Assembly: GCA_029204225.1 (NCBI GenBank)
Contig: CM055099.1
Span: 49,001,290-49,065,289 of the forward strand
Direction: 5' to 3'
Origin: Diphasiastrum complanatum
Taxonomy: Eukaryota; Streptophyta; Lycopodiopsida; Lycopodiales; Lycopodiaceae
DNA: 64,000 nucleotides
Position 1 is the stretch's first letter. Every line of letters starts with the position of its first letter. Position numbers and translations under genes: made by a program. Of this stretch, positions 1 to 64,000 are shown one piece after another. The notes beneath the pieces are model-generated. The model saw only the letters and a program-made list of their open reading frames with translations. It did not search any database and was not told the DNA's origin.

Positions 1-744
1 AAAGTAATCATTTGATGCTCTTGACTAGTCATTATGTCTACTAGCTGTCTATCTGGTGAGGGTATAGTCTTATGGTGGTCATAAGATTTTCTCAAGTTCT
101 ATCGCTCATTTATGTCAACTTTATAGTGTTTAATAGGATGTCATCCTAGCAAGATGGACGATGTAAGTCTTATGGTGGTAGTGGGATTTCCTCAGTTTGA
201 GCCATGTTGCTCATGTGGTCCACTTGTGTTCAAGTTGAATTGGGGATAAGTGTGTGGTAGATTCTCTATATGAGCATTGTACTTGCATGATACTTTGTGT
301 GCCAAACCTGGTGATTTGATGGTGTGCTTGAGTGTCAGTCAAGTACATGCTAGACGGAATATGCATAACATCTTTTGGACACTCAAATATTACTGCAATA
401 TATTTCTTTACTCCTACTAGTTTGTCGCTCAGCTCTTTGTTTGCACTTTTCAGAGTAGTCTGAGCATCTCTTTCTTCCTGTAGTACTTGCCTTATAATAA
501 AGGGCAAGACCTTTAAAAGGAAAGACATTGCCTTGGATAACCTGAAGTGTATATATAGAGGCATATTTGGCCACAATCAACATGAAACATCAATCTTGGT
601 TTTGGAAGCAATTTTGTGTAATTCTCTCTATTTGTTTACATTTGTTTTGATTGTTTTGAGGTTCTATCATAGTGTACTTTATTTTTAGGTTGGAGTCCGT
701 ACTTTGACAGGGTGAAACCAGCAAGTACATTTACCTTCATTAAA
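1..744 (-). other. Unassigned stretch, probably retroelement 3' region
   Basis: No recognisable domain. A short minus-strand frame (576 to 211) has a Glu/Lys/Ala-rich segment compatible with a coiled coil (EERDAQTTLKSANKELSDKL) but no known motif. Two related blocks around 68-115 and 155-215, each with the phrase gtcttatggtggt, indicate a local diverged duplication. It abuts Gypsy gag sequence, so I infer untranslated or accessory sequence of a Gypsy element. Confidence 0.3.
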
Positions 745-1085
745 TGATTGTTGAATTATCCGAGGGTTCAAGTTGCAAAAAGAAGTCTCATGATCCGGTG
801 AATTATACATATGGCAAACACTGATTTACATTCGTTTTTTCAATTGAGGACACTTGTTCACTGTGTGATTTCCTGTACAAATAGAACACCAAACATTTTC
901 CCTGGTAGGAAAAGTCTTTGCAAGCTTTTCAGATTCCTTGTTTGCTTCCCCGTGGAAATTTTCCAATGCTTTGATCTTCTCATCAAATTGCAACTGCAAC
1001 TTTTCCATCTATTTCTGCTGGTTCTTCCCAAGTTTCTCAAACTCATTGAGAATCATTTATGCAGTAGCATTGGCATTCGTTGATG
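745..1085 (-). pseudogene. Gypsy gag fragment, second copy
   Basis: This stretch is a diverged copy of 3410-3743. Read on the minus strand it gives a Lys/Glu-rich helix (FDEKIKALENFHGEANKE) followed by a nucleocapsid-type zinc knuckle of form CX2CX3HX4C (CSICTGNHTVNKC). In a Gypsy element gag should lie upstream of reverse transcriptase, but this piece lies downstream of the RT fragment at 1136-2115. It therefore belongs to another, truncated copy or to a rearrangement. Stops interrupt it. Confidence 0.65.
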
Positions 1086-1135
1086 CAATAAGATTTTATA
1101 TCTAGAATTGATCTAGATAGATCTTAATCTTTTGT

Positions 1136-2115
1136 AGATTGATAGATCAAGTAAATCTAACATCCAATCCCTCTTGAGGATCAGATTAGGATCCACTCTT
1201 GGTCCATTTTGTACTTTTTCCACTACTCTCTTCAATTGATCCAGGTGGTTTGTATCTGTGCTATGGACTCCCAAGTCATTCAAGTAAATTTCAAGGAATT
1301 TCTATAGATAATCTTTAAAAGCAAATTGCATTACTCTTTGGAACGAACTTGGTGCATTACAGAGTCCAAATGACATTGCTTTGTAAGCATAGGTGTCTTG
1401 TTCTATTGCAAAAGTGGTTTTGTGGCAATCTGTAGGTGCAATCTTAACATGGTTGTAACAACTAAATCCATCTAGGAAATTATAAGCTTCCGCTCCAGCA
1501 AGGTGATCCAGAATGCTTTCAATAAAAGGTAATGAAAAGTGATCCTTCCACGTCACTTTGTTCAAAGCCTTGAGATTCACGCAAATTCTCAATTTCCCAT
1601 TATTCTTAGGAACAATGACAATCGGTGAAACCCATTCGGTATGCTCGATCTCATAAATGAAATCGACGTCAAGCAATCTCTGAACCTCTTTCTTCATCAG
1701 ATCTGCAACATTAGGATTACAGTGATAGAACTTTGTAGCCTTTGGAACTGCATCAGGTACTAAAGATATGGTATGTTCAATAACTGACGTCGGAGTACCC
1801 TTCAGATCGTGATAAGTCCATGCAAAGCAATCTTGATAGTTTATGAGTAACGTTCAGAGTGCTTGATACTATTCAAGATTAACTTGTGATCCAACTTGTA
1901 TAATCTTTTCTGGTTCTTCTGGTTCAGCAAGATTCATTGGCTTTGTCCTAGCTGGGCCATCGTAAACATCTTTCAATTCTAGAACCTGTTCTTTGGGTTC
2001 ATGACGTGCTTTGGATAACATGATAACCACATCATCCAGTGTATAACATTTAAAATGTTTGGGCATATCGTGTTGGACTACATCTACTTGTTCTTTGTCG
2101 AAAGGACTTGTCTTG
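1136..2115 (-). pseudogene. Gypsy reverse transcriptase fragment
   Basis: Read from 2115 down, the frame gives the usual entry to a Ty3/Gypsy RT (a DCFAWTYHDLKGTP-like phrase near 1840, then a Pro-rich linker). The RT core follows at 1697-1302: SPIVIVPKNNGKLRICVN, FLDGFSCYN and FGLCNAPSSFQRVM. The catalytic YxDD motif is degraded: just beyond a stop at about 1302 it reads YLND. The VDYR-like position reads CVNLKALN. RNase H and integrase are absent; the sequence stops being RT-like near 1136 and gag-like sequence begins. It cannot encode an active enzyme. Confidence 0.8.
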
Positions 2116-3200
2116 GATCTTCACTTAGCCTTCTTAGCAGGAATTGATCGTAGAGGTGATGATTTCCGAGATGATGATGTCTTGCTAGAACTCTGACTTG
2201 GAGAATCATCCTTAACTTTTCCTTTGTCTTTATCCAATAAGGGTGGCACATTCTTTGAATCAATCTTTTGAGGAGGAGTTTCCCATTTCAGAACCGTATT
2301 ATAATGTTGCTTGGCTTGTTTCTTTGTCATTGACCCTGTGATCCTGTCGTTTTTCAATATAACTGCTTTGGGTGTTTTATTGTTGGTTCATCAGGAACAT
2401 TACACACTCCAAATCTGGTCGGATCCATATGATTTAGAATCTTTTCATCAGTAAGTTTTGCATTGTCATCATAAGTCAAGGTATGACTCACAGGAATGAG
2501 GTCATCTTCAATCGGATCTGGTATAGGTTCCATTGATATCCAAGCTACATTCAGCACATTCAATGGAAAAGTGATCGGTGTATCCAAGGTTCAATCCAAT
2601 AATGAAATCTCGCTCAAATCTGACTGATTATCTTGTTGACACATATATCCTACTGTACAATCAATCATTATAAGATCTTTATTCCAGCTGACAGTATCTG
2701 TTTGAGAATCGTAATGAATTCCCAAATTTTTCTCTGGCCGGTCACAAGTATGATCTGTTGTTGATGAATCATCATCCTCTTTTTGAACCACTGGCTTGAT
2801 AGTCCAAGTTGCAGGATCAACCTTGACTACACGTTCACAATTTTTAAAAGTGATTATCCGGGTATCCCAGTTATGAATTACTTGCACAACTCATAACCAT
2901 GGATGTCCCAATAGGACTCAGTAGACATTTGGTACAACTGGTAAATTCATTACTATGAAAGTAATGATGAACTGTACTCCGACAATTCTAACAAGTATAT
3001 CTTCAACCATTCCTCGCGGACAAACTGTAGTTTGATCAGCCAGCTTAATGGCAAAAGTCGCAGGCTTAATCTTTGTAAGGCCCCATTTTGCACATAGCTT
3101 TGTAGAAATCAGGTTATCTCCACATGCAAAGCATCCAAGTGGTGCTCTGGTCCAGTTTCTAGATGTCTATTGTTGCGTGGCAGCATAAATAACATACTGT
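2116..3200 (-). pseudogene. Gypsy region between protease and RT
   Basis: Two open segments (2587-2354 and 2887-2591) contain phrases such as LTDEKILNHMDPTRFG and ERVVKVDPATWTIKP. Closely related phrases recur at 41844-42533 and 55394-55591, so this is a conserved part of this Gypsy family. I cannot assign an enzymatic domain to it. The stretch 2888-3200, where protease is expected, is full of stops and its catalytic motif is not readable. Confidence 0.6.
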
Positions 3201-3409
3201 TATGAAGATCCACCTTCTTGATCAGTACCATAGTTCCATTGTTGGCACTTATGTATGGTTCTGGTTCCATCAAATTGGCAGGAGGAGCGGGGTGCTTTGG
3301 TGAGGCAGGTAAGGCAAAATGTTCTGGGTATCCAAGAGCAGATTGTCAAGGTCTAGCTGCTAGATTTCCTTCGTAACGTGGTTCTTGATATCCCATTGGG
3401 CATACCATT

Positions 3410-4340
3410 GCTGAATCATCCGAGGATTGAAGTTGCAAAAAACAGTCTCGTGATCAGACGAACTACACAAATGACAAATACTGATTTCCATTCATTTTTT
3501 CAATTGAGGACACTCATTCACTGTGTGATTTCTTGTACAAATAGAATAACAGACATTTTCCCTAGTAGGAAAAGTCTTTGCAAACTTCTCAGGTTCCTTG
3601 TTTGCTTGTCCATGGAAATCTTCCAATGCTTTAATCTTCTCATCAAATTGCGACTACAACTTTTCCATATGTTTTCGCTAGTTATTTCCGAGTTTCTCGA
3701 ACTCATTGAGCATCATTTCTGCAGTAGCGGTGACATTCGTTGATGCAATAGTGGTGGATGTCGTAGTGGTCTGCCCTGATGTATAAGGCAACATACTGAT
3801 ATTTGGCTCATCATCTGAATCTTCATCCTCCTCCCGAATTGCATCATCCATAGCATTTTGCAAAAGTGCATACTCATTATGGTGTTTCAGCTCACGTCTG
3901 ATCCTTTTAGGTAAACTTGACAAAAACCACATAATCAAGGCATTTTCATTAATTAGCTCAAATTTGCACTCAGATCTGAGGCATTTTACCCGTTCAATGT
4001 AATCTCAAATCATTTACTGCTTTCTCATTTTAATTTTATATAAAAGTAGGAAAGGGTCTTCCATAAACTTTTGAGGTTTGAACCGTGTGATAAGGGCTCG
4101 TTTAACAATCTCCCAATCCGTACGCTCAGTTTCATCTTGATTATAGTACCAATCTTTTGTTGCGTCTGTTAAGGCCATAGGAAAAAGCTTAAGTTTATCT
4201 TGGGGAAAAATTTCACCATAGACTTCACAAGATTCAATATAGATCTGAAGAAATCTAACTAGATCTGTTAATCCATTGTATTTGGGTAGATCCAAATGGG
4301 GTGCTCTTTTAACAATGATTGGATTGACAGCCATATTCAC
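3410..4340 (-). pseudogene. Gypsy gag
   Basis: The likely start is the Met at 4340. The first segment (4340-4014) is a capsid-type Gypsy gag (PKYNGLTDLVRFLQIYIESC, then WYYNQDE). It continues after stops into an IERVKCLRSECKFE-like phrase, an acidic stretch (REEDEDSDDEPN) and two zinc knuckles, one CX2CX3HX4C-like and degraded and one of form CX2CX4HX4C near 3450. At least three in-frame stops make it non-functional. It is the same family as the gag at 43718-44823. Confidence 0.75.
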
Positions 4341-5519
4341 AGATTCAAATCAAGCAAACAATGAGATTGGATCTAGATTTTTAATCAAAACTATCTAAGA
4401 TCAGACCTGCTAGATCTATTTCACTTGGCAAGAATTAGATTTCTATATCATGAAAAAGATTTCAAAATTCAATCAATCGATACTTCTCAAAAATGGAAAA
4501 TATCTCATAATTAAAATCAGATTGTATTAGATTTGACCCAAATTTTGATAGAGACTTGATCTGAAAAATCAAAACCTAAAAATAGAACTGGCAAAGGTTC
4601 CCTAGGTGAAGATTGACTCGACGAAGGTACAACAGAGTTATTTTTGGAAAAAAAACTCTCCGATCAGGTCTTTCGGACAATTTCTATGAAAATAACCTTC
4701 GTCGAACTCTCAGACTAGAAATCTGACACAGATAAAGTTAGGGTAAACCCGACAAAGGTTTCTGGCACACAAAAACACAGTTTATGTAGTTTGACGAGGT
4801 AAAAATCAAGATTTTCTATGATCTAGATAAAATGAATATTTGCTGAACTTAAAACTAGTATTATACTGTAAATAGAATGATCTGAAAACTTGGTAAAGAT
4901 TTTGGCAAAGAATCAAGAGTAATGTTGGTATTTTTGCAAAAAAGAGACTTTTTTGACAAAACTCTAACAATATGACAATTGATCCTCTGAGAAAACCTTC
5001 TATTTCTGATATTATTCTTCGCCGACCTGACAATAAATAGATCTGAATCACACCTATGCACAATGAATTGGATGAAAGTTTTTTTTTTTTTTTTTTTTTT
5101 TCTGTATTTTTAGGGATTTGGTGAGTTTTTGGTGGTTTTTCTGATGTTTCTCAAAATCTGCTGGGAAGGGTTGTTCACCCTTCAAACTAATGGTTCTATG
5201 ATCAAAACCAAAGGTGTTTGCAACTCGGCAAAGGTTTCCTGAAAGAGGGCAAAAAGTTATCAGCTCTGATGATGATTTTTGCCTCCTTTCGACTAAAATA
5301 TGATAGATTTGACCGATTTTTGTTGTTTTTTCTAATATCTCAAGATTGGTGATTTGAATAGCTTTTTTGGTTCGACAATTAGATTAGATTTAAAAAATCC
5401 ACTCAAATCAAACAAAATCACTCCCAAACTAATCTTAACACCATTTATGCAATGACAAGATGCCTAATGCAAGCTAACCATCCAAAAAACATGCTGCAAA
5501 CTGAAAAATTGGCATAGCT
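4341..5519 (-). other. Gypsy leader (untranslated) with poly-T tract
   Basis: AT-rich sequence between the primer binding site and the gag start of the minus-strand Gypsy element. No credible coding sequence is present. A run of 23 T residues lies at 5079-5101 (poly-A on the element's sense strand). Confidence 0.5.
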
Positions 5520-5536
5520 CCCCGACAACGGCGCCA
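5520..5536 (-). other. Primer binding site, tRNA-Asp type
   Basis: The plus strand reads ccccgacaacggcgcca, matching the 3' end of plant tRNA-Asp including CCA with one mismatch (A for G at 5525). On the minus strand this is the classic TGGCGCCGTTG primer site of plant Gypsy elements. It lies four bases inside the LTR edge at 5541, the spacing expected for an element reading toward lower coordinates. Confidence 0.85.
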
Positions 5537-5540
5537 AAAT

Positions 5541-6030
5541 TGTAGTGGGTTTCTTTCCTTGCCTAACCTCAACCCAAGATCTAATCAATCTAGCATCAAA
5601 GAGATGAAGCTAGTTGTCACGCATAGATTCGTTCCCATGAGAGCAATAATATAGTTCAGATTTCAACATGAATGGAAGATTCACATCTAACTCTAACATC
5701 CATTAATCCTAAGCATTAACACCACATCCACTAATACTAGATTCACAACAAGATAGCTTACTCTTTCTCTCTCTCCCTTTCTCTTCATAGAAAGTATAAT
5801 AACATGCAATTCCAATAACAATCAAATCCAACAATTAGCAAAACACAAATAAAGCATAAGAGATGGAGGAAAGTGATAGAGAGCAAGGACATTCATCAAT
5901 CCATTTCACAAGAGAACCAATCTGCTTTATTGAAATGAAAAAATGAAACATGTGTAGGAACTCTAGTTGGTCCCTTTTCATAGTAGAGAGGAGGACCTTG
6001 GCCTATGAATCCTATTGGTCCATTTTGCCT
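5541..6030 (-). repeat. 5' LTR of the minus-strand Gypsy element (outer edge uncertain)
   Basis: The inner LTR edge is at 5541, where the plus strand reads TGTAGTGGG (so the LTR ends ...CTACA on the element strand), directly next to the tRNA-Asp primer site. The outer edge cannot be fixed because the second LTR is outside the window. The next recognisable coding sequence of a different Gypsy element starts at 6033, so the LTR probably ends near there. Confidence 0.55.
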
Positions 6031-6032
6031 CC

Positions 6033-6308
6033 CTAATTATTCAAACTTAAAAAAGAGTGGGAACCATCCAAAATTGGAGGGAAACCCAATGATCGCCTAT
6101 AATCTCCTCTATCTACATATTCTACTTTATTACTGTATGCAGGTATACTTAATGTGACAAATCTCTCCCCTTCCTCAATCCTTATGTACTGAAGTCCTTC
6201 ATCCTCCGAAGCATAGCTTGAGGATGATGTAGGTCTCTCACCTTCATACTTATCCTTTTCCCAGGATATCGCAATTCTTTTATGACTTTTCCCCGTCGAT
6301 GTGTCCAT
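6033..6308 (-). pseudogene. Second Gypsy element, region after protease
   Basis: A 91-residue frame following the protease-like segment in the expected order for a Gypsy pol. It is charged and Ser-rich (RPTSSSSYASEDEG) with no catalytic motif. It is cut off at 6033 where the LTR-bearing element begins, consistent with insertion of that element into this one. Confidence 0.45.
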
Positions 6309-6922
6309 CTGACCTCTGAAGGTAATCTTCTTTTTCTTCCAGTGGGTTATGACATCGGCTTGGTAGAGCCATGGTCGTCCTTTTATATGACGATTTTCTT
6401 GGAGTCCTTAATATAATGAAATCTATTAGAAACTTATGGTCTCCAACATAGACTGTAACTTGGGACAATTCTCCTATCGATGATCTTCTAGTTGCATCAA
6501 CTAATCTTAAATGTCTTAATGTGGGTGCTATTCTATGGTGAATGCCTAACTCGTATGTTGTTTCTTCAGTCATTATGTTTATGCTAGATTCAAAATCTAT
6601 GGACAAACTATCTAAAATACAGCCATTGATTACTACTTGAATCTCGGGTTGACGTTCATCACCGTAGTTAACTAACCCTACATTGACTAATGGTAACTTC
6701 ATCTTTCTTTTCTTTTTCCTTTGCGAAAATTGCTTAATTTCTTTCTTATAGTACTGATTATCATCTAATAACTGTTTAAAAGTGATGTTGGGCATTCTGG
6801 AGACAAGGTCTTCTACTATATCATATGAACAAGTTCTAAGAGGCGATAGATCTCTAGGTATCTCACTACTTATAACTGAATCTGAAAATGTTACTTTTTT
6901 AACTTTTGGTTTCTTTGTCTAA
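6280..6922 (-). pseudogene. Second Gypsy element, retropepsin-like domain
   Basis: The frame is open from about 6922 to 6280, continuous upstream of the Met at 6795. The segment VVINGCILDSLSIDFESSINIMTEE has the layout of a retroviral-type aspartic protease: a hydrophobic strand, then the Asp loop, then SSINIM. However, the D-T/S-G triad reads DFE, so the catalytic Gly is missing. A second strand (HLRLVDATRR) and an FLIDFIIL phrase follow. An inactive protease remnant is the likely reading. Confidence 0.6.
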
Positions 6923-7289
6923 AAGCTTTTTAGCTTCTGAACTAATATCAACATAATAATATTTTTCAGTAGGCCTATCAAGGTCTAATTCTTTACTATT
7001 AGAAATTTCTACTGGTTGTTTTGCGACTTTCTCTTTTTCTGTCGCGTTATTTTGTAGATTTCGTCTTCCTAGTTTTCTTCTTATCTTTAAGAGTTGAAGA
7101 ATCTTTACTACTTCTAGTAGTTACTTTATTTATCTCTACATCTAAATTAGGCCATTGATGGTCTTGGTCTTGTGATTCGGACTCTACTTCTATCCTCTAA
7201 ACTATCATGTCAGTGTTAATTTTAGATGGCCGAAGGTCATCTTTTGTAGGCGAGTTTACAAATCTCAATTTAGATTGCAGCTGTTGTGG

Positions 7290-7981
7290 CTAAGGACATT
7301 TAGCAATGACATTTCCTTCGCTTTTACAATTAGCACAGAGCGGCACATATCCTATTGACCTCCTAGGTTCAGGGCAATCAGGCGAATAGTGACCCGGGGC
7401 TCTACAATTGTAGCATGAACCCCTTACTCTGGGTGGAGGAGTGGAATTTCTTATCTGCCCTCTATGCAAAATAGTGTACAGTTGACCAGTACATGGTTTT
7501 GGTAAAATGTTCTTTTGGTTAGTAGGAGTTGTAGTATAAACTACCTCCTCATGATTATTAATCGGACAGAGGAATAATTCCTCTTCTAAATAGTTAGTCT
7601 GTAAACTGGGATAGTGTGTCTTGAAATGACCTTCCTTCCCACAAGCGGTACACCAAACATTGGCGTTAACCTTCACTTTTTTCGTTTGGCTTTAACATCA
7701 GACATCTGGACTTTTAAATCACTCATTTCTTTTGCTAATATCTCAACACTCTTCCTTAATGGATCCATCTTTTCAGATTTCTCCATTCTTTTCTTCCTAT
7801 CTGAATTCCTACTCTTGGATTTCCTATAAGACGATTCTTCTTCTGATGAAGAAGAATAAGATGAATACTCTGAAGACTCTTCCTCATTTACTGAATCAGA
7901 TTCCGATTCAGACTCAGTAGATGACTTAGATTCTTCTGTACGTTTCGATTTACGCTTTTTACAATTTTGTCCTATAGCCAA
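7290..7981 (-). pseudogene. Second Gypsy element, gag C-terminus with three zinc knuckles
   Basis: The frame at 7981-7673 is a low-complexity Ser/Glu/Lys domain (acidic and SR-like, ending in a coiled-coil-like helix). It continues, with a frame change near 7675, into 7676-7290. That part has three CCHC knuckles: CTACGKEGHFKTHY (last Cys replaced by Tyr), CYNCRAPGHYSPDC (intact) and CANCKSEGNVIAKC (His replaced by Asn). The gag N-terminus is missing. Between 6923 and 7289 only Lys/Ser-rich interrupted sequence links this to the protease. Confidence 0.7.
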
Positions 7982-9116
7982 GTTTCAGCTATCTGCTCAA
8001 AGCGCGAGCCACGTGACAAGTTTTGAAACGTAGGTATCTATAAAAATCAAAGGCTATGATTTCGTCCTTGATAAATAGAAAGCCCGCATGTGAGTTTCTG
8101 AATTGAAAATCTCTGTCTCTGTCTCTCGTTGAATTCTAAATTGAAAATCTCCGTCTCTGTCTCTCGTTTTGGCAGAGGAGCGATCATTGTGTTTTGCATG
8201 TAGTGTGTCTCATGGTTGCATGAAACTAGCGGACTTTTCATGTTTTTGATGATCGTTTGAGTGCATGTGCTCAGCGATCAGTTTGTTGCCACACCAGAGA
8301 TCCAGTTTGCTGCCACAGCAGTCTACTATCTCTGCTATTAAAAGATCAACATTGAAGTGCATGTGCTCACCGACCAGTTTGCTGCCACACCAGCGTTGAA
8401 GTGGAGTTGTTTTTGCATGCACCCTGAATGTGCAAACTGAAATTTGCTCATTTAATATCTGTCTAACCAACAAATTAACAAATCAGAAATCTCTTTGTTT
8501 GTCTTTCATCAACGATCAATTTCTTGCCAAACTTGTCTCTCTGACCAGCGATTCGTTTAGTGATGTATTCTATGCAAACGTAGAGTTTCTGTCTTTCTCT
8601 CATCAGCGATCAGTTGGGTCATGGATTGCCACCTCACCATATCATGCAATACACCATCGTTCAGCACCACCAAGTTTCTTTCGTATTCTGCTTGTTTGTA
8701 TTGTGCTTGTTTGCTATGCTAGATAAGATGCAATTTACATGCGTTATGTATAATTTTGTTTTTAGTAGCAGTGATATACGTTTCCGGGGTCATGTACGTT
8801 TTTAGGGGCCGTGTGTTAAGAAAATATAATTGCAATATTTATGAAATTAACAATTTACAAATTGTTAATGCCAATTGTATTTCTCCTAATGGACTTTAGA
8901 TTTCAAACAGATATGTAACAATATACAATGCTTAATATCCAGAATACAGATGTTTATTGTTTGTAGGTTGGTCTAGTCCAACCTAGAATGCTTGTTGTGA
9001 GCCACCAAACATCGTGCAAAAAAAATTTACTAGATAAAAAGCCTTTGAAGCCGGCATGGTTTTGCACATCCTAAAGTGACTACGTCATCTCCTTGGAATC
9101 TATTTGTAAAGTGTAG
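7982..9116. other. Non-coding stretch with local duplications
   Basis: No gene seen. A 30-bp unit beginning aattgaaaatctc at 8101-8130 is repeated at 8139-8168 with one change. Phrases of the form gcgatcagtttg and ttgctgccacacc recur between 8270 and 8620; similar gcgatcag phrases appear at 30000-30450. Possibly an LTR or other untranslated transposon sequence. Confidence 0.35.
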
Positions 9117-10234
9117 AGTATATTTGAAAAACTCAAGGTGTAGAGTGTATAAATGTTTGATCCTTCCTTTCAAGCATCGAGGTTTGTAAAATATCCACAT
9201 CAAAATCTTTTAAAATGAGAGTATAGTGTTACGACTTCAGCTTTTAGGCTCAATTTGCCCACCCATAAGCATGTAAGTGTATTTCAGTCACCTTCAGCTT
9301 AGGGCCTAACTATAATGGTACGACTTGGCAATAATCTAGTGGGTAGGTTTTAGTTATTTTCACATAATGTAGCATTGTTGGCTTTTCCTAATAACAAACA
9401 GATAACTTGCTCCAGTTTGCATTCTGCATTGCAAACATGTTATTGAAGGAGTACATTAATAAAATTTAGAGATTAAACCCATGATTTTGGCCTAAAATCA
9501 GGTAATTCAAAAAGCATAAAAAAAGGTTACTCTTTTTTAGGTCAAAGTCCCAAAACAAATGTGATCGCATTGTCTCAAAAGAAGATTAAAGATAGTATGT
9601 TAGAAATCTCCTTGAAAGTCTACTGATAGCCAATTTTCTAGCATGCTAAATTGGGCTAAAATCAATATTTTCTAAGGGACTTTTATGATAGACCTTGTAT
9701 AAACTTGTCAAATATGCTGTTTAACCAGCATAAATTTGGCATGTATAGCCATATCCAACAAGGTCCAATCAGCCCGAATTAGTGTCCACATTTGCGGTAT
9801 GTGCCTCGTTGTATGAAAGTGGCTAAGGCATGCTTTTTGTCCAATGTGTGGATCGAAGAATTGAATCCAAATAATATCAATTGCCTATGGTTGTTTTCAT
9901 TTGGAAAAGACCACTTGCAGCATTTACAAGACCGTCTTCACTACATATTTCAAGAAGCATACCTGATTTAACAACTATAGTTTCCCATAAACTAGCATGA
10001 CTTCTTTTATTTTCAGCAACAAATATTGATTTGCTACATGTGCATGAGCGTGTGTCATTCGCATGTAGGTAAAGACTAGTGGCGTCAACTTGATTGAAAG
10101 CTTGTTCATTGTATGTTACCATTTCTTTGCTAGTACAACACAGGGAAGGAATATTTTGCATATTTGGAATGGGTTTGTAAGATTGTTTAATTTGTTGATC
10201 TAGTGCATGTTTTCAATGATTTGGGTGGCTTCTC
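9117..10234 (+). repeat. Unclassified dispersed repeat, copy 1
   Basis: About 1.1 kb strongly similar to 16644-17696, and to a shorter inverted copy at 12010-12318. Both full copies start at tatttgaaaaactcaagg and end at gtggcttctc. A minus-strand frame (10161-9877) is shared with copy 2 but has no known domain, and copy 2 has a deletion of about 50 bp in it. I take it as part of an unidentified mobile element, not a host gene. Confidence 0.75.
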
Positions 10235-10470
10235 CGATCCATGTGCTTGGATGTCGAGTTATTACCATGGTCCTTGTGATTTGGAGTTTGGGCCTACTTT
10301 AGAGATGAAGACGGAAGCCTGGAGAAATACGAACTTGGAGCTAGCTGCAAGTATGGAAGACAGAGAATGTGGAGATTCTGATATCTTAAACCCCTTCATA
10401 TAAGGCATTAAGATCGGCGGCCGTGGTAGGGCATCTAACGTGGATGTGGATGGATCAAATCACGCTCGCT

Positions 10471-10474
<4 letters not shown>

Positions 10475-10528
<54 letters not shown>
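10475..10528 (+). repeat. (CA)n microsatellite
   Basis: Uninterrupted run of 27 CA dinucleotides. Confidence 0.98.
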
Positions 10529-10530
<2 letters not shown>

Positions 10531-11239
10531 AAAATTATTAATTATTTCTCAATTTATTTTTTTGACATTTCTATCCATGGGTGTGCCTTGTAGTTATTGA
10601 ATTGTGATACAATTTTTAATTTACAAGAAGTTTTGTCCCGTCAATCAATGGTTTTTTAGGAGACTTTCACGTAGGTAAAAATTGGTGGCCATTAGCTTAA
10701 ATAACTTGAAATTTCATATCTATGTGTCGTGCGTATGGCAATTTAAACTTAGAACTAAATAACTTAAGCCATTACGGATAACGTAAAAGCTTAAACTTGA
10801 TGGACAAGGTCTATGTTTAGATCCTATTCTGCTTGTGTTTCCAAGGATGTTGCGTAGGATGGCTAGAATAGTCCTTGGAATATCAGCCTACATTATCCCC
10901 ATCAACAAAAGATTGGCGGTCCCACACCAATGTAGTATAAAGAATCTCCCTCCTTATTGTGCTGGAGGAGTCAGAAATCGGTGCAGTTTGTAGATTTTGA
11001 TTTGTTTTGACGTGATGCTCCATGGGAGATGAAGCTTCTAATGATTGTGAACATCTCCAGAAGATTTGAATTGAAGCAGGGTGGAGTCGGCTTGTTGGTG
11101 ACTTGCTTCCAATTTACTCACGCAAATGATTCAACGGATGATGTACACGAGCTTACTATTTTTGAACATGTGCTATACACAAGCTTAGTATTTATGAAGA
11201 CATGATGTGAACGACAGTGAGATGAAGCCACTTTCCCTG
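10529..11239. other. No gene recognised
   Basis: No domain or repeat found. Just upstream, a plus-strand frame at 10203-10403 (66 residues) looks moderately coding-like, but it begins inside the dispersed repeat and has no recognisable motif, so I do not call it a gene. Confidence 0.4.
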
Positions 11240-11498
11240 CATGCACATGCGGACTTGCACGAGCATATGTCTCAAGGAGACACAATACACGAGGATGTGC
11301 CATTCACAATTCATGATCACGAGGGCAAAATGGATTGACATGATGGATGGAATCTTTACGAACCCACCTAAACCCACATTGACGAGGGAAGAAGAGATGA
11401 TTTGTGGATTGGCATCCACTCCTTTGTACGAGGGTGGACAAATGTCAAAGTTCCGAGCCTGTTTATTACTTTCGAACTTGCAAACTAAGTATGGGTGA
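11240..11498 (+). pseudogene. Possible CACTA (En/Spm) transposase fragment
   Basis: Plus-strand frame of 85 residues whose second half reads LASTPLYEGG, then a hydrophobic helix and LLLSNLQTKYG. As I recall it, this matches the segment of plant CACTA TNP2-like proteins just before the transposase domain (TPLYxGA...S.L.A.LLLLN...K.G). It ends at a stop where the family continues, and no terminal repeat was found. The assignment is by pattern memory only; a chance open frame remains possible. Confidence 0.4.
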
Positions 11499-12009
11499 TC
11501 AGGGATGGGAGTGTGAGATACAAGCCACTTTTTCTCCCATGTATGCATGGTCACTTACAAGTGGGAATGCAAACAAAAATAAATTTTGGTTTCTTAGGAG
11601 GAAATCTCAACAATGGTACATTGTGTAAATGCTATTATCCAATACTAGAGGCTATTAACCAATAGTAGCCGCTACCTTTTTTCACCATTTTAAGCTTTGA
11701 TCACTTTGCTAATGGGAAGCAATTCATGATGCGAGATGTACAACCAGTAGTTCTTAAATTCTTTTGTAGTTTTGGAGAACCTACTTAAACATGGCAAAAC
11801 ACTAAATAGTACCATAAGAGAAGGCATATATATATCATATGTTGTTTTTAAAGTTAGGCTAACGAATACAAATGGATGACGTTGAATAATGGCAAGAAAA
11901 TCACCAATCATTGGATGTTGTGAAATAGACAATTTATCTGCACACCGACAATTAATGTTGTCCTTCAATATGTTGGGTTTCCTTGTACATAAAACATGTT
12001 TGCAATTCA
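11499..12009. other. No gene recognised
   Basis: Overlapping short frames on both strands show no motif. The stretch leads into the inverted copy of the dispersed repeat. Confidence 0.4.
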
Positions 12010-12318
12010 AAATGCAGACATAAGCAAGTTTTTTGTTTGTTATGAGGAAAAGCCAACAATGCTACATTATGTGAAAACAATTAAAAACTAGCCACTAGAT
12101 TATTGCTAGGTGGTACCATTATATTTAGGCCCTAATTTGAAGGGGATTGGAATCCACTTACAGGCTTATTGGTGAGCAAATTGGGCCCAAAAATTAAAGT
12201 CATAAACTATATCCTCATTTTCAAAGATTTTGATGTGGACATTTTGAAAACCTCGATGCTTGAAAGAATTGACTAAACTTTTACACACTCTAGACCGTGA
12301 ATTTTTCAAATACAGTCC
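12010..12318 (-). repeat. Unclassified dispersed repeat, inverted partial copy
   Basis: The reverse complement aligns with the first 300 bp of the repeats at 9117 and 16644. Shared phrases include cacataatgtagcattgttg and tttcaagcatcgagg. It is clearly more diverged than the other two copies are from each other. It ends next to a cgcgcg stretch and the long CT tract. Confidence 0.7.
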
Positions 12319-12332
12319 ACACGCGCGCGCAC

Positions 12333-12490
<158 letters not shown>

Positions 12491-12796
12491 AAAACTCTAA
12501 TAATAAAATCCACACCAATTGGCCTTGAGAATGAGTCAAGGGCATCCATTTTTCATTTTGGACATGCATTTTCTTTTTGTCAAAAACTCATGTGTGGTGG
12601 TGTCATGTGTGCCACTACCACACCAAGAGAAAACCTCCAAAAAATGATAGATTGGAGGTTTACCACGCATGGTACACGTCTATGAGAATTTTTGCCACAT
12701 GTTGAAAAGTTCCAGTGCTACATTGTAGAACAAATTTTGCAACCCTAAAATCATTGATGGTTTGGCATGCATGGCAAATCACTCTAAACGTTTTTG

Positions 12797-12966
12797 CCAT
12801 GAGAAGCTTCATCATCACTATTGGAAACTTTTACATTTTGCTCCATAGGAGTTTCTACTCCTTTACAATCTTTCATTTCAAACTTTTCTAAGATAGAAGA
12901 AGCATATTTGGATTGACAAATAAAACTCAAATCCTTGCCTCTTGAAAGACAAATAAGATTATTTTT
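12797..12966 (-). pseudogene. Copia RT tail fragment
   Basis: The minus-strand translation reads RGKDLSFICQSKYASSILEK, then CKGVETPMEQNVKVSNS. This is the end of the Copia reverse transcriptase before RNase H, homologous to the same part of the element at 19897-20550. It is an isolated 170-bp remnant with no adjoining Copia sequence on either side. Confidence 0.8.
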
Positions 12967-12984
12967 GTCAAAAGATCTTATGTT

Positions 12985-13170
12985 TTGAACATTTTAGGCT
13001 TTACTGATGGGAATGTTCCTTTAAGGATCTCCCATGAAACATTGTATTCCACTTATATTGAGCTTAGTGGAAATAATAATAATGCACATCTATTAGATGC
13101 ATATGCTAGCAGAGAATTTCTTCATGACAATACTGCCATAGAATTTGACACAAGATCTGATGATGAATAG
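12985..13170 (+). CDS. Possible coding exon, function unknown
   Basis: Short plus-strand frame of 61 residues ending in an acidic tail (FDTRSDDE) at a stop. A possible splice acceptor (ttttag) lies at about 12996, so it could be a last exon. No upstream exon, domain or repeat copy supports this, and a chance frame is quite possible. Confidence 0.2.
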   Translation: MNILGFTDGNVPLRISHETLYSTYIELSGNNNNAHLLDAYASREFLHDNTAIEFDTRSDDE

Positions 13171-13304
13171 TTGACACTTTGTGTTTTGGTATAATACAAT
13201 CAATGCATTTACATTGAGAATTTCTCCTTTCTTGTTCAATGAATTTGCAAAGCAATTTTGAACATGTCATGATTTGATGACAATGATGATCTTCTACTCA
13301 GCAA

Positions 13305-14321
13305 TCATCTAACTTTCTCTTCCTGTATCAACTTGCATGCTTTTCTAAACTTGTTGTATCGTGTGGACTTTGTTATATGTCGAATCTGAACTTTGCGGTA
13401 GAACCACAGAAACAATTGACAAATGTAGTTCCATTTTTCATTGGTTCCTCCATGTTGTGTATTTCGATGAAATGCTGCTTGTGCTTGCCAGTGTGACTTC
13501 TCCATCCCTTGTGATGACCGTACACTGCATATTTCAAAATTATAATGTTAGTCTTATGTTTGGATCTAAATATATATGAAAATTTGAAAGCATTTTGAAA
13601 ATTTTATACTAACCATGTAATGAGTGATGTGATCTTCTCCCCATGCTTTTGATACTGCATTAACAAACACGACACAAGTCCTTTGGACAGCTTTCTTATC
13701 AATATTAGAGTATTTTTCTTGTCTTAAAATAGCAATCATACTATCAAGTTTTTTTCATACATGGTTCTCTGTTTGTGATAGAGCACCATTCATGAGAGTT
13801 ATACTAATCCTTTCCATCTTCTGCCCTTTCACAATTTCTGACTCATCTATCTTAAGTACTATGATTATTTTGCCATTCACCTTTTCATAGGTTATATCAT
13901 AGAATGTGACGATGTATCTTAGAAAGTAATTTAGATCAACAAATAAATTGTTTGATGCATTATAGAATATCGATCTTCCATCAGTTTCATACACCTCCTC
14001 AATATGAAATGGAGTTCCAGTGATCTTATGTATACCTATGTTTAATGTATCCCTCTCTTTCTTCAAGTGATATGTCCTAGGGATTGGGACTTTTCTAATT
14101 TGAACTTGCTTAAAAGCTTCTCTAATTAGTTTAAATATTGTTGCATATGCTTCTCTGCTAATACCTGCAAAATGACAAGCACCCTGAACTATAGTCTTAT
14201 CTAAATTGTTTTGAATGTCCACCATCAAAGACTCTGCTATTTTACACTTTACATTTGAAATCCTATTATTCATCATGGTATGCTCAGTGGATTTGCAAGT
14301 CAATATTGTGCCCAATGACAT
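13305..14321 (-). pseudogene. Unknown minus-strand gene or transposon protein, degraded
   Basis: The main frame (14321-13755, 188 residues) has good coding character. It has a mixed N-terminal half and a central strand-rich part (KVNGKIIIVLKIDESEIVKG) ending near ITLMNGALS. In another frame, coding-like sequence continues at 13754-13610 (KKLDSMIAILRQEKYS, then WGEDHITHYM) up to a plausible donor (gttagt). A further 66-residue frame (13505-13305) follows an acceptor-like site. A stop lies in frame just upstream of the Met at 14321. No family recognised; a transposon-borne protein is my preferred guess. Confidence 0.4.
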
Positions 14322-14460
14322 TCCTAGTGAAGCATTGTCTTTAATATTTCAAGGAGCTACTAATGCAGATCTGCAAAAAAAATAGATAGTTAATAGAATA
14401 TCACCAAAACTGAAATTAAATCCAAATGTCATTGAAAAACTTACAAAAATCAGAATATCT

Positions 14461-14775
14461 TTACTTGAATGCACGGATCCTTCTATTTCGATAACCTCCT
14501 TTTGAAAGCGTTTGAATATCGTTGCAACTTTGTCGCTTTTGCTTCTTACTTTCAGCCTTCTTCTTTGCCAAATCCACATCCTTCAATAATTGTAAGTTTT
14601 CAATATGAATAGACTGTAAGACTGATTGCATTTGCTCTAGTTCTAATTTGATATTGATTGTTATCTTCTGTAATGATTCATTATTTTTGGCATTCATAAT
14701 TGGAGATGGCACCCATATTTCCATTCTCGTGGAAGGAATGCATATGTAAACATTTGGCAATTTTTCCTGATTCAA
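14461..14775 (-). CDS. Possible upstream exon of the unknown minus-strand gene
   Basis: A 104-residue frame with a long predicted coiled coil (KLELEQMQSVLQSIHIENLQ) and a basic tail. A donor-like gtaagt near 14446 and an acceptor tttttttgcag near 14370 would join it to the frame at 14321, but the join meets a stop. It may be an exon of the gene to its left or a separate fragment. Confidence 0.3.
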   Translation of the reverse strand: MNQEKLPNVYICIPSTRMEIWVPSPIMNAKNNESLQKITINIKLELEQMQSVLQSIHIENLQLLKDVDLAKKKAESKKQKRQSCNDIQTLSKGGYRNRRIRAFK

Positions 14776-15017
14776 ATTTGGGGATGGCGGTCATATTCTA
14801 GATCTAGTGAAAATATTGCTCTTTTCGTAACCAATGGAGAGAATATCTTTGAATTTAGTCAATTTATACTGCGAGTTGTTAACAGTTCTTAACTGCGACT
14901 ATAGACATTGTGGTTAGATCATTGGGAGTTGGGGAGGCCTTGGGAGTGGTGGGGGCAAGCAAATAAACAATATTGTTTTTTTTCATTTTGATATTTTTCT
15001 ATATCCTACATGGCATT

Positions 15018-15053
15018 CCTTAAAGGGTCTTTTTGATATTGAGAACTCCTCTA
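15018..15053 (+). repeat. Single terminal-repeat copy of the MITE at 22170
   Basis: The sequence ccttaaagggtcttttt...aactcctc followed by TA matches the right terminal repeat of the MITE at 22170-22536. No matching left end was found nearby, so this is a truncated copy or the edge of a larger relative extending leftward. Confidence 0.6.
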
Positions 15054-15359
15054 ATGGCTTTGAAGCATTGATAAAGAAATATGTTCTTGCATTGAAGTGA
15101 TCTATTGCAGAACTAAAGAGATTGGCAATTTGACACGCACATAAAAAGAGAAATAGTTTTGGCATGTCGACCCTCGCATGGCAATTTTCGTGGCAATTGT
15201 GGCAATGCTAAACAGACGCATGGCATTGTCACACACCTCTAAAATTTCTATCAACGGCCAGCTCCTCGGCAAACCTCTTTATGATGGAAGGGAAAAAATT
15301 CAAAATTTTGAATATGCATGGGATAGCCATGCATCTTTCTGCCATGCAACACTAATCCT

Positions 15360-15970
15360 TTGAGGACTTCACACTATATAGGAGACTTGTAGGCTCCTTG
15401 ATCTATCTTACTATAACTAGACCTGATCTAAGTTATAGTGTAGGCAAACTAAGCCAATCTATGCAAAATCCATTGGTTTGTCATTGGAAAAATGCAAATG
15501 CAGGTGATAAGGTGGATAGGATGTCCACAAGTGCTTTTGTTACCTTCCTTAGCAATGGCATAGTGTCTTGGCTTTCCAAAAAGCAAGATACTATTTCTCT
15601 ATCTTCAACCGAATCGGAATACAAGGCACTAACATCCACAACAAAGGAGATCCTATGGTGGAAGAGGCTTTTGGTGGAATTGCAAGTCATGGAGGCCGAG
15701 GAGCAGCCAACAATATTTTGTGACAACCAATCAAGCCAAGCATTAGCAACCAATCCCACATTCCATGCAAGGAGCAAGCACATAGAGATTGCTCACCATT
15801 TTGTGAGGGAAAAGGTTCAAGCAAAGGAGATCAAGCTACATGATGTGTCTTCTTTAGATTGCCTTGCTGATCTAATCACTAAAGCCTCGCCAAAGGCTTC
15901 ATTTATCAAGTTAAGATCAGCCTTAGGAGTTGTAGATAGATGTACTATAGTTGTATCATGTAAAAATTGA
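15360..15970 (+). pseudogene. Copia RNase H and 3' end of pol
   Basis: The frame opens at about 15360 with the end of RT (TLYRRLVGSLIYLTITRP). It contains the Copia RNase H hallmarks: STSAF, SWLSKKQ, SLSSTESEYKAL, FCDNQSSQALATNP, then ARSKHIEIAHHFVREKVQ. It ends normally at a stop at 15970 before the LTR. Everything upstream (gag, protease, integrase, most of RT) is absent, and the sequence left of 15360 is unrelated. This is a 5'-truncated element. Confidence 0.9.
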
Positions 15971-15977
15971 GGAGGAG

Positions 15978-16643
15978 TGTTAGAATTAAGCAATTTTCAC
16001 ATGGTTTTTGATGTATTTTGACATCTATGTGGATCCACACGTGTGAGGACCTGTGCACACGTGTGAAATGACACTTTTAATATTCAGATCCATTTTGATA
16101 AGCTTTCATTTGATTCTAATATGACATCTCCTAAATTATAGGCGTTAGGTCCTAGATTGTAGGAATCTAGAAGGTCAACACAAATCACTAATGGATGATG
16201 TGGCAAACTTGATAGATCTTATCCAAAGTGGATATGGATAAGTACAATGAGATGTCCCACACGTGCTGGATGCAGCTTGGAGATAGATTATGGTGATTTG
16301 GTACTTGATCCATGATGGATCCATTATTGAGCTAATGATGAGAAATTTTGGTTTCTGAAGCAATCTTTGTGTTTTGACTCTCTTAAGCACTTTCTTTGTG
16401 GATGAATGCTTAGTAAATGATAAATAAACTATTTCTCTGTTACCAAGCCGTACAATAGCTGTAATTCACAAGTGTGAAGCCGTGGATCGTCATTTTTTAT
16501 TGTTCTTGCTTGATTCACAAAGATTGTCAAGTAGAAGCTAAATTTGGAAGCTAGTCTTGATATAGATCAAGATCCCAAGCTACCATTCACTCTTTGTGAT
16601 CATTTGTAGATCAATTTCAATCCTTAAACTCTGAAATTTGACA
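15978..16643 (+). repeat. 3' LTR of the truncated Copia element
   Basis: A purine tract (gaggaggag) ends at 15977 and the LTR starts TGTTAGAATT. The right edge is placed at 16643 (ttgaca) because the dispersed repeat homologous to 9117 resumes at 16644. Two copies of the G-box hexamer CACGTG lie at 16038-16043 and 16058-16063. Length is 666 bp. Confidence 0.75.
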
Positions 16644-17696
16644 TATTTGAAAAACTCAAGGTGTAGAATGTATAAATGTTTGATCATTTCTTTCAAGCAT
16701 CGAGGTTTGTAAAATGTCCACATCAAAATATTCTAAAATGACAGTATATTTTAGGCTTCAGTTTTAGGCTCAATTTGCCCACCTATAAGCACGTAAGTGT
16801 TTTTCAATCACCTTCAAATTAGGTCCTAACTATAATTGTACGACTTGGCAATAATCTAGTAGCTACGTTTTAATTATTTTCACATAATGTAGCATTGTTG
16901 GCTTTTCCTAATAACAAACAAATAACTTGCTCATGTTTGCATTTTTGCATTGCAAACATGTTATTGAAGGAGTACATTAATAAAAGTTAGAGATTAAGCC
17001 CATGATTTTGGCCTAAAATTAGGTAATTCGAAAAGCATAAAAAAATGTTACTCTTTTTTAGGTCAAAGTCCCAAAACAAATGTGATCGCATTGTCTCAAA
17101 AGAAGATTAAAGATAGTATGTCAGAAATCTCCTTGAAAGTCTACTAATAGCCAATTTTCTAGCATGCTAAATTGGGCTAAAATCAATATTTTCTAAGGGA
17201 CTTTTATGATAGACCTTGTTTAAAATTGTCAAATAAAACCAGCATAAATTTGGCATGTATAGCCATAGCCAACGAGGTCCAATCTGTCCAAATTAGTGTC
17301 CACGTTTGCGGTATGTGCCTCGTTGTATGAAAGTGGCTAAGGCATGCTTTTTGTCAATGTGTGGATCGAAGAATTGAATCCAAATAATATCAATTACCTA
17401 TGGTTGTTTTCATTTGGAATAGACCACTCGCAGCATTTACAAGACCATCTTCACTACATATTTCAAGAAGCATACCTGCTTTAACAACTATAGTTTCCCA
17501 TAATCTAGAATGTGTGTCATTCGCATGTAGGTAAAAATTGGTGGCGTCAACTTGATTGAAAGCTTGTTCATTGTATGTTACCATTTCTTTGCTAGTACAA
17601 CATAGGAAAGGAATATTTTGCATATTTGAAATGGGTTTGTATGATTGTTTAATTTGTTGATCCAGTGCATGTCTTCAACGATTTGAGTGGCTTCTC
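16644..17696 (+). repeat. Unclassified dispersed repeat, copy 2
   Basis: Near copy of 9117-10234, lacking about 50 bp around 17510. It starts exactly at the right edge of the Copia LTR, as expected if the Copia element inserted into this repeat and the left half was later lost. Confidence 0.75.
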
Positions 17697-18652
<956 letters not shown>

Positions 18653-18813
18653 GTATGCTTACAAAGATGTGCCATTTAGACTTTGGAATTCCCCAAGTAC
18701 ATTTCAACCCGTAATGTGATAATATATCTATCATCTCTCAACTTAAGAAAATTGTAATCTCGGAAGTGGTGAAGGTGGATATACGAAATTGGCTGGAGGG
18801 ATCAAAATTTTGT

Positions 18814-18975
18814 AAACCCTAAACCCTAAACCTTGGACCCTAAATTAAATCTTGAAACCTAAATTCTAACCCTACTCTAAGCTCTACGCTCGTATATCCG
18901 ATTACACATCTCATACCCTAAAACCTAAACGCTATACCCTACACCCTAAGCTCTAACTCTAAAACCCAAGTCAGT
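18814..18975 (+). repeat. Interstitial telomere-like repeat
   Basis: Begins with AAACCCTAAACCCTAAACC, two and a half perfect plant telomere units. It decays over about 150 bp into variants such as accctaaat, aaacctaaac and accctacacccta. The unit is the plant type (TTTAGGG on the other strand). Confidence 0.75.
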
Positions 18976-19259
18976 TACCGGACCTTTAATTAAATCACTC
19001 ATCCCAATAAAATAATGTTTTTGGGTTATGTGGTGTATGTCGATGAATAACCCGATAACATGATCATGGTTTCTGATATGCACGTCAAGCTTAGTGGCAG
19101 TCTTCATTTGTGATATGTGTATTCCATTTGTTTATCACATGTTGCTCTCTAATTTTGTTTGTCATCCAATGTTACTTGACAAGGTGGACCGATGCAAATG
19201 GCGAGTTCACAGATTGGATCAGAGGCCTGGCTATGGCATCTATTTACATGGCCATCTTG

Positions 19260-19320
19260 CCAAGTACAATGCATGTGACCAAAAATGGTCAAGCTAGAAT
19301 TGTGAAATTTCAATACTCCT
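19260..19320 (-). repeat. 3' LTR start of Copia element B (remnant)
   Basis: On the minus strand a purine tract (attaggag) is followed by tattgaaatttcacaattct, then agcttgac. This parallels the LTR start of the neighbouring element at 24214. Similarity fades after about 50 bp, so the rest of the LTR is lost or too diverged to place. Confidence 0.5.
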
Positions 19321-19329
19321 AATCACAAT

Positions 19330-19878
19330 CTAGCTAGATGATAAGATAGCTTTACTAATTAAGCCAAGGGCTGATCTAAGCTTCAAAAAAGCATTCTTCT
19401 GAAGAGGCTTTGTCAATATATTAGCTATGCATTCTTCACTTAAAACATGCTCCAATGAGACCTCCTTAGCTTGGACCTTTTCTCTTACAAAGTGGTGAGC
19501 AATCTCTATGTGTTTGCTCCTTGCATGGTAGATTGGATTGGATGCTAGCTGTTGGTATGAGATGTTGTCATTGTAGATGAGTGGAATGACACCTGATCTG
19601 ATCATCTTGAGCTCCTCAAGCAACCTCTTGATCCATAGTACTTCCTTGGTTGTGGTTGTTAGAGCCTTGAACTAGGCCTCAGTTGATGAAAGAGATATTG
19701 TTTCTTGCTTCTTTGATAGCCAAGAAACCACACCTTTTCCAATGTAAGTTGCAAAGGCACTTGTTGACTTTCTATCCTTCTTGTCCCCTGCAAAATCTGA
19801 ATCACTAAAGGCATGCAAGTTAATGGATTCACCTCTATAAAGGATCCCAAAATCTAGTGTGCTTGAGATGTATCTCAA
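19330..19878 (-). pseudogene. Copia element B, RNase H
   Basis: Copia RNase H in two pieces separated by one stop after SLSSTEA (near 19672). The first piece has SDSDFAGDKKDRKSTSAF and SWLSKKQETISLSSTEA. The second has YNDNISYQQLASNP and ARSKHIEIAHHFVREKVQ. It ends at the pol stop at 19330. Another stop near 19890 separates it from the RT. Confidence 0.85.
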
Positions 19879-19896
19879 TATTCTTTTGGCACATTT

Positions 19897-20550
19897 TCAA
19901 TGGATAACTAATGGATCTTGCATATTTTGACTAAGCTTGCAAACACTATAGCAAAGATCAGGTCTTGTAATGATTATCCACATTAAGGAGCCAATAAGTT
20001 GCCTATAAAGAGTGATGTCCTTGAAGGATCTTTCATTCTCTTTATTGGTCACTTTTACAGCATGCTCCATAGGAGTCTCTACATGCTTGCATCCATGCAT
20101 GTTAAATCTATTGAGTAATGAAATGGCATACTTAGATTGACAAATGAAGACATAATCTAAAGATCTAAGTACTTTCATACCCAAGATGAAGTGCAAAAGC
20201 CCGAGATCTACCATCTTGAACTCTTTGGATAGATCTAGCTTAGTTTTCTCAACACCTTCTAAATCATCTCCACTAAGTATGATATCATCAACATAAAGTA
20301 ATAAAATTACAATGCGTTTTGCACTAAATATTATGTACAAGATGGGAGCATACTCACTAGGAGTAAATCCAATAGAGATAAGAAAAGTATTGAGCCTTGT
20401 GTTCGAAGTTCTAGAAGCTTGTTTCAAACCATACAAGCTCCTCTTGAGATGACACACCTTGTCTTCCATACCTTGCTTGATGAAGCCCTTGGGATGCTCC
20501 ATGAATATATCCTCTTCCAAATGACCATTTAAGAAAGCATTTGACACGCT
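19897..20550 (-). pseudogene. Copia element B, reverse transcriptase missing its N-terminus
   Basis: The frame begins SNAFLNGHLEEDIFMEHPKG and keeps SLYGLKQA, the catalytic box YVDDIILSG, and the C-terminal CQSKYAISLLNRFN and LYRQLIGSLMWIIITRP. The first roughly 150 residues of the domain (the segment with W.LV..P....I.CKWVFK) are missing. At about 20555 the sequence jumps straight to the inter-domain phrase RRSTRSRMEPLRLTY. The deletion makes the enzyme defective even though its active-site motif is intact. Confidence 0.85.
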
Positions 20551-20674
20551 TACCCTTGTCCTTGTATGTGAGCCTTAATGGCTCCATCCTTGACCTTGTG
20601 GATCTTCTTGGTGTGCTTGGTGTTCTTGGTTCTAACTCCTCCTCATGATCAAGCTCCTCCTTGATCTCAGGTAC

Positions 20675-21582
20675 CTATCTTCCAATAGAGTGGTTAGATG
20701 AATCATCTTCAAGCTTATGCATTCTAGTGTCATCAACAATGATATCTCTAGAAATGACAACCTTTTGAGAAGAGGGAATGTAGATTTTGTAACCTTTGCT
20801 TGCATTGCCATAACCTACCATGATCCCCTTCATGGATGATGGATCCTCCTTGGTTCTTTTTTCCAAAGGGACATGTACATAGCAAATACATCCAAACACC
20901 TTCAAGCTTTTGAGATTAGAATTTTCTCCATACAATAACTCATAAGATGTTTTACTATTTATAGAGCTACATGGAACTCTATTACATAAAAAGTTAGCAC
21001 ACGTGAGAGCTTCTCCCCAAAAAAACTTAGGTAGGCATGCATCTAACCTTAGAGCTTTAGAACACTCACATAGTGTCCTATTTCTCCTCTCGGCCACCCC
21101 ATTTTGTTGAGGAGTGTAGGGGCAACTCCCTTCTTGATCACAAAAGTCCTTGAATTCATTGGAGATATATTCTCCTCCATTATCACTTCTAAAGAACTTG
21201 ATCTTGTGATTATGATGCTTTTCAACAAAGTCTTGAACTTTACAAAACTCTCAAAAACATGTGATTTAGAGGAAAGTAGATATACCCATCCATATCTTGA
21301 GTAGTCATCTATAAAGGTGACAAACATTGTAGCTCCACCATTGCTCTTTGTGCTAGCAAAATGCAAATCCAAGTGGATCAACTCAAGAGGATGACTTGTC
21401 TTTGTGATTGAACTTGAAAAAGGTAACTTGTGTGCCTTAGCCAAGGCACAAGCTTCACATACCCTTTCCTCCTTTGCCAAAGATCTTGGAAGACCGAGAT
21501 CAAGCTCCTCCTTGCACATAGCTTTCATGGACTTGGTGTTGATGTGACTAAGCCTCTTGTGCCACAAGTCATAACCTCCCAA
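20675..21582 (-). pseudogene. Copia element B, integrase
   Basis: Contains the pre-integrase zinc-binding phrase (LWHKRLSHIN, then CEACALAKAHK) and a core with the first Asp region (LIHLDLHFAS; family consensus has D here) and FIDDYSRYGWVYLLSS. A frameshift near 21250 scrambles the DNGGE region. The frame recovers at ERRNRTLCECSKALRLDACL (21097), followed by the C-terminal GKxPxE..Y and VFGCICYVHVPLEKR motifs. Several breaks make it inactive. Confidence 0.85.
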
Positions 21583-21744
21583 ACCTTGTTCCCCTTGCTA
21601 AGATCACCCACTTTTCTTGATGTTGCATACATTAGTAGAGAACTCCACAATGAAACCATGATCTAAAAGTTGGCCAACACTAAGCAAATTCTTAGCGATG
21701 CTAGGAATGAACAGAACACCATCTATCTTAGTCTTCTTGGAGGA

Positions 21745-21985
21745 TCATAAGCATAAGGGAATGGATCCCACACCTTCAAATTTACATTCATGATCATTTG
21801 CTGTAAAAATGGACTTTATAGGTCCTACATAAGGTGTGAGTTGAGAAAAATACTCCCTTTTACCCGACATGTGGGAGCTAGCCCCACTATCTATCCACCA
21901 AGGATCTTCACCTTTGACATTTGATGATGAAAAGGTTGACATCATGAGTGAGTCCTCATGATAGCTCTCTTTCTCCTCTTGTCCA
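21745..21985 (-). pseudogene. Copia element B, protease
   Basis: The Copia protease signature DPWWIDSGASSHM is intact, preceded by SLMMSTFSSSNVKGE. A stop follows IPLCL (near 21745), and 21583-21744 continues the domain in broken frames (NLLSVGQLLD-like). Confidence 0.85.
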
Positions 21986-21999
21986 ATGATGGCTTGGCT

Positions 22000-22160
22000 T
22001 TAATCTTGCTTCCTCTTGAAGCATTCTGAGGCATAATGCGCCATCTTGCTACAATAGTAGCACTTTATCTTAGATTTGTCCTTCTTGGGCTTGACTTGTG
22101 ATGATGAGGATGTAGATCCTCCTTGATCTCCATCCTTTGCTAGCTCCCTTTTGAATGCCT
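22000..22160 (-). pseudogene. Copia element B, gag zinc knuckle
   Basis: Frame with CYYCSKMAHYASEC, a CCHC knuckle (CX2CX4HX4C) in which the usual Gly before His is Ala. Its apparent start (residues MEPKTPLM) lies in the inserted MITE; the true gag reading begins at EAFKREL. Confidence 0.85.
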
Positions 22161-22169
22161 CTCCCATTA

Positions 22170-22536
22170 GAGGAGTTTTGGGCTCCAAAAAGACCCTTTA
22201 AGATTTCGTGCAAGATGTAGTTTATATTATTAAAATATTATAACACTAATACTTTTGACTTGCCATAACTTTTGAATCATAGTTCAGAAGTATGCATGTA
22301 ACATATAATTGGAAAGCCCTTGTTGAGCGCCTTCCAATGCACTAAACTCCGCTAAATTCAAACTTACCACTAAAAAGTTATGCCATTTTTAGTGTGGAAT
22401 CAAAATGTGGACTCAAAAAGTTACGTTACGTAGAATTCAAATTCGAGTGTTTTGATTGGTCCATGTGTAAGAAAAAATAGAGAAAAAATATATAAAAAAT
22501 CTTTACAAAGGGTCTTTTTTGGATTTAGAACTCCTC
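22170..22536. mobile_element. MITE with about 35-bp inverted ends, inserted in Copia gag
   Basis: The left end GAGGAGTTTTGGGCTCC followed by aaaaagaccctttaagat is the inverted complement, with a few changes, of the right end (aaagggtctttttt...aactcctc). Each end is flanked by TA (22168-22169 and 22537-22538), fitting a TA target duplication as in Tc1/mariner-type MITEs. It splits the gag of Copia element B between the KGKAKTK region and the zinc knuckle. There is no coding capacity in 367 bp. An isolated end copy lies at 15018-15053. Confidence 0.8.
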
Positions 22537-22539
22537 TAA

Positions 22540-23204
22540 TGCTTGGTCTTTGCTTTGCCTTTGCTCTTGAAAAATAAGGCTTTGTCATCACCATCATTGA
22601 TGGAGAGCCTCTCCATCCTTGATCTGATATGAGCCTTTCTACTCTCCTTGGCCATCAACACACTTTGAAGGTCTTCAATTGTAGGCAAGTTTTCCATGAT
22701 GGCATAGCTTTGGACAAGGTTAGTAAAATCACTACATAAGCCATTCAAAACTATTTGCACAAGCTCACTCTCTTTAATAGGTTCACCAACATAAGTAAGC
22801 TCTTTGTTCAAATCTTTTACTCTCAAAACAAATTGATGTCCACTCTCACTCCTCCCTTGGAAGCATTGAAGAACTTGGTTCTTGAGGGAAAGTAACCTTG
22901 AGGTATTCTTGGACTCATAGATCTTTTGAAGAGTCTCCCAAGCCTCTTGGGCTGAGGTACATGCTCCTACTTCTTTGAGCAAATCATTTGCAACATTCAT
23001 CTTAATACAATGGAGTGCAAGCTTGCACCTTCTCTTGTATTTAGTTGCTTCTTGTGGATCGATTGGCTCATCTTCCTCTCCATTCACAATATCCATCAAA
23101 TCTTGCATGATAAGGATGGATTCCATTCTTAACTTCCAAATTGAATAATTTGAAGAGTTCAATCTATCACTAGAATCCAAAAGATAGGCACTTATGGATG
23201 CCAT
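22540..23204 (-). pseudogene. Copia element B, gag N-terminal domain
   Basis: Start chosen at MASISAYLL (23204), by comparison with the sister element's MASIDAYLL. Typical UBN2-type Copia gag: NYSIWKLRMESILIMQDL, CIKMNVANDLLKEVGACTSA, AWETLQKIYESKNTSRLL. The domain is open without stops to the MITE junction; the rest of gag lies beyond the MITE. Confidence 0.85.
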
Positions 23205-23532
23205 CTTCAATGATAAGGAGGTAGATTCAAAGAAACAAGATAGATTATACAAGATATGATCACTACTAGCTATCCCACTCTCTTTGGGACCTGAGATGAA
23301 TCACTCTCTGATTTCTCAACAAGATCTAAGGTGATCTTGAGCTTGATCTATCTTCAAGATCCAAACTAGATCCAAACTTACTATAGATTTGATCAAACTA
23401 GTCTCCTCCTTGATCTCGACTTCACAAGAAGGGTGAATCCACCTATACTGAACCAAAAGCACTTTATAACATACAAATGTCTTACAAATAAAGCCTCTTA
23501 AATTCAGGTTGAATCACATTGACATATTTAAT
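23205..23532 (-). other. Leader of Copia element B, cut off
   Basis: About 330 bp of non-coding sequence between the gag start and the LTR of the neighbouring element. The sister element's leader is about 800 bp, so this one is truncated and its primer site and 5' LTR are missing. Confidence 0.5.
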
Positions 23533-24214
23533 TGTAAAAATTACAGCAAATAAGGATCCTAAAACACTTGAAATAATGAGGGAAACAATAGATTATGATT
23601 TCATAAGATTAGCACAAGTTGAACCACCAAAATCCATCAAAAATCTATGCTTGAACCTCACTAAATGGCCCAAATCCTTGAAGAAGACTTCACACGTGTG
23701 AAAGTATGGCCTCCCACAGTCTGAGTACTGTACACCAGACCTACATTCAATCCTATAATCATAAGTAATCACAAGTACTCAAACAATTATGAACATAGAG
23801 AGCAATTGCACCATTATGAGAGAAAAATCATGAAATTGCTTGATTGATTTTGGTGAGATATCATCACCTATATATACATGATCCATCACGGTTTTGGGCA
23901 GGTATGAGTAGCCCTAAACCTATTCCTAATGCTAATTTTGGTGGATCTTTCATCCCTACCAGGTTAGAGTTGGAATCTTGGAGATCCCTCAACAATGCAA
24001 AAATTACCAAAAATAGCTCCTATTTTTTCTCCCTTGTATCTAAGCATAATTTGGACTCATTCCAAAGGTTCTAACACTTAGGTCTACTTGAGAACATCCT
24101 TATGAATGGAATCCTATGCTATTTGGTACGTGTGACAAGCCACATCATGATTATCTAACTATTTACAAGTCATATGACCAAAACTAGTCAAGCTAGAATT
24201 GTGAATTTTTAACA
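23533..24214 (-). repeat. 3' LTR of Copia element C
   Basis: Its inner edge is next to the purine tract at 24215 and its outer edge (tgtaaaaattacag) is at 23533. About 550 bp match the 5' LTR at 28136-28688 almost perfectly. A G-box CACGTG lies at 23693-23698 within the palindrome ttcacacgtgtgaaa. Length is 682 bp. Confidence 0.85.
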
Positions 24215-24225
24215 CTCCTCCTCAC
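24215..24225 (-). other. Polypurine tract of Copia element C
   Basis: On the minus strand gtgaggaggag immediately precedes the LTR start TGTTAAAAATTC, the standard plus-strand priming position. Confidence 0.8.
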
Positions 24226-24228
24226 TAT

Positions 24229-24690
24229 CTAGCTTGGTTCAATCATTGCTTTACTAATCACTCCAAGTGATGATCTGAACTTCATAAAAGGTGTCTTTTG
24301 AAGTGGTTTAGTAAGTAGATCAGCTACACATTCATTGCTTGGAACATGCTCCAAAGCAATCTCCTTGGCTTGCACCATTTCTCTCACAAAGTGATGGCAT
24401 ATCTCAATGTGCTTAGATCTTGCATGGAAGATTGGGTTAGATGCAAGGTGTTGGGCTGATATATTGTCATTGTAGATGATTGGTGCCTCCTCTGAATCCA
24501 TGATCTTTAGTTCCACCAATAATCTCTTGATCCAAAGTACCTCCTTTGTAGTGGTTGTCAAAGCTTTGTACTCGGCCTCGGTTGAAGATAGAGATATAGT
24601 TTCTTGCTTTTTTGAAAGCCATGAAACCACACCTTCTCCTATGAAAGTTGAATAGGCACTTGTTGATTTCCTATCCCTCTCTCTTGAGCA
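24229..24690 (-). pseudogene. Copia element C, RNase H
   Basis: Open from the deletion junction (about 24685) as RKSTSAYSTFIGEGVVSWL, SLSSTEAEYKALTTTTKEVL, YNDNISAQHLASNP and ARSKHIEICHHFVREMVQ to the stop at 24229. It is out of frame with the gag-pol upstream because the RT deletion shifted the frame. Confidence 0.9.
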
Positions 24691-27323
24691 TAACCTTTTG
24701 CAACTAATCTTGCTTTATGTTTGTTAACACTCCCATTTGCATTCAACTTAAGCTTGAAGACCCACTTGCATCCTATTACATTCCTTTGAGGTCTCTCAAC
24801 AAGCAACCAAGTTTCATTCTCAATCAAGGCATCATACTCATCCAACATAGCTTTATACCATTCTTTGGAGTTCAATGCATCTTCAACATTAGACGGTTCT
24901 TCAAAACTAGATAAAGCATAAGAAGTGGATGAGATACCCTCAACTTGTTGTCCTTTGCCTTGATATGTGAGCCTTGATGGCTCCACTTTTGCCCTTGAAG
25001 ATCTCCTTGGTGTGATAGGTGGGTTTGGTGCTTGCTCCTCCATGAGCTCCTCCTCAAAACCAAGATCTTGCTCCTCGGCCATCTTCTTCTTGATTGTTGG
25101 AGCACTTGAGCATTCTTCAAGCATATGCATATGATGTTCATCAAAGATGACATCCCTTGAAACAACAAATTTGTTCAAGGATGGGAGATAGACTTTGTAG
25201 CCCTTGCTTGAGCTTGCATATCCAAGCATGATCCCTCTTGTGGAAGATGGATCCTCCTTGGTTCTTGTTTCCAATGGCACATGCACATAACATATACACT
25301 CAAAAACTTTAAAGTGATTAAGATTGGGTTTCTTTCCATACAACATCTCATAAGGAGTTTTGCCTTTAATTGCTTTGCAAGACACCCTATTCATCAAGTA
25401 GTTTGCACATACAAGAGACTCACCCCAAAAGGATTTGGGCAAACAAGCATCTAATCTTAAAGCCTTAGAACATTCACATAATGTTCTATTCCTTCTTTCA
25501 GCAACTCCATTTTGTTGAGGAGTGTAAGGACAAGAAGTCTCTTTCTTGATCCCTTCCTCCTCACAAAAGGCCTTGAACTCATTGGAGATGAATTCTCCAC
25601 CATTGTCACTTCTAAGAATCTTGATGCTATGATTATGATGCTTTTCCACATACAACTTGAACTTTATAAAAGTATCAAATACTTGAGACTTGAAGGAAAG
25701 TAAGAACACCCAACAATATCTTGAGTAGTCATCAATGAAGGTTAAAAACATGGATGAACCTCCATTAGATTTGGTGCTAGCAATGTGCACATCCGAGTGT
25801 ATGAGTTCAAGAGGATGAGATGACTTTGTGATGGAGTTAGGAAACACCTTCTTATGTGCCTTGGATAAGGCACAAGCTTCACAAACCTTGTCTTCCTTCC
25901 CAATAGACCTTGGTAGGCCTAAAGCATACTCCTCCTTGATCATAGCCTCCATGGAACCCGAGTTGACATGTCCAAGTCTTTTGTGCCATAAAGTAAAGGT
26001 AGATATCTTGCTCTTCTCGGCCAACATGACAACATTAGTATCCACAAATGCATCCAACTTATAAAGTTTGCCAAGTCTAGTGCCCTTAGCCACTATCTTA
26101 CCCTTCTTCTTGATGAAACATTCATTTGAAGCAAAGTCAACATTGAAACCATTGTCTACCATTTGGCCAACACTTAGTAGATTCTTTGTTATTGTAGGAA
26201 TGTACAAAACACCTTCTATGTTGATCTTTTTGGAAGATCCTAAGCAAAGGGGAATTCTACCAACTCCTTCAATCTTACAAGCTTCATCATTTGCTGTATA
26301 GATAGACTTTATAGGTCCATCATAAGATAAGAGATAAGAGAAAAACTCCCTTTTACTAGTCATGTGTGAACTAGCACCCGAGTCAATCCACCAAGGATCT
26401 TCTCCTTTGAAGCTTGTTGAAGAAAATATGGACATCATGAGAGAGTCCTCATGTGAACTCTCCTCCTCCTCCTCTTTGCTCATGTTGGCTTGGCTTTGAT
26501 CTTGCTTCCTCTTGAAGCATTCCGAGGCATAATGCCCCATCTTGCTACAATAGTAGCACTTCACCTTTGATTTGTCCTTCTTGACTTTGGTGGTTGATGG
26601 AGATGCCTTTGGGGGTCCTTCTTGATCCTCAAGCTTTGTAGACTTCTTGAATGTTGATCCTTTGCCTTTGGACTTGCCTTTGCCTTTGGTGAAGAGAGCT
26701 TGGTCATCTCCACCTTGGATGGAAAGCCTATCCATCCTCTCTTGCATTTGGCTCCTTCTTGATTCCTCGGCCATGAGCGTGCCTTGGAGTTCTTCAAGTA
26801 TGGGTAGCTTACCCATAATTGCATATCCCTGAACCAAATTGTCAAATTCAAAGCTTAGTCCATTCAATATGAGTTGAACAAGCTCTTCATCCTTGATAGG
26901 GTCACCTATAAAGGCTAGCTCTTTGTTCAATTCCTTTACTCTTAGGACAAAAGTATGTGCACTCTCTCCTTTCTTTTGATAGCTTCTATAGATTTGATTC
27001 TTCAAAGCTAACATTCTAGTTTGGTTCTTGGATTCATAGACCTTTTGCAAAGTCTCCCAAGCATCTTGAGCTGAAGTGCAATCTCCTACCTCTCTTAAGA
27101 GTTCATTTGCAACATTCATTTTTATGCAATGTAGTGCAACATTGCACCTCTTGATGTATTTGGCTTTTTCTTGAGGATGAATAGGTTCACCCTCCTTACC
27201 ATTTACAATTTCCATCAGATCTTGCATGATCATGATAGATTCCATTCTAACTTTCCATATGGAATAGTTAGTTTTGTTGAGCCTTTCATTAGTATCCAAA
27301 AGATATGCATCTATAGATGCCAT
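24639..27323 (-). CDS. Copia element C, gag-protease-integrase polyprotein lacking RT
   Basis: An 894-residue open frame. In order: UBN2-type gag (about 1-200), zinc knuckle CYYCSKMGHYASEC (about 255), protease WWIDSGASSHM (about 310), pre-integrase zinc site LWHKRLGHVN...CEACALSKAHK (about 450-500), integrase core with HSDVHIAS, FIDDYSRY, RSDNGGEF and PQQNGVAERRNRTL, and the start of RT (KEWYKAMLDEYDALIENETW, KHKARLVAKGYAQE). At about 24685 the frame leaps from GYAQE to the RNase H start, removing nearly all of RT including YVDD. The last residues are frameshifted. Gag, protease and integrase look intact, so the element could at most move with RT supplied in trans. It is the longest frame in the window. 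Confidence 0.9.
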   Translation of the reverse strand: MASIDAYLLDTNERLNKTNYSIWKVRMESIMIMQDLMEIVNGKEGEPIHPQEKAKYIKRCNVALHCIKMNVANELLREVGDCTSAQDAWETLQKVYESKNQTRMLALKNQIYRSYQKKGESAHTFVLRVKELNKELAFIGDPIKDEELVQLILNGLSFEFDNLVQGYAIMGKLPILEELQGTLMAEESRRSQMQERMDRLSIQGGDDQALFTKGKGKSKGKGSTFKKSTKLEDQEGPPKASPSTTKVKKDKSKVKCYYCSKMGHYASECFKRKQDQSQANMSKEEEEESSHEDSLMMSIFSSTSFKGEDPWWIDSGASSHMTSKREFFSYLLSYDGPIKSIYTANDEACKIEGVGRIPLCLGSSKKINIEGVLYIPTITKNLLSVGQMVDNGFNVDFASNECFIKKKGKIVAKGTRLGKLYKLDAFVDTNVVMLAEKSKISTFTLWHKRLGHVNSGSMEAMIKEEYALGLPRSIGKEDKVCEACALSKAHKKVFPNSITKSSHPLELIHSDVHIASTKSNGGSSMFLTFIDDYSRYCWVFLLSFKSQVFDTFIKFKLYVEKHHNHSIKILRSDNGGEFISNEFKAFCEEEGIKKETSCPYTPQQNGVAERRNRTLCECSKALRLDACLPKSFWGESLVCANYLMNRVSCKAIKGKTPYEMLYGKKPNLNHFKVFECICYVHVPLETRTKEDPSSTRGIMLGYASSSKGYKVYLPSLNKFVVSRDVIFDEHHMHMLEECSSAPTIKKKMAEEQDLGFEEELMEEQAPNPPITPRRSSRAKVEPSRLTYQGKGQQVEGISSTSYALSSFEEPSNVEDALNSKEWYKAMLDEYDALIENETWLLVERPQRNVIGCKWVFKLKLNANGSVNKHKARLVAKGYAQERGIGNQQVPIQLS

Positions 27324-28122
27324 CTAGTCTCCTAATCAAGGACTTGACACAAATGAAGGTTACTTCTATTGATTTGATTGAAGGTCTACCTTATCCCACT
27401 TCTTAGGGACCTGAAAAGATCAGTAATAGACTTCCTATAAAGATCTAAGAATGATCTCTAACAAAATCAAATCATAGAATACTAGAAACAATGCACTTGC
27501 TTGATTGAAGTAGACAATACTAGTAGAATTGCCCCTCTTTCTATAAAGAACATTAAAGCTTCCAAATGATCTGATCAAGAGTGAATTTCAGCAACCTAAT
27601 ATACTTCCAAAATCACTTGTAAAAGAGCTAAATGGAACTTAATGAGGATGCAACACAATCTACTATCCAATCACAAGCAAAAAATGATCAAAATTGATGA
27701 AAAATTGATCTAATTTGGTGCATAAGTCAAGCAATGGTTGGACTGAACCTAAATCACTTTAGGAGGTGCCTACTACACCTTAGAACAGCCTTGAAGAGTC
27801 CCCAAAACTCTGATATTCCCTCTCCTTGAATGCTAGAAAGCCTCCTCTATGAAATCACCTCCAAAACTCGCTTAGAAATCAATGCTTGGAGCAAGCAAAA
27901 CTTGCTATCTTGGTAATGTGAATTGAATTCAACTTTGCCTCTGGTTTTAGACACCTAAACACCTGCAAATGAAGTCACACAACACCAATCTCCAATGTAT
28001 TTGACTCACTTTGAGTTCTAGAATCAATACTAGATGCTAAGATCCAATCTACACAAGATTTAGATCAAAAATTGTGATCAAATTGAATGAAAACCAAGGA
28101 TTTAGCTCATTTCAACCTTTAG
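27324..28122 (-). other. Leader of Copia element C
   Basis: About 800 bp between primer site and gag start, with no coding sequence. Confidence 0.7.
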
Positions 28123-28135
28123 GCTCTGATACCAT
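28123..28135 (-). other. Primer binding site, initiator tRNA-Met
   Basis: The minus strand reads TGGTATCAGAGCC, the standard Copia primer site complementary to the 3' end of initiator tRNA-Met. It directly abuts the LTR edge at 28136. Confidence 0.95.
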
Positions 28136-28688
28136 GTAAAAATTATAGCAAATAAGGATCCTAAAACACTTGAAATGATGAGGGAAACAATAGATTATGA
28201 TTTCATAAGATTAGCACAAGTTGAACCACCAAAATCCATCAAAAATCTATGCTTGAACCTCACTAAATGGCCCAAATCCTTGAAGAAGGCTTCACACGTG
28301 TGAAAGTACGGCCTCCCACAGTCTGAGTACTGTACACCAGACCTACATTCAATCCTATAATCATTAGTAATCACAAGTACTCAAACAATTATGAACATAG
28401 AGAGCAATTGCACCATTATGAGAGAAAAATCATGAAATGGCTTGATTGATTTTGGTGAGATATCATCACCTATATATACATGATCCATCACGGTTTTGGG
28501 CAGGTATGAGTAGCCCTAAACCTATCCCTAATGCTAATTTTGGTGGATCTTTCATCTTTACCAAGTTAGAGTTGGAATCTTGGAGATCTCTCAACAATGC
28601 AAAAATTACCAAAAATAGCTCCTATTTTTTCTCCCTTGTATCTAAGCATAATTTGGACTCATTCCAAAGGTTCTAACACTTAGGTCTA
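28136..28688 (-). repeat. 5' LTR of Copia element C, outer end missing
   Basis: Matches the 3' LTR from its inner edge until 28688. There the homology stops, although the other LTR continues about 130 bp further. The U3 start and the target duplication are therefore lost on this side. The G-box CACGTG is at 28295-28300. Confidence 0.8.
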
Positions 28689-29125
28689 GGTCTGCTCTAC
28701 GCATGTTTTTTAGCTACACCTGCAAGGGATCGCAGCAGTAAATTGCAAGTGGACTTGTGTGATTGGTAGCATCAACGCGCATCTGAGAGACTCAGAAAAT
28801 CACAACTTCTAGTATTTTCCAGCCACATTTTCCAAAACAATATGATATTTAATAATCTTCACCTGTGAATCTGTCTGACAACCTGAGAAGATAGTTTTGT
28901 TCTATTAACAAAATATAAATTATAGAACTGTACTAATTCTATCGACAATACGCCCTTGAAAAGTCACCGACAAATAACTACTAGTTTATTTTAAACTCAA
29001 GTCTTTTTCTCCGTCATCAACCTACAACATAATGAACTAAGGTTTTGAACTAAGATGTCATCCAAGAATTTTGAACTAACATTTTAGTATGCGATTTTGA
29101 ACTAAGATGTCATGTACACTAGATT
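28689..29125. other. No gene recognised
   Basis: AT-rich. The phrase ttttgaactaagatgtcat occurs near 29042 and again near 29095, a small local duplication. Confidence 0.4.
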
Positions 29126-29640
29126 TTAGCTTTCTAAGCAATGGAAACATTTCCTTACCGTTTCATGTTTCTCATACAACGGTTTGTCAGAGAATTTCTG
29201 TGATAAGTTGGGTTTGAAAGGCATGCCCAAACTGGAACAGAATCTATCTCCATCCTCTTGTTCGCTGGATTTAATGGATGAATTAGCATGGACAATTTGC
29301 TGCGGTGCCAGTCGTTGTTGCAAGAAAGCGAGAAACTAATTCAGAGCAATGCTCTCTTCCACAAGGAGAGATTAGCTGACGTCATTCAGGGACCTTAAGA
29401 CAAACTTCATAAAAACTGCTTAGCCACACATGAGACTGCTTCCTATGAATCAGCTTTGTCTGTAGGAGCTTCTATCAATGCTGCCCAAGCCTTTTGGCCT
29501 CGATAAAAGCTGACAAGAACAGAATCGGTGGATGAAGGCTGTCCTCTACCTGCTTTGGGTGATGCAGACGAACTGAGTACTGTGAATGATCAGCAAACGT
29601 TGGCAAACAATTTTATCCTCCTGGAACTGCATAGCCTGTT
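29126..29640 (-). pseudogene. Decayed fragment of an unidentified gene
   Basis: From about 29590 down, the minus strand reads as protein with scattered lesions: GQPSSTDSVLVSFYRGQKAW, then AALIEAPTDKADS, a stop, a one-base frame change, KFVLRSLNDVS, a stop, SLLVEESIALN, a stop, then FLAFLQQRLAPQQIVHANSS and a final clean stretch ending KHETV at a good donor site (gtaagg near 29146). The continuity across three stops and one frameshift argues for a real former exon. I do not recognise the family and no transposon motif is visible, so a host-gene pseudogene is plausible. Confidence 0.5.
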
Positions 29641-31054
29641 CATATGGAGTCAAATCTCAGGCCCTGTCTGAGAAAAACGACGTATGGTGTTTCTGATGCT
29701 AGATGTAGCCTAGATCAGTAAACTGAATGACACAGAAGTTAGAACCTGAGCTTCAGCTAGGTATTGGCATGTGTCTCCAACTCGCGTATCTAGCTCTCCA
29801 AGCGCTTGCTTATGCAACTCAAGGTAGCGTGGTATACATCCACGGAGCTCTCATGACTAGTAGCAATACAAAAGTATCGCCTAACTGCATGTATCCGATC
29901 AAGATGTACAAAAAGGTGTCCAGATCTGTCAAAACTGTAGTTTCTGTGTTCGATCGTTTCTGCTGGTTTACATGAAGTACACATATGAGAACAGCATGTT
30001 CAGCGATCAGGTTCTAAAAATCAAGCGGAGTGAAAAGATTTTTCAACAAACTTGTGGGCAATCTCTCTTGAAGTTGTGAACGCAATGAATTGTCTTAGAA
30101 AGAAAAAAGGTTCTTCTCAGCGCTTACCAAACAAGACAGCAGGAAAAAGTTCCTTCCCAGCGATTAGTTTGCAAGCTCTCTCTTTGGTCGCGATCGTTGG
30201 AGTTCGAGTAGTGCAAGCATTGGAGTTCAGACCTCGTATCAGCAATTCATGTGTCTTAGAGATCATAGTTTCTCATCATCGTTTCATCTGCATCTGAATA
30301 GCGATCAACTGCTGTCAGATGCGATCTGAGTAGTGTGTTGCAAGGTGATTGATGTGTCTTAGAGACCACAGTTCTCATCATCGTTTCACCTGCATCTGGT
30401 TAGCAATCAGCTGCCTGTCAGATGCGATCTGAGTAGCATCTTGCAGGCAAGGAACTGACATTGAACAAGAGTAGCAAGCAGTTTTGAGAGTAGCTTTTGT
30501 CTTTCTAGAGTAACGACTAGTCTCGAGTTGAATTTGTAACACAGTGGCAAATAACAAAGTAGCAATCAGTTTAAAACAGAGTACTGATTAGTTTGGAGTT
30601 AGATTTCCGTTGCTCTGTCTTCAAAAGATCTACGAAGTTCAGCGACTAGCTTGCAGTGTTCAAATTAGGACTCTGAAAATTTTCCAGGCATTTTCATGAT
30701 TTCATGGATTGGCGTGTTCTAATGGCTTCATCTTGAATTTTGTTGAATGCGTATGGGTATGTTTTAGTGCATGCAGGTTGCAACGATCTTGTCTTTGTCT
30801 GAATTCTGCTACAAATTGCATGAGATGAAGTCTGTCTGTTGTCTGCTTTGCATGCCTGTTAAAACAAAGTAGTAAAGAGGTACAACTGTTTTGCAGATCA
30901 TATTGTCAGTGATAGGAGCATTATCGCAATTCTGACCCGAAATTCAGATCAAAAGCATTTCAACATCAGAATAAAAACTACAGTGCAGAATATTGAACCA
31001 AAAAGGACAGATCAGAGTTACGACTGACAGTCGGCATTTTCCAAATGAGTCAGA

Positions 31055-31057
<3 letters not shown>
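29641..31057. other. Non-coding stretch
   Basis: Short frames only. Contains the tandem duplication at 30250-30447 and repeated gcgatcag phrases resembling 8270-8620; possibly transposon untranslated sequence. Confidence 0.35.
30250..30447 (+). repeat. Tandem duplication, two units of about 95 bp
   Basis: Unit 1 (30250-30345) and unit 2 (30353-30447) both start tgtgtcttagaga and include cagatgcgatctgagtag. They differ by scattered substitutions and small gaps. Confidence 0.8.

Positions 31058-31095
<38 letters not shown>
31058..31095 (+). repeat. (TC)n microsatellite, 38 bp
   Basis: Uninterrupted TC run. Confidence 0.97.
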
Positions 31096-31099
<4 letters not shown>

Positions 31100-31271
31100 G
31101 TGAACAAAATTGTTTCCAAGAAGCAATAGCTAAGAAAGAGTTAATTGTGTGTCAACATCCTTTGTATCAAGTGCTGAATAGGAGGCCGACTTATCAATCA
31201 TTTCCAGATAACATATAAATTCAAAGATGAGTTCTATTCATGCAATGAAGGGATAATTTAAAAATTAAGTA

Positions 31272-31378
31272 AGGGAGAAGGTCCCACGGTGGGGGCCTTT
31301 TGGGTTTTGAGGCGCCCGAGGGCGGCAGCCTGAGGGTGCCTCCAAACCCGGAAGGCCCTTGCCCCTGGGCCTTCCCCT
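31272..31378. repeat. GC-rich island with nested inverted repeats
   Basis: About 107 bp of GC-rich sequence in AT-rich surroundings. Stem A: 31302-31317 with 31334-31349 (14 of 16 pairs). Stem B: GGAAGGCCC at 31350-31358 with GGGCCTTCC at 31367-31375 (perfect, 8-nt loop). An outer stem pairs 31272-31286 with 31366-31378 as an alternative to stem B. No coding frame; looks like a foldback element or structured terminus. Confidence 0.6.
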
Positions 31379-32342
31379 ACGTAAATTAACTGCACATTTT
31401 TTTTTAAACTTTTTATTTTTTATTTTTACAAAGTTTACTTTTCAAAAATAGTAACTTCGGATAATGAATCAATTATCAATCGTAAATTGTAGCCATGAAT
31501 TTGGAAATTTGAATTCCAAACGCTAAGTAACAAAATCTATTTTCATGATTTGGATTATAAAAAATATAGAGTAAAGAACTATTGTTTGAAAGAACAATTC
31601 GCAAGCTTTGTAGACTATTTGGGATGTTTCATGGCAATTTGCAGATCGCAATTTCAAATTTCATTTTTCATATTGCCTTGGCGTTTGGGAGAAAGGCGAA
31701 TCTCCTAGTTTATAAAATCGAGAGGAAAGTCGCCACCTCTCTTTTTGCCAGCTTACACTTGATCAAAAAGATGGCTCTTTAACAGCTAACTTTTTCTAAC
31801 AGATACTAACATTGTGGAAACATCTCAAATATTCTACAAAGCTTGCTCAATGTTCTTTCAAACGATTTTTTGTAAAATGTCTATGAAAAGAATAATTTTC
31901 TATTTTGGTTTTAGATTTAGTACGACAATTTTCAAAACAATAAATAATCATTTTCTGACGAAAACAAAGGGATTACAAGTATTCCAAGGAATTGTCTCTT
32001 TCTATCATTTGAACCATCGAACTAACTTCCAAAAAATCATTGTTTATTTTAAGATCAATCCTTGCCAATTTGAATAATTACCATGTGGAAGAATAAAGGA
32101 TTAGAGTTAGTAATTGACATCAACAATATTTTTATGTATCTCTATCAGTCAAATTGAAATAGATCCAATTCAGAAATCCCATTTCAAATGTCATTTATAT
32201 CATTAGATAATGCCCAGAGAACAAAAAGATTTTAGTTTCTTATTAATATTAAATCTACTTCATTTTCATAAACCAAAAAGTCCACATATGCAACATATGT
32301 CACATATCCACATATGTACATTTGTTTCTAAATTTAAATCTC
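31379..32342. other. No gene recognised
   Basis: AT-rich with two short plus-strand frames (31582-31782, 31814-32077) lacking motifs. Confidence 0.4.
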
Positions 32343-32353
32343 CTTAATATATC

Positions 32354-32407
<54 letters not shown>

Positions 32408-32424
32408 ATTTATGATATATTAAG
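32343..32424. repeat. Palindrome around an (AT)n tract
   Basis: A perfect 17-bp inverted repeat (CTTAATATATCATAAAT at 32343-32359 and its complement at 32408-32424) encloses about 45 bp of alternating AT. It can form a cruciform or may be a tiny foldback element. Confidence 0.85.
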
Positions 32425-35158
32425 TCGAACAATGTCAGGCGATGGTGACCAGGGTGTCCGCTTAACTCAGTCACTTGCTAGATGACTTAGCAACAAAATG
32501 GGTTTTTCAATGCGGCTTCATTTATGGAGTTGTCTTGTAGCTCTTGTTTCTAATTGTTTGCAAATTGATTGACACTTTTGATTGTAAATAGATTAGTTTA
32601 TATTTGTCAACTAAGTACATTTGGAGTTATGTTGCTCATTAGAACTCTTTAGAATCTTTTATACACTTGTACCAAATAGATTAATATATGACGGTCCTGG
32701 TGTTACACTACAGTTTGTTGTGGCCAGGATTGATGTCTTCTGTGTGTTCGGTCGTGCTTTTTGCCGTAGTCTATTAGACCTTGATTTCATATTGAGAATC
32801 GTGCAAATTTCTTTGGAAAATTTTCTTTTTATTTCAAATGCTCTCCAGCAAATCATATTATCGTATGCTATTTTTCTTCTACATCGCTGTTTCTATTCAA
32901 GACGTATTTCTATTCAACTTCCGACACATATTGCTTGTCTTGTGCATACTCTTCTAGTAGCAAACAAACTAGTATAACATACTATATTAGACTTAGATAA
33001 AGAAAATGCATCTTTTTCATTTATCTTCTTTTTTATTATAGAAGTAATATTGTAGCTACTTATTATTATTTCATTGTTATTAATGAATATTTAAAGATAC
33101 TCTTTACCTATCTGTTCATTCAAATAATAATCATACTTTGGATTTGTTTTATAAAGTGAATATTTCATTCTCATAACTTGGTTGCAATATTGATTGAAAG
33201 GCCATTAAAGGTGCTCTAACTACTAATTCTTGCTATTAAAAAAATGTGAAACATTTTACAATTTCTTCTCATGTTTTCACAAATACATAATCATAGACCA
33301 ATTCGTTGACTGATAAAAGTTGCGAAGTTATATATCAGTATTTGCTATCTATTATTATTATTTAAAAATAGCATTCTATATTTTTGGGAGTGATATTTTG
33401 TAAAATTAATTCAAAAAAATAGAATAGGAACTTTGTATCAATGGCAAGTTAAATATTTATGTCAATATATGTACAAGATTATGTTAATTGCAATTTCAAT
33501 TTGCTTTTCATACAATTAGAAATACAAGACAAATATGTTCAATAAGAAAGGCTTCTGGCAGAATGTAAATCGTAGATGTGAAATTGAAATGAAAGGTTTT
33601 GATTTGAAGTTTGAAAATTGAAACTAGATGTGTGTTGCATGTGAATTTTTCAATATGGAATTTCCTGTTGCTCTCGCCTTCATCTCGCACTGTCTGCCTC
33701 ACTAGCGTCCGAGAACATGCAAGAGAGAACAGATAGCACTCTAGTTCTATGATTAGGTCAGTGCCAATCGCATGTTCATTTGAGAACAGACATCAGAGAC
33801 ACACTATGATTAGATTTTGTATCGAAAACATGGTTTCACTATTCCAAGTTTGCATATTTCAATTATGATAAGTTAGTTTGCTCCTTTTTGAGTTTGTACA
33901 TTCAATGCACTTTATGTAGAGCAATATCATATCAATCATTAGTTAACGGATTCATCAAACAAAATCATATTGGCTAATGATTCCTCTTAATCGAATACAG
34001 AGAAATAGTTCTTATCATATGAAGCACACAGAATAGCATCAAACAAGTTCATTATCTGAACACATAGCTCATTCAAAATTGAAAGAAGTTCTACTTATGG
34101 TTATGCTTAACAACTTCAGCTCATTCCCTGCACACATTAGTCAGAATTGTCGCTCTCTGGTGATGCTTGAAAATCCACGTTAGAAAACTGAAATTTAGTA
34201 AGAAATGAGAAATATGTGTGACGTAGACAAAGAAGTATCACAAATAGTTACAGATCGTTCAGAGTGTATTTGCTCAATTGATAAGAAGTAATACTGTAAG
34301 AGATGGCAGAGGGAAAGAACGCTCAAGCTTATAGAAATTGGCTCTCTTCTCTCTCTATTGATACTCAAATCTGTGCGTATGCGTATGTACAATGGCACGA
34401 AGTGTCGACCTCATAGGAATGATCATCGGCCTCAATGTCGTTTACCAACCGTTAAGATGTCGATTGAGATTCGCTAATGCGTCTCTATAGAACGTCGCAC
34501 AAAATGTCGCGAGTTCTAAACTAAAAGTGAATTTACAAGGTGCAAATAAGCCTGTACATGAATTTGGGCACTATAGTACATGTATAAAAATTAAAAAAAA
34601 TTGCAATATAAAACAATAACTTTGGATAATGTGGGATCATGAGACTCCACATTGGCCAAGAGGAAGAACCGTACTCTGGTTGAATCAGCTAAATGTATGC
34701 TAGCGCATGCATCACTGCTCAAGGGTTTCTAGGCCGAAGTTGTCTCCACTATAGCATACGTGTTAGGGCCAATTTTGATAGGGGGTTAGTCCAGCCAAAA
34801 CGTCCTAAAAGGGTCAAGGGACCCCACCTCGAAAGGCGGTTCGGCCCTACGTGAGCAATAGAGGATTTGCCACTTCCAACCCTGATGGCCTTCTCTACTG
34901 CCCCGTGCTCCCCAACCGATGAGGGTTTTTCAGGCTCTCAGAGATACGGTTGCAAAGAGGGGGTTCTATCAATTTTGGTGCAATGATTCACTAGCTTTCT
35001 AGGGTTACGGTTCCGTAAAACTTCTGATCACTAATTCACATTAGGATCTTGCTAATGTCTCTTTCCCCATTGAATTCGGCTTACAGTTAGTAAAAATCTT
35101 ACATGGGCTTGAAACCGATTTATTGCCTATGATGTGCTCGTGGGGTGCAAGTTATACG
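32425..35158. other. No gene recognised
   Basis: A plus-strand frame at 32621-32977 (118 residues, hydrophobic) has no motif or repeat copy. 34640-35100 is locally richer in GC with no readable coding content; an old LTR is possible. Confidence 0.35.
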
Positions 35159-35234
35159 CACCGCTTTTTTTGATAAGCGGTGGTATTTTCACCAATCGTC
35201 GAGTCTAGGTATTTCGCTAGACAGTACCAACGAT
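35159..35234. repeat. Two adjacent hairpins
   Basis: Hairpin 1: CACCGCTT (35159-35166) with AAGCGGTG (35175-35182), 8-nt loop. Hairpin 2: GTCTAG (35203-35208) with CTAGAC (35217-35222), extended by ATCGT (35195-35199) with ACGAT (35230-35234). Function unknown. Confidence 0.5.
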
Positions 35235-35856
35235 GGGTGTGACTAGTGTGACGCTTTAACCAAGGTGGTGTATTTCAACCACGGATGGTGGACGACCCGC
35301 TTTGGTGTTTCACAGAGGTCAGGTCCAGCTGACTTCATAATTGACAAAACGGAAGAAACATTTCAAACCTTGACGATTCCGTATAGCCATTTAATTCACA
35401 AGTCTGATCTAGCAAACCGTAAAATAACCAATCTACAATTCTTTTTGTAAATGCATTTACTTCAATACGATTTCTGGCTACAATTTTCGGTTAATACATC
35501 AAGGAACGAAAAAGCAATCCACACCACAGTTACTAAGCATTACAATAATTCCGAACTCCAACGATTCGCTACCAAACTTCAAATAGTTTACTTGGTTTAA
35601 GAAATGCAATTATAGCCTACAAACTTTGATTACTTTGAAATCGAACTCCCATCAAAGAATTAGAAAGTTAATGGCAATTCCAAAACCTCACACTAAACGT
35701 TAAGGCAAATGCGTTGAATCCTAGTCTACTTCTTCACTTGTCAGATGGTTCCCTATCTTACCATAAAGGCGTTTCGTTCAGTAAAGGTTTTTTACAACAT
35801 TCACGTAGTACTAACAATGCCAAAAAACATTACCTTGTTTCGTTTGAGAAAAATAC
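35235..35856. other. No gene recognised
   Basis: AT-rich; nothing beyond short chance frames. Confidence 0.4.
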
Positions 35857-35972
35857 CATTCTATCTCTTGACCCAACGGGGTTGGCTCAGTTGGTTGGCT
35901 TGGCATCCAAAGTTTCTTTGGTCCCAGGTTCGAGCCTCCCCTTGGAAACCAAGAAGCATTCTATCTCTTGAC
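35857..35972 (+). mobile_element. Very short tRNA-derived SINE with perfect 16-bp target duplication
   Basis: The direct repeats cattctatctcttgac at 35857-35872 and 35957-35972 are identical and flank 84 bp. Inside are a perfect A box TGGCTCAGTTGG (35883-35894) and a B box GGTTCGAGCC (35927-35936), 44 bp apart start to start, the geometry of an RNA polymerase III internal promoter. The tRNA stems pair poorly, so it is not a working tRNA gene. The tail after the tRNA-like part is only about 15 bp (cttggaaaccaagaag) and has no long poly-A or poly-T. Confidence 0.8.
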
Positions 35973-36222
35973 GAGGATAATGAATCATTCAATAGGCGAG
36001 TACAAAATTTGCAAAATAATAACAAGAATCCATTCACCGATTGGCATACATCATTCACAATCTATATACTGGACACATAATTGGATAAACCACATTACCT
36101 CAGGTGTGAGAGAAGAGCCGAAAATTGTAGAGGCACTAGTCATGAATGCCGCTTTTGGTTTGAGGTAGCCTTGCCTTCATCCTTCAAAGAGCTGCTTGAG
36201 AACTTGCCATTCAAACCAACAT

Positions 36223-36296
36223 GCAGATTAGATCAGAGAACAAGTAATCAGCCAAACTTGCAGATTAGATCAGAGAACAAGTAATCAGCCAAACTT
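36223..36296 (+). repeat. Perfect 37-bp tandem duplication
   Basis: Two identical 37-bp units starting gcagattagatcagag (36223-36259 and 36260-36296). Perfect identity suggests a recent event or possibly an assembly slip. Confidence 0.9.
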
Positions 36297-37726
36297 TGTA
36301 GCAGATTGTTGGAAGAATCGGCAACTCAGTGAACAGAGGCAGCTTGCAAACAGGCCTGAGAGGGCTCTAGCAACGGCTGGTTGAACCTGGTAGGGTCGTA
36401 GCAAATAGGCAGGCCCAAGTAGCCGCAAGCAGGAGGTAGTGTAGGGCCGCAGACAGCCTGTAGGTCATAGACAGGTAGAAAGTGGCTCCAACGAGCACAC
36501 AGAGAGCAGAGATAGCCAGCAGATCGCAGGTGAGGCAGTGAGGAGCTGCAGGCAGATCGCAGGGCCAGCAATCAGTAGAAATGTAGCGAGCAGATGAACA
36601 GGCAGCGATGAGCTGCAGTAGACTGCCAGGAATCCTTCCAGCAATTCATTCCAAATGCTCAATTCGAATATAGCTTCTTGTCAAAATTTCCACATAATGT
36701 CATTGTCTGGTGTGATGCATGTGAGAATCAGACTGGTGATAGTAGATTGAGAGATGCTCAGAATGTGTGTACAGAGGTGCATGAGCTAGCGATGGAATAA
36801 AGAACTTCAATGAATTCTATGTCTAAATGAGGCCCAATGTGAATTATGAGCCCTCCCTTGAGAAGAAGTTGAGCTCTCCCAATCAACACATACTAAGGTG
36901 ATATGGCTCTACCATTAGCTCGTTCCACTACAACTTGCTCTCAAAGATAAAGGTGTAAGATAATGAGTTTCTCAAGCAACCAGATCCTCAATATCCTTTC
37001 GATTGGAAGTAGGTGAGCTTAACAAGGACAAGATGACAACTCTCTCCACAGTGGAATTGTATTGCGACCTCTCAACCAAATGGCGACACACACACCAACC
37101 ACACCTCTGAAACTTCACTTAGAAACCGCATTCCCCCAACACTCCCAAACATACTCACAACACACAATGTGGCACTAAACAACTCAACAACGATGTATCA
37201 ATGAGTAACCAACCAAGTAATTAACAAGAGCTAACTCACATTCATTCCCAAACAACCATTGATATATCACCTTCACTCACTCAATCGTTTGCAAAACCCT
37301 AGCGTAACCAATCAATCAATCCAGAGGGCAAACCTCCCAACATCCCAAAAACAGTTTCAATTAAGTAACCATTTCAACCACAAACAATACATTTAAAGCA
37401 ATATTACTAACAACCTGAATCACTCAATCCACAGTCCCCAAACAAGCATACAGTAAGAAACACCCTACTCACCACCAATGGAACTCAACAATGCACTCTT
37501 CCAACTACACCATCCCTCTCAAAATTAGTATCACTTCCAACATCACTAATGCACATTGCAAACATCCAACTTCAAGCACTACACAAAGCAACTAACATCA
37601 AAGTAATACTAAGCTTGAGCAACATCAGACACAAAATGGAACTAGACCACAAGCTCCCTCAAACAAACAAACTCACACTCCAAAAAACTCTCAACCAACA
37701 TGACTTCCAACTCTAATGACTTCTAA
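36297..37726. other. No gene; composition-biased stretch
   Basis: 36320-36640 is GCA/CAG-rich and purine-rich on the plus strand. 36900-37720 is strongly A+C-rich on the plus strand. No domain, LTR edge or primer site found. It lies downstream of the minus-strand Copia pieces and may be their 3' untranslated sequence. Confidence 0.35.
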
Positions 37727-38803
37727 CTAACTCTCAATATAATGACACTCTAGCATTTCAAGCAAAGGAAGAGAAGCATATATGAATGTGTTGTAGTAGA
37801 TACAACATGAAAGATGCCCCTCTTTGCCATGTAAGGTGAGCCATAAAGACTCGGCCATGCATCTTGAAGATCTTCTTGAAATCATATGAAGAAAAAACTC
37901 CTCCTCACACCTTGGCCCCATCATAACTTGAATACCTTCAAAAAAGATAACTTGTGATGCTTCTTGAGAAGCTTTGATCTCGGCCACTCCCAAGATTGAA
38001 TCTTCATACAACATGACATCTCTATTCACAATCACTTTTGAAATAGAGAGTGTAAAGACACTAAAGGCCTCCTTGATGGATGAGTATCCAATCATGATCC
38101 ATGAGCCTGGATCATCCTTCCTCCTTGTTTCTAAGGGAATATGTGCAAAGCAAGCACTACCAAGTTCACTAAGGTTATCAACCTTAGGTTTCATCTTGAA
38201 TAAAACTTCATATGGTACTATTCCTTCAAGAGCTCCAATACTCCTCAAAGCTTTGATCTTAAATGAGAATTTCTTCTCAACATATGCTTTGAATAATAAG
38301 GAATAATCATGCACCATAATACTTGAAGAGAGAAGATATGTGCATCTTGTGTGATCATCCTCCTTTGAAATATTGGACATATAAGAAACATCAAGAGAGT
38401 TTGCACTCTCACTTGGATCCAATTTGTAGATGCCTTCAAATCTTGATCCATATGCAAGGATCTCACCATCCTTCTTGATCACACAATTGCCAATATTGAA
38501 ATTGACATCAAAGCCACTATCAAGAAGTTGGCCAACACTTAAGATGTTCTTTGTAAGCTTTGGGACAAAAAGAACATTGTTGAGAAAGAGATCTTTAGAA
38601 AAAGCAAGCTTCAAGGAAATAATCCCTACTCCTTCAATATTGCACTCATGCTTACTTGCAATGTATATGGTCTTCTTGACTCCATCATAAGGCATAATAG
38701 ATGAAAAAAAGTGCTTGGAGCCACACATATGTGAAGATGCTCCACTATCAATATACCATGAGTCATCCTTGTTGAAGGTGGAAGAGGAGAAGCTTGATGC
38801 CAT
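37727..38803 (-). pseudogene. Copia element D, protease joined in frame to integrase tail
   Basis: A 358-residue open frame. It starts with the Copia protease (DDSWYIDSGASSHM) and NILSVGQLLDSGFDV. The zinc-binding LWHxRLGH...CxxC segment is not present; a shortened core runs into FKAYVEKKFSFKIKALRS. The frame then jumps directly to PYEVLFKMKPK and the C-terminal ACFAHIPLETRRKDDPGS motif, skipping the DNGGE and ERRNRTL catalytic segments. After ISRRSSRCMAE it ends without RT. Multiple deletions that keep the frame are notable for a dead element. Confidence 0.8.
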
Positions 38804-39175
38804 AAGAGAGCCTTCTCCATCACTTGCAATATAGTCTTCTTTCTCATTGGTGATGTTGACTTGATTGAGTTGATTCTTCTTCTTGAAGCAATTGGTGGCA
38901 TAATGGCCTTTCTTGCCACAATAAAAGCACTTGATCTTCTTCTTCTTGAGATTTGAAGTAGAAGCATGAGAGGTATCCCCCTCCTCCTCTCCATCTTGGT
39001 CTTTAGCTTTTTCATGATAGCTTGTCCATCCTCAAGAGTTTGTACTCTTGTCTTGATTATTCAGAAATAAGCACACTTTGAAGGGCCTCCAAACTTGGTA
39101 GCTCCTCCTTAATGGCATAGGATTGGATAAGGTTGTCATATTCATCTCTCAAGCCATTGAGAATGACTTGGACCA
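38804..39175 (-). pseudogene. Copia element D, gag C-terminus and zinc knuckle
   Basis: In the frame continuous with the protease below, the minus strand reads CFYCGKKGHYATNC, a complete CCHC knuckle, followed by KKKNQLNQVNITNEKED. Upstream, LPSLEALQSVLISE (near 39080) is the gag segment seen in the other Copia elements, followed by stops. Homology ends near 39175. Confidence 0.75.
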
Positions 39176-39330
39176 AACTGCCAGATGTGCAGTGGCCCTT
39201 GGCCGATTTGAATGCTCATGCTGGGGAGGACTCCGGCCACTAGCTATGATAGTTTTGTCTAGCGATTCCGACGATCTTCTAGATGAAGAAGCCAAAGAAG
39301 AATGAGCTTCTTGTCGTCCTGAACAAGATA
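39176..39330. other. GC-richer insert of unknown origin
   Basis: About 150 bp with higher GC than its surroundings, lying between two Copia-derived blocks. The plus strand is open (39123-39305) and ends LSSDSDDLLDEEAKEE; the minus strand is also open. Could be a captured host exon or unrelated filler. Confidence 0.3.
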
Positions 39331-39387
39331 AAGTCAACGAATTAACTTACTTCCAATAACCTTAAAAAGACATAACCTAACTTGCTA

Positions 39388-40036
39388 TCAATGAAGTAGA
39401 GAGATGAAAACGTCTACCTGCTTTCTCAAATGCCGATGGTAAAGCCTGACAATATTTTTGTTTTTGTACATTATAAGCCTGATAAACTTTGAGTAAAAAA
39501 GAGCTATCAATTTTAACATAGAGGATTGGCCTTTTGCGAGTAGACCATCATAAACCAAAATATAGATTTCTACAATTCTATCCAACATGAAGTAGAGTAG
39601 ATGAAGTTGAGTATCAAACCTAATCAAACTAGCCCATTTGAGTTCAAACCAGACCTCAATGAGCTCACCAATGAGGATCTTCCTTGCCTTGAAGAAATTG
39701 CCACTTGAGTTGCTCCATGTAGTCTTCTTCATCCAAGCCTTTGCCATCTTGATCATGCATGAACACTCCACCACAATCATAGCATCCTTTGAGTTGATGA
39801 ACAAATGTAAGATCCATGCCTTGTATCTTCCCAAGAGTCACTCTTCCTTTGCCCTTTCCTTCACAAGACTCCCTCTTAATGATCACACCACAAAAGTTAG
39901 CAATCTCCCTCTTGATAGTTGCATCATAAGAAATGAAAGTATCTCGAACATTAGAAGCCATGAAAAGAATACATAGTACCTTCAACATAAGAGTGATTGA
40001 AGTACTTTTTCTTGTCAAACCTGGACTTCTAATCAA
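39388..40036 (-). pseudogene. Non-canonical Copia-borne coding block, second half (copy 1)
   Basis: Two frames (40036-39665 and 39834-39388) read as one protein with one frameshift near 39670. It has a hydrophobic leader-like start (LMLKVLCILFMASNV), then YDATIKRE, GKIQGMDLTFVHQLKGCYDC, DEEDYMEQLKWQFLQGK, and after the shift LIGELIEVW and LIRFDTQLHLLYFMLD. It aligns collinearly with 52686-53423, at roughly two thirds identity by eye. No retroviral domain or known host family is recognised. It follows the block at 40033-40803. Confidence 0.6.
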
Positions 40037-40803
40037 TGATATAGGTAATGATAATGAACCCTCTCACTATCATTTACAAAAGCATCATTCAAAGTACATC
40101 CTACTTTGAACACTTCACATTCATCTCTCCCTTTTGACTTGAGATCTTCCTCACCAAGTCTCATGATAGAACCTTTTGATCTACTTTCTTTATGAATACA
40201 TGTGACACCACTTGTTGCACAAATGACTTTCTTGGACTCATCACATAAAGATGAAAAAGAAACTTTTTCTTCAAACATGCTCAAAGCACCATCTTTTTCC
40301 AAATGAGTAAATGAGTCATTAGCAACAACCATTTTCAGAGAAGAGTTTTCATTACCTCCATTTATGAAGTTAGATCTCTTATTACCTTTTCCATATTTGC
40401 ACTTGCCATGTAGTTCCATTGAAGAGCCACCAAGCCTTGGAAATCTATGAGTAGAAGAGTTCAGACATGATACTAATTTAGCACCACATGACTCCATTTG
40501 ACTAGTAGATAGCACTAGTCCATCTTCAAGATCCAATAGATCCAAAACATTGATCATAGATTCACCAAAAGTTGCCAAGTTAGCCCAACAATAACTATCT
40601 GCAAGAAGCTCATTAGATCTCAACCTAGATCTAGCATAAGGAAGCTCTTTATACTTTGCATAAGATCTACCAATCTTATTGATGCCAGGGATTGACTTTT
40701 GAAAGTTGAGAGAACCACCAGCATCCATTTCATTCCTCTTGTTGGACATAACAAATGCATCAAGCTTGTAAAGTCTACCTTGTCTATTGCCCCTAGCAAT
40801 CAA
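40033..40803 (-). CDS. Non-canonical Copia-borne coding block, first half (copy 1)
   Basis: A 256-residue frame. The first 20 residues finish a Copia protease region (GRLYKLDAF). Where the integrase zinc site should follow, a different sequence begins: INKIGRSYAKYKELPYARSR, LDLEDGLV, MESCG, RFPRLGGSSMELHGKCKYGK, NFINGG, then CDESKKVICATSGVTC. The same phrases occur at 53432-53935 and 52150-52200. It contains no integrase, RT or RNase H motif. Cys/His spacing (CDES...TSGVTCIHKE) might bind metal, but that is speculative. Function unknown. Confidence 0.6.
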   Translation of the reverse strand: MIARGNRQGRLYKLDAFVMSNKRNEMDAGGSLNFQKSIPGINKIGRSYAKYKELPYARSRLRSNELLADSYCWANLATFGESMINVLDLLDLEDGLVLSTSQMESCGAKLVSCLNSSTHRFPRLGGSSMELHGKCKYGKGNKRSNFINGGNENSSLKMVVANDSFTHLEKDGALSMFEEKVSFSSLCDESKKVICATSGVTCIHKESRSKGSIMRLGEEDLKSKGRDECEVFKVGCTLNDAFVNDSERVHYHYLYH

Positions 40804-41240
40804 GCCATCTCCCTTAGTAATGAAGCAAACATCTCCAACAAAACTTTGTCTTGTACCCTTTCTTTAAGATTTGACCAACACTTAGCAAATTCCTTGAAAG
40901 TGAAGGAATGTAAAACACCATCAAGCCTTGCATTCCTACTAGTAGAAAGACAGATATGAATTGAGCCAATAGCTTTGATCATACACTCACCACCATTTGG
41001 CATGTGAACCACTTTCTTGGTTCCAACATAAGAGATCAAAGAAGTAAAGAACTCCTTGTGACTAGTCATGTGTGAACTAGATCCCCTATCTATCCACCAT
41101 GAATCCTTGTCACTTCCACTTCACATTAGACTTGAAGAACACATCGTGAGAGAATCACAAGAATCTAGATCCTCATTAGAAGTACAAAAGTTGTTTTGCT
41201 TGCTACCTTCATAACTTTGCTTCTTATGACATTCATTTGC
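40750..41240 (-). pseudogene. Copia element E, gag tail and protease
   Basis: From about 41240 the minus strand reads FANECHKKQSYEG (end of a zinc knuckle), a stop, then DKDSWWIDRGSSSHMTSHKE. This is a Copia protease whose active-site triad has changed from DSG to DRG. A frameshift near 40870 separates KCWSNLKE from the following GNRQGRLYKLDAF. The element begins abruptly at 41240 against Gypsy sequence. Confidence 0.75.
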
Positions 41241-41244
41241 AAAT

Positions 41245-41570
41245 GATCACATGAAAAAATCGTGGTTAGAAGTAGCATCAGAGGAGAAATGTCCACTCCC
41301 AATACCCTCATGTGTCAAGGCAATAATCTGTCGAACTTCAAACTCATGAGCACAATGATGTGTAATACCATCAATACCTAACTTATATAGTTGTCTCACA
41401 ATAAGATAATAAGTTTGATTTTTTGTGGTTTGGTCAACTGAGGATTGATCTCCCCAGTGGCTAGATATCTAGTGATATCATATAGACATGCATCTGACAA
41501 CTCATCATTTATTGGCTCATCAGATGCTTCAACATTAGATAATCATGAAAGTTAATCAGCCAAAAAATAT
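41245..41570 (-). pseudogene. Gypsy integrase N-terminal fragment
   Basis: The minus-strand translation reads LSDACLYDITRYLATGEI, NPQLTKPQKIKL, then (after a frame change) LYKLGIDGITHHCAHEFEVR and IIALTHEGIGSGHFSSDAT. This is the linker after RNase H plus the zinc-binding start of a Gypsy integrase. It is truncated at about 41245 by the Copia piece. The stretch 41571-41843 contains stops only, so RT and RNase H between here and 41844 have been deleted. Confidence 0.75.
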
Positions 41571-41843
41571 TGTGATCCCTTTCAAATAACAACTCAAAAG
41601 TGGAATTCTAAAAGAATCACAACCATCATGCATAATTCTTAAAATGCTGGGGAACATCATAAAGTGGATCATCAATTACCTCTTGTGGGATCTTAGGAAT
41701 ATCCTTTATAGATTTACTTGTAGATGATGAAGCCTGGCTAGGATTTTTCTACTTTTGAATCAAAGGTTTGATTGGTTGTTTCCGCTTTTCACACATTTGG
41801 AATTGCTTATCAGTCAATCATACGTCAACCCTTGATTTGTTTG

Positions 41844-42533
41844 TTAGCATGCGGGATATTTGTGGATTGGTAATAGTAGGCATGCATGAATGTTTTGGTG
41901 TTTTTTTACGAATAAGTCTTCATCAATAATGTTCAAGGTTTCATCATTGTGTACATCCCATTGATAGACTTTGAGTTTGGGTTGGTATACACGAGTGTGG
42001 ATTGGTTGTGGATGCACAAGCCAATGGCGATGGTTCGGTATACAATGCTTTCCTAAATGCTCGGGATCCATTAAGTGAATTAGCTGGTCGTCAGATAACT
42101 CATGTTTATCCCTAGTAGGAATTCCATCCTCATTGGTGGATATGTCCGTAACAAAGACATCTTCAGACATCCACTCAATAGGGAGTGCATCTATCATGTA
42201 CAAGGGCAAGATGAGAGTGTTGATATCTTTGGAGTGTATAGTGATTTCAATTGGGTCCTCTTGGTGAACTTCTTGCACACAGAAAGTGGCATTGACACAA
42301 TCGATGGTCGCTAAGGCATGTCTCCAATTGATGATATCGGTACTCTGCACATAATGATCCTTTATGGTGGAATTGATACTATCGGGGTCATCATACATAG
42401 CTGAGGACCAATCATTTTCAACGGGTGCAGGCTTTATCTTTCCGGTGGCATCGACAAAGATTTTTCTATCTCTGTTGCCAAAAACAATTTTGTTTTTCTT
42501 CCAATCTTGAATCACTCCAGCCATTGCTAACAA
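41844..42533 (-). pseudogene. Gypsy element 3, region between protease and RT
   Basis: A 229-residue frame with phrases also found at 2354-2887 and 55394-55591: VIQDWKKNKIVFGNRDRKIF, IINWRHALATIDCVN, LSDDQLIHLMDPEHLG. These mark it as the same Gypsy family. It has no catalytic motif. It ends at a stop at 41844, beyond which the expected RT is missing. Confidence 0.7.
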
Positions 42534-42661
42534 GCTATTCCAAGAACGAATTGATAGGTGTGCAATTCATCAAGAAAATCTAGTACGACACACTCTATGG
42601 TAAAAATCAAACTGGCAATTTTGATGGGCAAATTGCTTATGTGACCGGCAGGTGTTGTCAT

Positions 42662-43252
42662 TCATTGGTCAGCCATACATAATTTGTACTTAGGCTTTTC
42701 CAATGTGGATATTTCCCATGCCGTTTCCAAGGACATGGCGATAATATTCATGCCAGAGCCACTATCAAGAATGGCTTGTACGGATGGATAAGATTTATAG
42801 TGCACTGGTAAAGTGATGTTGTTACCTTTAGCAACACCTATATGAAGTAAGCTCATGTCAATAGTATGAACCATTTCAACGTTTTCTGGATGTCTTGACT
42901 CATCTGGTACATCAGGCTGCTGGAAGCTATCCAATATGGCATCCTGCAAGGGTTTGGAAAACTTGACGGGCATGTAGAAGGGCATGGTGATTTGAGCTTG
43001 TAAGAGATCGGAAAGAACCTCTATTCCTCGTGGTGGTTGCCCCTGCGTAGGTAGTTGGGTGGATGGCGGAGTAGAAATTCTAGCTTCAGCTCTATCAAAC
43101 TCATCTCGGAACTCATAGGATTGCCTTTGAGCTTCTACAGGGTCAGGGTAAGATTGTGGAATCATGGAAGTATTAGCAGGAGTGTGTGGATGTGATGGGT
43201 CCTTGTTCTCATCTAAGGCCCGCCGATGTTGCGCACGTGTGACAGCATGCAA
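42662..43252 (-). pseudogene. Gypsy element 3, protease region
   Basis: A 196-residue frame: a Pro/Gln-rich N-terminal half, then MPFYMPVKFSKPLQDAILDS and the retropepsin-like VQAILDSGSGMNIIAM. The Asp-Ser-Gly triad is intact. It ends at a stop just after KYKLCMADQ, short of the domain's second half. Confidence 0.75.
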
Positions 43253-43312
43253 CGACTCTTCCGATACCCTACATGTTGGAACAGTCTTTTTGGGTTTGGT
43301 TAGGGCAATCTT

Positions 43313-43717
43313 TTAGCAATGCTTCCTGATACAATCAGCACATTCAGCTACAAAGTCATATCGAAGTCGACATTCACTCTGAAAGTGAGTAATTTCTCCG
43401 CAGACAAAACATCTCTTTTGAAGTGCTGAAGGGAAAATGGCATAACCATTTTGATCAATTTCAGTAGGTGATTCCTTTCGATAATATTGTTCATTAGGAG
43501 AGGATGTGGATGCCTCATCTATGTATGTGACAAGATGACCATCATCATAAGTAGTGTAATAGGAGGTATTCTGCACTAGATGGGCCTGAACTGGAGGTCG
43601 GTTCTGTTGGTTTGGCCTGTTGGGTGGAGTAGATCCTCTTAGACTTGGAAGTGCCAAGCGTTGTTGTTGTAGAGGTAGTTGTTGTCTAGGTAATTCTTGG
43701 ACTTGGACTAGTGTCAT
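43313..43717 (-). pseudogene. Gypsy element 3, gag C-terminus with zinc knuckle
   Basis: A 134-residue frame rich in Gln, Pro and Arg. It ends with CFVCGEITHFQSEC, a CX2CX4HX4C knuckle, and a further CADCIRKHC. It joins the gag at 43718-44823 after interruptions. Confidence 0.75.
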
Positions 43718-44823
43718 ATAATGTGGGTTATATGGTGCTTGTGGGTGTGCGCGTGGGGCATATTGCTAAGGTCAAGAGTATTGCATGTTGTGTGGGTTGT
43801 ATTCAACAGCTGGATGGTATGAGTGGTTGTATCACACAGTATACAGTGTTGTGGTTCATAAGGACGGTGTAATGGGCACTCATTACCGGTATGTGGATCA
43901 CGACATTGTGGGCACCAGTTGTCTTCTCACCGATGGATAGTGTTACCAGATGGCAATTGTCCTGGGAACTGACTTTGGAAAGATTTTCAAGGCTTGCTGA
44001 AACTCTTTGTTAAGTTTCTCCATTTGTTGTTGATGTTGTTGACTCATCAACTCAAACTGAGATTTCCAGACCTGGTCGGAATCTCGGGGCTCACTTGGAT
44101 GATTATCAGGAAATACATGGTCAATTTTTTTCTCTTTCTAGTCCTCATCATCAAAACCTTCATCTTCTTCACGAATGGCATCAGATTTAAGAGTAAAATA
44201 CACTTCGCTAGGTTTAAGCTCTTTCCAGATGCGTCTGGGAAGACCAATGATAAACCATATGATCAACATCTTATTAGTTGGTTGTTCCTGGACTTGACTT
44301 CCGAGACACTTAAAGCGCTCAATATAGTCATGTACGTGTTCATTATTTTTTATTTTTATATTACTAAGGCATACAAATGGGCTTTCTGTGAGTCGGAAAG
44401 GTTAAAGCGTTTAAGAAAAGACTCTTTCAACTCTGACTAGTCTTGTCGATCATCATGATCGAGGTTGAAAAACCACTCCCGTGCTTTATCTACCATGGTC
44501 ATTGAAAAAAGTTGGACTTTTGCATTGTCAGTATATTCTCCATACACTTTGCATGCATTCTCAAAGACTTGTAAAAATCTATGAGAGTCCACATTACCGT
44601 CGAACTTTGATAATTCTAGTTGGGGTGTTCATTTATTGGATTGGATAGTATGATAAGCATTGTGAACAGATTGATCATCAAGATTTTCAGGCTGATTGGG
44701 TCTCCACCTGGATGGTCCAGGATCTTGATTTACTTGAGATCTAAGATGATAGGGTTTGTTCTTATCATTTGGATGATTGGGCGGTGTAAACTCATCCATA
44801 AGTTTTTCTGGTAAGTTGGCCAT
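43718..44823 (-). pseudogene. Gypsy element 3, gag (left arm copy)
   Basis: Start MANLPEKLMDEFTPPNHPND at 44823. After a stop it continues LELSKFDGNEDPHRFLQVFE and WEWFFNLDHDDRQD; the second half, in another frame, has IERFKCLGSQVQEQ, IGLPRRIWKELKPSEV and REEDEGFDDED. Typical Gypsy gag with several stops. The mirror copy is at 62871-64000. Confidence 0.8.
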
Positions 44824-44859
44824 GAGAATTGATGGAATTCAACTGGTAAAAATGCGACC

Positions 44860-44980
44860 AAAAATGCTACAATTTTTTTTTTGGACAAACAATGCTACAA
44901 AAAAAAATTGCAACAAAAAATCCCGAAGGTAAAAATGCTACAAAAATTTGCGACAAAAAAATTTGCAAAAAAAATGTACA
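44860..44980. repeat. Degenerate A/T-run repeat with GCTACA/GCGACA units
   Basis: Recurrent aaaaatgctac and gcgacaaaaa units separated by A runs. Mirrored in the right arm near 62710-62840. Confidence 0.6.
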
Positions 44981-45375
44981 ACTAACTTGCTGGATCACCT
45001 TCGAGCTGATGAGCTAAAGCATAATTCACATAAGACGTTAAATAAAATGCTTAACTTGTGGGTTTATGGGTAAACTACAAAAATTGGAATCATCATTCAC
45101 ATTTACCAAATAACACAACCATGCAAGTCGATCTTTTTTATTTGCAAACAAGTAATAAGAGGGCCCTATACAGATGGCATCTTGCCCTGCAGGACATGAG
45201 ACAAACACTCATGCTTGAAAACATACTCATGCGAAAGGAAATCTATAGAGAGATGTTTACTTGCATGTCACCTCTTTTCCAGTACCATATCAAACTTGGC
45301 TAACTTGGTGATCTCAAAGTCTAGCATCTCAAAATGAGTGTGAATAGAAAGTAGTGCTTGAGAGACTTTTCGATC

Positions 45376-45525
45376 TCACACCTCTGTGCCCTTACCATCT
45401 TGCATCTCAATTGTATATTGGTATTCAGAAGGCACAATAGCCAAGTTAAGCTTATTCACCACATTATGTGAGGAACCGGTGTCAAATAATACAAAACATC
45501 TCGACCTTCCAGCTTCCCCCTCATC
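45376..45525 (-). pseudogene. Another Gypsy protease fragment (left arm copy)
   Basis: The minus strand reads EVGRSRCFVLFDTGSSHNVV, then LNLAIVPSHYQYTIEMQDGK before a stop at 45376. This is a retropepsin active-site strand with intact DTGS, of a type different from element 3's DSGSGMN. Fragments in other frames lie on both sides (about 45040-45880), so an older Gypsy element lies in the arm. Mirror copy at 62166-62315. Confidence 0.75.
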
Positions 45526-45894
45526 TGGATCAACTCACTATCCAGAAATTGATATACGTCTCGTATCCTGGCTGAAAGGAAATAAACTGGTGCATTTAGA
45601 ATTATAATCTTCCACACCAAAATGGTCATGACATGCTTAGCGTCCTCATCATTGCTACCCAGTCAATCATCCATCATATCCTCATTCATGTTCCCTTCCC
45701 GGTGCGACTATAGAGTATGGAATTTCTTTTCACTATCCTTCTTTCTTGGCCTTTTCCTTTTGTCTCGTTGTGAGAAGAGATTTATTGTACAAGCGTTTTG
45801 GCAAAAAAAGTGTTTGCTTGCGTTTCAGAGCTTATTGCATCTAGATAGGCTGCCATATGGGAATTTATTGTGGCCCTAATGGCCACCATTCACG

Positions 45895-46070
45895 ACTCCT
45901 TCTTTGAGTGACACAAAAGTTTTTATTTTGCAAAAAAGCGACACTTTTTTTGAGAAAGCGACACTTTTTTTGAAAAAGTGACATTTTTTTTTGCAAAAAA
46001 AGCGACAATTTTTAGTGTTCAAATTTTTTTTGCAAAAAATGCGTCACTTTTTTTTTTTTTTTCCTTTTTT
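45895..46070. repeat. Degenerate GCGACA + T-run repeat
   Basis: Four to five diverged units of the form (a)gcgacactttttttg with A/T runs. Mirrored near 61610-61780, where lengths of the runs differ. Confidence 0.65.
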
Positions 46071-48240
46071 TGCAGGTTGTCGGATGCAATCATCAGAGAA
46101 AGTCTTGTTGTGAACTTCGTTGGACACAACTTTTTTGGAAAAAATCCTGAAAAAATTGAAACTTTTCGAGTAACTTGAAAAATTCAAAAAATGCTGAAAA
46201 CCTCGAGAACTTGAAAAAATTTAAAAACTTCAGATGCAATGGGAAATCAGGAACCAAAAGTCATTCAGAACTGAAAAAGTGTAAAAAATAAGTTTTGTCG
46301 ATGGAAATGCAAGAAGATTATCAAAAGCAAACGATGCCAATGTTTGCTAATTGGTCTTGTCTACTTCAATGTTTGTTGCCGCATCTACTCAACGTTTGCA
46401 GCAAGATCTACTCACTCTTTGCATTGATTCTACTCAGATGACAGTAGATTCTTTTACTCACTCCTACACTGGTAGCACTAGAATCTACTAGCTTTACTTC
46501 TCAATGACTAGCACACTGGTCCTCTGTCTCAATCTACTTAGTGATAACTCTCATTCTGTTTGACAAAGGGCCAACATGGCAGGGATTCACGAGATTGCAA
46601 ATCAATTTAGCTACAGTTCAGTCTTAGAATCTAATTTTGCAGTATAAGAGTGTTGTACTCGTCTGTCAATGACACAACAATGATCTAATTTAGAACCTTA
46701 TTTGACAATGGTAGCTCATCTTGGACAGTGATCTTATCAGGACTCAATTTTCTACTGATCTATAGTTCTATTTCAGATTGATTGATTATTGCTTACAGAC
46801 TGCAAATTATTGCTAAACTAAACTAAGCAAGAATAGGGAATTAAAGTAAATCTACTCCTATTGAAATCAAAGAATCAACATCAGCTCAACAACTTCTAGA
46901 CTAAATCAATGATAATCCTACAAAGTGCTACCTACAATTGTCACTCAACAGTTGTAAGAAGAATTTCTCAGAGAGTAAAAACCAGGAGACATCAGAAAAC
47001 AGTGGAATGGTAGATCAATCTCCAAGTCCTGCACATCTGCCTGATACTAATTCCAAACCAAACTTTAAGAGAAGAAAGCATCAACAAGCACATTCATACA
47101 TCAATACCCAAACAAAATGCATGAAGATAGAGCATGAGAAGAAATGCAAGTAGAATGATCTTCAATTAACAAAGCAACAACATTTTAGTACAGATTACAT
47201 GCTCTAGAACTCGAGGAGAAGGCTCTTATCTATACCCACGAGTTGTAGAACTCAATTGCATAATATTTTGGAGTCCACCTCTTGCAACAGAGTGAATCCC
47301 AATCTGTAATAATTTGAGTTCCACCTCTTACTAGATAACAGGAGGCCTCCTTATTAAAAAAACATAACTTAAGTTGAGATAATCTAATTTGCTAGCTCCC
47401 ACATGGTTATTAATCTTTCGGGACGTACCATGGGGCTCACACTGTATATTTTAGCCTAGCACTATAATTCTCGTGCTCTCAGACTGAGCTCTCAATTTCA
47501 TCTCTACTAGAAGCCTTTTTGAGTGGAGAGGTGTTGCATCGACACCTCGGGGCATGGCATCAGCTAACAATTATTTACTCATGAGAAATAGAAAATCTTT
47601 TGTAACTGAGTTACAAGATCTCAGTGAGATATGTGAGTAACATATATGGGTTTTGGAGGAATCTACCATGCATCGTTTGCACACCCTTGTAGGAAATTTT
47701 TATGGATCATGCATTGTTTGCATGCCTTCGTAGAAATTTTTTTAATGGGAACACATGCATGCCTTAAAAGTTTAGGTCGCCTCAAGAGAGTATCCTTTAA
47801 AGTTGAGTGACCTCAACACATAGCATTGCCTTTTGCAAGGCAAGGCCAACACTAATTTCTTGCTATTTATGAGTTGGAAATATCAACTATAACGTATTGC
47901 CTTTTTGCAAAGCAATGTTAACAAAGTACATGCTTCTGTGGTCGAACTTAAGTTAGAGCAAAGGAGCATGTGCTAGAACTGCATAGGTCTTTGTCAAGCA
48001 ATGTCAACAAAGTCTTACCAATTTTGAGTAAGAAATTTGGGAGTGTTGAGTGTTTGATTGGTGGATTAGTCCAGATGGCAATGAAGAATACGGTGCTCCT
48101 CATGCAGGATACGTTTTCCCTTATCAGTACGCTGCTCTGTCATGAGCAAAGCAAAAAGGAACACACTCACATGCAGCAAAAACGATCTTATCGTCGCAAA
48201 GAGAATTGTAGCTCAAAACGGAAGCAATTTCATGTATAGG
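46071..48240. other. Non-coding part of the left arm
   Basis: No gene recognised. Includes a patch with repeated tctactca phrases (46380-46480) and several short frames without motifs. It forms the distal upstream region of the polyketide synthase gene. Confidence 0.4.
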
Positions 48241-48248
48241 AAAAGACG

Positions 48249-48273
48249 GGTAGGTAGGGTAAGAGCATAAAAG
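48249..48273 (+). promoter_or_regulatory. Candidate MYB (AC-element) site and TATA-like box, left gene
   Basis: GGTAGGT at 48249-48255 is the reverse of ACCTACC, the AC/P-box element bound by R2R3-MYB activators of phenylpropanoid and flavonoid genes. An ATAAAAG box follows at 48267-48273, about 150 bp before the start codon. The right gene has the same arrangement. Position and spacing suit a core promoter; the binding itself is inferred. Confidence 0.5.
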
Positions 48274-48420
48274 AGCTCTACGCAATTGCATTTGCGCTGG
48301 TCAGATGTATGCAGCCTAGCAGTAGAAGGTGGTCTATAACATGTTTTCTCTATCTTGTTGGATTTAGCTGTTAGATTGTATCTGACAAGCTCCTCAAAGA
48401 GTGTACTGTTTGATTAGAAA

Positions 48421-50049
48421 ATGGAGTTCGATATGCATGCAGCAGACGCACCAGTTGCCAATGGATTTTCCTTCCGGGATAGCCGTCAGAGGCCTGAGGG
48501 TCCGGCTTCTATATTGGGCATTGGTATAGCCAACCCGCCTCACGTTTTCGAGCAGGCCGTGTACCCAGATTTTTTCTTCGACATTAACAATTGCAATGAA
48601 AAGACTGAGCTCAAAAAAAAGTTTCAACGTATCTGTAAGCCATCTAATTTTCTTTGAGAATCTGCATAATTGCTTGCATTTCACTGTGTTTACTAGGCTG
48701 CAGGAAGTGATAAATATTTCACAATCCGAATGAGAATAGCAGCTTAGATAGAGGAAAAAACTTGGTGAAACGCAATCACTCCAACCGATCTTAGTACATG
48801 ATACTATTAACTGTGAAAAATCTGCATCATGTGTTGCATACCATTGTGCTTATCAGGTCAGTGAAGTAAAAATTTACCTTTTACACTCAAAATGTGTATA
48901 ACTGCTAAGCGATGAAGGAGCTCAGTAATACATAATTACTTCCACTAACTATGGTAGAAATGCCAATCAGCCGCCAAGTATCAGCTGTGAATTCTCTTTT
49001 TAACTTTTCTTTATGTGCATCTATAGAAGTTATTCTAATTCTTGAAAGGTGTGGCAGGTGACAGATCTGGCATTAAGAAAAGGCATTTCTTTCTCACCGA
49101 GGAGATTCTTAGAGCCAATCCGGCGATGTGTACTTATATGGGTGGCTCTCTAGACGTGAGACAGGACATCGCCGTTGCAGAGGTACCAAAGCTCGCCAAG
49201 GAGGCTGCAATGAAGGCGATCAAGGAATGGGGTCAGCCTAAATCCAAAATCACCCACGTTGTATTTGGAACAACGAGCGGAGTTGACATGCCTGGAGCTG
49301 ATTTTCGTCTCACCAAGCTCCTGGGCCTTCGCCCAGATGTGAAAAGAGTAATGTTATATCAGCAAGGCTGCTACGCCGGAGCAACCGTAACACGCATCGG
49401 GAAAGATCTGGCCGAAAACAACAAAGATGCTCGTGTTCTTGTAGTGTGCAGTGAGGTAACAGCAGTCACATTCCGAGCACCGAGTGAGACACATCTCGAT
49501 GGGCTGGTTGGATCTGCGTTATTTGGGGATGGCGCTGCTGCCCTCATCCTTGGTTCGGATCCTGTCCCAGAGGTGGAGAAGCCCATCTTTGAAATCCATT
49601 GGGCTGGAGAGACGATCCTTCCTGACAGCGATGGCGCCATCAATGGTCATCTAAAAGAAGCTGGGCTGGTATTTCATCTGCTGAAGGATGTACCAGGACT
49701 AATATCAAAGAACATAGAAAGGGTCCTGTCAGAGGCATTGAAATATGCAGGTTCACCAGAATACAATGACATATTTTGGGCTGTTCATCCAGGAGGCCCT
49801 GCCATCATTGATCAGATGGAGCAAAAGCTCAAACTCACACAAGGCAAGATGACAGCGACAAGAGACATTCTGGCAGCTTATGGAAACATGTCAAGTGCTT
49901 CAGTGCTTTTTGTGCTGAATCAACTCCGCAAAAGATCACTAGAGTTGAATCTATCTACCACCGGAGAAGGCTGTGAACTGGGGGTATTGATCGGATTCGG
50001 TCCTGGCTTGACCGTGGAGACTCTGGTGCTGAAAAGTACTTCAATCTAA
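48421..50049 (+). CDS. Type III polyketide synthase (chalcone/stilbenecarboxylate synthase family), left copy
   Basis: Two exons, 48421-48634 and 49058-50049, with a 423-bp GT-AG intron splitting a Cys codon (Cys72), the conserved intron site of plant chalcone synthases. The 401-residue product matches the family length of about 390-400. Catalytic Cys176, His315 and Asn348 and gatekeepers Phe227 and Phe277 are present (Medicago CHS2 numbering plus 12). The pocket residues Thr209, Gly268 and Ser350 and the GFGPG loop are CHS-like; the CoA-contact Lys62 of CHS2 is Arg. The family condenses a CoA starter with malonyl-CoA, usually in the cytosol. Segments such as [12 protein letters not shown] and [14 protein letters not shown] recall liverwort stilbenecarboxylate synthase, so the product (chalcone or lunularic-acid type) is undecided. 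Confidence 0.93.
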
Positions 50050-51016
50050 TATGGCTGCCTTCTTAGCTCTACCTTCAGCTTCATAAAATTCTTGAATTAT
50101 TAGAGCCTTTTATATCTATCCAAATTTTATCTATAAATAAGAAGCGACCTCCTTAATGATAGTTCTGATAACGCTGTTATACATATCTTCAATTTTTATA
50201 GATCTACATGGCATCAAATCCACTAGTATCCTGCTTAAGCTCTTTTATTGTGATGAGATCTTGACTTATAAAAATCATCATCTACAATTGATAACTATAT
50301 TCTTATTGAAATTGACTTCTATACCAAGGTATGATGCTTAAGCTCTTTTATTGTAATGAGATATTGACTTATAACAAGAACTTTGTGGCATACCAAAAAG
50401 GCCTTCCATTATTGTGGTGTTTTGAGATTTGTAAGTTTGTGAAAATTATTTGTTATTTTCTAATTTTACAAATAATCATAGTTATTTTTATATTTGAGTA
50501 TTTATCATGTCACAAACTTAGAATCAATGGTCACAAAATTATGTACAAAATTTTAAATACTAGCTCTACAATATTGCATTCAATTTTCAAAAGTAACGAC
50601 AAATTTATTATTATAGTATTATAGCTTAATATAAAATTTTTACAATTTATATTCACGAAAGTAGTAAATTTCACGATGTAATATTTCCAATTTCATGATG
50701 CACATTCACAATTGCAGAAAATGAATATCACAATTCATTGTGTATGAATTGATGAAAGTATTGATAAATTTTATTGTTCTCAATTTCACGATTAAATTCA
50801 CAAAAATGGTCACAATTTGTGCAATAAGACACTGACAAATGACCACAAATATCATGATTGAGTACTCATTAATTTCATAATTCGATATAATTGATGAAAT
50901 TCACATTTGTTATAAAAAAAAAGTCACAATTTTAATATGTAGAAAAATTGCTATCTTTTATTCACAATTGCAGTATTAAAAATAAGTCACGATCAAAGTA
51001 TTCCGAGTATCATGAT
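50050..51016. other. AT-rich 3' flank of the left synthase gene
   Basis: No gene. From about 50640 the sequence is full of short related phrases such as attcacaatt, tttcatgat and atcatgattgagtactca. They grade into the inner end of the arm. Confidence 0.5.
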
Positions 51017-51046
51017 TGAGTACTCACTAACTTGTGGTGGATGATC

Positions 51047-51692
51047 TGTGAAGGATTTCAGATCATTCAAGATCCAATCCATGTCCCTGATCTTTGGTTA
51101 CAGTAAGGAGCAAACCAACAATCCTAACAATGTAGAAAAACCAGAATCTACATACAAAATGAGATGCAAACTCTAAGAGATACTGATCAAACATGAACCA
51201 AAACATAAAATATGTTTGTTGTCCGTACAATTACAGTACCCTACTATATTTCACACGTGTGGAACCGAAAATAGCAAAATATGAGCATTCTACACACAAG
51301 ATTTCAAGATATCATCAAGAGAGTGCACCAATGAGTAGTAGAACCCAGAAAGAACCATGTATAATGATGAAATGGGAGAGAGAAGATGTGTCTCTCCATG
51401 AGTTACATCCTTTTATAGCAGGTCCAAACCCTATTTGGCCACTTGGCTTTCCCTCCAAAATGTAAACCCTACTATTTTGGGGACTAGATTCAATGTACCC
51501 AAAGTTCAAATTTGATTCTCTCTCAAACTCGACTCCAACTTTTTCACACTTTCAAAAAGTGTTTATTGAATGTATTTTAAACTAATATAACTTCAAAAAG
51601 TTTATCTCTAAGTCTAAAATGAGTTTTGGCCTCATATAGACAATTTACCAAAATACGACTAGACTAGACTAAACTAGTTGAAATCTCTTACA
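51047..51692 (-). repeat. 3' LTR of the non-autonomous element
   Basis: Starts tgtgaaggatttcag and ends gaaatctcttaca on the plus strand. It closely matches 54740-55393. Contains CACGTG at 51254-51259; the partner LTR has CACATG there. Length is 646 bp. Confidence 0.9.
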
Positions 51693-51700
51693 CTCCCTCT
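51693..51700 (-). other. Polypurine tract of the non-autonomous element
   Basis: The minus strand reads agagggag immediately before the LTR start TGTAAGAG. Confidence 0.75.
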
Positions 51701-52149
51701 TCAACTAGTTTTGGCATAGTTTTGACCATACTACTTTGATCCAAATTTAGAATGATCTCCATCCTAAGTATAGATATCCTTTCTAAGGTTCTAAAGTATC
51801 TTCCATAATTGATATAGAGAATAGTGTCCAAATTGGATGCTTCACTATCTATTACATCAATTTTACACATCAAGATATAACTAGAACATGAAGAACCAAA
51901 TAGAATGTAAATGAAATGATTCTTCCATGCTTCAAACTTTGAACTCTCTGGAAAATTACAGCATTCGAACAATAAATGTTAGTGATGACCATTTGCTTGC
52001 TTGTCTCCTCCAACTTTGTCCTTTCTTGATATGTCTCCACCACAAAACTCCATGAATGAGCCTCCATCTCCATCTTGCCACAAGAAACCATCAAACCTTG
52101 GAAATCCATGAGTAGGTGCGTACATTAATGATGCAAATCCATCACCACA

Positions 52150-52685
52150 TTACTCCATAAACCAAGTAGGTTGCACTAGTCCATCTTCAAGATCTACTTG
52201 ACACAAGAAAATGACCATGAATTCACCAAAAATTGAAAATCTCCAAACATTGGCATCAAGTAACTCTACACTTGAGAACTTGATCATGGATGAGTGATAT
52301 AACGAACCTCTAATACCTTCATTTCCATTAGCAAAACCAGCCAAGAATGCTAATACAACTCCAACAATAAGACATTGCAAGACAATGTAGCTAGTTTGTC
52401 CATATCTTGTCAATTTGCACACATCCACATGAAATAGCTCAAACATGAGACAGACCAAGTAAAGTAAACTTGAACAACACTTCATTGCTGCTCCTTTTAC
52501 CTTATTTGAGTCTTCAATAACTGCAAAAACAGATCCATAACATCTTTGCCAATTACCTCTCCTTTGATGCTCTTGACTAGCTCCAAATTGCCACCTTTCC
52601 TTTTGTGTTGTTGAAGCCCTTTGAGACCAACCTCTTGGTCTTCCTCTTGACCATCAAAGTCATTGAACAAACTTTGTTTTCTAGA
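52150..52685 (-). pseudogene. Non-autonomous element, distal part of the non-canonical block
   Basis: 52685-52500 reads SLFNDFDGQEEDQEVGLKGL, then LELVKSIKGEVIGKDVMDLF, in frame with the 245-residue frame upstream apart from one stop at 52686. After another stop, a frame at 52485-52150 starts with a hydrophobic, signal-like segment (CCSSLLYLVCLMFELFHV) and a second one (VLQCLIVGVVLAFLAGF). It ends VDLEDGLVQPTWFME, the phrase found mid-block at 40033-40803. Short coding-like pieces go on to about 51690. Membrane segments recall env-like frames of some plant retroelements, but this is only a resemblance. Confidence 0.45.
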
Positions 52686-53423
52686 TCAATTACTTGCTTT
52701 TCCAGTATGAAAACTATGAGAACCAATATCCACTTGCATAGCATCATCTACACAAGCCAAAACATGTGAGTAAAGCAAAGTGAGTCGCTTCCACTTGATT
52801 TCAGACCTGAACCTTTGGAAATACTCCCTCTCAAACATATGATCTAGATCCAACAAGATCTCATCAATGCTTGATCTTGAATTTTCAGAAAGGTTAATGA
52901 AAACAATGTCACCAATGTCTCCATCATAAATCAAAAGATAGATTCCAAACTTTCCATCCAACATGAAGTAGAGTAGGTGAAGATGAGTATCAAACCTAAT
53001 AAATTCAGCCTTCTTGAATCCATAAAAAACCTCAATAAGCTCACCAATGAGATCTCCCTTGCCTTGAAGAAATTGCCTCTCGATTTGCTCCATGTAGTCT
53101 TCTCCAACCAACCTTTTGCCATCTCGATCATGAGTGATCAATTCACAATCATAGAATCCTTTGAGTTGATGAAGAGATGTGAGATCCATGCCTTCGATCT
53201 TCCCAAGAACCAATCTTCCATTGCTCTTTCCTTCATAAGACTCCCTCTTAATGATTGCATCATAAGAAGTAGAAACCTCAAAGACATTAGAAGCCATGAA
53301 AAAAATGATTAGTACCTTCAACATAAGGATGATTGAAGTACTCTCTTTTTTCAAACAGGAATTTCTATTCAATGATTTAGGTAATGACTCATATGATAAT
53401 GATTCTTCCTCACTATCATTCAA
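52686..53423 (-). CDS. Non-canonical Copia-borne coding block, second half (copy 2)
   Basis: A 245-residue open frame: acidic Ser-rich start, hydrophobic segment (IILMLKVLIIFFMASNVF), YDAIIKRES, GKIEGMDLTSLHQLKGFYDC, EDYMEQIERQFLQGK, LIGELIEVFYG, FIRFDTHLHLLYFMLDG, then a Leu-rich C-terminus. It aligns collinearly with 39388-40036. The hydrophobic stretch could be a signal peptide or membrane anchor. No known domain. Being open while the surrounding element has decayed makes selection on this protein possible; untested. Confidence 0.6.
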   Translation of the reverse strand: MNDSEEESLSYESLPKSLNRNSCLKKESTSIILMLKVLIIFFMASNVFEVSTSYDAIIKRESYEGKSNGRLVLGKIEGMDLTSLHQLKGFYDCELITHDRDGKRLVGEDYMEQIERQFLQGKGDLIGELIEVFYGFKKAEFIRFDTHLHLLYFMLDGKFGIYLLIYDGDIGDIVFINLSENSRSSIDEILLDLDHMFEREYFQRFRSEIKWKRLTLLYSHVLACVDDAMQVDIGSHSFHTGKASN

Positions 53424-53431
53424 AGAACTTC

Positions 53432-53935
53432 CTACTTTGAGCTCTTCACATACTTCTTGTCTTCTTGACTTGTGACTATCTCCCTCACCAAGTCTCTTGA
53501 TAGAACCATTTGATCTCTCTCTTTATGAAGACATGTGACTCCACTTGCTACAAAAATGACTTTCTTGGACTCATCACAAAAGAATGTAGAAGAACCATCT
53601 CCTTCATGAATGCACCTAGCAACATCTTTTTCCATATGATCAAAGAAATCATTAACAACAATCTTTTCCAAAGAAGAACCTTCACCTCCATTGATGAAGT
53701 TAGCTCTTTCCTTACCTTTTGCATGCTTGCACTTGCCATGAAGAACCATTGAAACACCATCATTATCCTCAAGACTAGCCAAGCTAGCACAAAGATGAAC
53801 GTCTTTAAGAAGCATATCAGATCTTGACCTAGATCTAGCATAAGGAAGCTTTTTAGACTTTGCATAAGATCCACCAATCTTATTGATGCTAAAAGAGAAC
53901 TTTGGAAAGTTGAGACGATGTAGACTTGGATTCAT
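53432..53935 (-). CDS. Non-canonical Copia-borne coding block, first half (copy 2)
   Basis: A 167-residue frame aligning with 40033-40803: INKIGGSYAKSKKLPYARSR, LHGKCKHAKGKERANFINGG, NDFFDHMEKD, CDESKKVIFVASGVTCLHKE. It lacks the internal LEDGLV segment of copy 1, which appears instead at 52150-52200. A frame change near 53428 separates it from the second half; in copy 1 that join is open. The Met at 53935 follows directly on gag sequence, so it was probably translated as part of a gag fusion. Confidence 0.6.
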   Translation of the reverse strand: MNPSLHRLNFPKFSFSINKIGGSYAKSKKLPYARSRSRSDMLLKDVHLCASLASLEDNDGVSMVLHGKCKHAKGKERANFINGGEGSSLEKIVVNDFFDHMEKDVARCIHEGDGSSTFFCDESKKVIFVASGVTCLHKERDQMVLSRDLVREIVTSQEDKKYVKSSK

Positions 53936-53944
53936 AAAGCTTCT

Positions 53945-54217
53945 TCAAAGCTTCCCAAGCCTCCAAAGGTGATGTGCACTTACCAACTTAAGAAGTTCGT
54001 TGGTAACATTCATCTTAATCATGTGTAGAGCTTTCTTTGCTCTCTTGTCATACCTCACTTGATCTTGAGGTGCTTGAGGCCTCTCCTCCACACCTACAAC
54101 AATCTCCATCAACTCATTCATCTCCAATAAGGACTCCATCCTCACCTTCCAAGTAGAATAGTTGATTGAGGTAAGCCTATCATTGCTCTCCAACATAAAG
54201 CCTCCACTTGTAGCCAT
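53945..54217 (-). pseudogene. Non-autonomous element, partial Copia gag
   Basis: Starts MATSGGFMLESNDRL at 54217 and shows the UBN2 gag signature NYSTWKVRMESLLEMNELME and MIKMNVTNELLKL. A frameshift follows (near 53985; the correct frame continues EALKKLYESKS), after which gag stops and the non-canonical block begins. The zinc knuckle is absent. Confidence 0.85.
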
Positions 54218-54727
54218 GTTGAAGTGACCTGATCTTCTCTTTCAACCTGTTCCAATGCACAAAGCACTCTCTTGAATGTCAACAAATGAACTCAAGAAGA
54301 AATCACAAAGATATGGAACCTCTCAAATCTCTTCTAGCACTTCTAGCTAGAAAATCAACACATAGAATAGTGAGATCTTGATCAACCTATGATCTATCCT
54401 CAACCTAATGATTCTTGCCACTTACTAAGATTGAAACACACTCAAATGAAGTTAGGTAACCTCACAAACTAGAGATCCAATCAAAATTAGGGTTTTGACA
54501 AAATCACAAAAAAATGAATATCTCAAATTCTACATGCAATTTCTAGAAACTTGATATATCTTCTTGTAGTATAATCCTATATTGAGATTTGACCTACAAA
54601 AGATCAATTCTACACATGCAAAAATGCTAATTTTTGAGTAGAGATCAATCTAGCATGCTCTAGCATTGGTAACTCCTCCAAATATTTGCTAAAGATGGCT
54701 AATCCTTTCATAACCTGAAACACAAGA
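54218..54727 (-). other. Leader of the non-autonomous element
   Basis: About 500 bp non-coding between primer site and gag start. Confidence 0.7.
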
Positions 54728-54739
54728 GCTCTGATACCA
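54728..54739 (-). other. Primer binding site, initiator tRNA-Met
   Basis: The minus strand reads TGGTATCAGAGC, directly next to the LTR edge at 54740. Confidence 0.95.
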
Positions 54740-55393
54740 TGTGAAGAATTTCAAATCATTCAAGATCCAATCCATGTCCCTGATCTTTGGTTTCAGTAAG
54801 GAGCAAACCAACAATCCTGCCAATGTAGAAAAATCAACATCTACATACAAAATGAGATGCAAACTCTAAGAGATACTGATGAAACATGAACCGAAACATA
54901 AAATATGTTTGCTGTCTGTACAATTACAGTACCCTACTATGTGACACATGTGTGGAACCGAAAATAGCAAAATATGAGCATTCTACACACAAGATTGCAA
55001 GATATCGTCAAGAGAGTGCACCAACGAGTAGTAGAACCCAAAGAGGACCATGTATAATGATGAAATGAGAGAGAGAAGAGAGAAGATGTGTCTCTCCACG
55101 AGTTACATCCTTTTATAACAGGTCCAAACCCTATTTGGCCACTTGGCTTTCCCTCCAAAATGTAAACCCTACTATTTTGGGGACTAGATTCAATATACCC
55201 AAAGTTCAAATTTGAATCTCTCTCAAACTTGACTACCAACTTTCCCACACTTTCAAAAAGTGTTTATTGAATGTATTCTAGACTAATATAACTTCAAAAA
55301 GTTTATCTCTAAGTCTAAAATGAGTTTTGGCCTCATATAGACAATTTACCAAAATATGACTAAACTAGACTAAACTAGTTGAAATCTCTCACA
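54740..55393 (-). repeat. 5' LTR of the non-autonomous element
   Basis: Plus strand starts tgtgaagaatttc and ends atctctcaca. Length 654 bp; high similarity to the 3' LTR with scattered substitutions and small gaps, so insertion is not brand new. Confidence 0.9.
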
Positions 55394-55600
55394 CGATCCA
55401 TCATCAGCTTTTGGTGTAATTGGTTTCACCGCCCATGTGGTTGGATCGATCTTTACAACCTGCTCCCTGTATTCAAAGCTGAGTTTTCCAATTTTCCAGT
55501 TGTGAACCACTTGCGCAGTCCTCAACCACGGTCTAGTAAATCGCAGTAGGCAGATGGGAACTTTGGTATATTGTAGGGTCGATGTTCTCATGTCGTAGTA
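55394..55600 (-). pseudogene. Gypsy fragment at the insertion site
   Basis: The minus strand reads VVHNWKIGKLSFEYREQVVK, then IDPTTWAVKPITPKADDGS, ending exactly at the LTR of the non-autonomous element. It matches the protease-RT spacer of the Gypsy elements at 2591-2887 and 41844-42533. Confidence 0.75.
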
Positions 55601-56063
55601 GCCCTCCCACCTATCAACAAGGGTTAGAACACTGGAAAGGTAGCTAACTGTGCATAGATGCTACTTTTAGATAGTTCTCTATTTTTTTCCTAACACTAAC
55701 ACCACTAACACTACTCACCCCTAACTCTACTCCACTAAACTAACATTCATCATGATTTTGTGAAGGGAAGGGAGAGTAGAAGAGAGTGAGGGAGAGAAAG
55801 AGAGAAAGGGGGAGAGAGATTTGAGATGGAGGTTAGCTCAAATGCTCAATATCATTGCTTATGGAAAAACATTAACTAGTAAACCTTAAAATAAAGAGAG
55901 ACGTTGATCATTGAGAGAGAGAGTTAAAATAGCAATGATCGACTTATACAGTGCTTTCTAATTTTGATGGCACCACGTGTGCCCAGTTTTAGAATTATCG
56001 GGCCGTCTTTCTTTTACGAGCCCTTTCAATGCTCTTAAGCAATTTTATCTTTGTACTTGCTGA
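55601..56063. other. No gene recognised
   Basis: AC-rich then purine-rich (gagagagaaagag phrases near 55760-55830). No motif. Confidence 0.4.
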
Positions 56064-56350
56064 TTAGTGTGAATATACAATGTGAATTCTTCTATCAGAA
56101 GCTACAAACCTTGGAAGAACTGAGATGAAAAATGCATGATATGAGTTGCCATCCTCCACTTGCTTTTCTTTTTTCACATATGTGAGCCTCCTTGGTTTGG
56201 ATATCTCTCTCATAGATCTTCTTGGTGTAATAGCTTGAAGATGCTCCTTCTCAAGCCTCGACCCCTCCACATCTTGATTGTCTTGGAACCGGACTACTTC
56301 GCAGTGTTCGTGAGCAAGCCATTTCTAAGTGGAAGCTTAAATATGACAAA
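56064..56350 (-). pseudogene. Copia inter-domain fragment
   Basis: The minus strand reads SRLEKEHLQAITPRRSMREI and PRRLTYVKKEKQVEDGNSY. This is the segment between integrase and RT seen in the Copia elements at 19330-28688 (TPRRSSR...RLTY). Isolated 290-bp remnant next to a CT tract. Confidence 0.75.
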
Positions 56351-56365
56351 GCTTTCGCCTTGATC

Positions 56366-56368
<3 letters not shown>

Positions 56369-56431
<63 letters not shown>
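56369..56431 (+). repeat. (CT)n microsatellite, 63 bp
   Basis: Uninterrupted CT run. Confidence 0.97.
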
Positions 56432-56438
<7 letters not shown>

Positions 56439-56454
56439 TACCACTTTACTGAAA

Positions 56455-56650
56455 CATGAATATCGTGAATATTGAAACGTGAATACTGAAACGTGAATAT
56501 CGTGAAACATGAATATCGTGAATACTTTGAATACTGATCATGAAACTCTGAATATGATCGTGATACTTCGATATTGATCGTGAACTCTGAATACTAGTCA
56601 TGATACTTTGAATATTGATCATGATACTCTAAATACTTTGATCGTGACTT
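56455..56650 (+). repeat. Degenerate minisatellite at the inner end of the right arm
   Basis: About eight to ten variant units around gaatactgatcatgatact and gaatatcgtgaaacatgaat. The left arm has at most one such unit at the mirrored place (51000-51016). The arm homology ends inside this array. Confidence 0.75.
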
Positions 56651-57584
56651 ATTTTTAATACTGCAATTGTGAATAAAAGATAGCAATTTTTCTACATACT
56701 AAAATTGTGACTTTTTTTTTATAACAAATGTGAATTTCATCAATTATATCGAATTATGAAATTAATGAGTACTCAATCATGATATTTGTGGTCATTTGTC
56801 AGTGTCTAATTGCACAAATTGTGACCATTTTTGTGAATTTAATCGTGAAATTGAGAACAATAAAATTTATCAATACTTTCATCAATTCATACACAATGAA
56901 TTGTGATATTCATTTTCTGCAATTGTGAATGTGCATCATGAAATTGGAAATATTACATCGTGAAATTTACTACTTTCGTGAATATAAATTGTAAAAATTT
57001 TATATTAAGCTATAATACTATAATAATAAATTTGTCGTTACTTTTGAAAATTGAATGCAATATTGTAGAGCTAGTATTTAAAATTTTGTACATAATTTTG
57101 TGACCATTGATTCTAAGTTTGTGACATGATAAATACTCAAATATAAAAATAACTATGATTATTTGTAAAATTAGAAAATAACAAATAATTTTCACAAACT
57201 TACAAATCTCAAAACACCACAATAATGGAAGGCCTTTTTGGTATGCCACAAAGTTCTTGTTATAAGTCAATATCTCATTACAATAAAAGAGCTTAAGCAT
57301 CATACCTTGGTATAGAAGTCAATTTCAATAAGAATATAGTTATCAATTGTAGATGATGATTTTTATAAGTCAAGATCTCATCACAATAAAAGAGCTTAAG
57401 CAGGATACTAGTGGATTTGATGCCATGTAGATCTATAAAAATTGAAGATATGTATAATAGCGTTATCAGAACTATCATTAAGGAGGTCGCTTCTTATTTA
57501 TAGATAAAATTTGGATAGATATAAAAGGCTCTAATAATTCAAGAATTTTATGAAGCTGAAGGTAGAGCTAAGAAGGCAGCCATA

Positions 57585-59213
57585 TTAGATTGAAGTACTT
57601 TTCAGCACCAGAGTCTCCACGGTCAAGCCAGGACCGAATCCGATCAATACCCCCAGTTCACAGCCTTCTCCGGTGGTGGATAGATTCAACTCTAGTGATC
57701 TTTTGCGGAGTTGATTCAGCACAAAAAGCACTGAAGCACTTGACATGTTTCCATAAGCTGCCAGAATGTCTCTTGTCGCTGTCATCTTGCCTTGTGTGAG
57801 TTTGAGCTTTTGCTCCATCTGATCAATGATGGCAGGGCCTCCTGGATGAACAGCCCAAAATATGTCATTGTATTCTGGTGAACCTGCATATTTCAATGCC
57901 TCTGACAGGACCCTTTCTATGTTCTTTGATATTAGTCCTGGTACATCCTTCAGCAGATGAAATACCAGCCCAGCTTCTTTTAGATGACCATTGATGGCGC
58001 CATCGCTGTCAGGAAGGATCGTCTCTCCAGCCCAATGGATTTCAAAGATGGGCTTCTCCACCTCTGGGACAGGATCCGAACCAAGGATGAGGGCAGCAGC
58101 GCCATCCCCAAATAACGCAGATCCAACCAGCCCATCGAGATGTGTCTCACTCGGTGCTCGGAATGTGACTGCTGTTACCTCACTGCACACTACAAGAACA
58201 CGAGCATCTTTGTTGTTTTCGGCCAGATCTTTCCCGATGCGTGTTACGGTTGCTCCGGCGTAGCAGCCTTGCTGATATAACATTACTCTTTTCACATCTG
58301 GGCGAAGGCCCAGGAGCTTGGTGAGACGAAAATCAGCTCCAGGCATGTCAACTCCGCTCGTTGTTCCAAATACAACGTGGGTGATTTTGGATTTAGGCTG
58401 ACCCCATTCCTTGATCGCCTTCATTGCAGCCTCCTTGGCGAGCTTTGGTACCTCTGCAACGGCGATGTCCTGTCTCACGTCTAGAGAGCCACCCATATAA
58501 GTACACATCGCCGGATTGGCTCTAAGAATCTCCTCGGTGAGAAAGAAATGCCTTTTCTTAATGCCAGATCTGTCACCTGCCACACCTTTCAAGAATTAGA
58601 ATAACTTCTATAGATGCACATAAAGAAAAGTTAAAAAGAGAATTCACAGCTGATACTTGGCGGCTGATTGGCATTTCTACCATAGTTAGTGGAAGTAATT
58701 ATGTATTACTGAGCTCCTTCATCGCTTAGCAGTTATACACATTTTGAGTGTAAAAGGTAAATTTTTACTTCACTGACCTGATAAGCACAATGGTATGCAA
58801 CACATGATGCAGATAATTCACAGTTGATAGTATCATGTACTAAGATCGGTTGGAGTGATTGCGTTTCACCAAGTTTTTTCCTCTATCTAAGCTGCTATTC
58901 TCATTTGGATTGTGAAATGTTTATCACTTCCTGCAGCCTAGTAAACACAGTGAAATGCAAGCAATTATGCAGATTCTCAAAGAAAATTAGATGGCTTACA
59001 GATACGTTGAAACTTTTTTTTGAGCTCAGTCTTTTTATTGCAATTGTTAATGTCGAAGAAAAAATCTGGGTACACGGCCTGCTCGAAAACGTGAGGCGGG
59101 TTGGCTATACCAATGCCCAATATAGAAGCCGGACCCTCAGGCCTCTGACGGCTCTGCCGGAAGGAAAATCCATTGGCAACTGGTGCGTCTGCTGCATGCA
59201 CATCGAACTCCAT
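57585..59213 (-). CDS. Type III polyketide synthase (chalcone/stilbenecarboxylate synthase family), right copy
   Basis: Exon 1 is 59213-59000 and exon 2 is 58576-57585, with an intron of the same length and borders as the left copy. The 401-residue protein has the complete Cys-His-Asn triad and both gatekeeper Phe residues. It differs from the left copy only at residues 5 (Val for Met), 20 (Gln for Asp) and 60 (Lys for Glu), all in exon 1; the exon 2 translations are identical. Both copies therefore look functional and make the same class of product. The gene faces the left copy tail to tail across 7.5 kb, so read-through of either would give antisense to the other. Confidence 0.93.
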
Positions 59214-59360
59214 TTTCTAATCAAACAGTACACTCTTTGAGGAGCTTGTCAGATACAATCTAGCAGCTAAATCCAACAAGATAGAGAAAACATGTTATAG
59301 ACCACCTTCTACTGCTAGGCTGCATACATCTGACCAGCGCAAATGCAATTGCGTAGAGCT

Positions 59361-59385
59361 CTTTTATGCTCTTACCCTACCTACC
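59361..59385 (-). promoter_or_regulatory. Candidate MYB (AC-element) site and TATA-like box, right gene
   Basis: ACCTACC on the plus strand at 59379-59385 and CTTTTAT at 59361-59367 mirror the left gene's elements exactly, about 150 bp before the start codon. Confidence 0.5.
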
Positions 59386-62165
59386 CGTCTTTTCCTATAC
59401 ATGAAATTGCTTCCGTTTTGAGCTACAATTCTCTTTGCGACCATAAGATCGCTTTTGCTGCATGTGAGTGTGTTCCTTTTTGCTTTGCTCATGACAGAGC
59501 AGCGTACTGATAAGGGAAAACGTATCCTGCATGAGGAGCACCGTATTCTTCATTGCCATATGGACTAATTTGCACCTAGCTCCCACCCTAATCCACCAAT
59601 CAAACACTCAAAACTCCCAAATAGAGCCCAAATTTCTTACTCAAAATTGGTAAGACTTTGTTGACATTGCTTGACAAAGACCTATGCAGTTCTTGCACAT
59701 GCTCCTTTGCTCTAACTTAAGTTCGACCACAGAAGCATGTACTTTGTTAACATTGCTTTGCAAACAGGCAATACGTTATAGTTGATATTTCCAACTCATA
59801 AATAGCAAGAAATTAGTGTTGGCCTTGCCTTGCAAAAGGCAATGCTATGTGTTGAGGTCACTCAACTTTAAAGGATACTCTCTTGAGGCGACCTAAACTT
59901 TTAAGGCATGCAAGTGTTCCCATTAAAAAAATTTCTACGAAGGCATGCAAACAATGCATGATCCATAAAAATTTCCTACAAGGTGTGCAAACGATGCATG
60001 GTAGATTCCTCCAAAACCCATATATGTTACTCACACATCTCACTGAGATCTTGTAACTCAGCTACAAAAGATTTTCTATTTCTCATGAGTAAATAATTGC
60101 TAGCTGATGCCATGCCCCGAGGTGTCGATGCAACACGTCTCCACTCAAAAAGGCTTCTAGTAGAGATGAAATTGAGAGCTCAGTCTGAGAGCACGAGAAT
60201 TATAGTGCTAGGCTAAAATATACATTGTGAGCCCCATGGTACGTCCCGAAAGATTAATAACCATGTGGGAGCTAGCAAATTAGATTATCTCAACTTAAGT
60301 TATGTTTTTTTAATAAGGAGGCCTCCTGTTATCTAGTAAGAGGTGGAACTCAAATTATTACAGATTGGGATTCACTCTGTTGCAAGAGGTGAACTCCAAA
60401 ATATTATGCAATTGAGTTCTACAACTCGTGGGTATAGATAAGAGCCTTCTCCTCGAGTTCTAGAGCATGTAATCTGTACTAAAATGTTGTTGCTTTGTTA
60501 ATTGAAGATCATTCTACTTGCATTTCTTCTCATGCTCTATCTTCATGCATTTTGTTTGGGTATTGATGTATGAATGTGCTTGTTGATGCTTTCTTCTCTT
60601 AAAGTTTGGTTTGGAATTAGTATCAAGCAGATGTGCAGGACTTGGAGATTGATCTACCATTCCACTGTTTTCTGATGTCTCCTGGTTTCTACTCTCTGAG
60701 AAATTCTTCTTACAACTATTGAGTAACAATTGTAGGTAGCACTTTGTCGGATTTTCATTGATGTAGTCTAGAAGTTGTTGAGCTGATGTTGATTCTTTGA
60801 TTTCAATAGGAGTAGATTTAGTTTAATTCCCTATTCTTGCTTAGTTTCGTTTAGCAATAATTTGCAGTCTGTAAGCAATAATCAATCAATCTGAAATAGA
60901 ACTATAGAACAATACAAAATCGAGTCTTGATAAGATCATTGTCCAAGATGAGCTACCATTGTCAAATAAGGTTCTAAATTAGATCATTGTTGTGTCATTG
61001 ACAGACGAGTACAACACTCTTATACTACAAAATTAGATTCTAAGACTGAACTGTAGCTAAATTGATTTGCAGTCTCGTGAATCCCTGCCATGCTGGCCCT
61101 TTGTCAAACAGAATGAGAGTTATCACTGAGTAGATTGAGACAGAGGACCAGTGTGTTAGTCATTGAGAAGTAAAGCTAGTAGATTCCAGTGTTGCCAGTG
61201 TAGGAGTGAGTAAAAGAATCCGCTGTCATCTGAGTAGAATCAATGCAAAGAGTGAGTAGATCTTGCTGCAAACATTGAGTAGATGCGACAGCAAACATTG
61301 AGGTAGAACGAGACCAATTAGCAAACATTGGCGTCGTTTGCTTTTGATAATCTTTTTGCATTTTGATCGACAGAACTTATTTTTTACACTTTTTCAGTTC
61401 TGAATGGCTTTTGGTTCCTGATTTCCCATTGCATCTGAAGTTTTTAAATTTTTTCAAGTTCTCGAGGTTTTCAGCATTTTGTGAATTTTTTGAGTTACTC
61501 GAAAAGTTTGAATTTTTTTAGGAATTTTTCCAAAAAAGTTGTGTCCAACGAAGTGCACAACAAGACTTTCTCTGATGATTGCATCTGACAACTTGCAAAA
61601 AAAGGAAAAAAAAAAAAGTGTCGCTTTTTAAGCAAAAAAAATTTGAACACTAAAAATTGTCGCTTTTTTCGCAAAAAAAAGGTCACTTTTAAAAAAAAAT
61701 TAAAAACTAAAAGTTGTCACTTTTTTTTTCGCAAAATTTGTCACAAAAAAAGTCTCTTTTTTGCAAAATAAAAACTTTTGTGTCACTCAAAGGAGTCGTG
61801 AATGGTGGCCATTAGGGCCACAATAAATCCCCATATGGCAGCCTATCTAGATGCAATAAGCTCTGAAACGCAAGCAAACACTTTTTTTGCCAAAATGCTC
61901 GTACAATAAATCTCTCCTCACAACGAGACAAAAGAAAAAGGCCAAGAAAGAAGGACAGTGAAAAGAAATTCCATACTCTATAGTCGTGCCGGGAAGGGAA
62001 CACGAATGAGGATATGATGGATGATTGATTGGGTAGCAATGATGAGGACGCTAAGCATGTCATGACCATTTTGGTGTGGAAGATTATACTTCTAGATGCA
62101 CCAGTTTATTTCCCTGCAACCAGGATACGAGACGGGTATAAATTTCTGGATAGTGAATTGATCCA
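59386..62165. other. Non-coding part of the right arm
   Basis: Mirror of 45526-48248. No gene recognised; contains the degenerate GCGACA/T-run repeat near 61610-61780. Confidence 0.5.
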
Positions 62166-62315
62166 GATGAGGGGGAAGTTGGAAGGTCGAGATGTTTTGT
62201 ATTATTTGACACCGGTTCCTCACATAATGTGGTGAATAAGCTTAACTTGGCTATTGTGCCTTCTCATTACCAATATACAATTGAGATGCAAGATGGTAAG
62301 GGCACAGAGGTGTGA
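62166..62315 (+). pseudogene. Another Gypsy protease fragment (right arm copy)
   Basis: Plus-strand frame with VLFDTGSSHNVV (Asp codon at 62208) and LAIVPSHYQYTIEMQDGK, ending at a stop at 62315. Mirror of 45376-45525. Confidence 0.75.
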
Positions 62316-62870
62316 GATCGACAAGTCTCTCAAGCACTACTTTCTATTCACACTCATTTTGAGATGCTAGACTTTGAGATCACCAAGTTAGCCAAGTTTG
62401 GTATGGTACTGGAAAAGCGGTGACATGCAAGTAAACATCTCTCTATAGATTTCCTTTCGCATGAGTATGTTTTCAAGCATGAGTGTTTGTCTCATGTCCT
62501 GCAGGGCAAGATGCCATCTGTATAGGGCCCTCTTATTACTTGTTTGCAAATAAAAAAGATCGACTTGCATGGTTGTGTTATTTGGTAAATGTGAATGATG
62601 ATTCCAATTTTTGTAGTTTACCAATAAACCCACAAGTTAAGCATTTTATTTAACGTCTTATGTGAATTATGCTTTAGCTCATCAGCTCAAAGGTGATCCA
62701 GCAAGTTAGTTGTACATTTTTTTTGCAAATTTTTTTGTCGCAAATTTTTGTAGCATTTTTACCTTCGGGATTTTTTGTTGCAATTTTTTTTTTTGTAGCA
62801 TTGTTTGTCCAAAAAAAAAAATTGTAGCATTTTTGGTCGCATTTTTACCAGTGGAATTCCATCAATTCTC

Positions 62871-64000
62871 ATGGCCAACTTACCAGAAAAACTTATGGAT
62901 GAGTTTACACCGCCCAATCATCCAAATGATAAGAACAAACCCTATCATCTTAGATCTCAAGTAAATCAAGATCCTGGACCATCCAGGTGGAGACCCAATC
63001 AGCCTGAAAATCTTGATGATCAATCTGTTCACAATGCTTATCATACTATCCAATCCAATAAATGAACACCCCGACTAGAATTATCAAAGTTCGACGGTAA
63101 TGAGGACCCTCATAGATTTTTACAAGTCTTTGAGAATGCATGCAAAGTGTATGGAGAATATATAGACAATGCAAAAGTCCAACTTTTTTCAATGACCATG
63201 GTAGATAATGCATGGGAGTGGTTTTTCAACCTCGATCATGATGATCGACAAGACTAGTCAGAGTTGAAAGAGTCTTTTCTTAAACGCTTTAACCTTTCCG
63301 ACTCACAGAAAGCCCATTTGTATGCCTTAGTAATATAAAAATAAAAAATAATGAACACGTACATGACTATATTGAGCGCTTTAAGTGTCTCGGAAGTCAA
63401 GTCCAGGAACAACCAACTAATAAGATGTTGATCATATGGTTTATCATTGGTCTTCCCAGACGCATCTGGAAAGAGCTTAAACCTAGCGAAGTGTATTTTA
63501 CTCTTAAATCTGATGCCATTCGTGAAGAAGATGAAGGTTTTGATGATGAGGACTAGAAAGAGAAAAAAATTGACCATGTATTTCCTGATAATCGTCCAAG
63601 TGAGCCCCGAGATTCCGACCAGGTCTGGAAATCTCAGTTTGAGTTGATGAGTCAACAACATCAACAACAAATGGAGAAACTTAACAAAGAGTTTCAGCAA
63701 GCCTTGAAAATCTTTCCAAAGTCAGTTCCCAAGACAATTGCCATCTGGTAACACTATCCATCGGTGAGAAGACAACTGGTGCCCACAATGTCGTGATCCA
63801 CATACCAGTAATGAGTGACCATTACACCGTCCTTACGAACCACAACACTGTATACTGTGTGATACAACCACTCATACCATCCAGCTGTAGGTACAACCCA
63901 CACAACATGCAATACTCTTGACCTTAGCAATATGCCCCATGCGCACACCCACAAGCACCATATAACCCACATTATATGACACCAGTCCAAGTCCAAGAAT
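62871..64000 (+). pseudogene. Gypsy element 3, gag (right arm copy)
   Basis: Start MANLPEKLMDEF at 62871; stops after IQSNK (63064) and at 63256 as in the left copy. Continues through IERFKCLGSQVQEQ and REEDEGFDDED, and the gag region carries on past the window end. Shared stops with the left arm show the element had decayed before the duplication. Confidence 0.8.

Follow-up and report, generated by a model that had tools for sequence, protein, structure and literature searches.

When two almost identical enzyme genes lie tail to tail in the same region of a chromosome, do they silence each other and their relatives, or do they simply supply one enzyme twice? This question is raised by a locus of the clubmoss Diphasiastrum complanatum, situated in a stretch of 64,000 nucleotides that was analysed as a whole and is called the window here. 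The first-pass annotation of this DNA described a near-identical inverted duplication of at least 7.3 kb with two intact, convergent type III polyketide synthase (PKS) genes, and suggested that small RNAs from such a structure could regulate the dosage of the enzyme, after the example of the chalcone synthase (CHS) repeats of soybean. The reading that we favour, with a probability of about 0.7, is a segmental duplication in palindromic form, partly under concerted evolution, which carries two intact, convergent genes of the CHS type; silencing by small RNAs from the pair is possible but not indicated. A limited literature search for Diphasiastrum together with chalcone synthase found no paper. 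The features of the locus are collected in Table 1.

Table 1. Features of the locus in window coordinates
Feature	Position	Strand	Remark
Stretch without collinear match in the neighbouring contig	17013..39924	.	Contig comparison
Outer left arm, missing at this place in the neighbouring contig	40386..47876	.	Contig comparison
Left arm	40475..51016	+	blastn pieces 40475-41243, 41246-41632, 41633-51016
Decayed gag-like remnant, left arm	44138..44838	-	Mate in right arm 62856-63556
Left PKS gene, exon 1	48421..48634	+	ATG 48421; followed by phase-1 GT..AG intron
Left PKS gene, intron	48635-49057	+	423 bp, GT..AG, after the T of a Cys codon (T, then GT)
Homogenised core, left arm	48820..50934	+	Mate 56700-58814; 3 of 2115 sites differ
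Left PKS gene, exon 2 with stop	49058..50049	+	PF00195 and PF02797
Spacer, not duplicated as arm	51017..56617	.	Self-alignment, contig comparison
LTR retroelement in spacer	51047..55393	-	LTRs 51047-51692 and 54740-55393, TG..CA ends
Right arm, portion inside the window	56618..64000	-	Runs on past the window, as far as about 71677
Right PKS gene, exon 2 with stop	57585..58576	-	PF00195 and PF02797
Right PKS gene, exon 1	59000..59213	-	ATG 59213

TWO CONVERGENT GENES OF THE CHALCONE SYNTHASE TYPE

That the duplication carries two intact convergent genes is borne out: both are complete, consist of two exons encoding 401 amino acids and lie tail to tail. Exon 1 (214 bp) and exon 2 (992 bp) of each copy are separated by a phase-1 intron of 423 bp, which stands at the usual intron position of CHS genes. 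The left and right genes differ in 4 of 402 codons, the stop counted, one difference being synonymous and the others M5V, D20Q and E60K; as these three amino-acid differences between the arms of the window all fall in exon 1, the copies are imperfectly homogenised. Both products match the Pfam families Chal_sti_synt_N with 276.8 bits and Chal_sti_synt_C with 202.7 bits (cut-offs 27). The catalytic and gatekeeper residues C176, H315, N348, F227, F277, T209, G268 and S350 are kept, and all 19 active-site positions checked have the residues canonical for CHS, in alfalfa CHS numbering mapped through an equal-length match to 1bi5. Among solved structures, 3awj (a chalcone-synthase-like PKS) and the chalcone synthase 6dx8 come closest in sequence; the former is presumably Huperzia PKS1, in agreement with the Huperzia serrata protein P0006 of that name. 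The top full-length protein match, O6H91_08G083100, comes from D. complanatum itself, and its letters agree with the gene in the right arm of a neighbouring contig that is described below. Comparison of exon 2 with that of the nearest paralog (C10; 87% DNA identity) gave a dN of 0.055 against a dS of 0.53, which is compatible with purifying selection on this exon. Both genes apparently encode a working enzyme of the chalcone synthase type.

Relatives of the pair were sought throughout the 1.74-Gb assembly (5176 pieces), where 17 places of the exon-2 type fall into nine locus groups. In five of the nine, the present locus included, there are near-identical extra copies: the loci at C1 (32.96 and 77.0 Mb), C12/C15, C3/C2715/C4686 and C9/C369 are present two or three times, their copies being 99.0-100% identical across compared lengths of 1.5-3.5 kb. 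The locus on C2 had been considered a pseudogene on account of one TAA inside the search match, but its exon-2 piece is without a stop. In a tree of 23 rows, the pair groups with the C10 paralog and Huperzia PKS3 as a four-row set with support of 97/97, in a topology where PKS3 sits on a long branch and support is low at 8 of the 19 inner branches. The pair resembles Huperzia PKS1 and PKS3 in its PF00195 and PF02797 domains and has the canonical CHS residues. The products reported for PKS3, the long-branch member, are curcuminoids and 2-alkylquinolones (PMC7456412).

EXTENT AND CONTENT OF THE INVERTED REPEAT

The inverted duplication is real and seems fairly young. Self-alignment of the window with blastn yields one dominant inverted match, 43693-51016 against 64000-56618, with 97.16% identity over 7392 columns. 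The arm edge that had been placed at 43694 turns out to be merely the mirror image of the window end: on the window contig the left arm begins at 40475 and the right arm continues beyond the window to about 71677, so that the full unit is indeed larger than the window, as had been supposed. In its part outside the window the right arm exceeds the left one by insertions or extra stretches of about 1.5 kb and 2.9 kb, and the arms measure about 10.5 kb (left) and 15 kb (right), with a spacer of 5.6 kb in between. When 43693-51016 and 56618-64000 were aligned with MAFFT, 134 substitutions (84 transitions and 50 transversions) were found in 7315 aligned sites, together with 12 gap events, the longest of 23 bp, as expected from the earlier description of only small gaps. 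The identity is patchy, in that individual segments diverge by anything from 0.14% to 5.16%.

Each arm also contains the remnant that had been described as a dead gag with the same stops on both sides. The stops are largely the same: in the three minus-strand frames of 44138-44839, 45 stop triplets are shared, 2 are left-only and 2 are right-only. The identity as gag is weaker, as the matches to Retrotrans_gag (E=0.0034) and to a zinc knuckle (E=0.013) are both below the family cut-offs. The shared stops fit the proposal that the duplication is younger than the decay of the element, but later gene conversion could have spread them too. Pfam found nothing above cut-off in the frames examined in the outer arm.

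THE SAME LOCUS ON A NEIGHBOURING CONTIG

The window belongs to a contig that spans C8:49001290 to 49091730 and is bounded by a 10,000-N gap at each side. Its left neighbour ends at C8:48991289, and the last 47.5 kb of this neighbour (48943770-48991289) match positions 1-77275 of the window numbering in direct orientation. The collinear matches cover 1-17012 (99.50%), 47877-71359 (99.62%) and 71384-77275 (99.53%), and contig-to-contig substitutions amount to 0.09-0.21% in the four segments compared. The neighbour has the same gene pair, spacer, LTR element and inner junctions; in each of the two contigs, the inverted arms lie on one assembled piece.

What does this second contig represent? Most likely it is the other haplotype of the same locus, placed in tandem with the first by the assembly. 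This is favoured by the divergence, which is like that of another redundant pair (C9 against C369, with 6 mismatches and 29 gap columns in an alignment of 3505 columns), by the common redundancy and by the fact that the copies meet only at a gap. The four gene copies assembled at this locus would then probably be two, and gene counts taken from the assembly call for caution.

The contigs differ in structure. The neighbour has 595 bp of its own sequence at the first break and keeps 461 bp (99.78%) between the two stretches that it lacks; its match resumes at 47877, 544 bp ahead of the ATG of the left gene, and 3 filler bases precede the join. A loss from the neighbouring haplotype is simpler than a gain on that of the window, because the arms diverge in their outer part by 1-5%, far more than the contigs do; the outer left arm thus appears to have been lost from the other haplotype. 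Other repeats lie nearby. The direct repeats 9120-10234 and 16643-17696 (89%) are LTR-like and would belong to one element; the match of the neighbour breaks off inside the second repeat. A further direct pair of 554 bp, 23533-24086 and 28135-28688 (98%), perhaps the LTRs of a younger element, falls in the stretch absent from the neighbouring contig.

PATCHY DIVERGENCE OF THE ARMS

From the outside inwards, successive segments of the arm alignment have 85/2058, 25/1749, 77/1493, 10/933, 16/943, 3/2115 and 3/82 substitutions per site, or 4.13, 1.43, 5.16, 1.07, 1.70, 0.14 and 3.66%; their edges were picked after viewing the list of differences, so that they show what the pattern looks like but are no test of it. 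The sixth segment is a core that comprises exon 2 and its 3′ flank, and on the neighbouring contig it is a single identical run of 2115 bp with 0 substitutions. Its flanks are more diverged, by 1.70% (16/943) outside and by 3.66% inside, where the few sites (3/82) mean that the boundary consists of three differing sites, two of them adjacent and near the end of the arm. Constraint on the protein alone is insufficient to explain the identity of the core, as it also takes in 238 bp of the intron and a 3′ flank of 885 bp. Between the arms of the window the longest identical run is 1136 bp. When the 134 substitutions were scattered uniformly, 0 of 20000 placements gave a run of this length (maximum 823); this rejects evenly spread differences, and by itself it does not separate conversion from uneven mutation.

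When did the arms become alike? With the inner arms (3.1 kb) of both contigs in one four-way alignment, 13 sites with substitutions pair left with left and right with right (17 arm-grouping columns in the raw count, including 4 gap columns at the edges), and 0 sites group the arms by contig, as conversion after the split of the contigs would have them; this comparison covers the inner arms, the outer left arm being missing from the other contig. Thus the duplication predates the contig split. The differences within the core are singletons on the window contig, and the sites that distinguish the contigs there are 49956, 50176 and 50826, which places the homogenisation of the core before the divergence of the contigs as well.

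The explanation to which we commit ourselves for this patchwork is ectopic gene conversion from arm to arm. According to this model, a palindromic duplication gave the clubmoss two intact genes of the CHS type, tail to tail; conversion between the arms then overwrote stretches of them, the 2.1-kb core last, though still ahead of the divergence of the contigs; and one haplotype may later have lost the outer left arm through an end-joining deletion. The most likely function of the arrangement would be an extra dosage of one enzyme, the copies of which are kept alike by conversion. A comparable situation is reported for the palindromes of the Y chromosome, inverted duplicates with intrachromosomal conversion (PMC3403216). 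The likeness lies in duplicates kept similar by exchange between arms; the clubmoss pair differs in being a single locus with no known link to a sex chromosome, and in that its conversion is patchy, with none seen since the contig split in the 3.1 kb compared. If conversion is the right reading, the locus is a lycophyte case of a palindromic enzyme-gene pair kept alike in this way, and its haplotypes differ in a structural feature open to genotyping.

ALTERNATIVE EXPLANATIONS

Each step of this argument has its rivals. The inverted arrangement itself could be an artefact in which two haplotypes were joined head to head, and the assembly is visibly redundant, with the extra copies in five of nine locus groups noted above and a window contig that sits between N gaps. 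However, a second, separately assembled contig has the same pair, spacer and inner junctions, the arm differences recur in both contigs, left with left and right with right, and the arms diverge by up to 5%, far above the 0.09-0.21% between contigs. As the arrangement was assembled twice, a fold-back is very improbable, and the earlier concern about a haplotype-assembly artefact is largely answered by the second contig, at the level of assembly evidence. It is also conceivable that the whole inverted pair has been duplicated in tandem at a spacing of about 87 kb, giving four genes per haplotype: the copies stand in tandem on one scaffold with 99.5-99.6% identity, and the geometry of the contig ends cannot tell the difference, since overlapping alleles and a hidden true tandem duplication produce the same ends. 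We regard this as unlikely, as the copies meet only at the 10-kb N gap, their divergence matches that of C9/C369, and redundancy is frequent among the CHS-family loci of this assembly. The patchwork, in turn, could have arisen from a single duplication and uneven mutation or selection, with no gene conversion. Part of the conserved core is coding and only three sites mark its inner boundary, but the core reaches into the intron and across a 3′ flank of 885 bp, and it does vary between the contigs at the three positions given above. Uneven mutation could partly account for the patchiness; as the whole explanation we consider it unlikely, and conversion remains our choice.

The remaining rival concerns function. 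In a natural RNAi locus, read-through or antisense transcription would give double-stranded RNA across the arms, from which 21-24-nt RNAs would restrain the gene and its relatives. The architecture invites this idea, with two intact genes tail to tail, a near-identical core of 2.1 kb and a close likeness to two systems described in plants, the soybean i-i allele (PMC6710647) and the PAI1-PAI4 pair of Arabidopsis (PMC3203196); moreover, the C10 paralog, one of eight further CHS-family loci examined, each standing for its group of near-identical copies, has 84 21-mers in common with the coding sequence, the longest exact stretch being 57 nt. Against it, the other seven of these eight loci share none, the stop codons of the two genes are 7.5 kb apart, and in soybean the repeat alone is reported to be insufficient (PMC6418295). 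CpG observed/expected in exon 2 is 0.59, as compared with 0.24-0.72 in eight paralogs (two of them measured on 1077 and 1200 bp, extending past exon 2) and 0.15 in the LTR element of the spacer; being within the range of the paralogs, it gives no sign of long-standing dense methylation on exon 2. On balance silencing of this kind is improbable here.

A POSSIBLE TRIGGER IN THE SPACER

The precedents require more than an inverted repeat: as far as the two reports go, silencing in soybean and at PAI is in both cases dependent on transcription across the repeat. For the i-i allele (CHS1-3-4/CHS4-3-1) of the soybean I locus, two arms of 10.91 kb and a spacer of 5.71 kb are reported (PMC6710647). 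Pigmented wild soybean W05 is reported to share the CHS inverted repeat of cultivated soybean, which is why the repeat is held to be insufficient, and the trigger proposed in the same report is a captured, inverted subtilisin promoter that drives antisense CHS transcripts (PMC6418295). PAI1-PAI4 of Arabidopsis Ws is likewise a tail-to-tail gene pair, and a minority of the transcripts that start at a heterologous promoter are described as crossing the palindrome (PMC3203196). The clubmoss locus resembles the I locus in being a CHS-family inverted repeat with arms of about 10 kb and a spacer of similar size (5.6 kb); it differs in having one gene per arm, in arms that are 0.1-5% diverged while those of soybean are identical, in its host, a clubmoss and not a legume, and in that it is not known to give antisense transcripts or small RNAs. 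From PAI it differs in that PAI is read through from the heterologous promoter, while the clubmoss arms are split by an LTR-bearing spacer.

This spacer contains, between the two stop codons, an LTR retroelement of 4.3 kb with a primer-binding site, TGGTATCAGAGC, beside 54740, and an imperfect target-site duplication, TGATC/CGATC. The primer-binding site is presumably of the tRNA-Met type. No Pfam domain was found above cut-off in two open frames of the element examined. Of its LTRs, the one at 51047-51692, in minus orientation, starts 998 bp past the stop of the left gene and points antisense into that gene, which makes it a candidate trigger. One could imagine an independently evolved RNAi locus in which antisense transcription from this LTR turns the core into double-stranded RNA and small RNAs restrain the pair together with C10; we hold this specific version to be slightly less probable still than silencing by the pair in general. 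If it were true, the trigger would be a transposon instead of a captured gene promoter, nature would offer a comparison in the haplotype without the outer left arm, and inverted CHS repeats would be seen to silence well outside flowering plants. Small RNAs of lycophytes have already been sequenced, as reported in PMC5569507.

Another trace of the same element family is seen elsewhere in the locus. The internal part of the spacer element (52088-53915) has relatives of 76-80% identity at 39545-40711, along the outer margin of the left arm, and thus one element family would be present at both ends of that arm.

INVERTED COPYING AT THE NEAREST PARALOG

The C10 paralog also has an inverted partial copy, and therefore inverted copying may have occurred twice in this small clade; an effect of the assembly is also conceivable for C10. 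The two places (L038 2106-3400 and L039 2090-3479) are about 40 kb apart, and the copy extends over the upstream region, the first exon and the greater part of the intron, with 98.5% identity over 969 columns and 91.1% over 336 columns.
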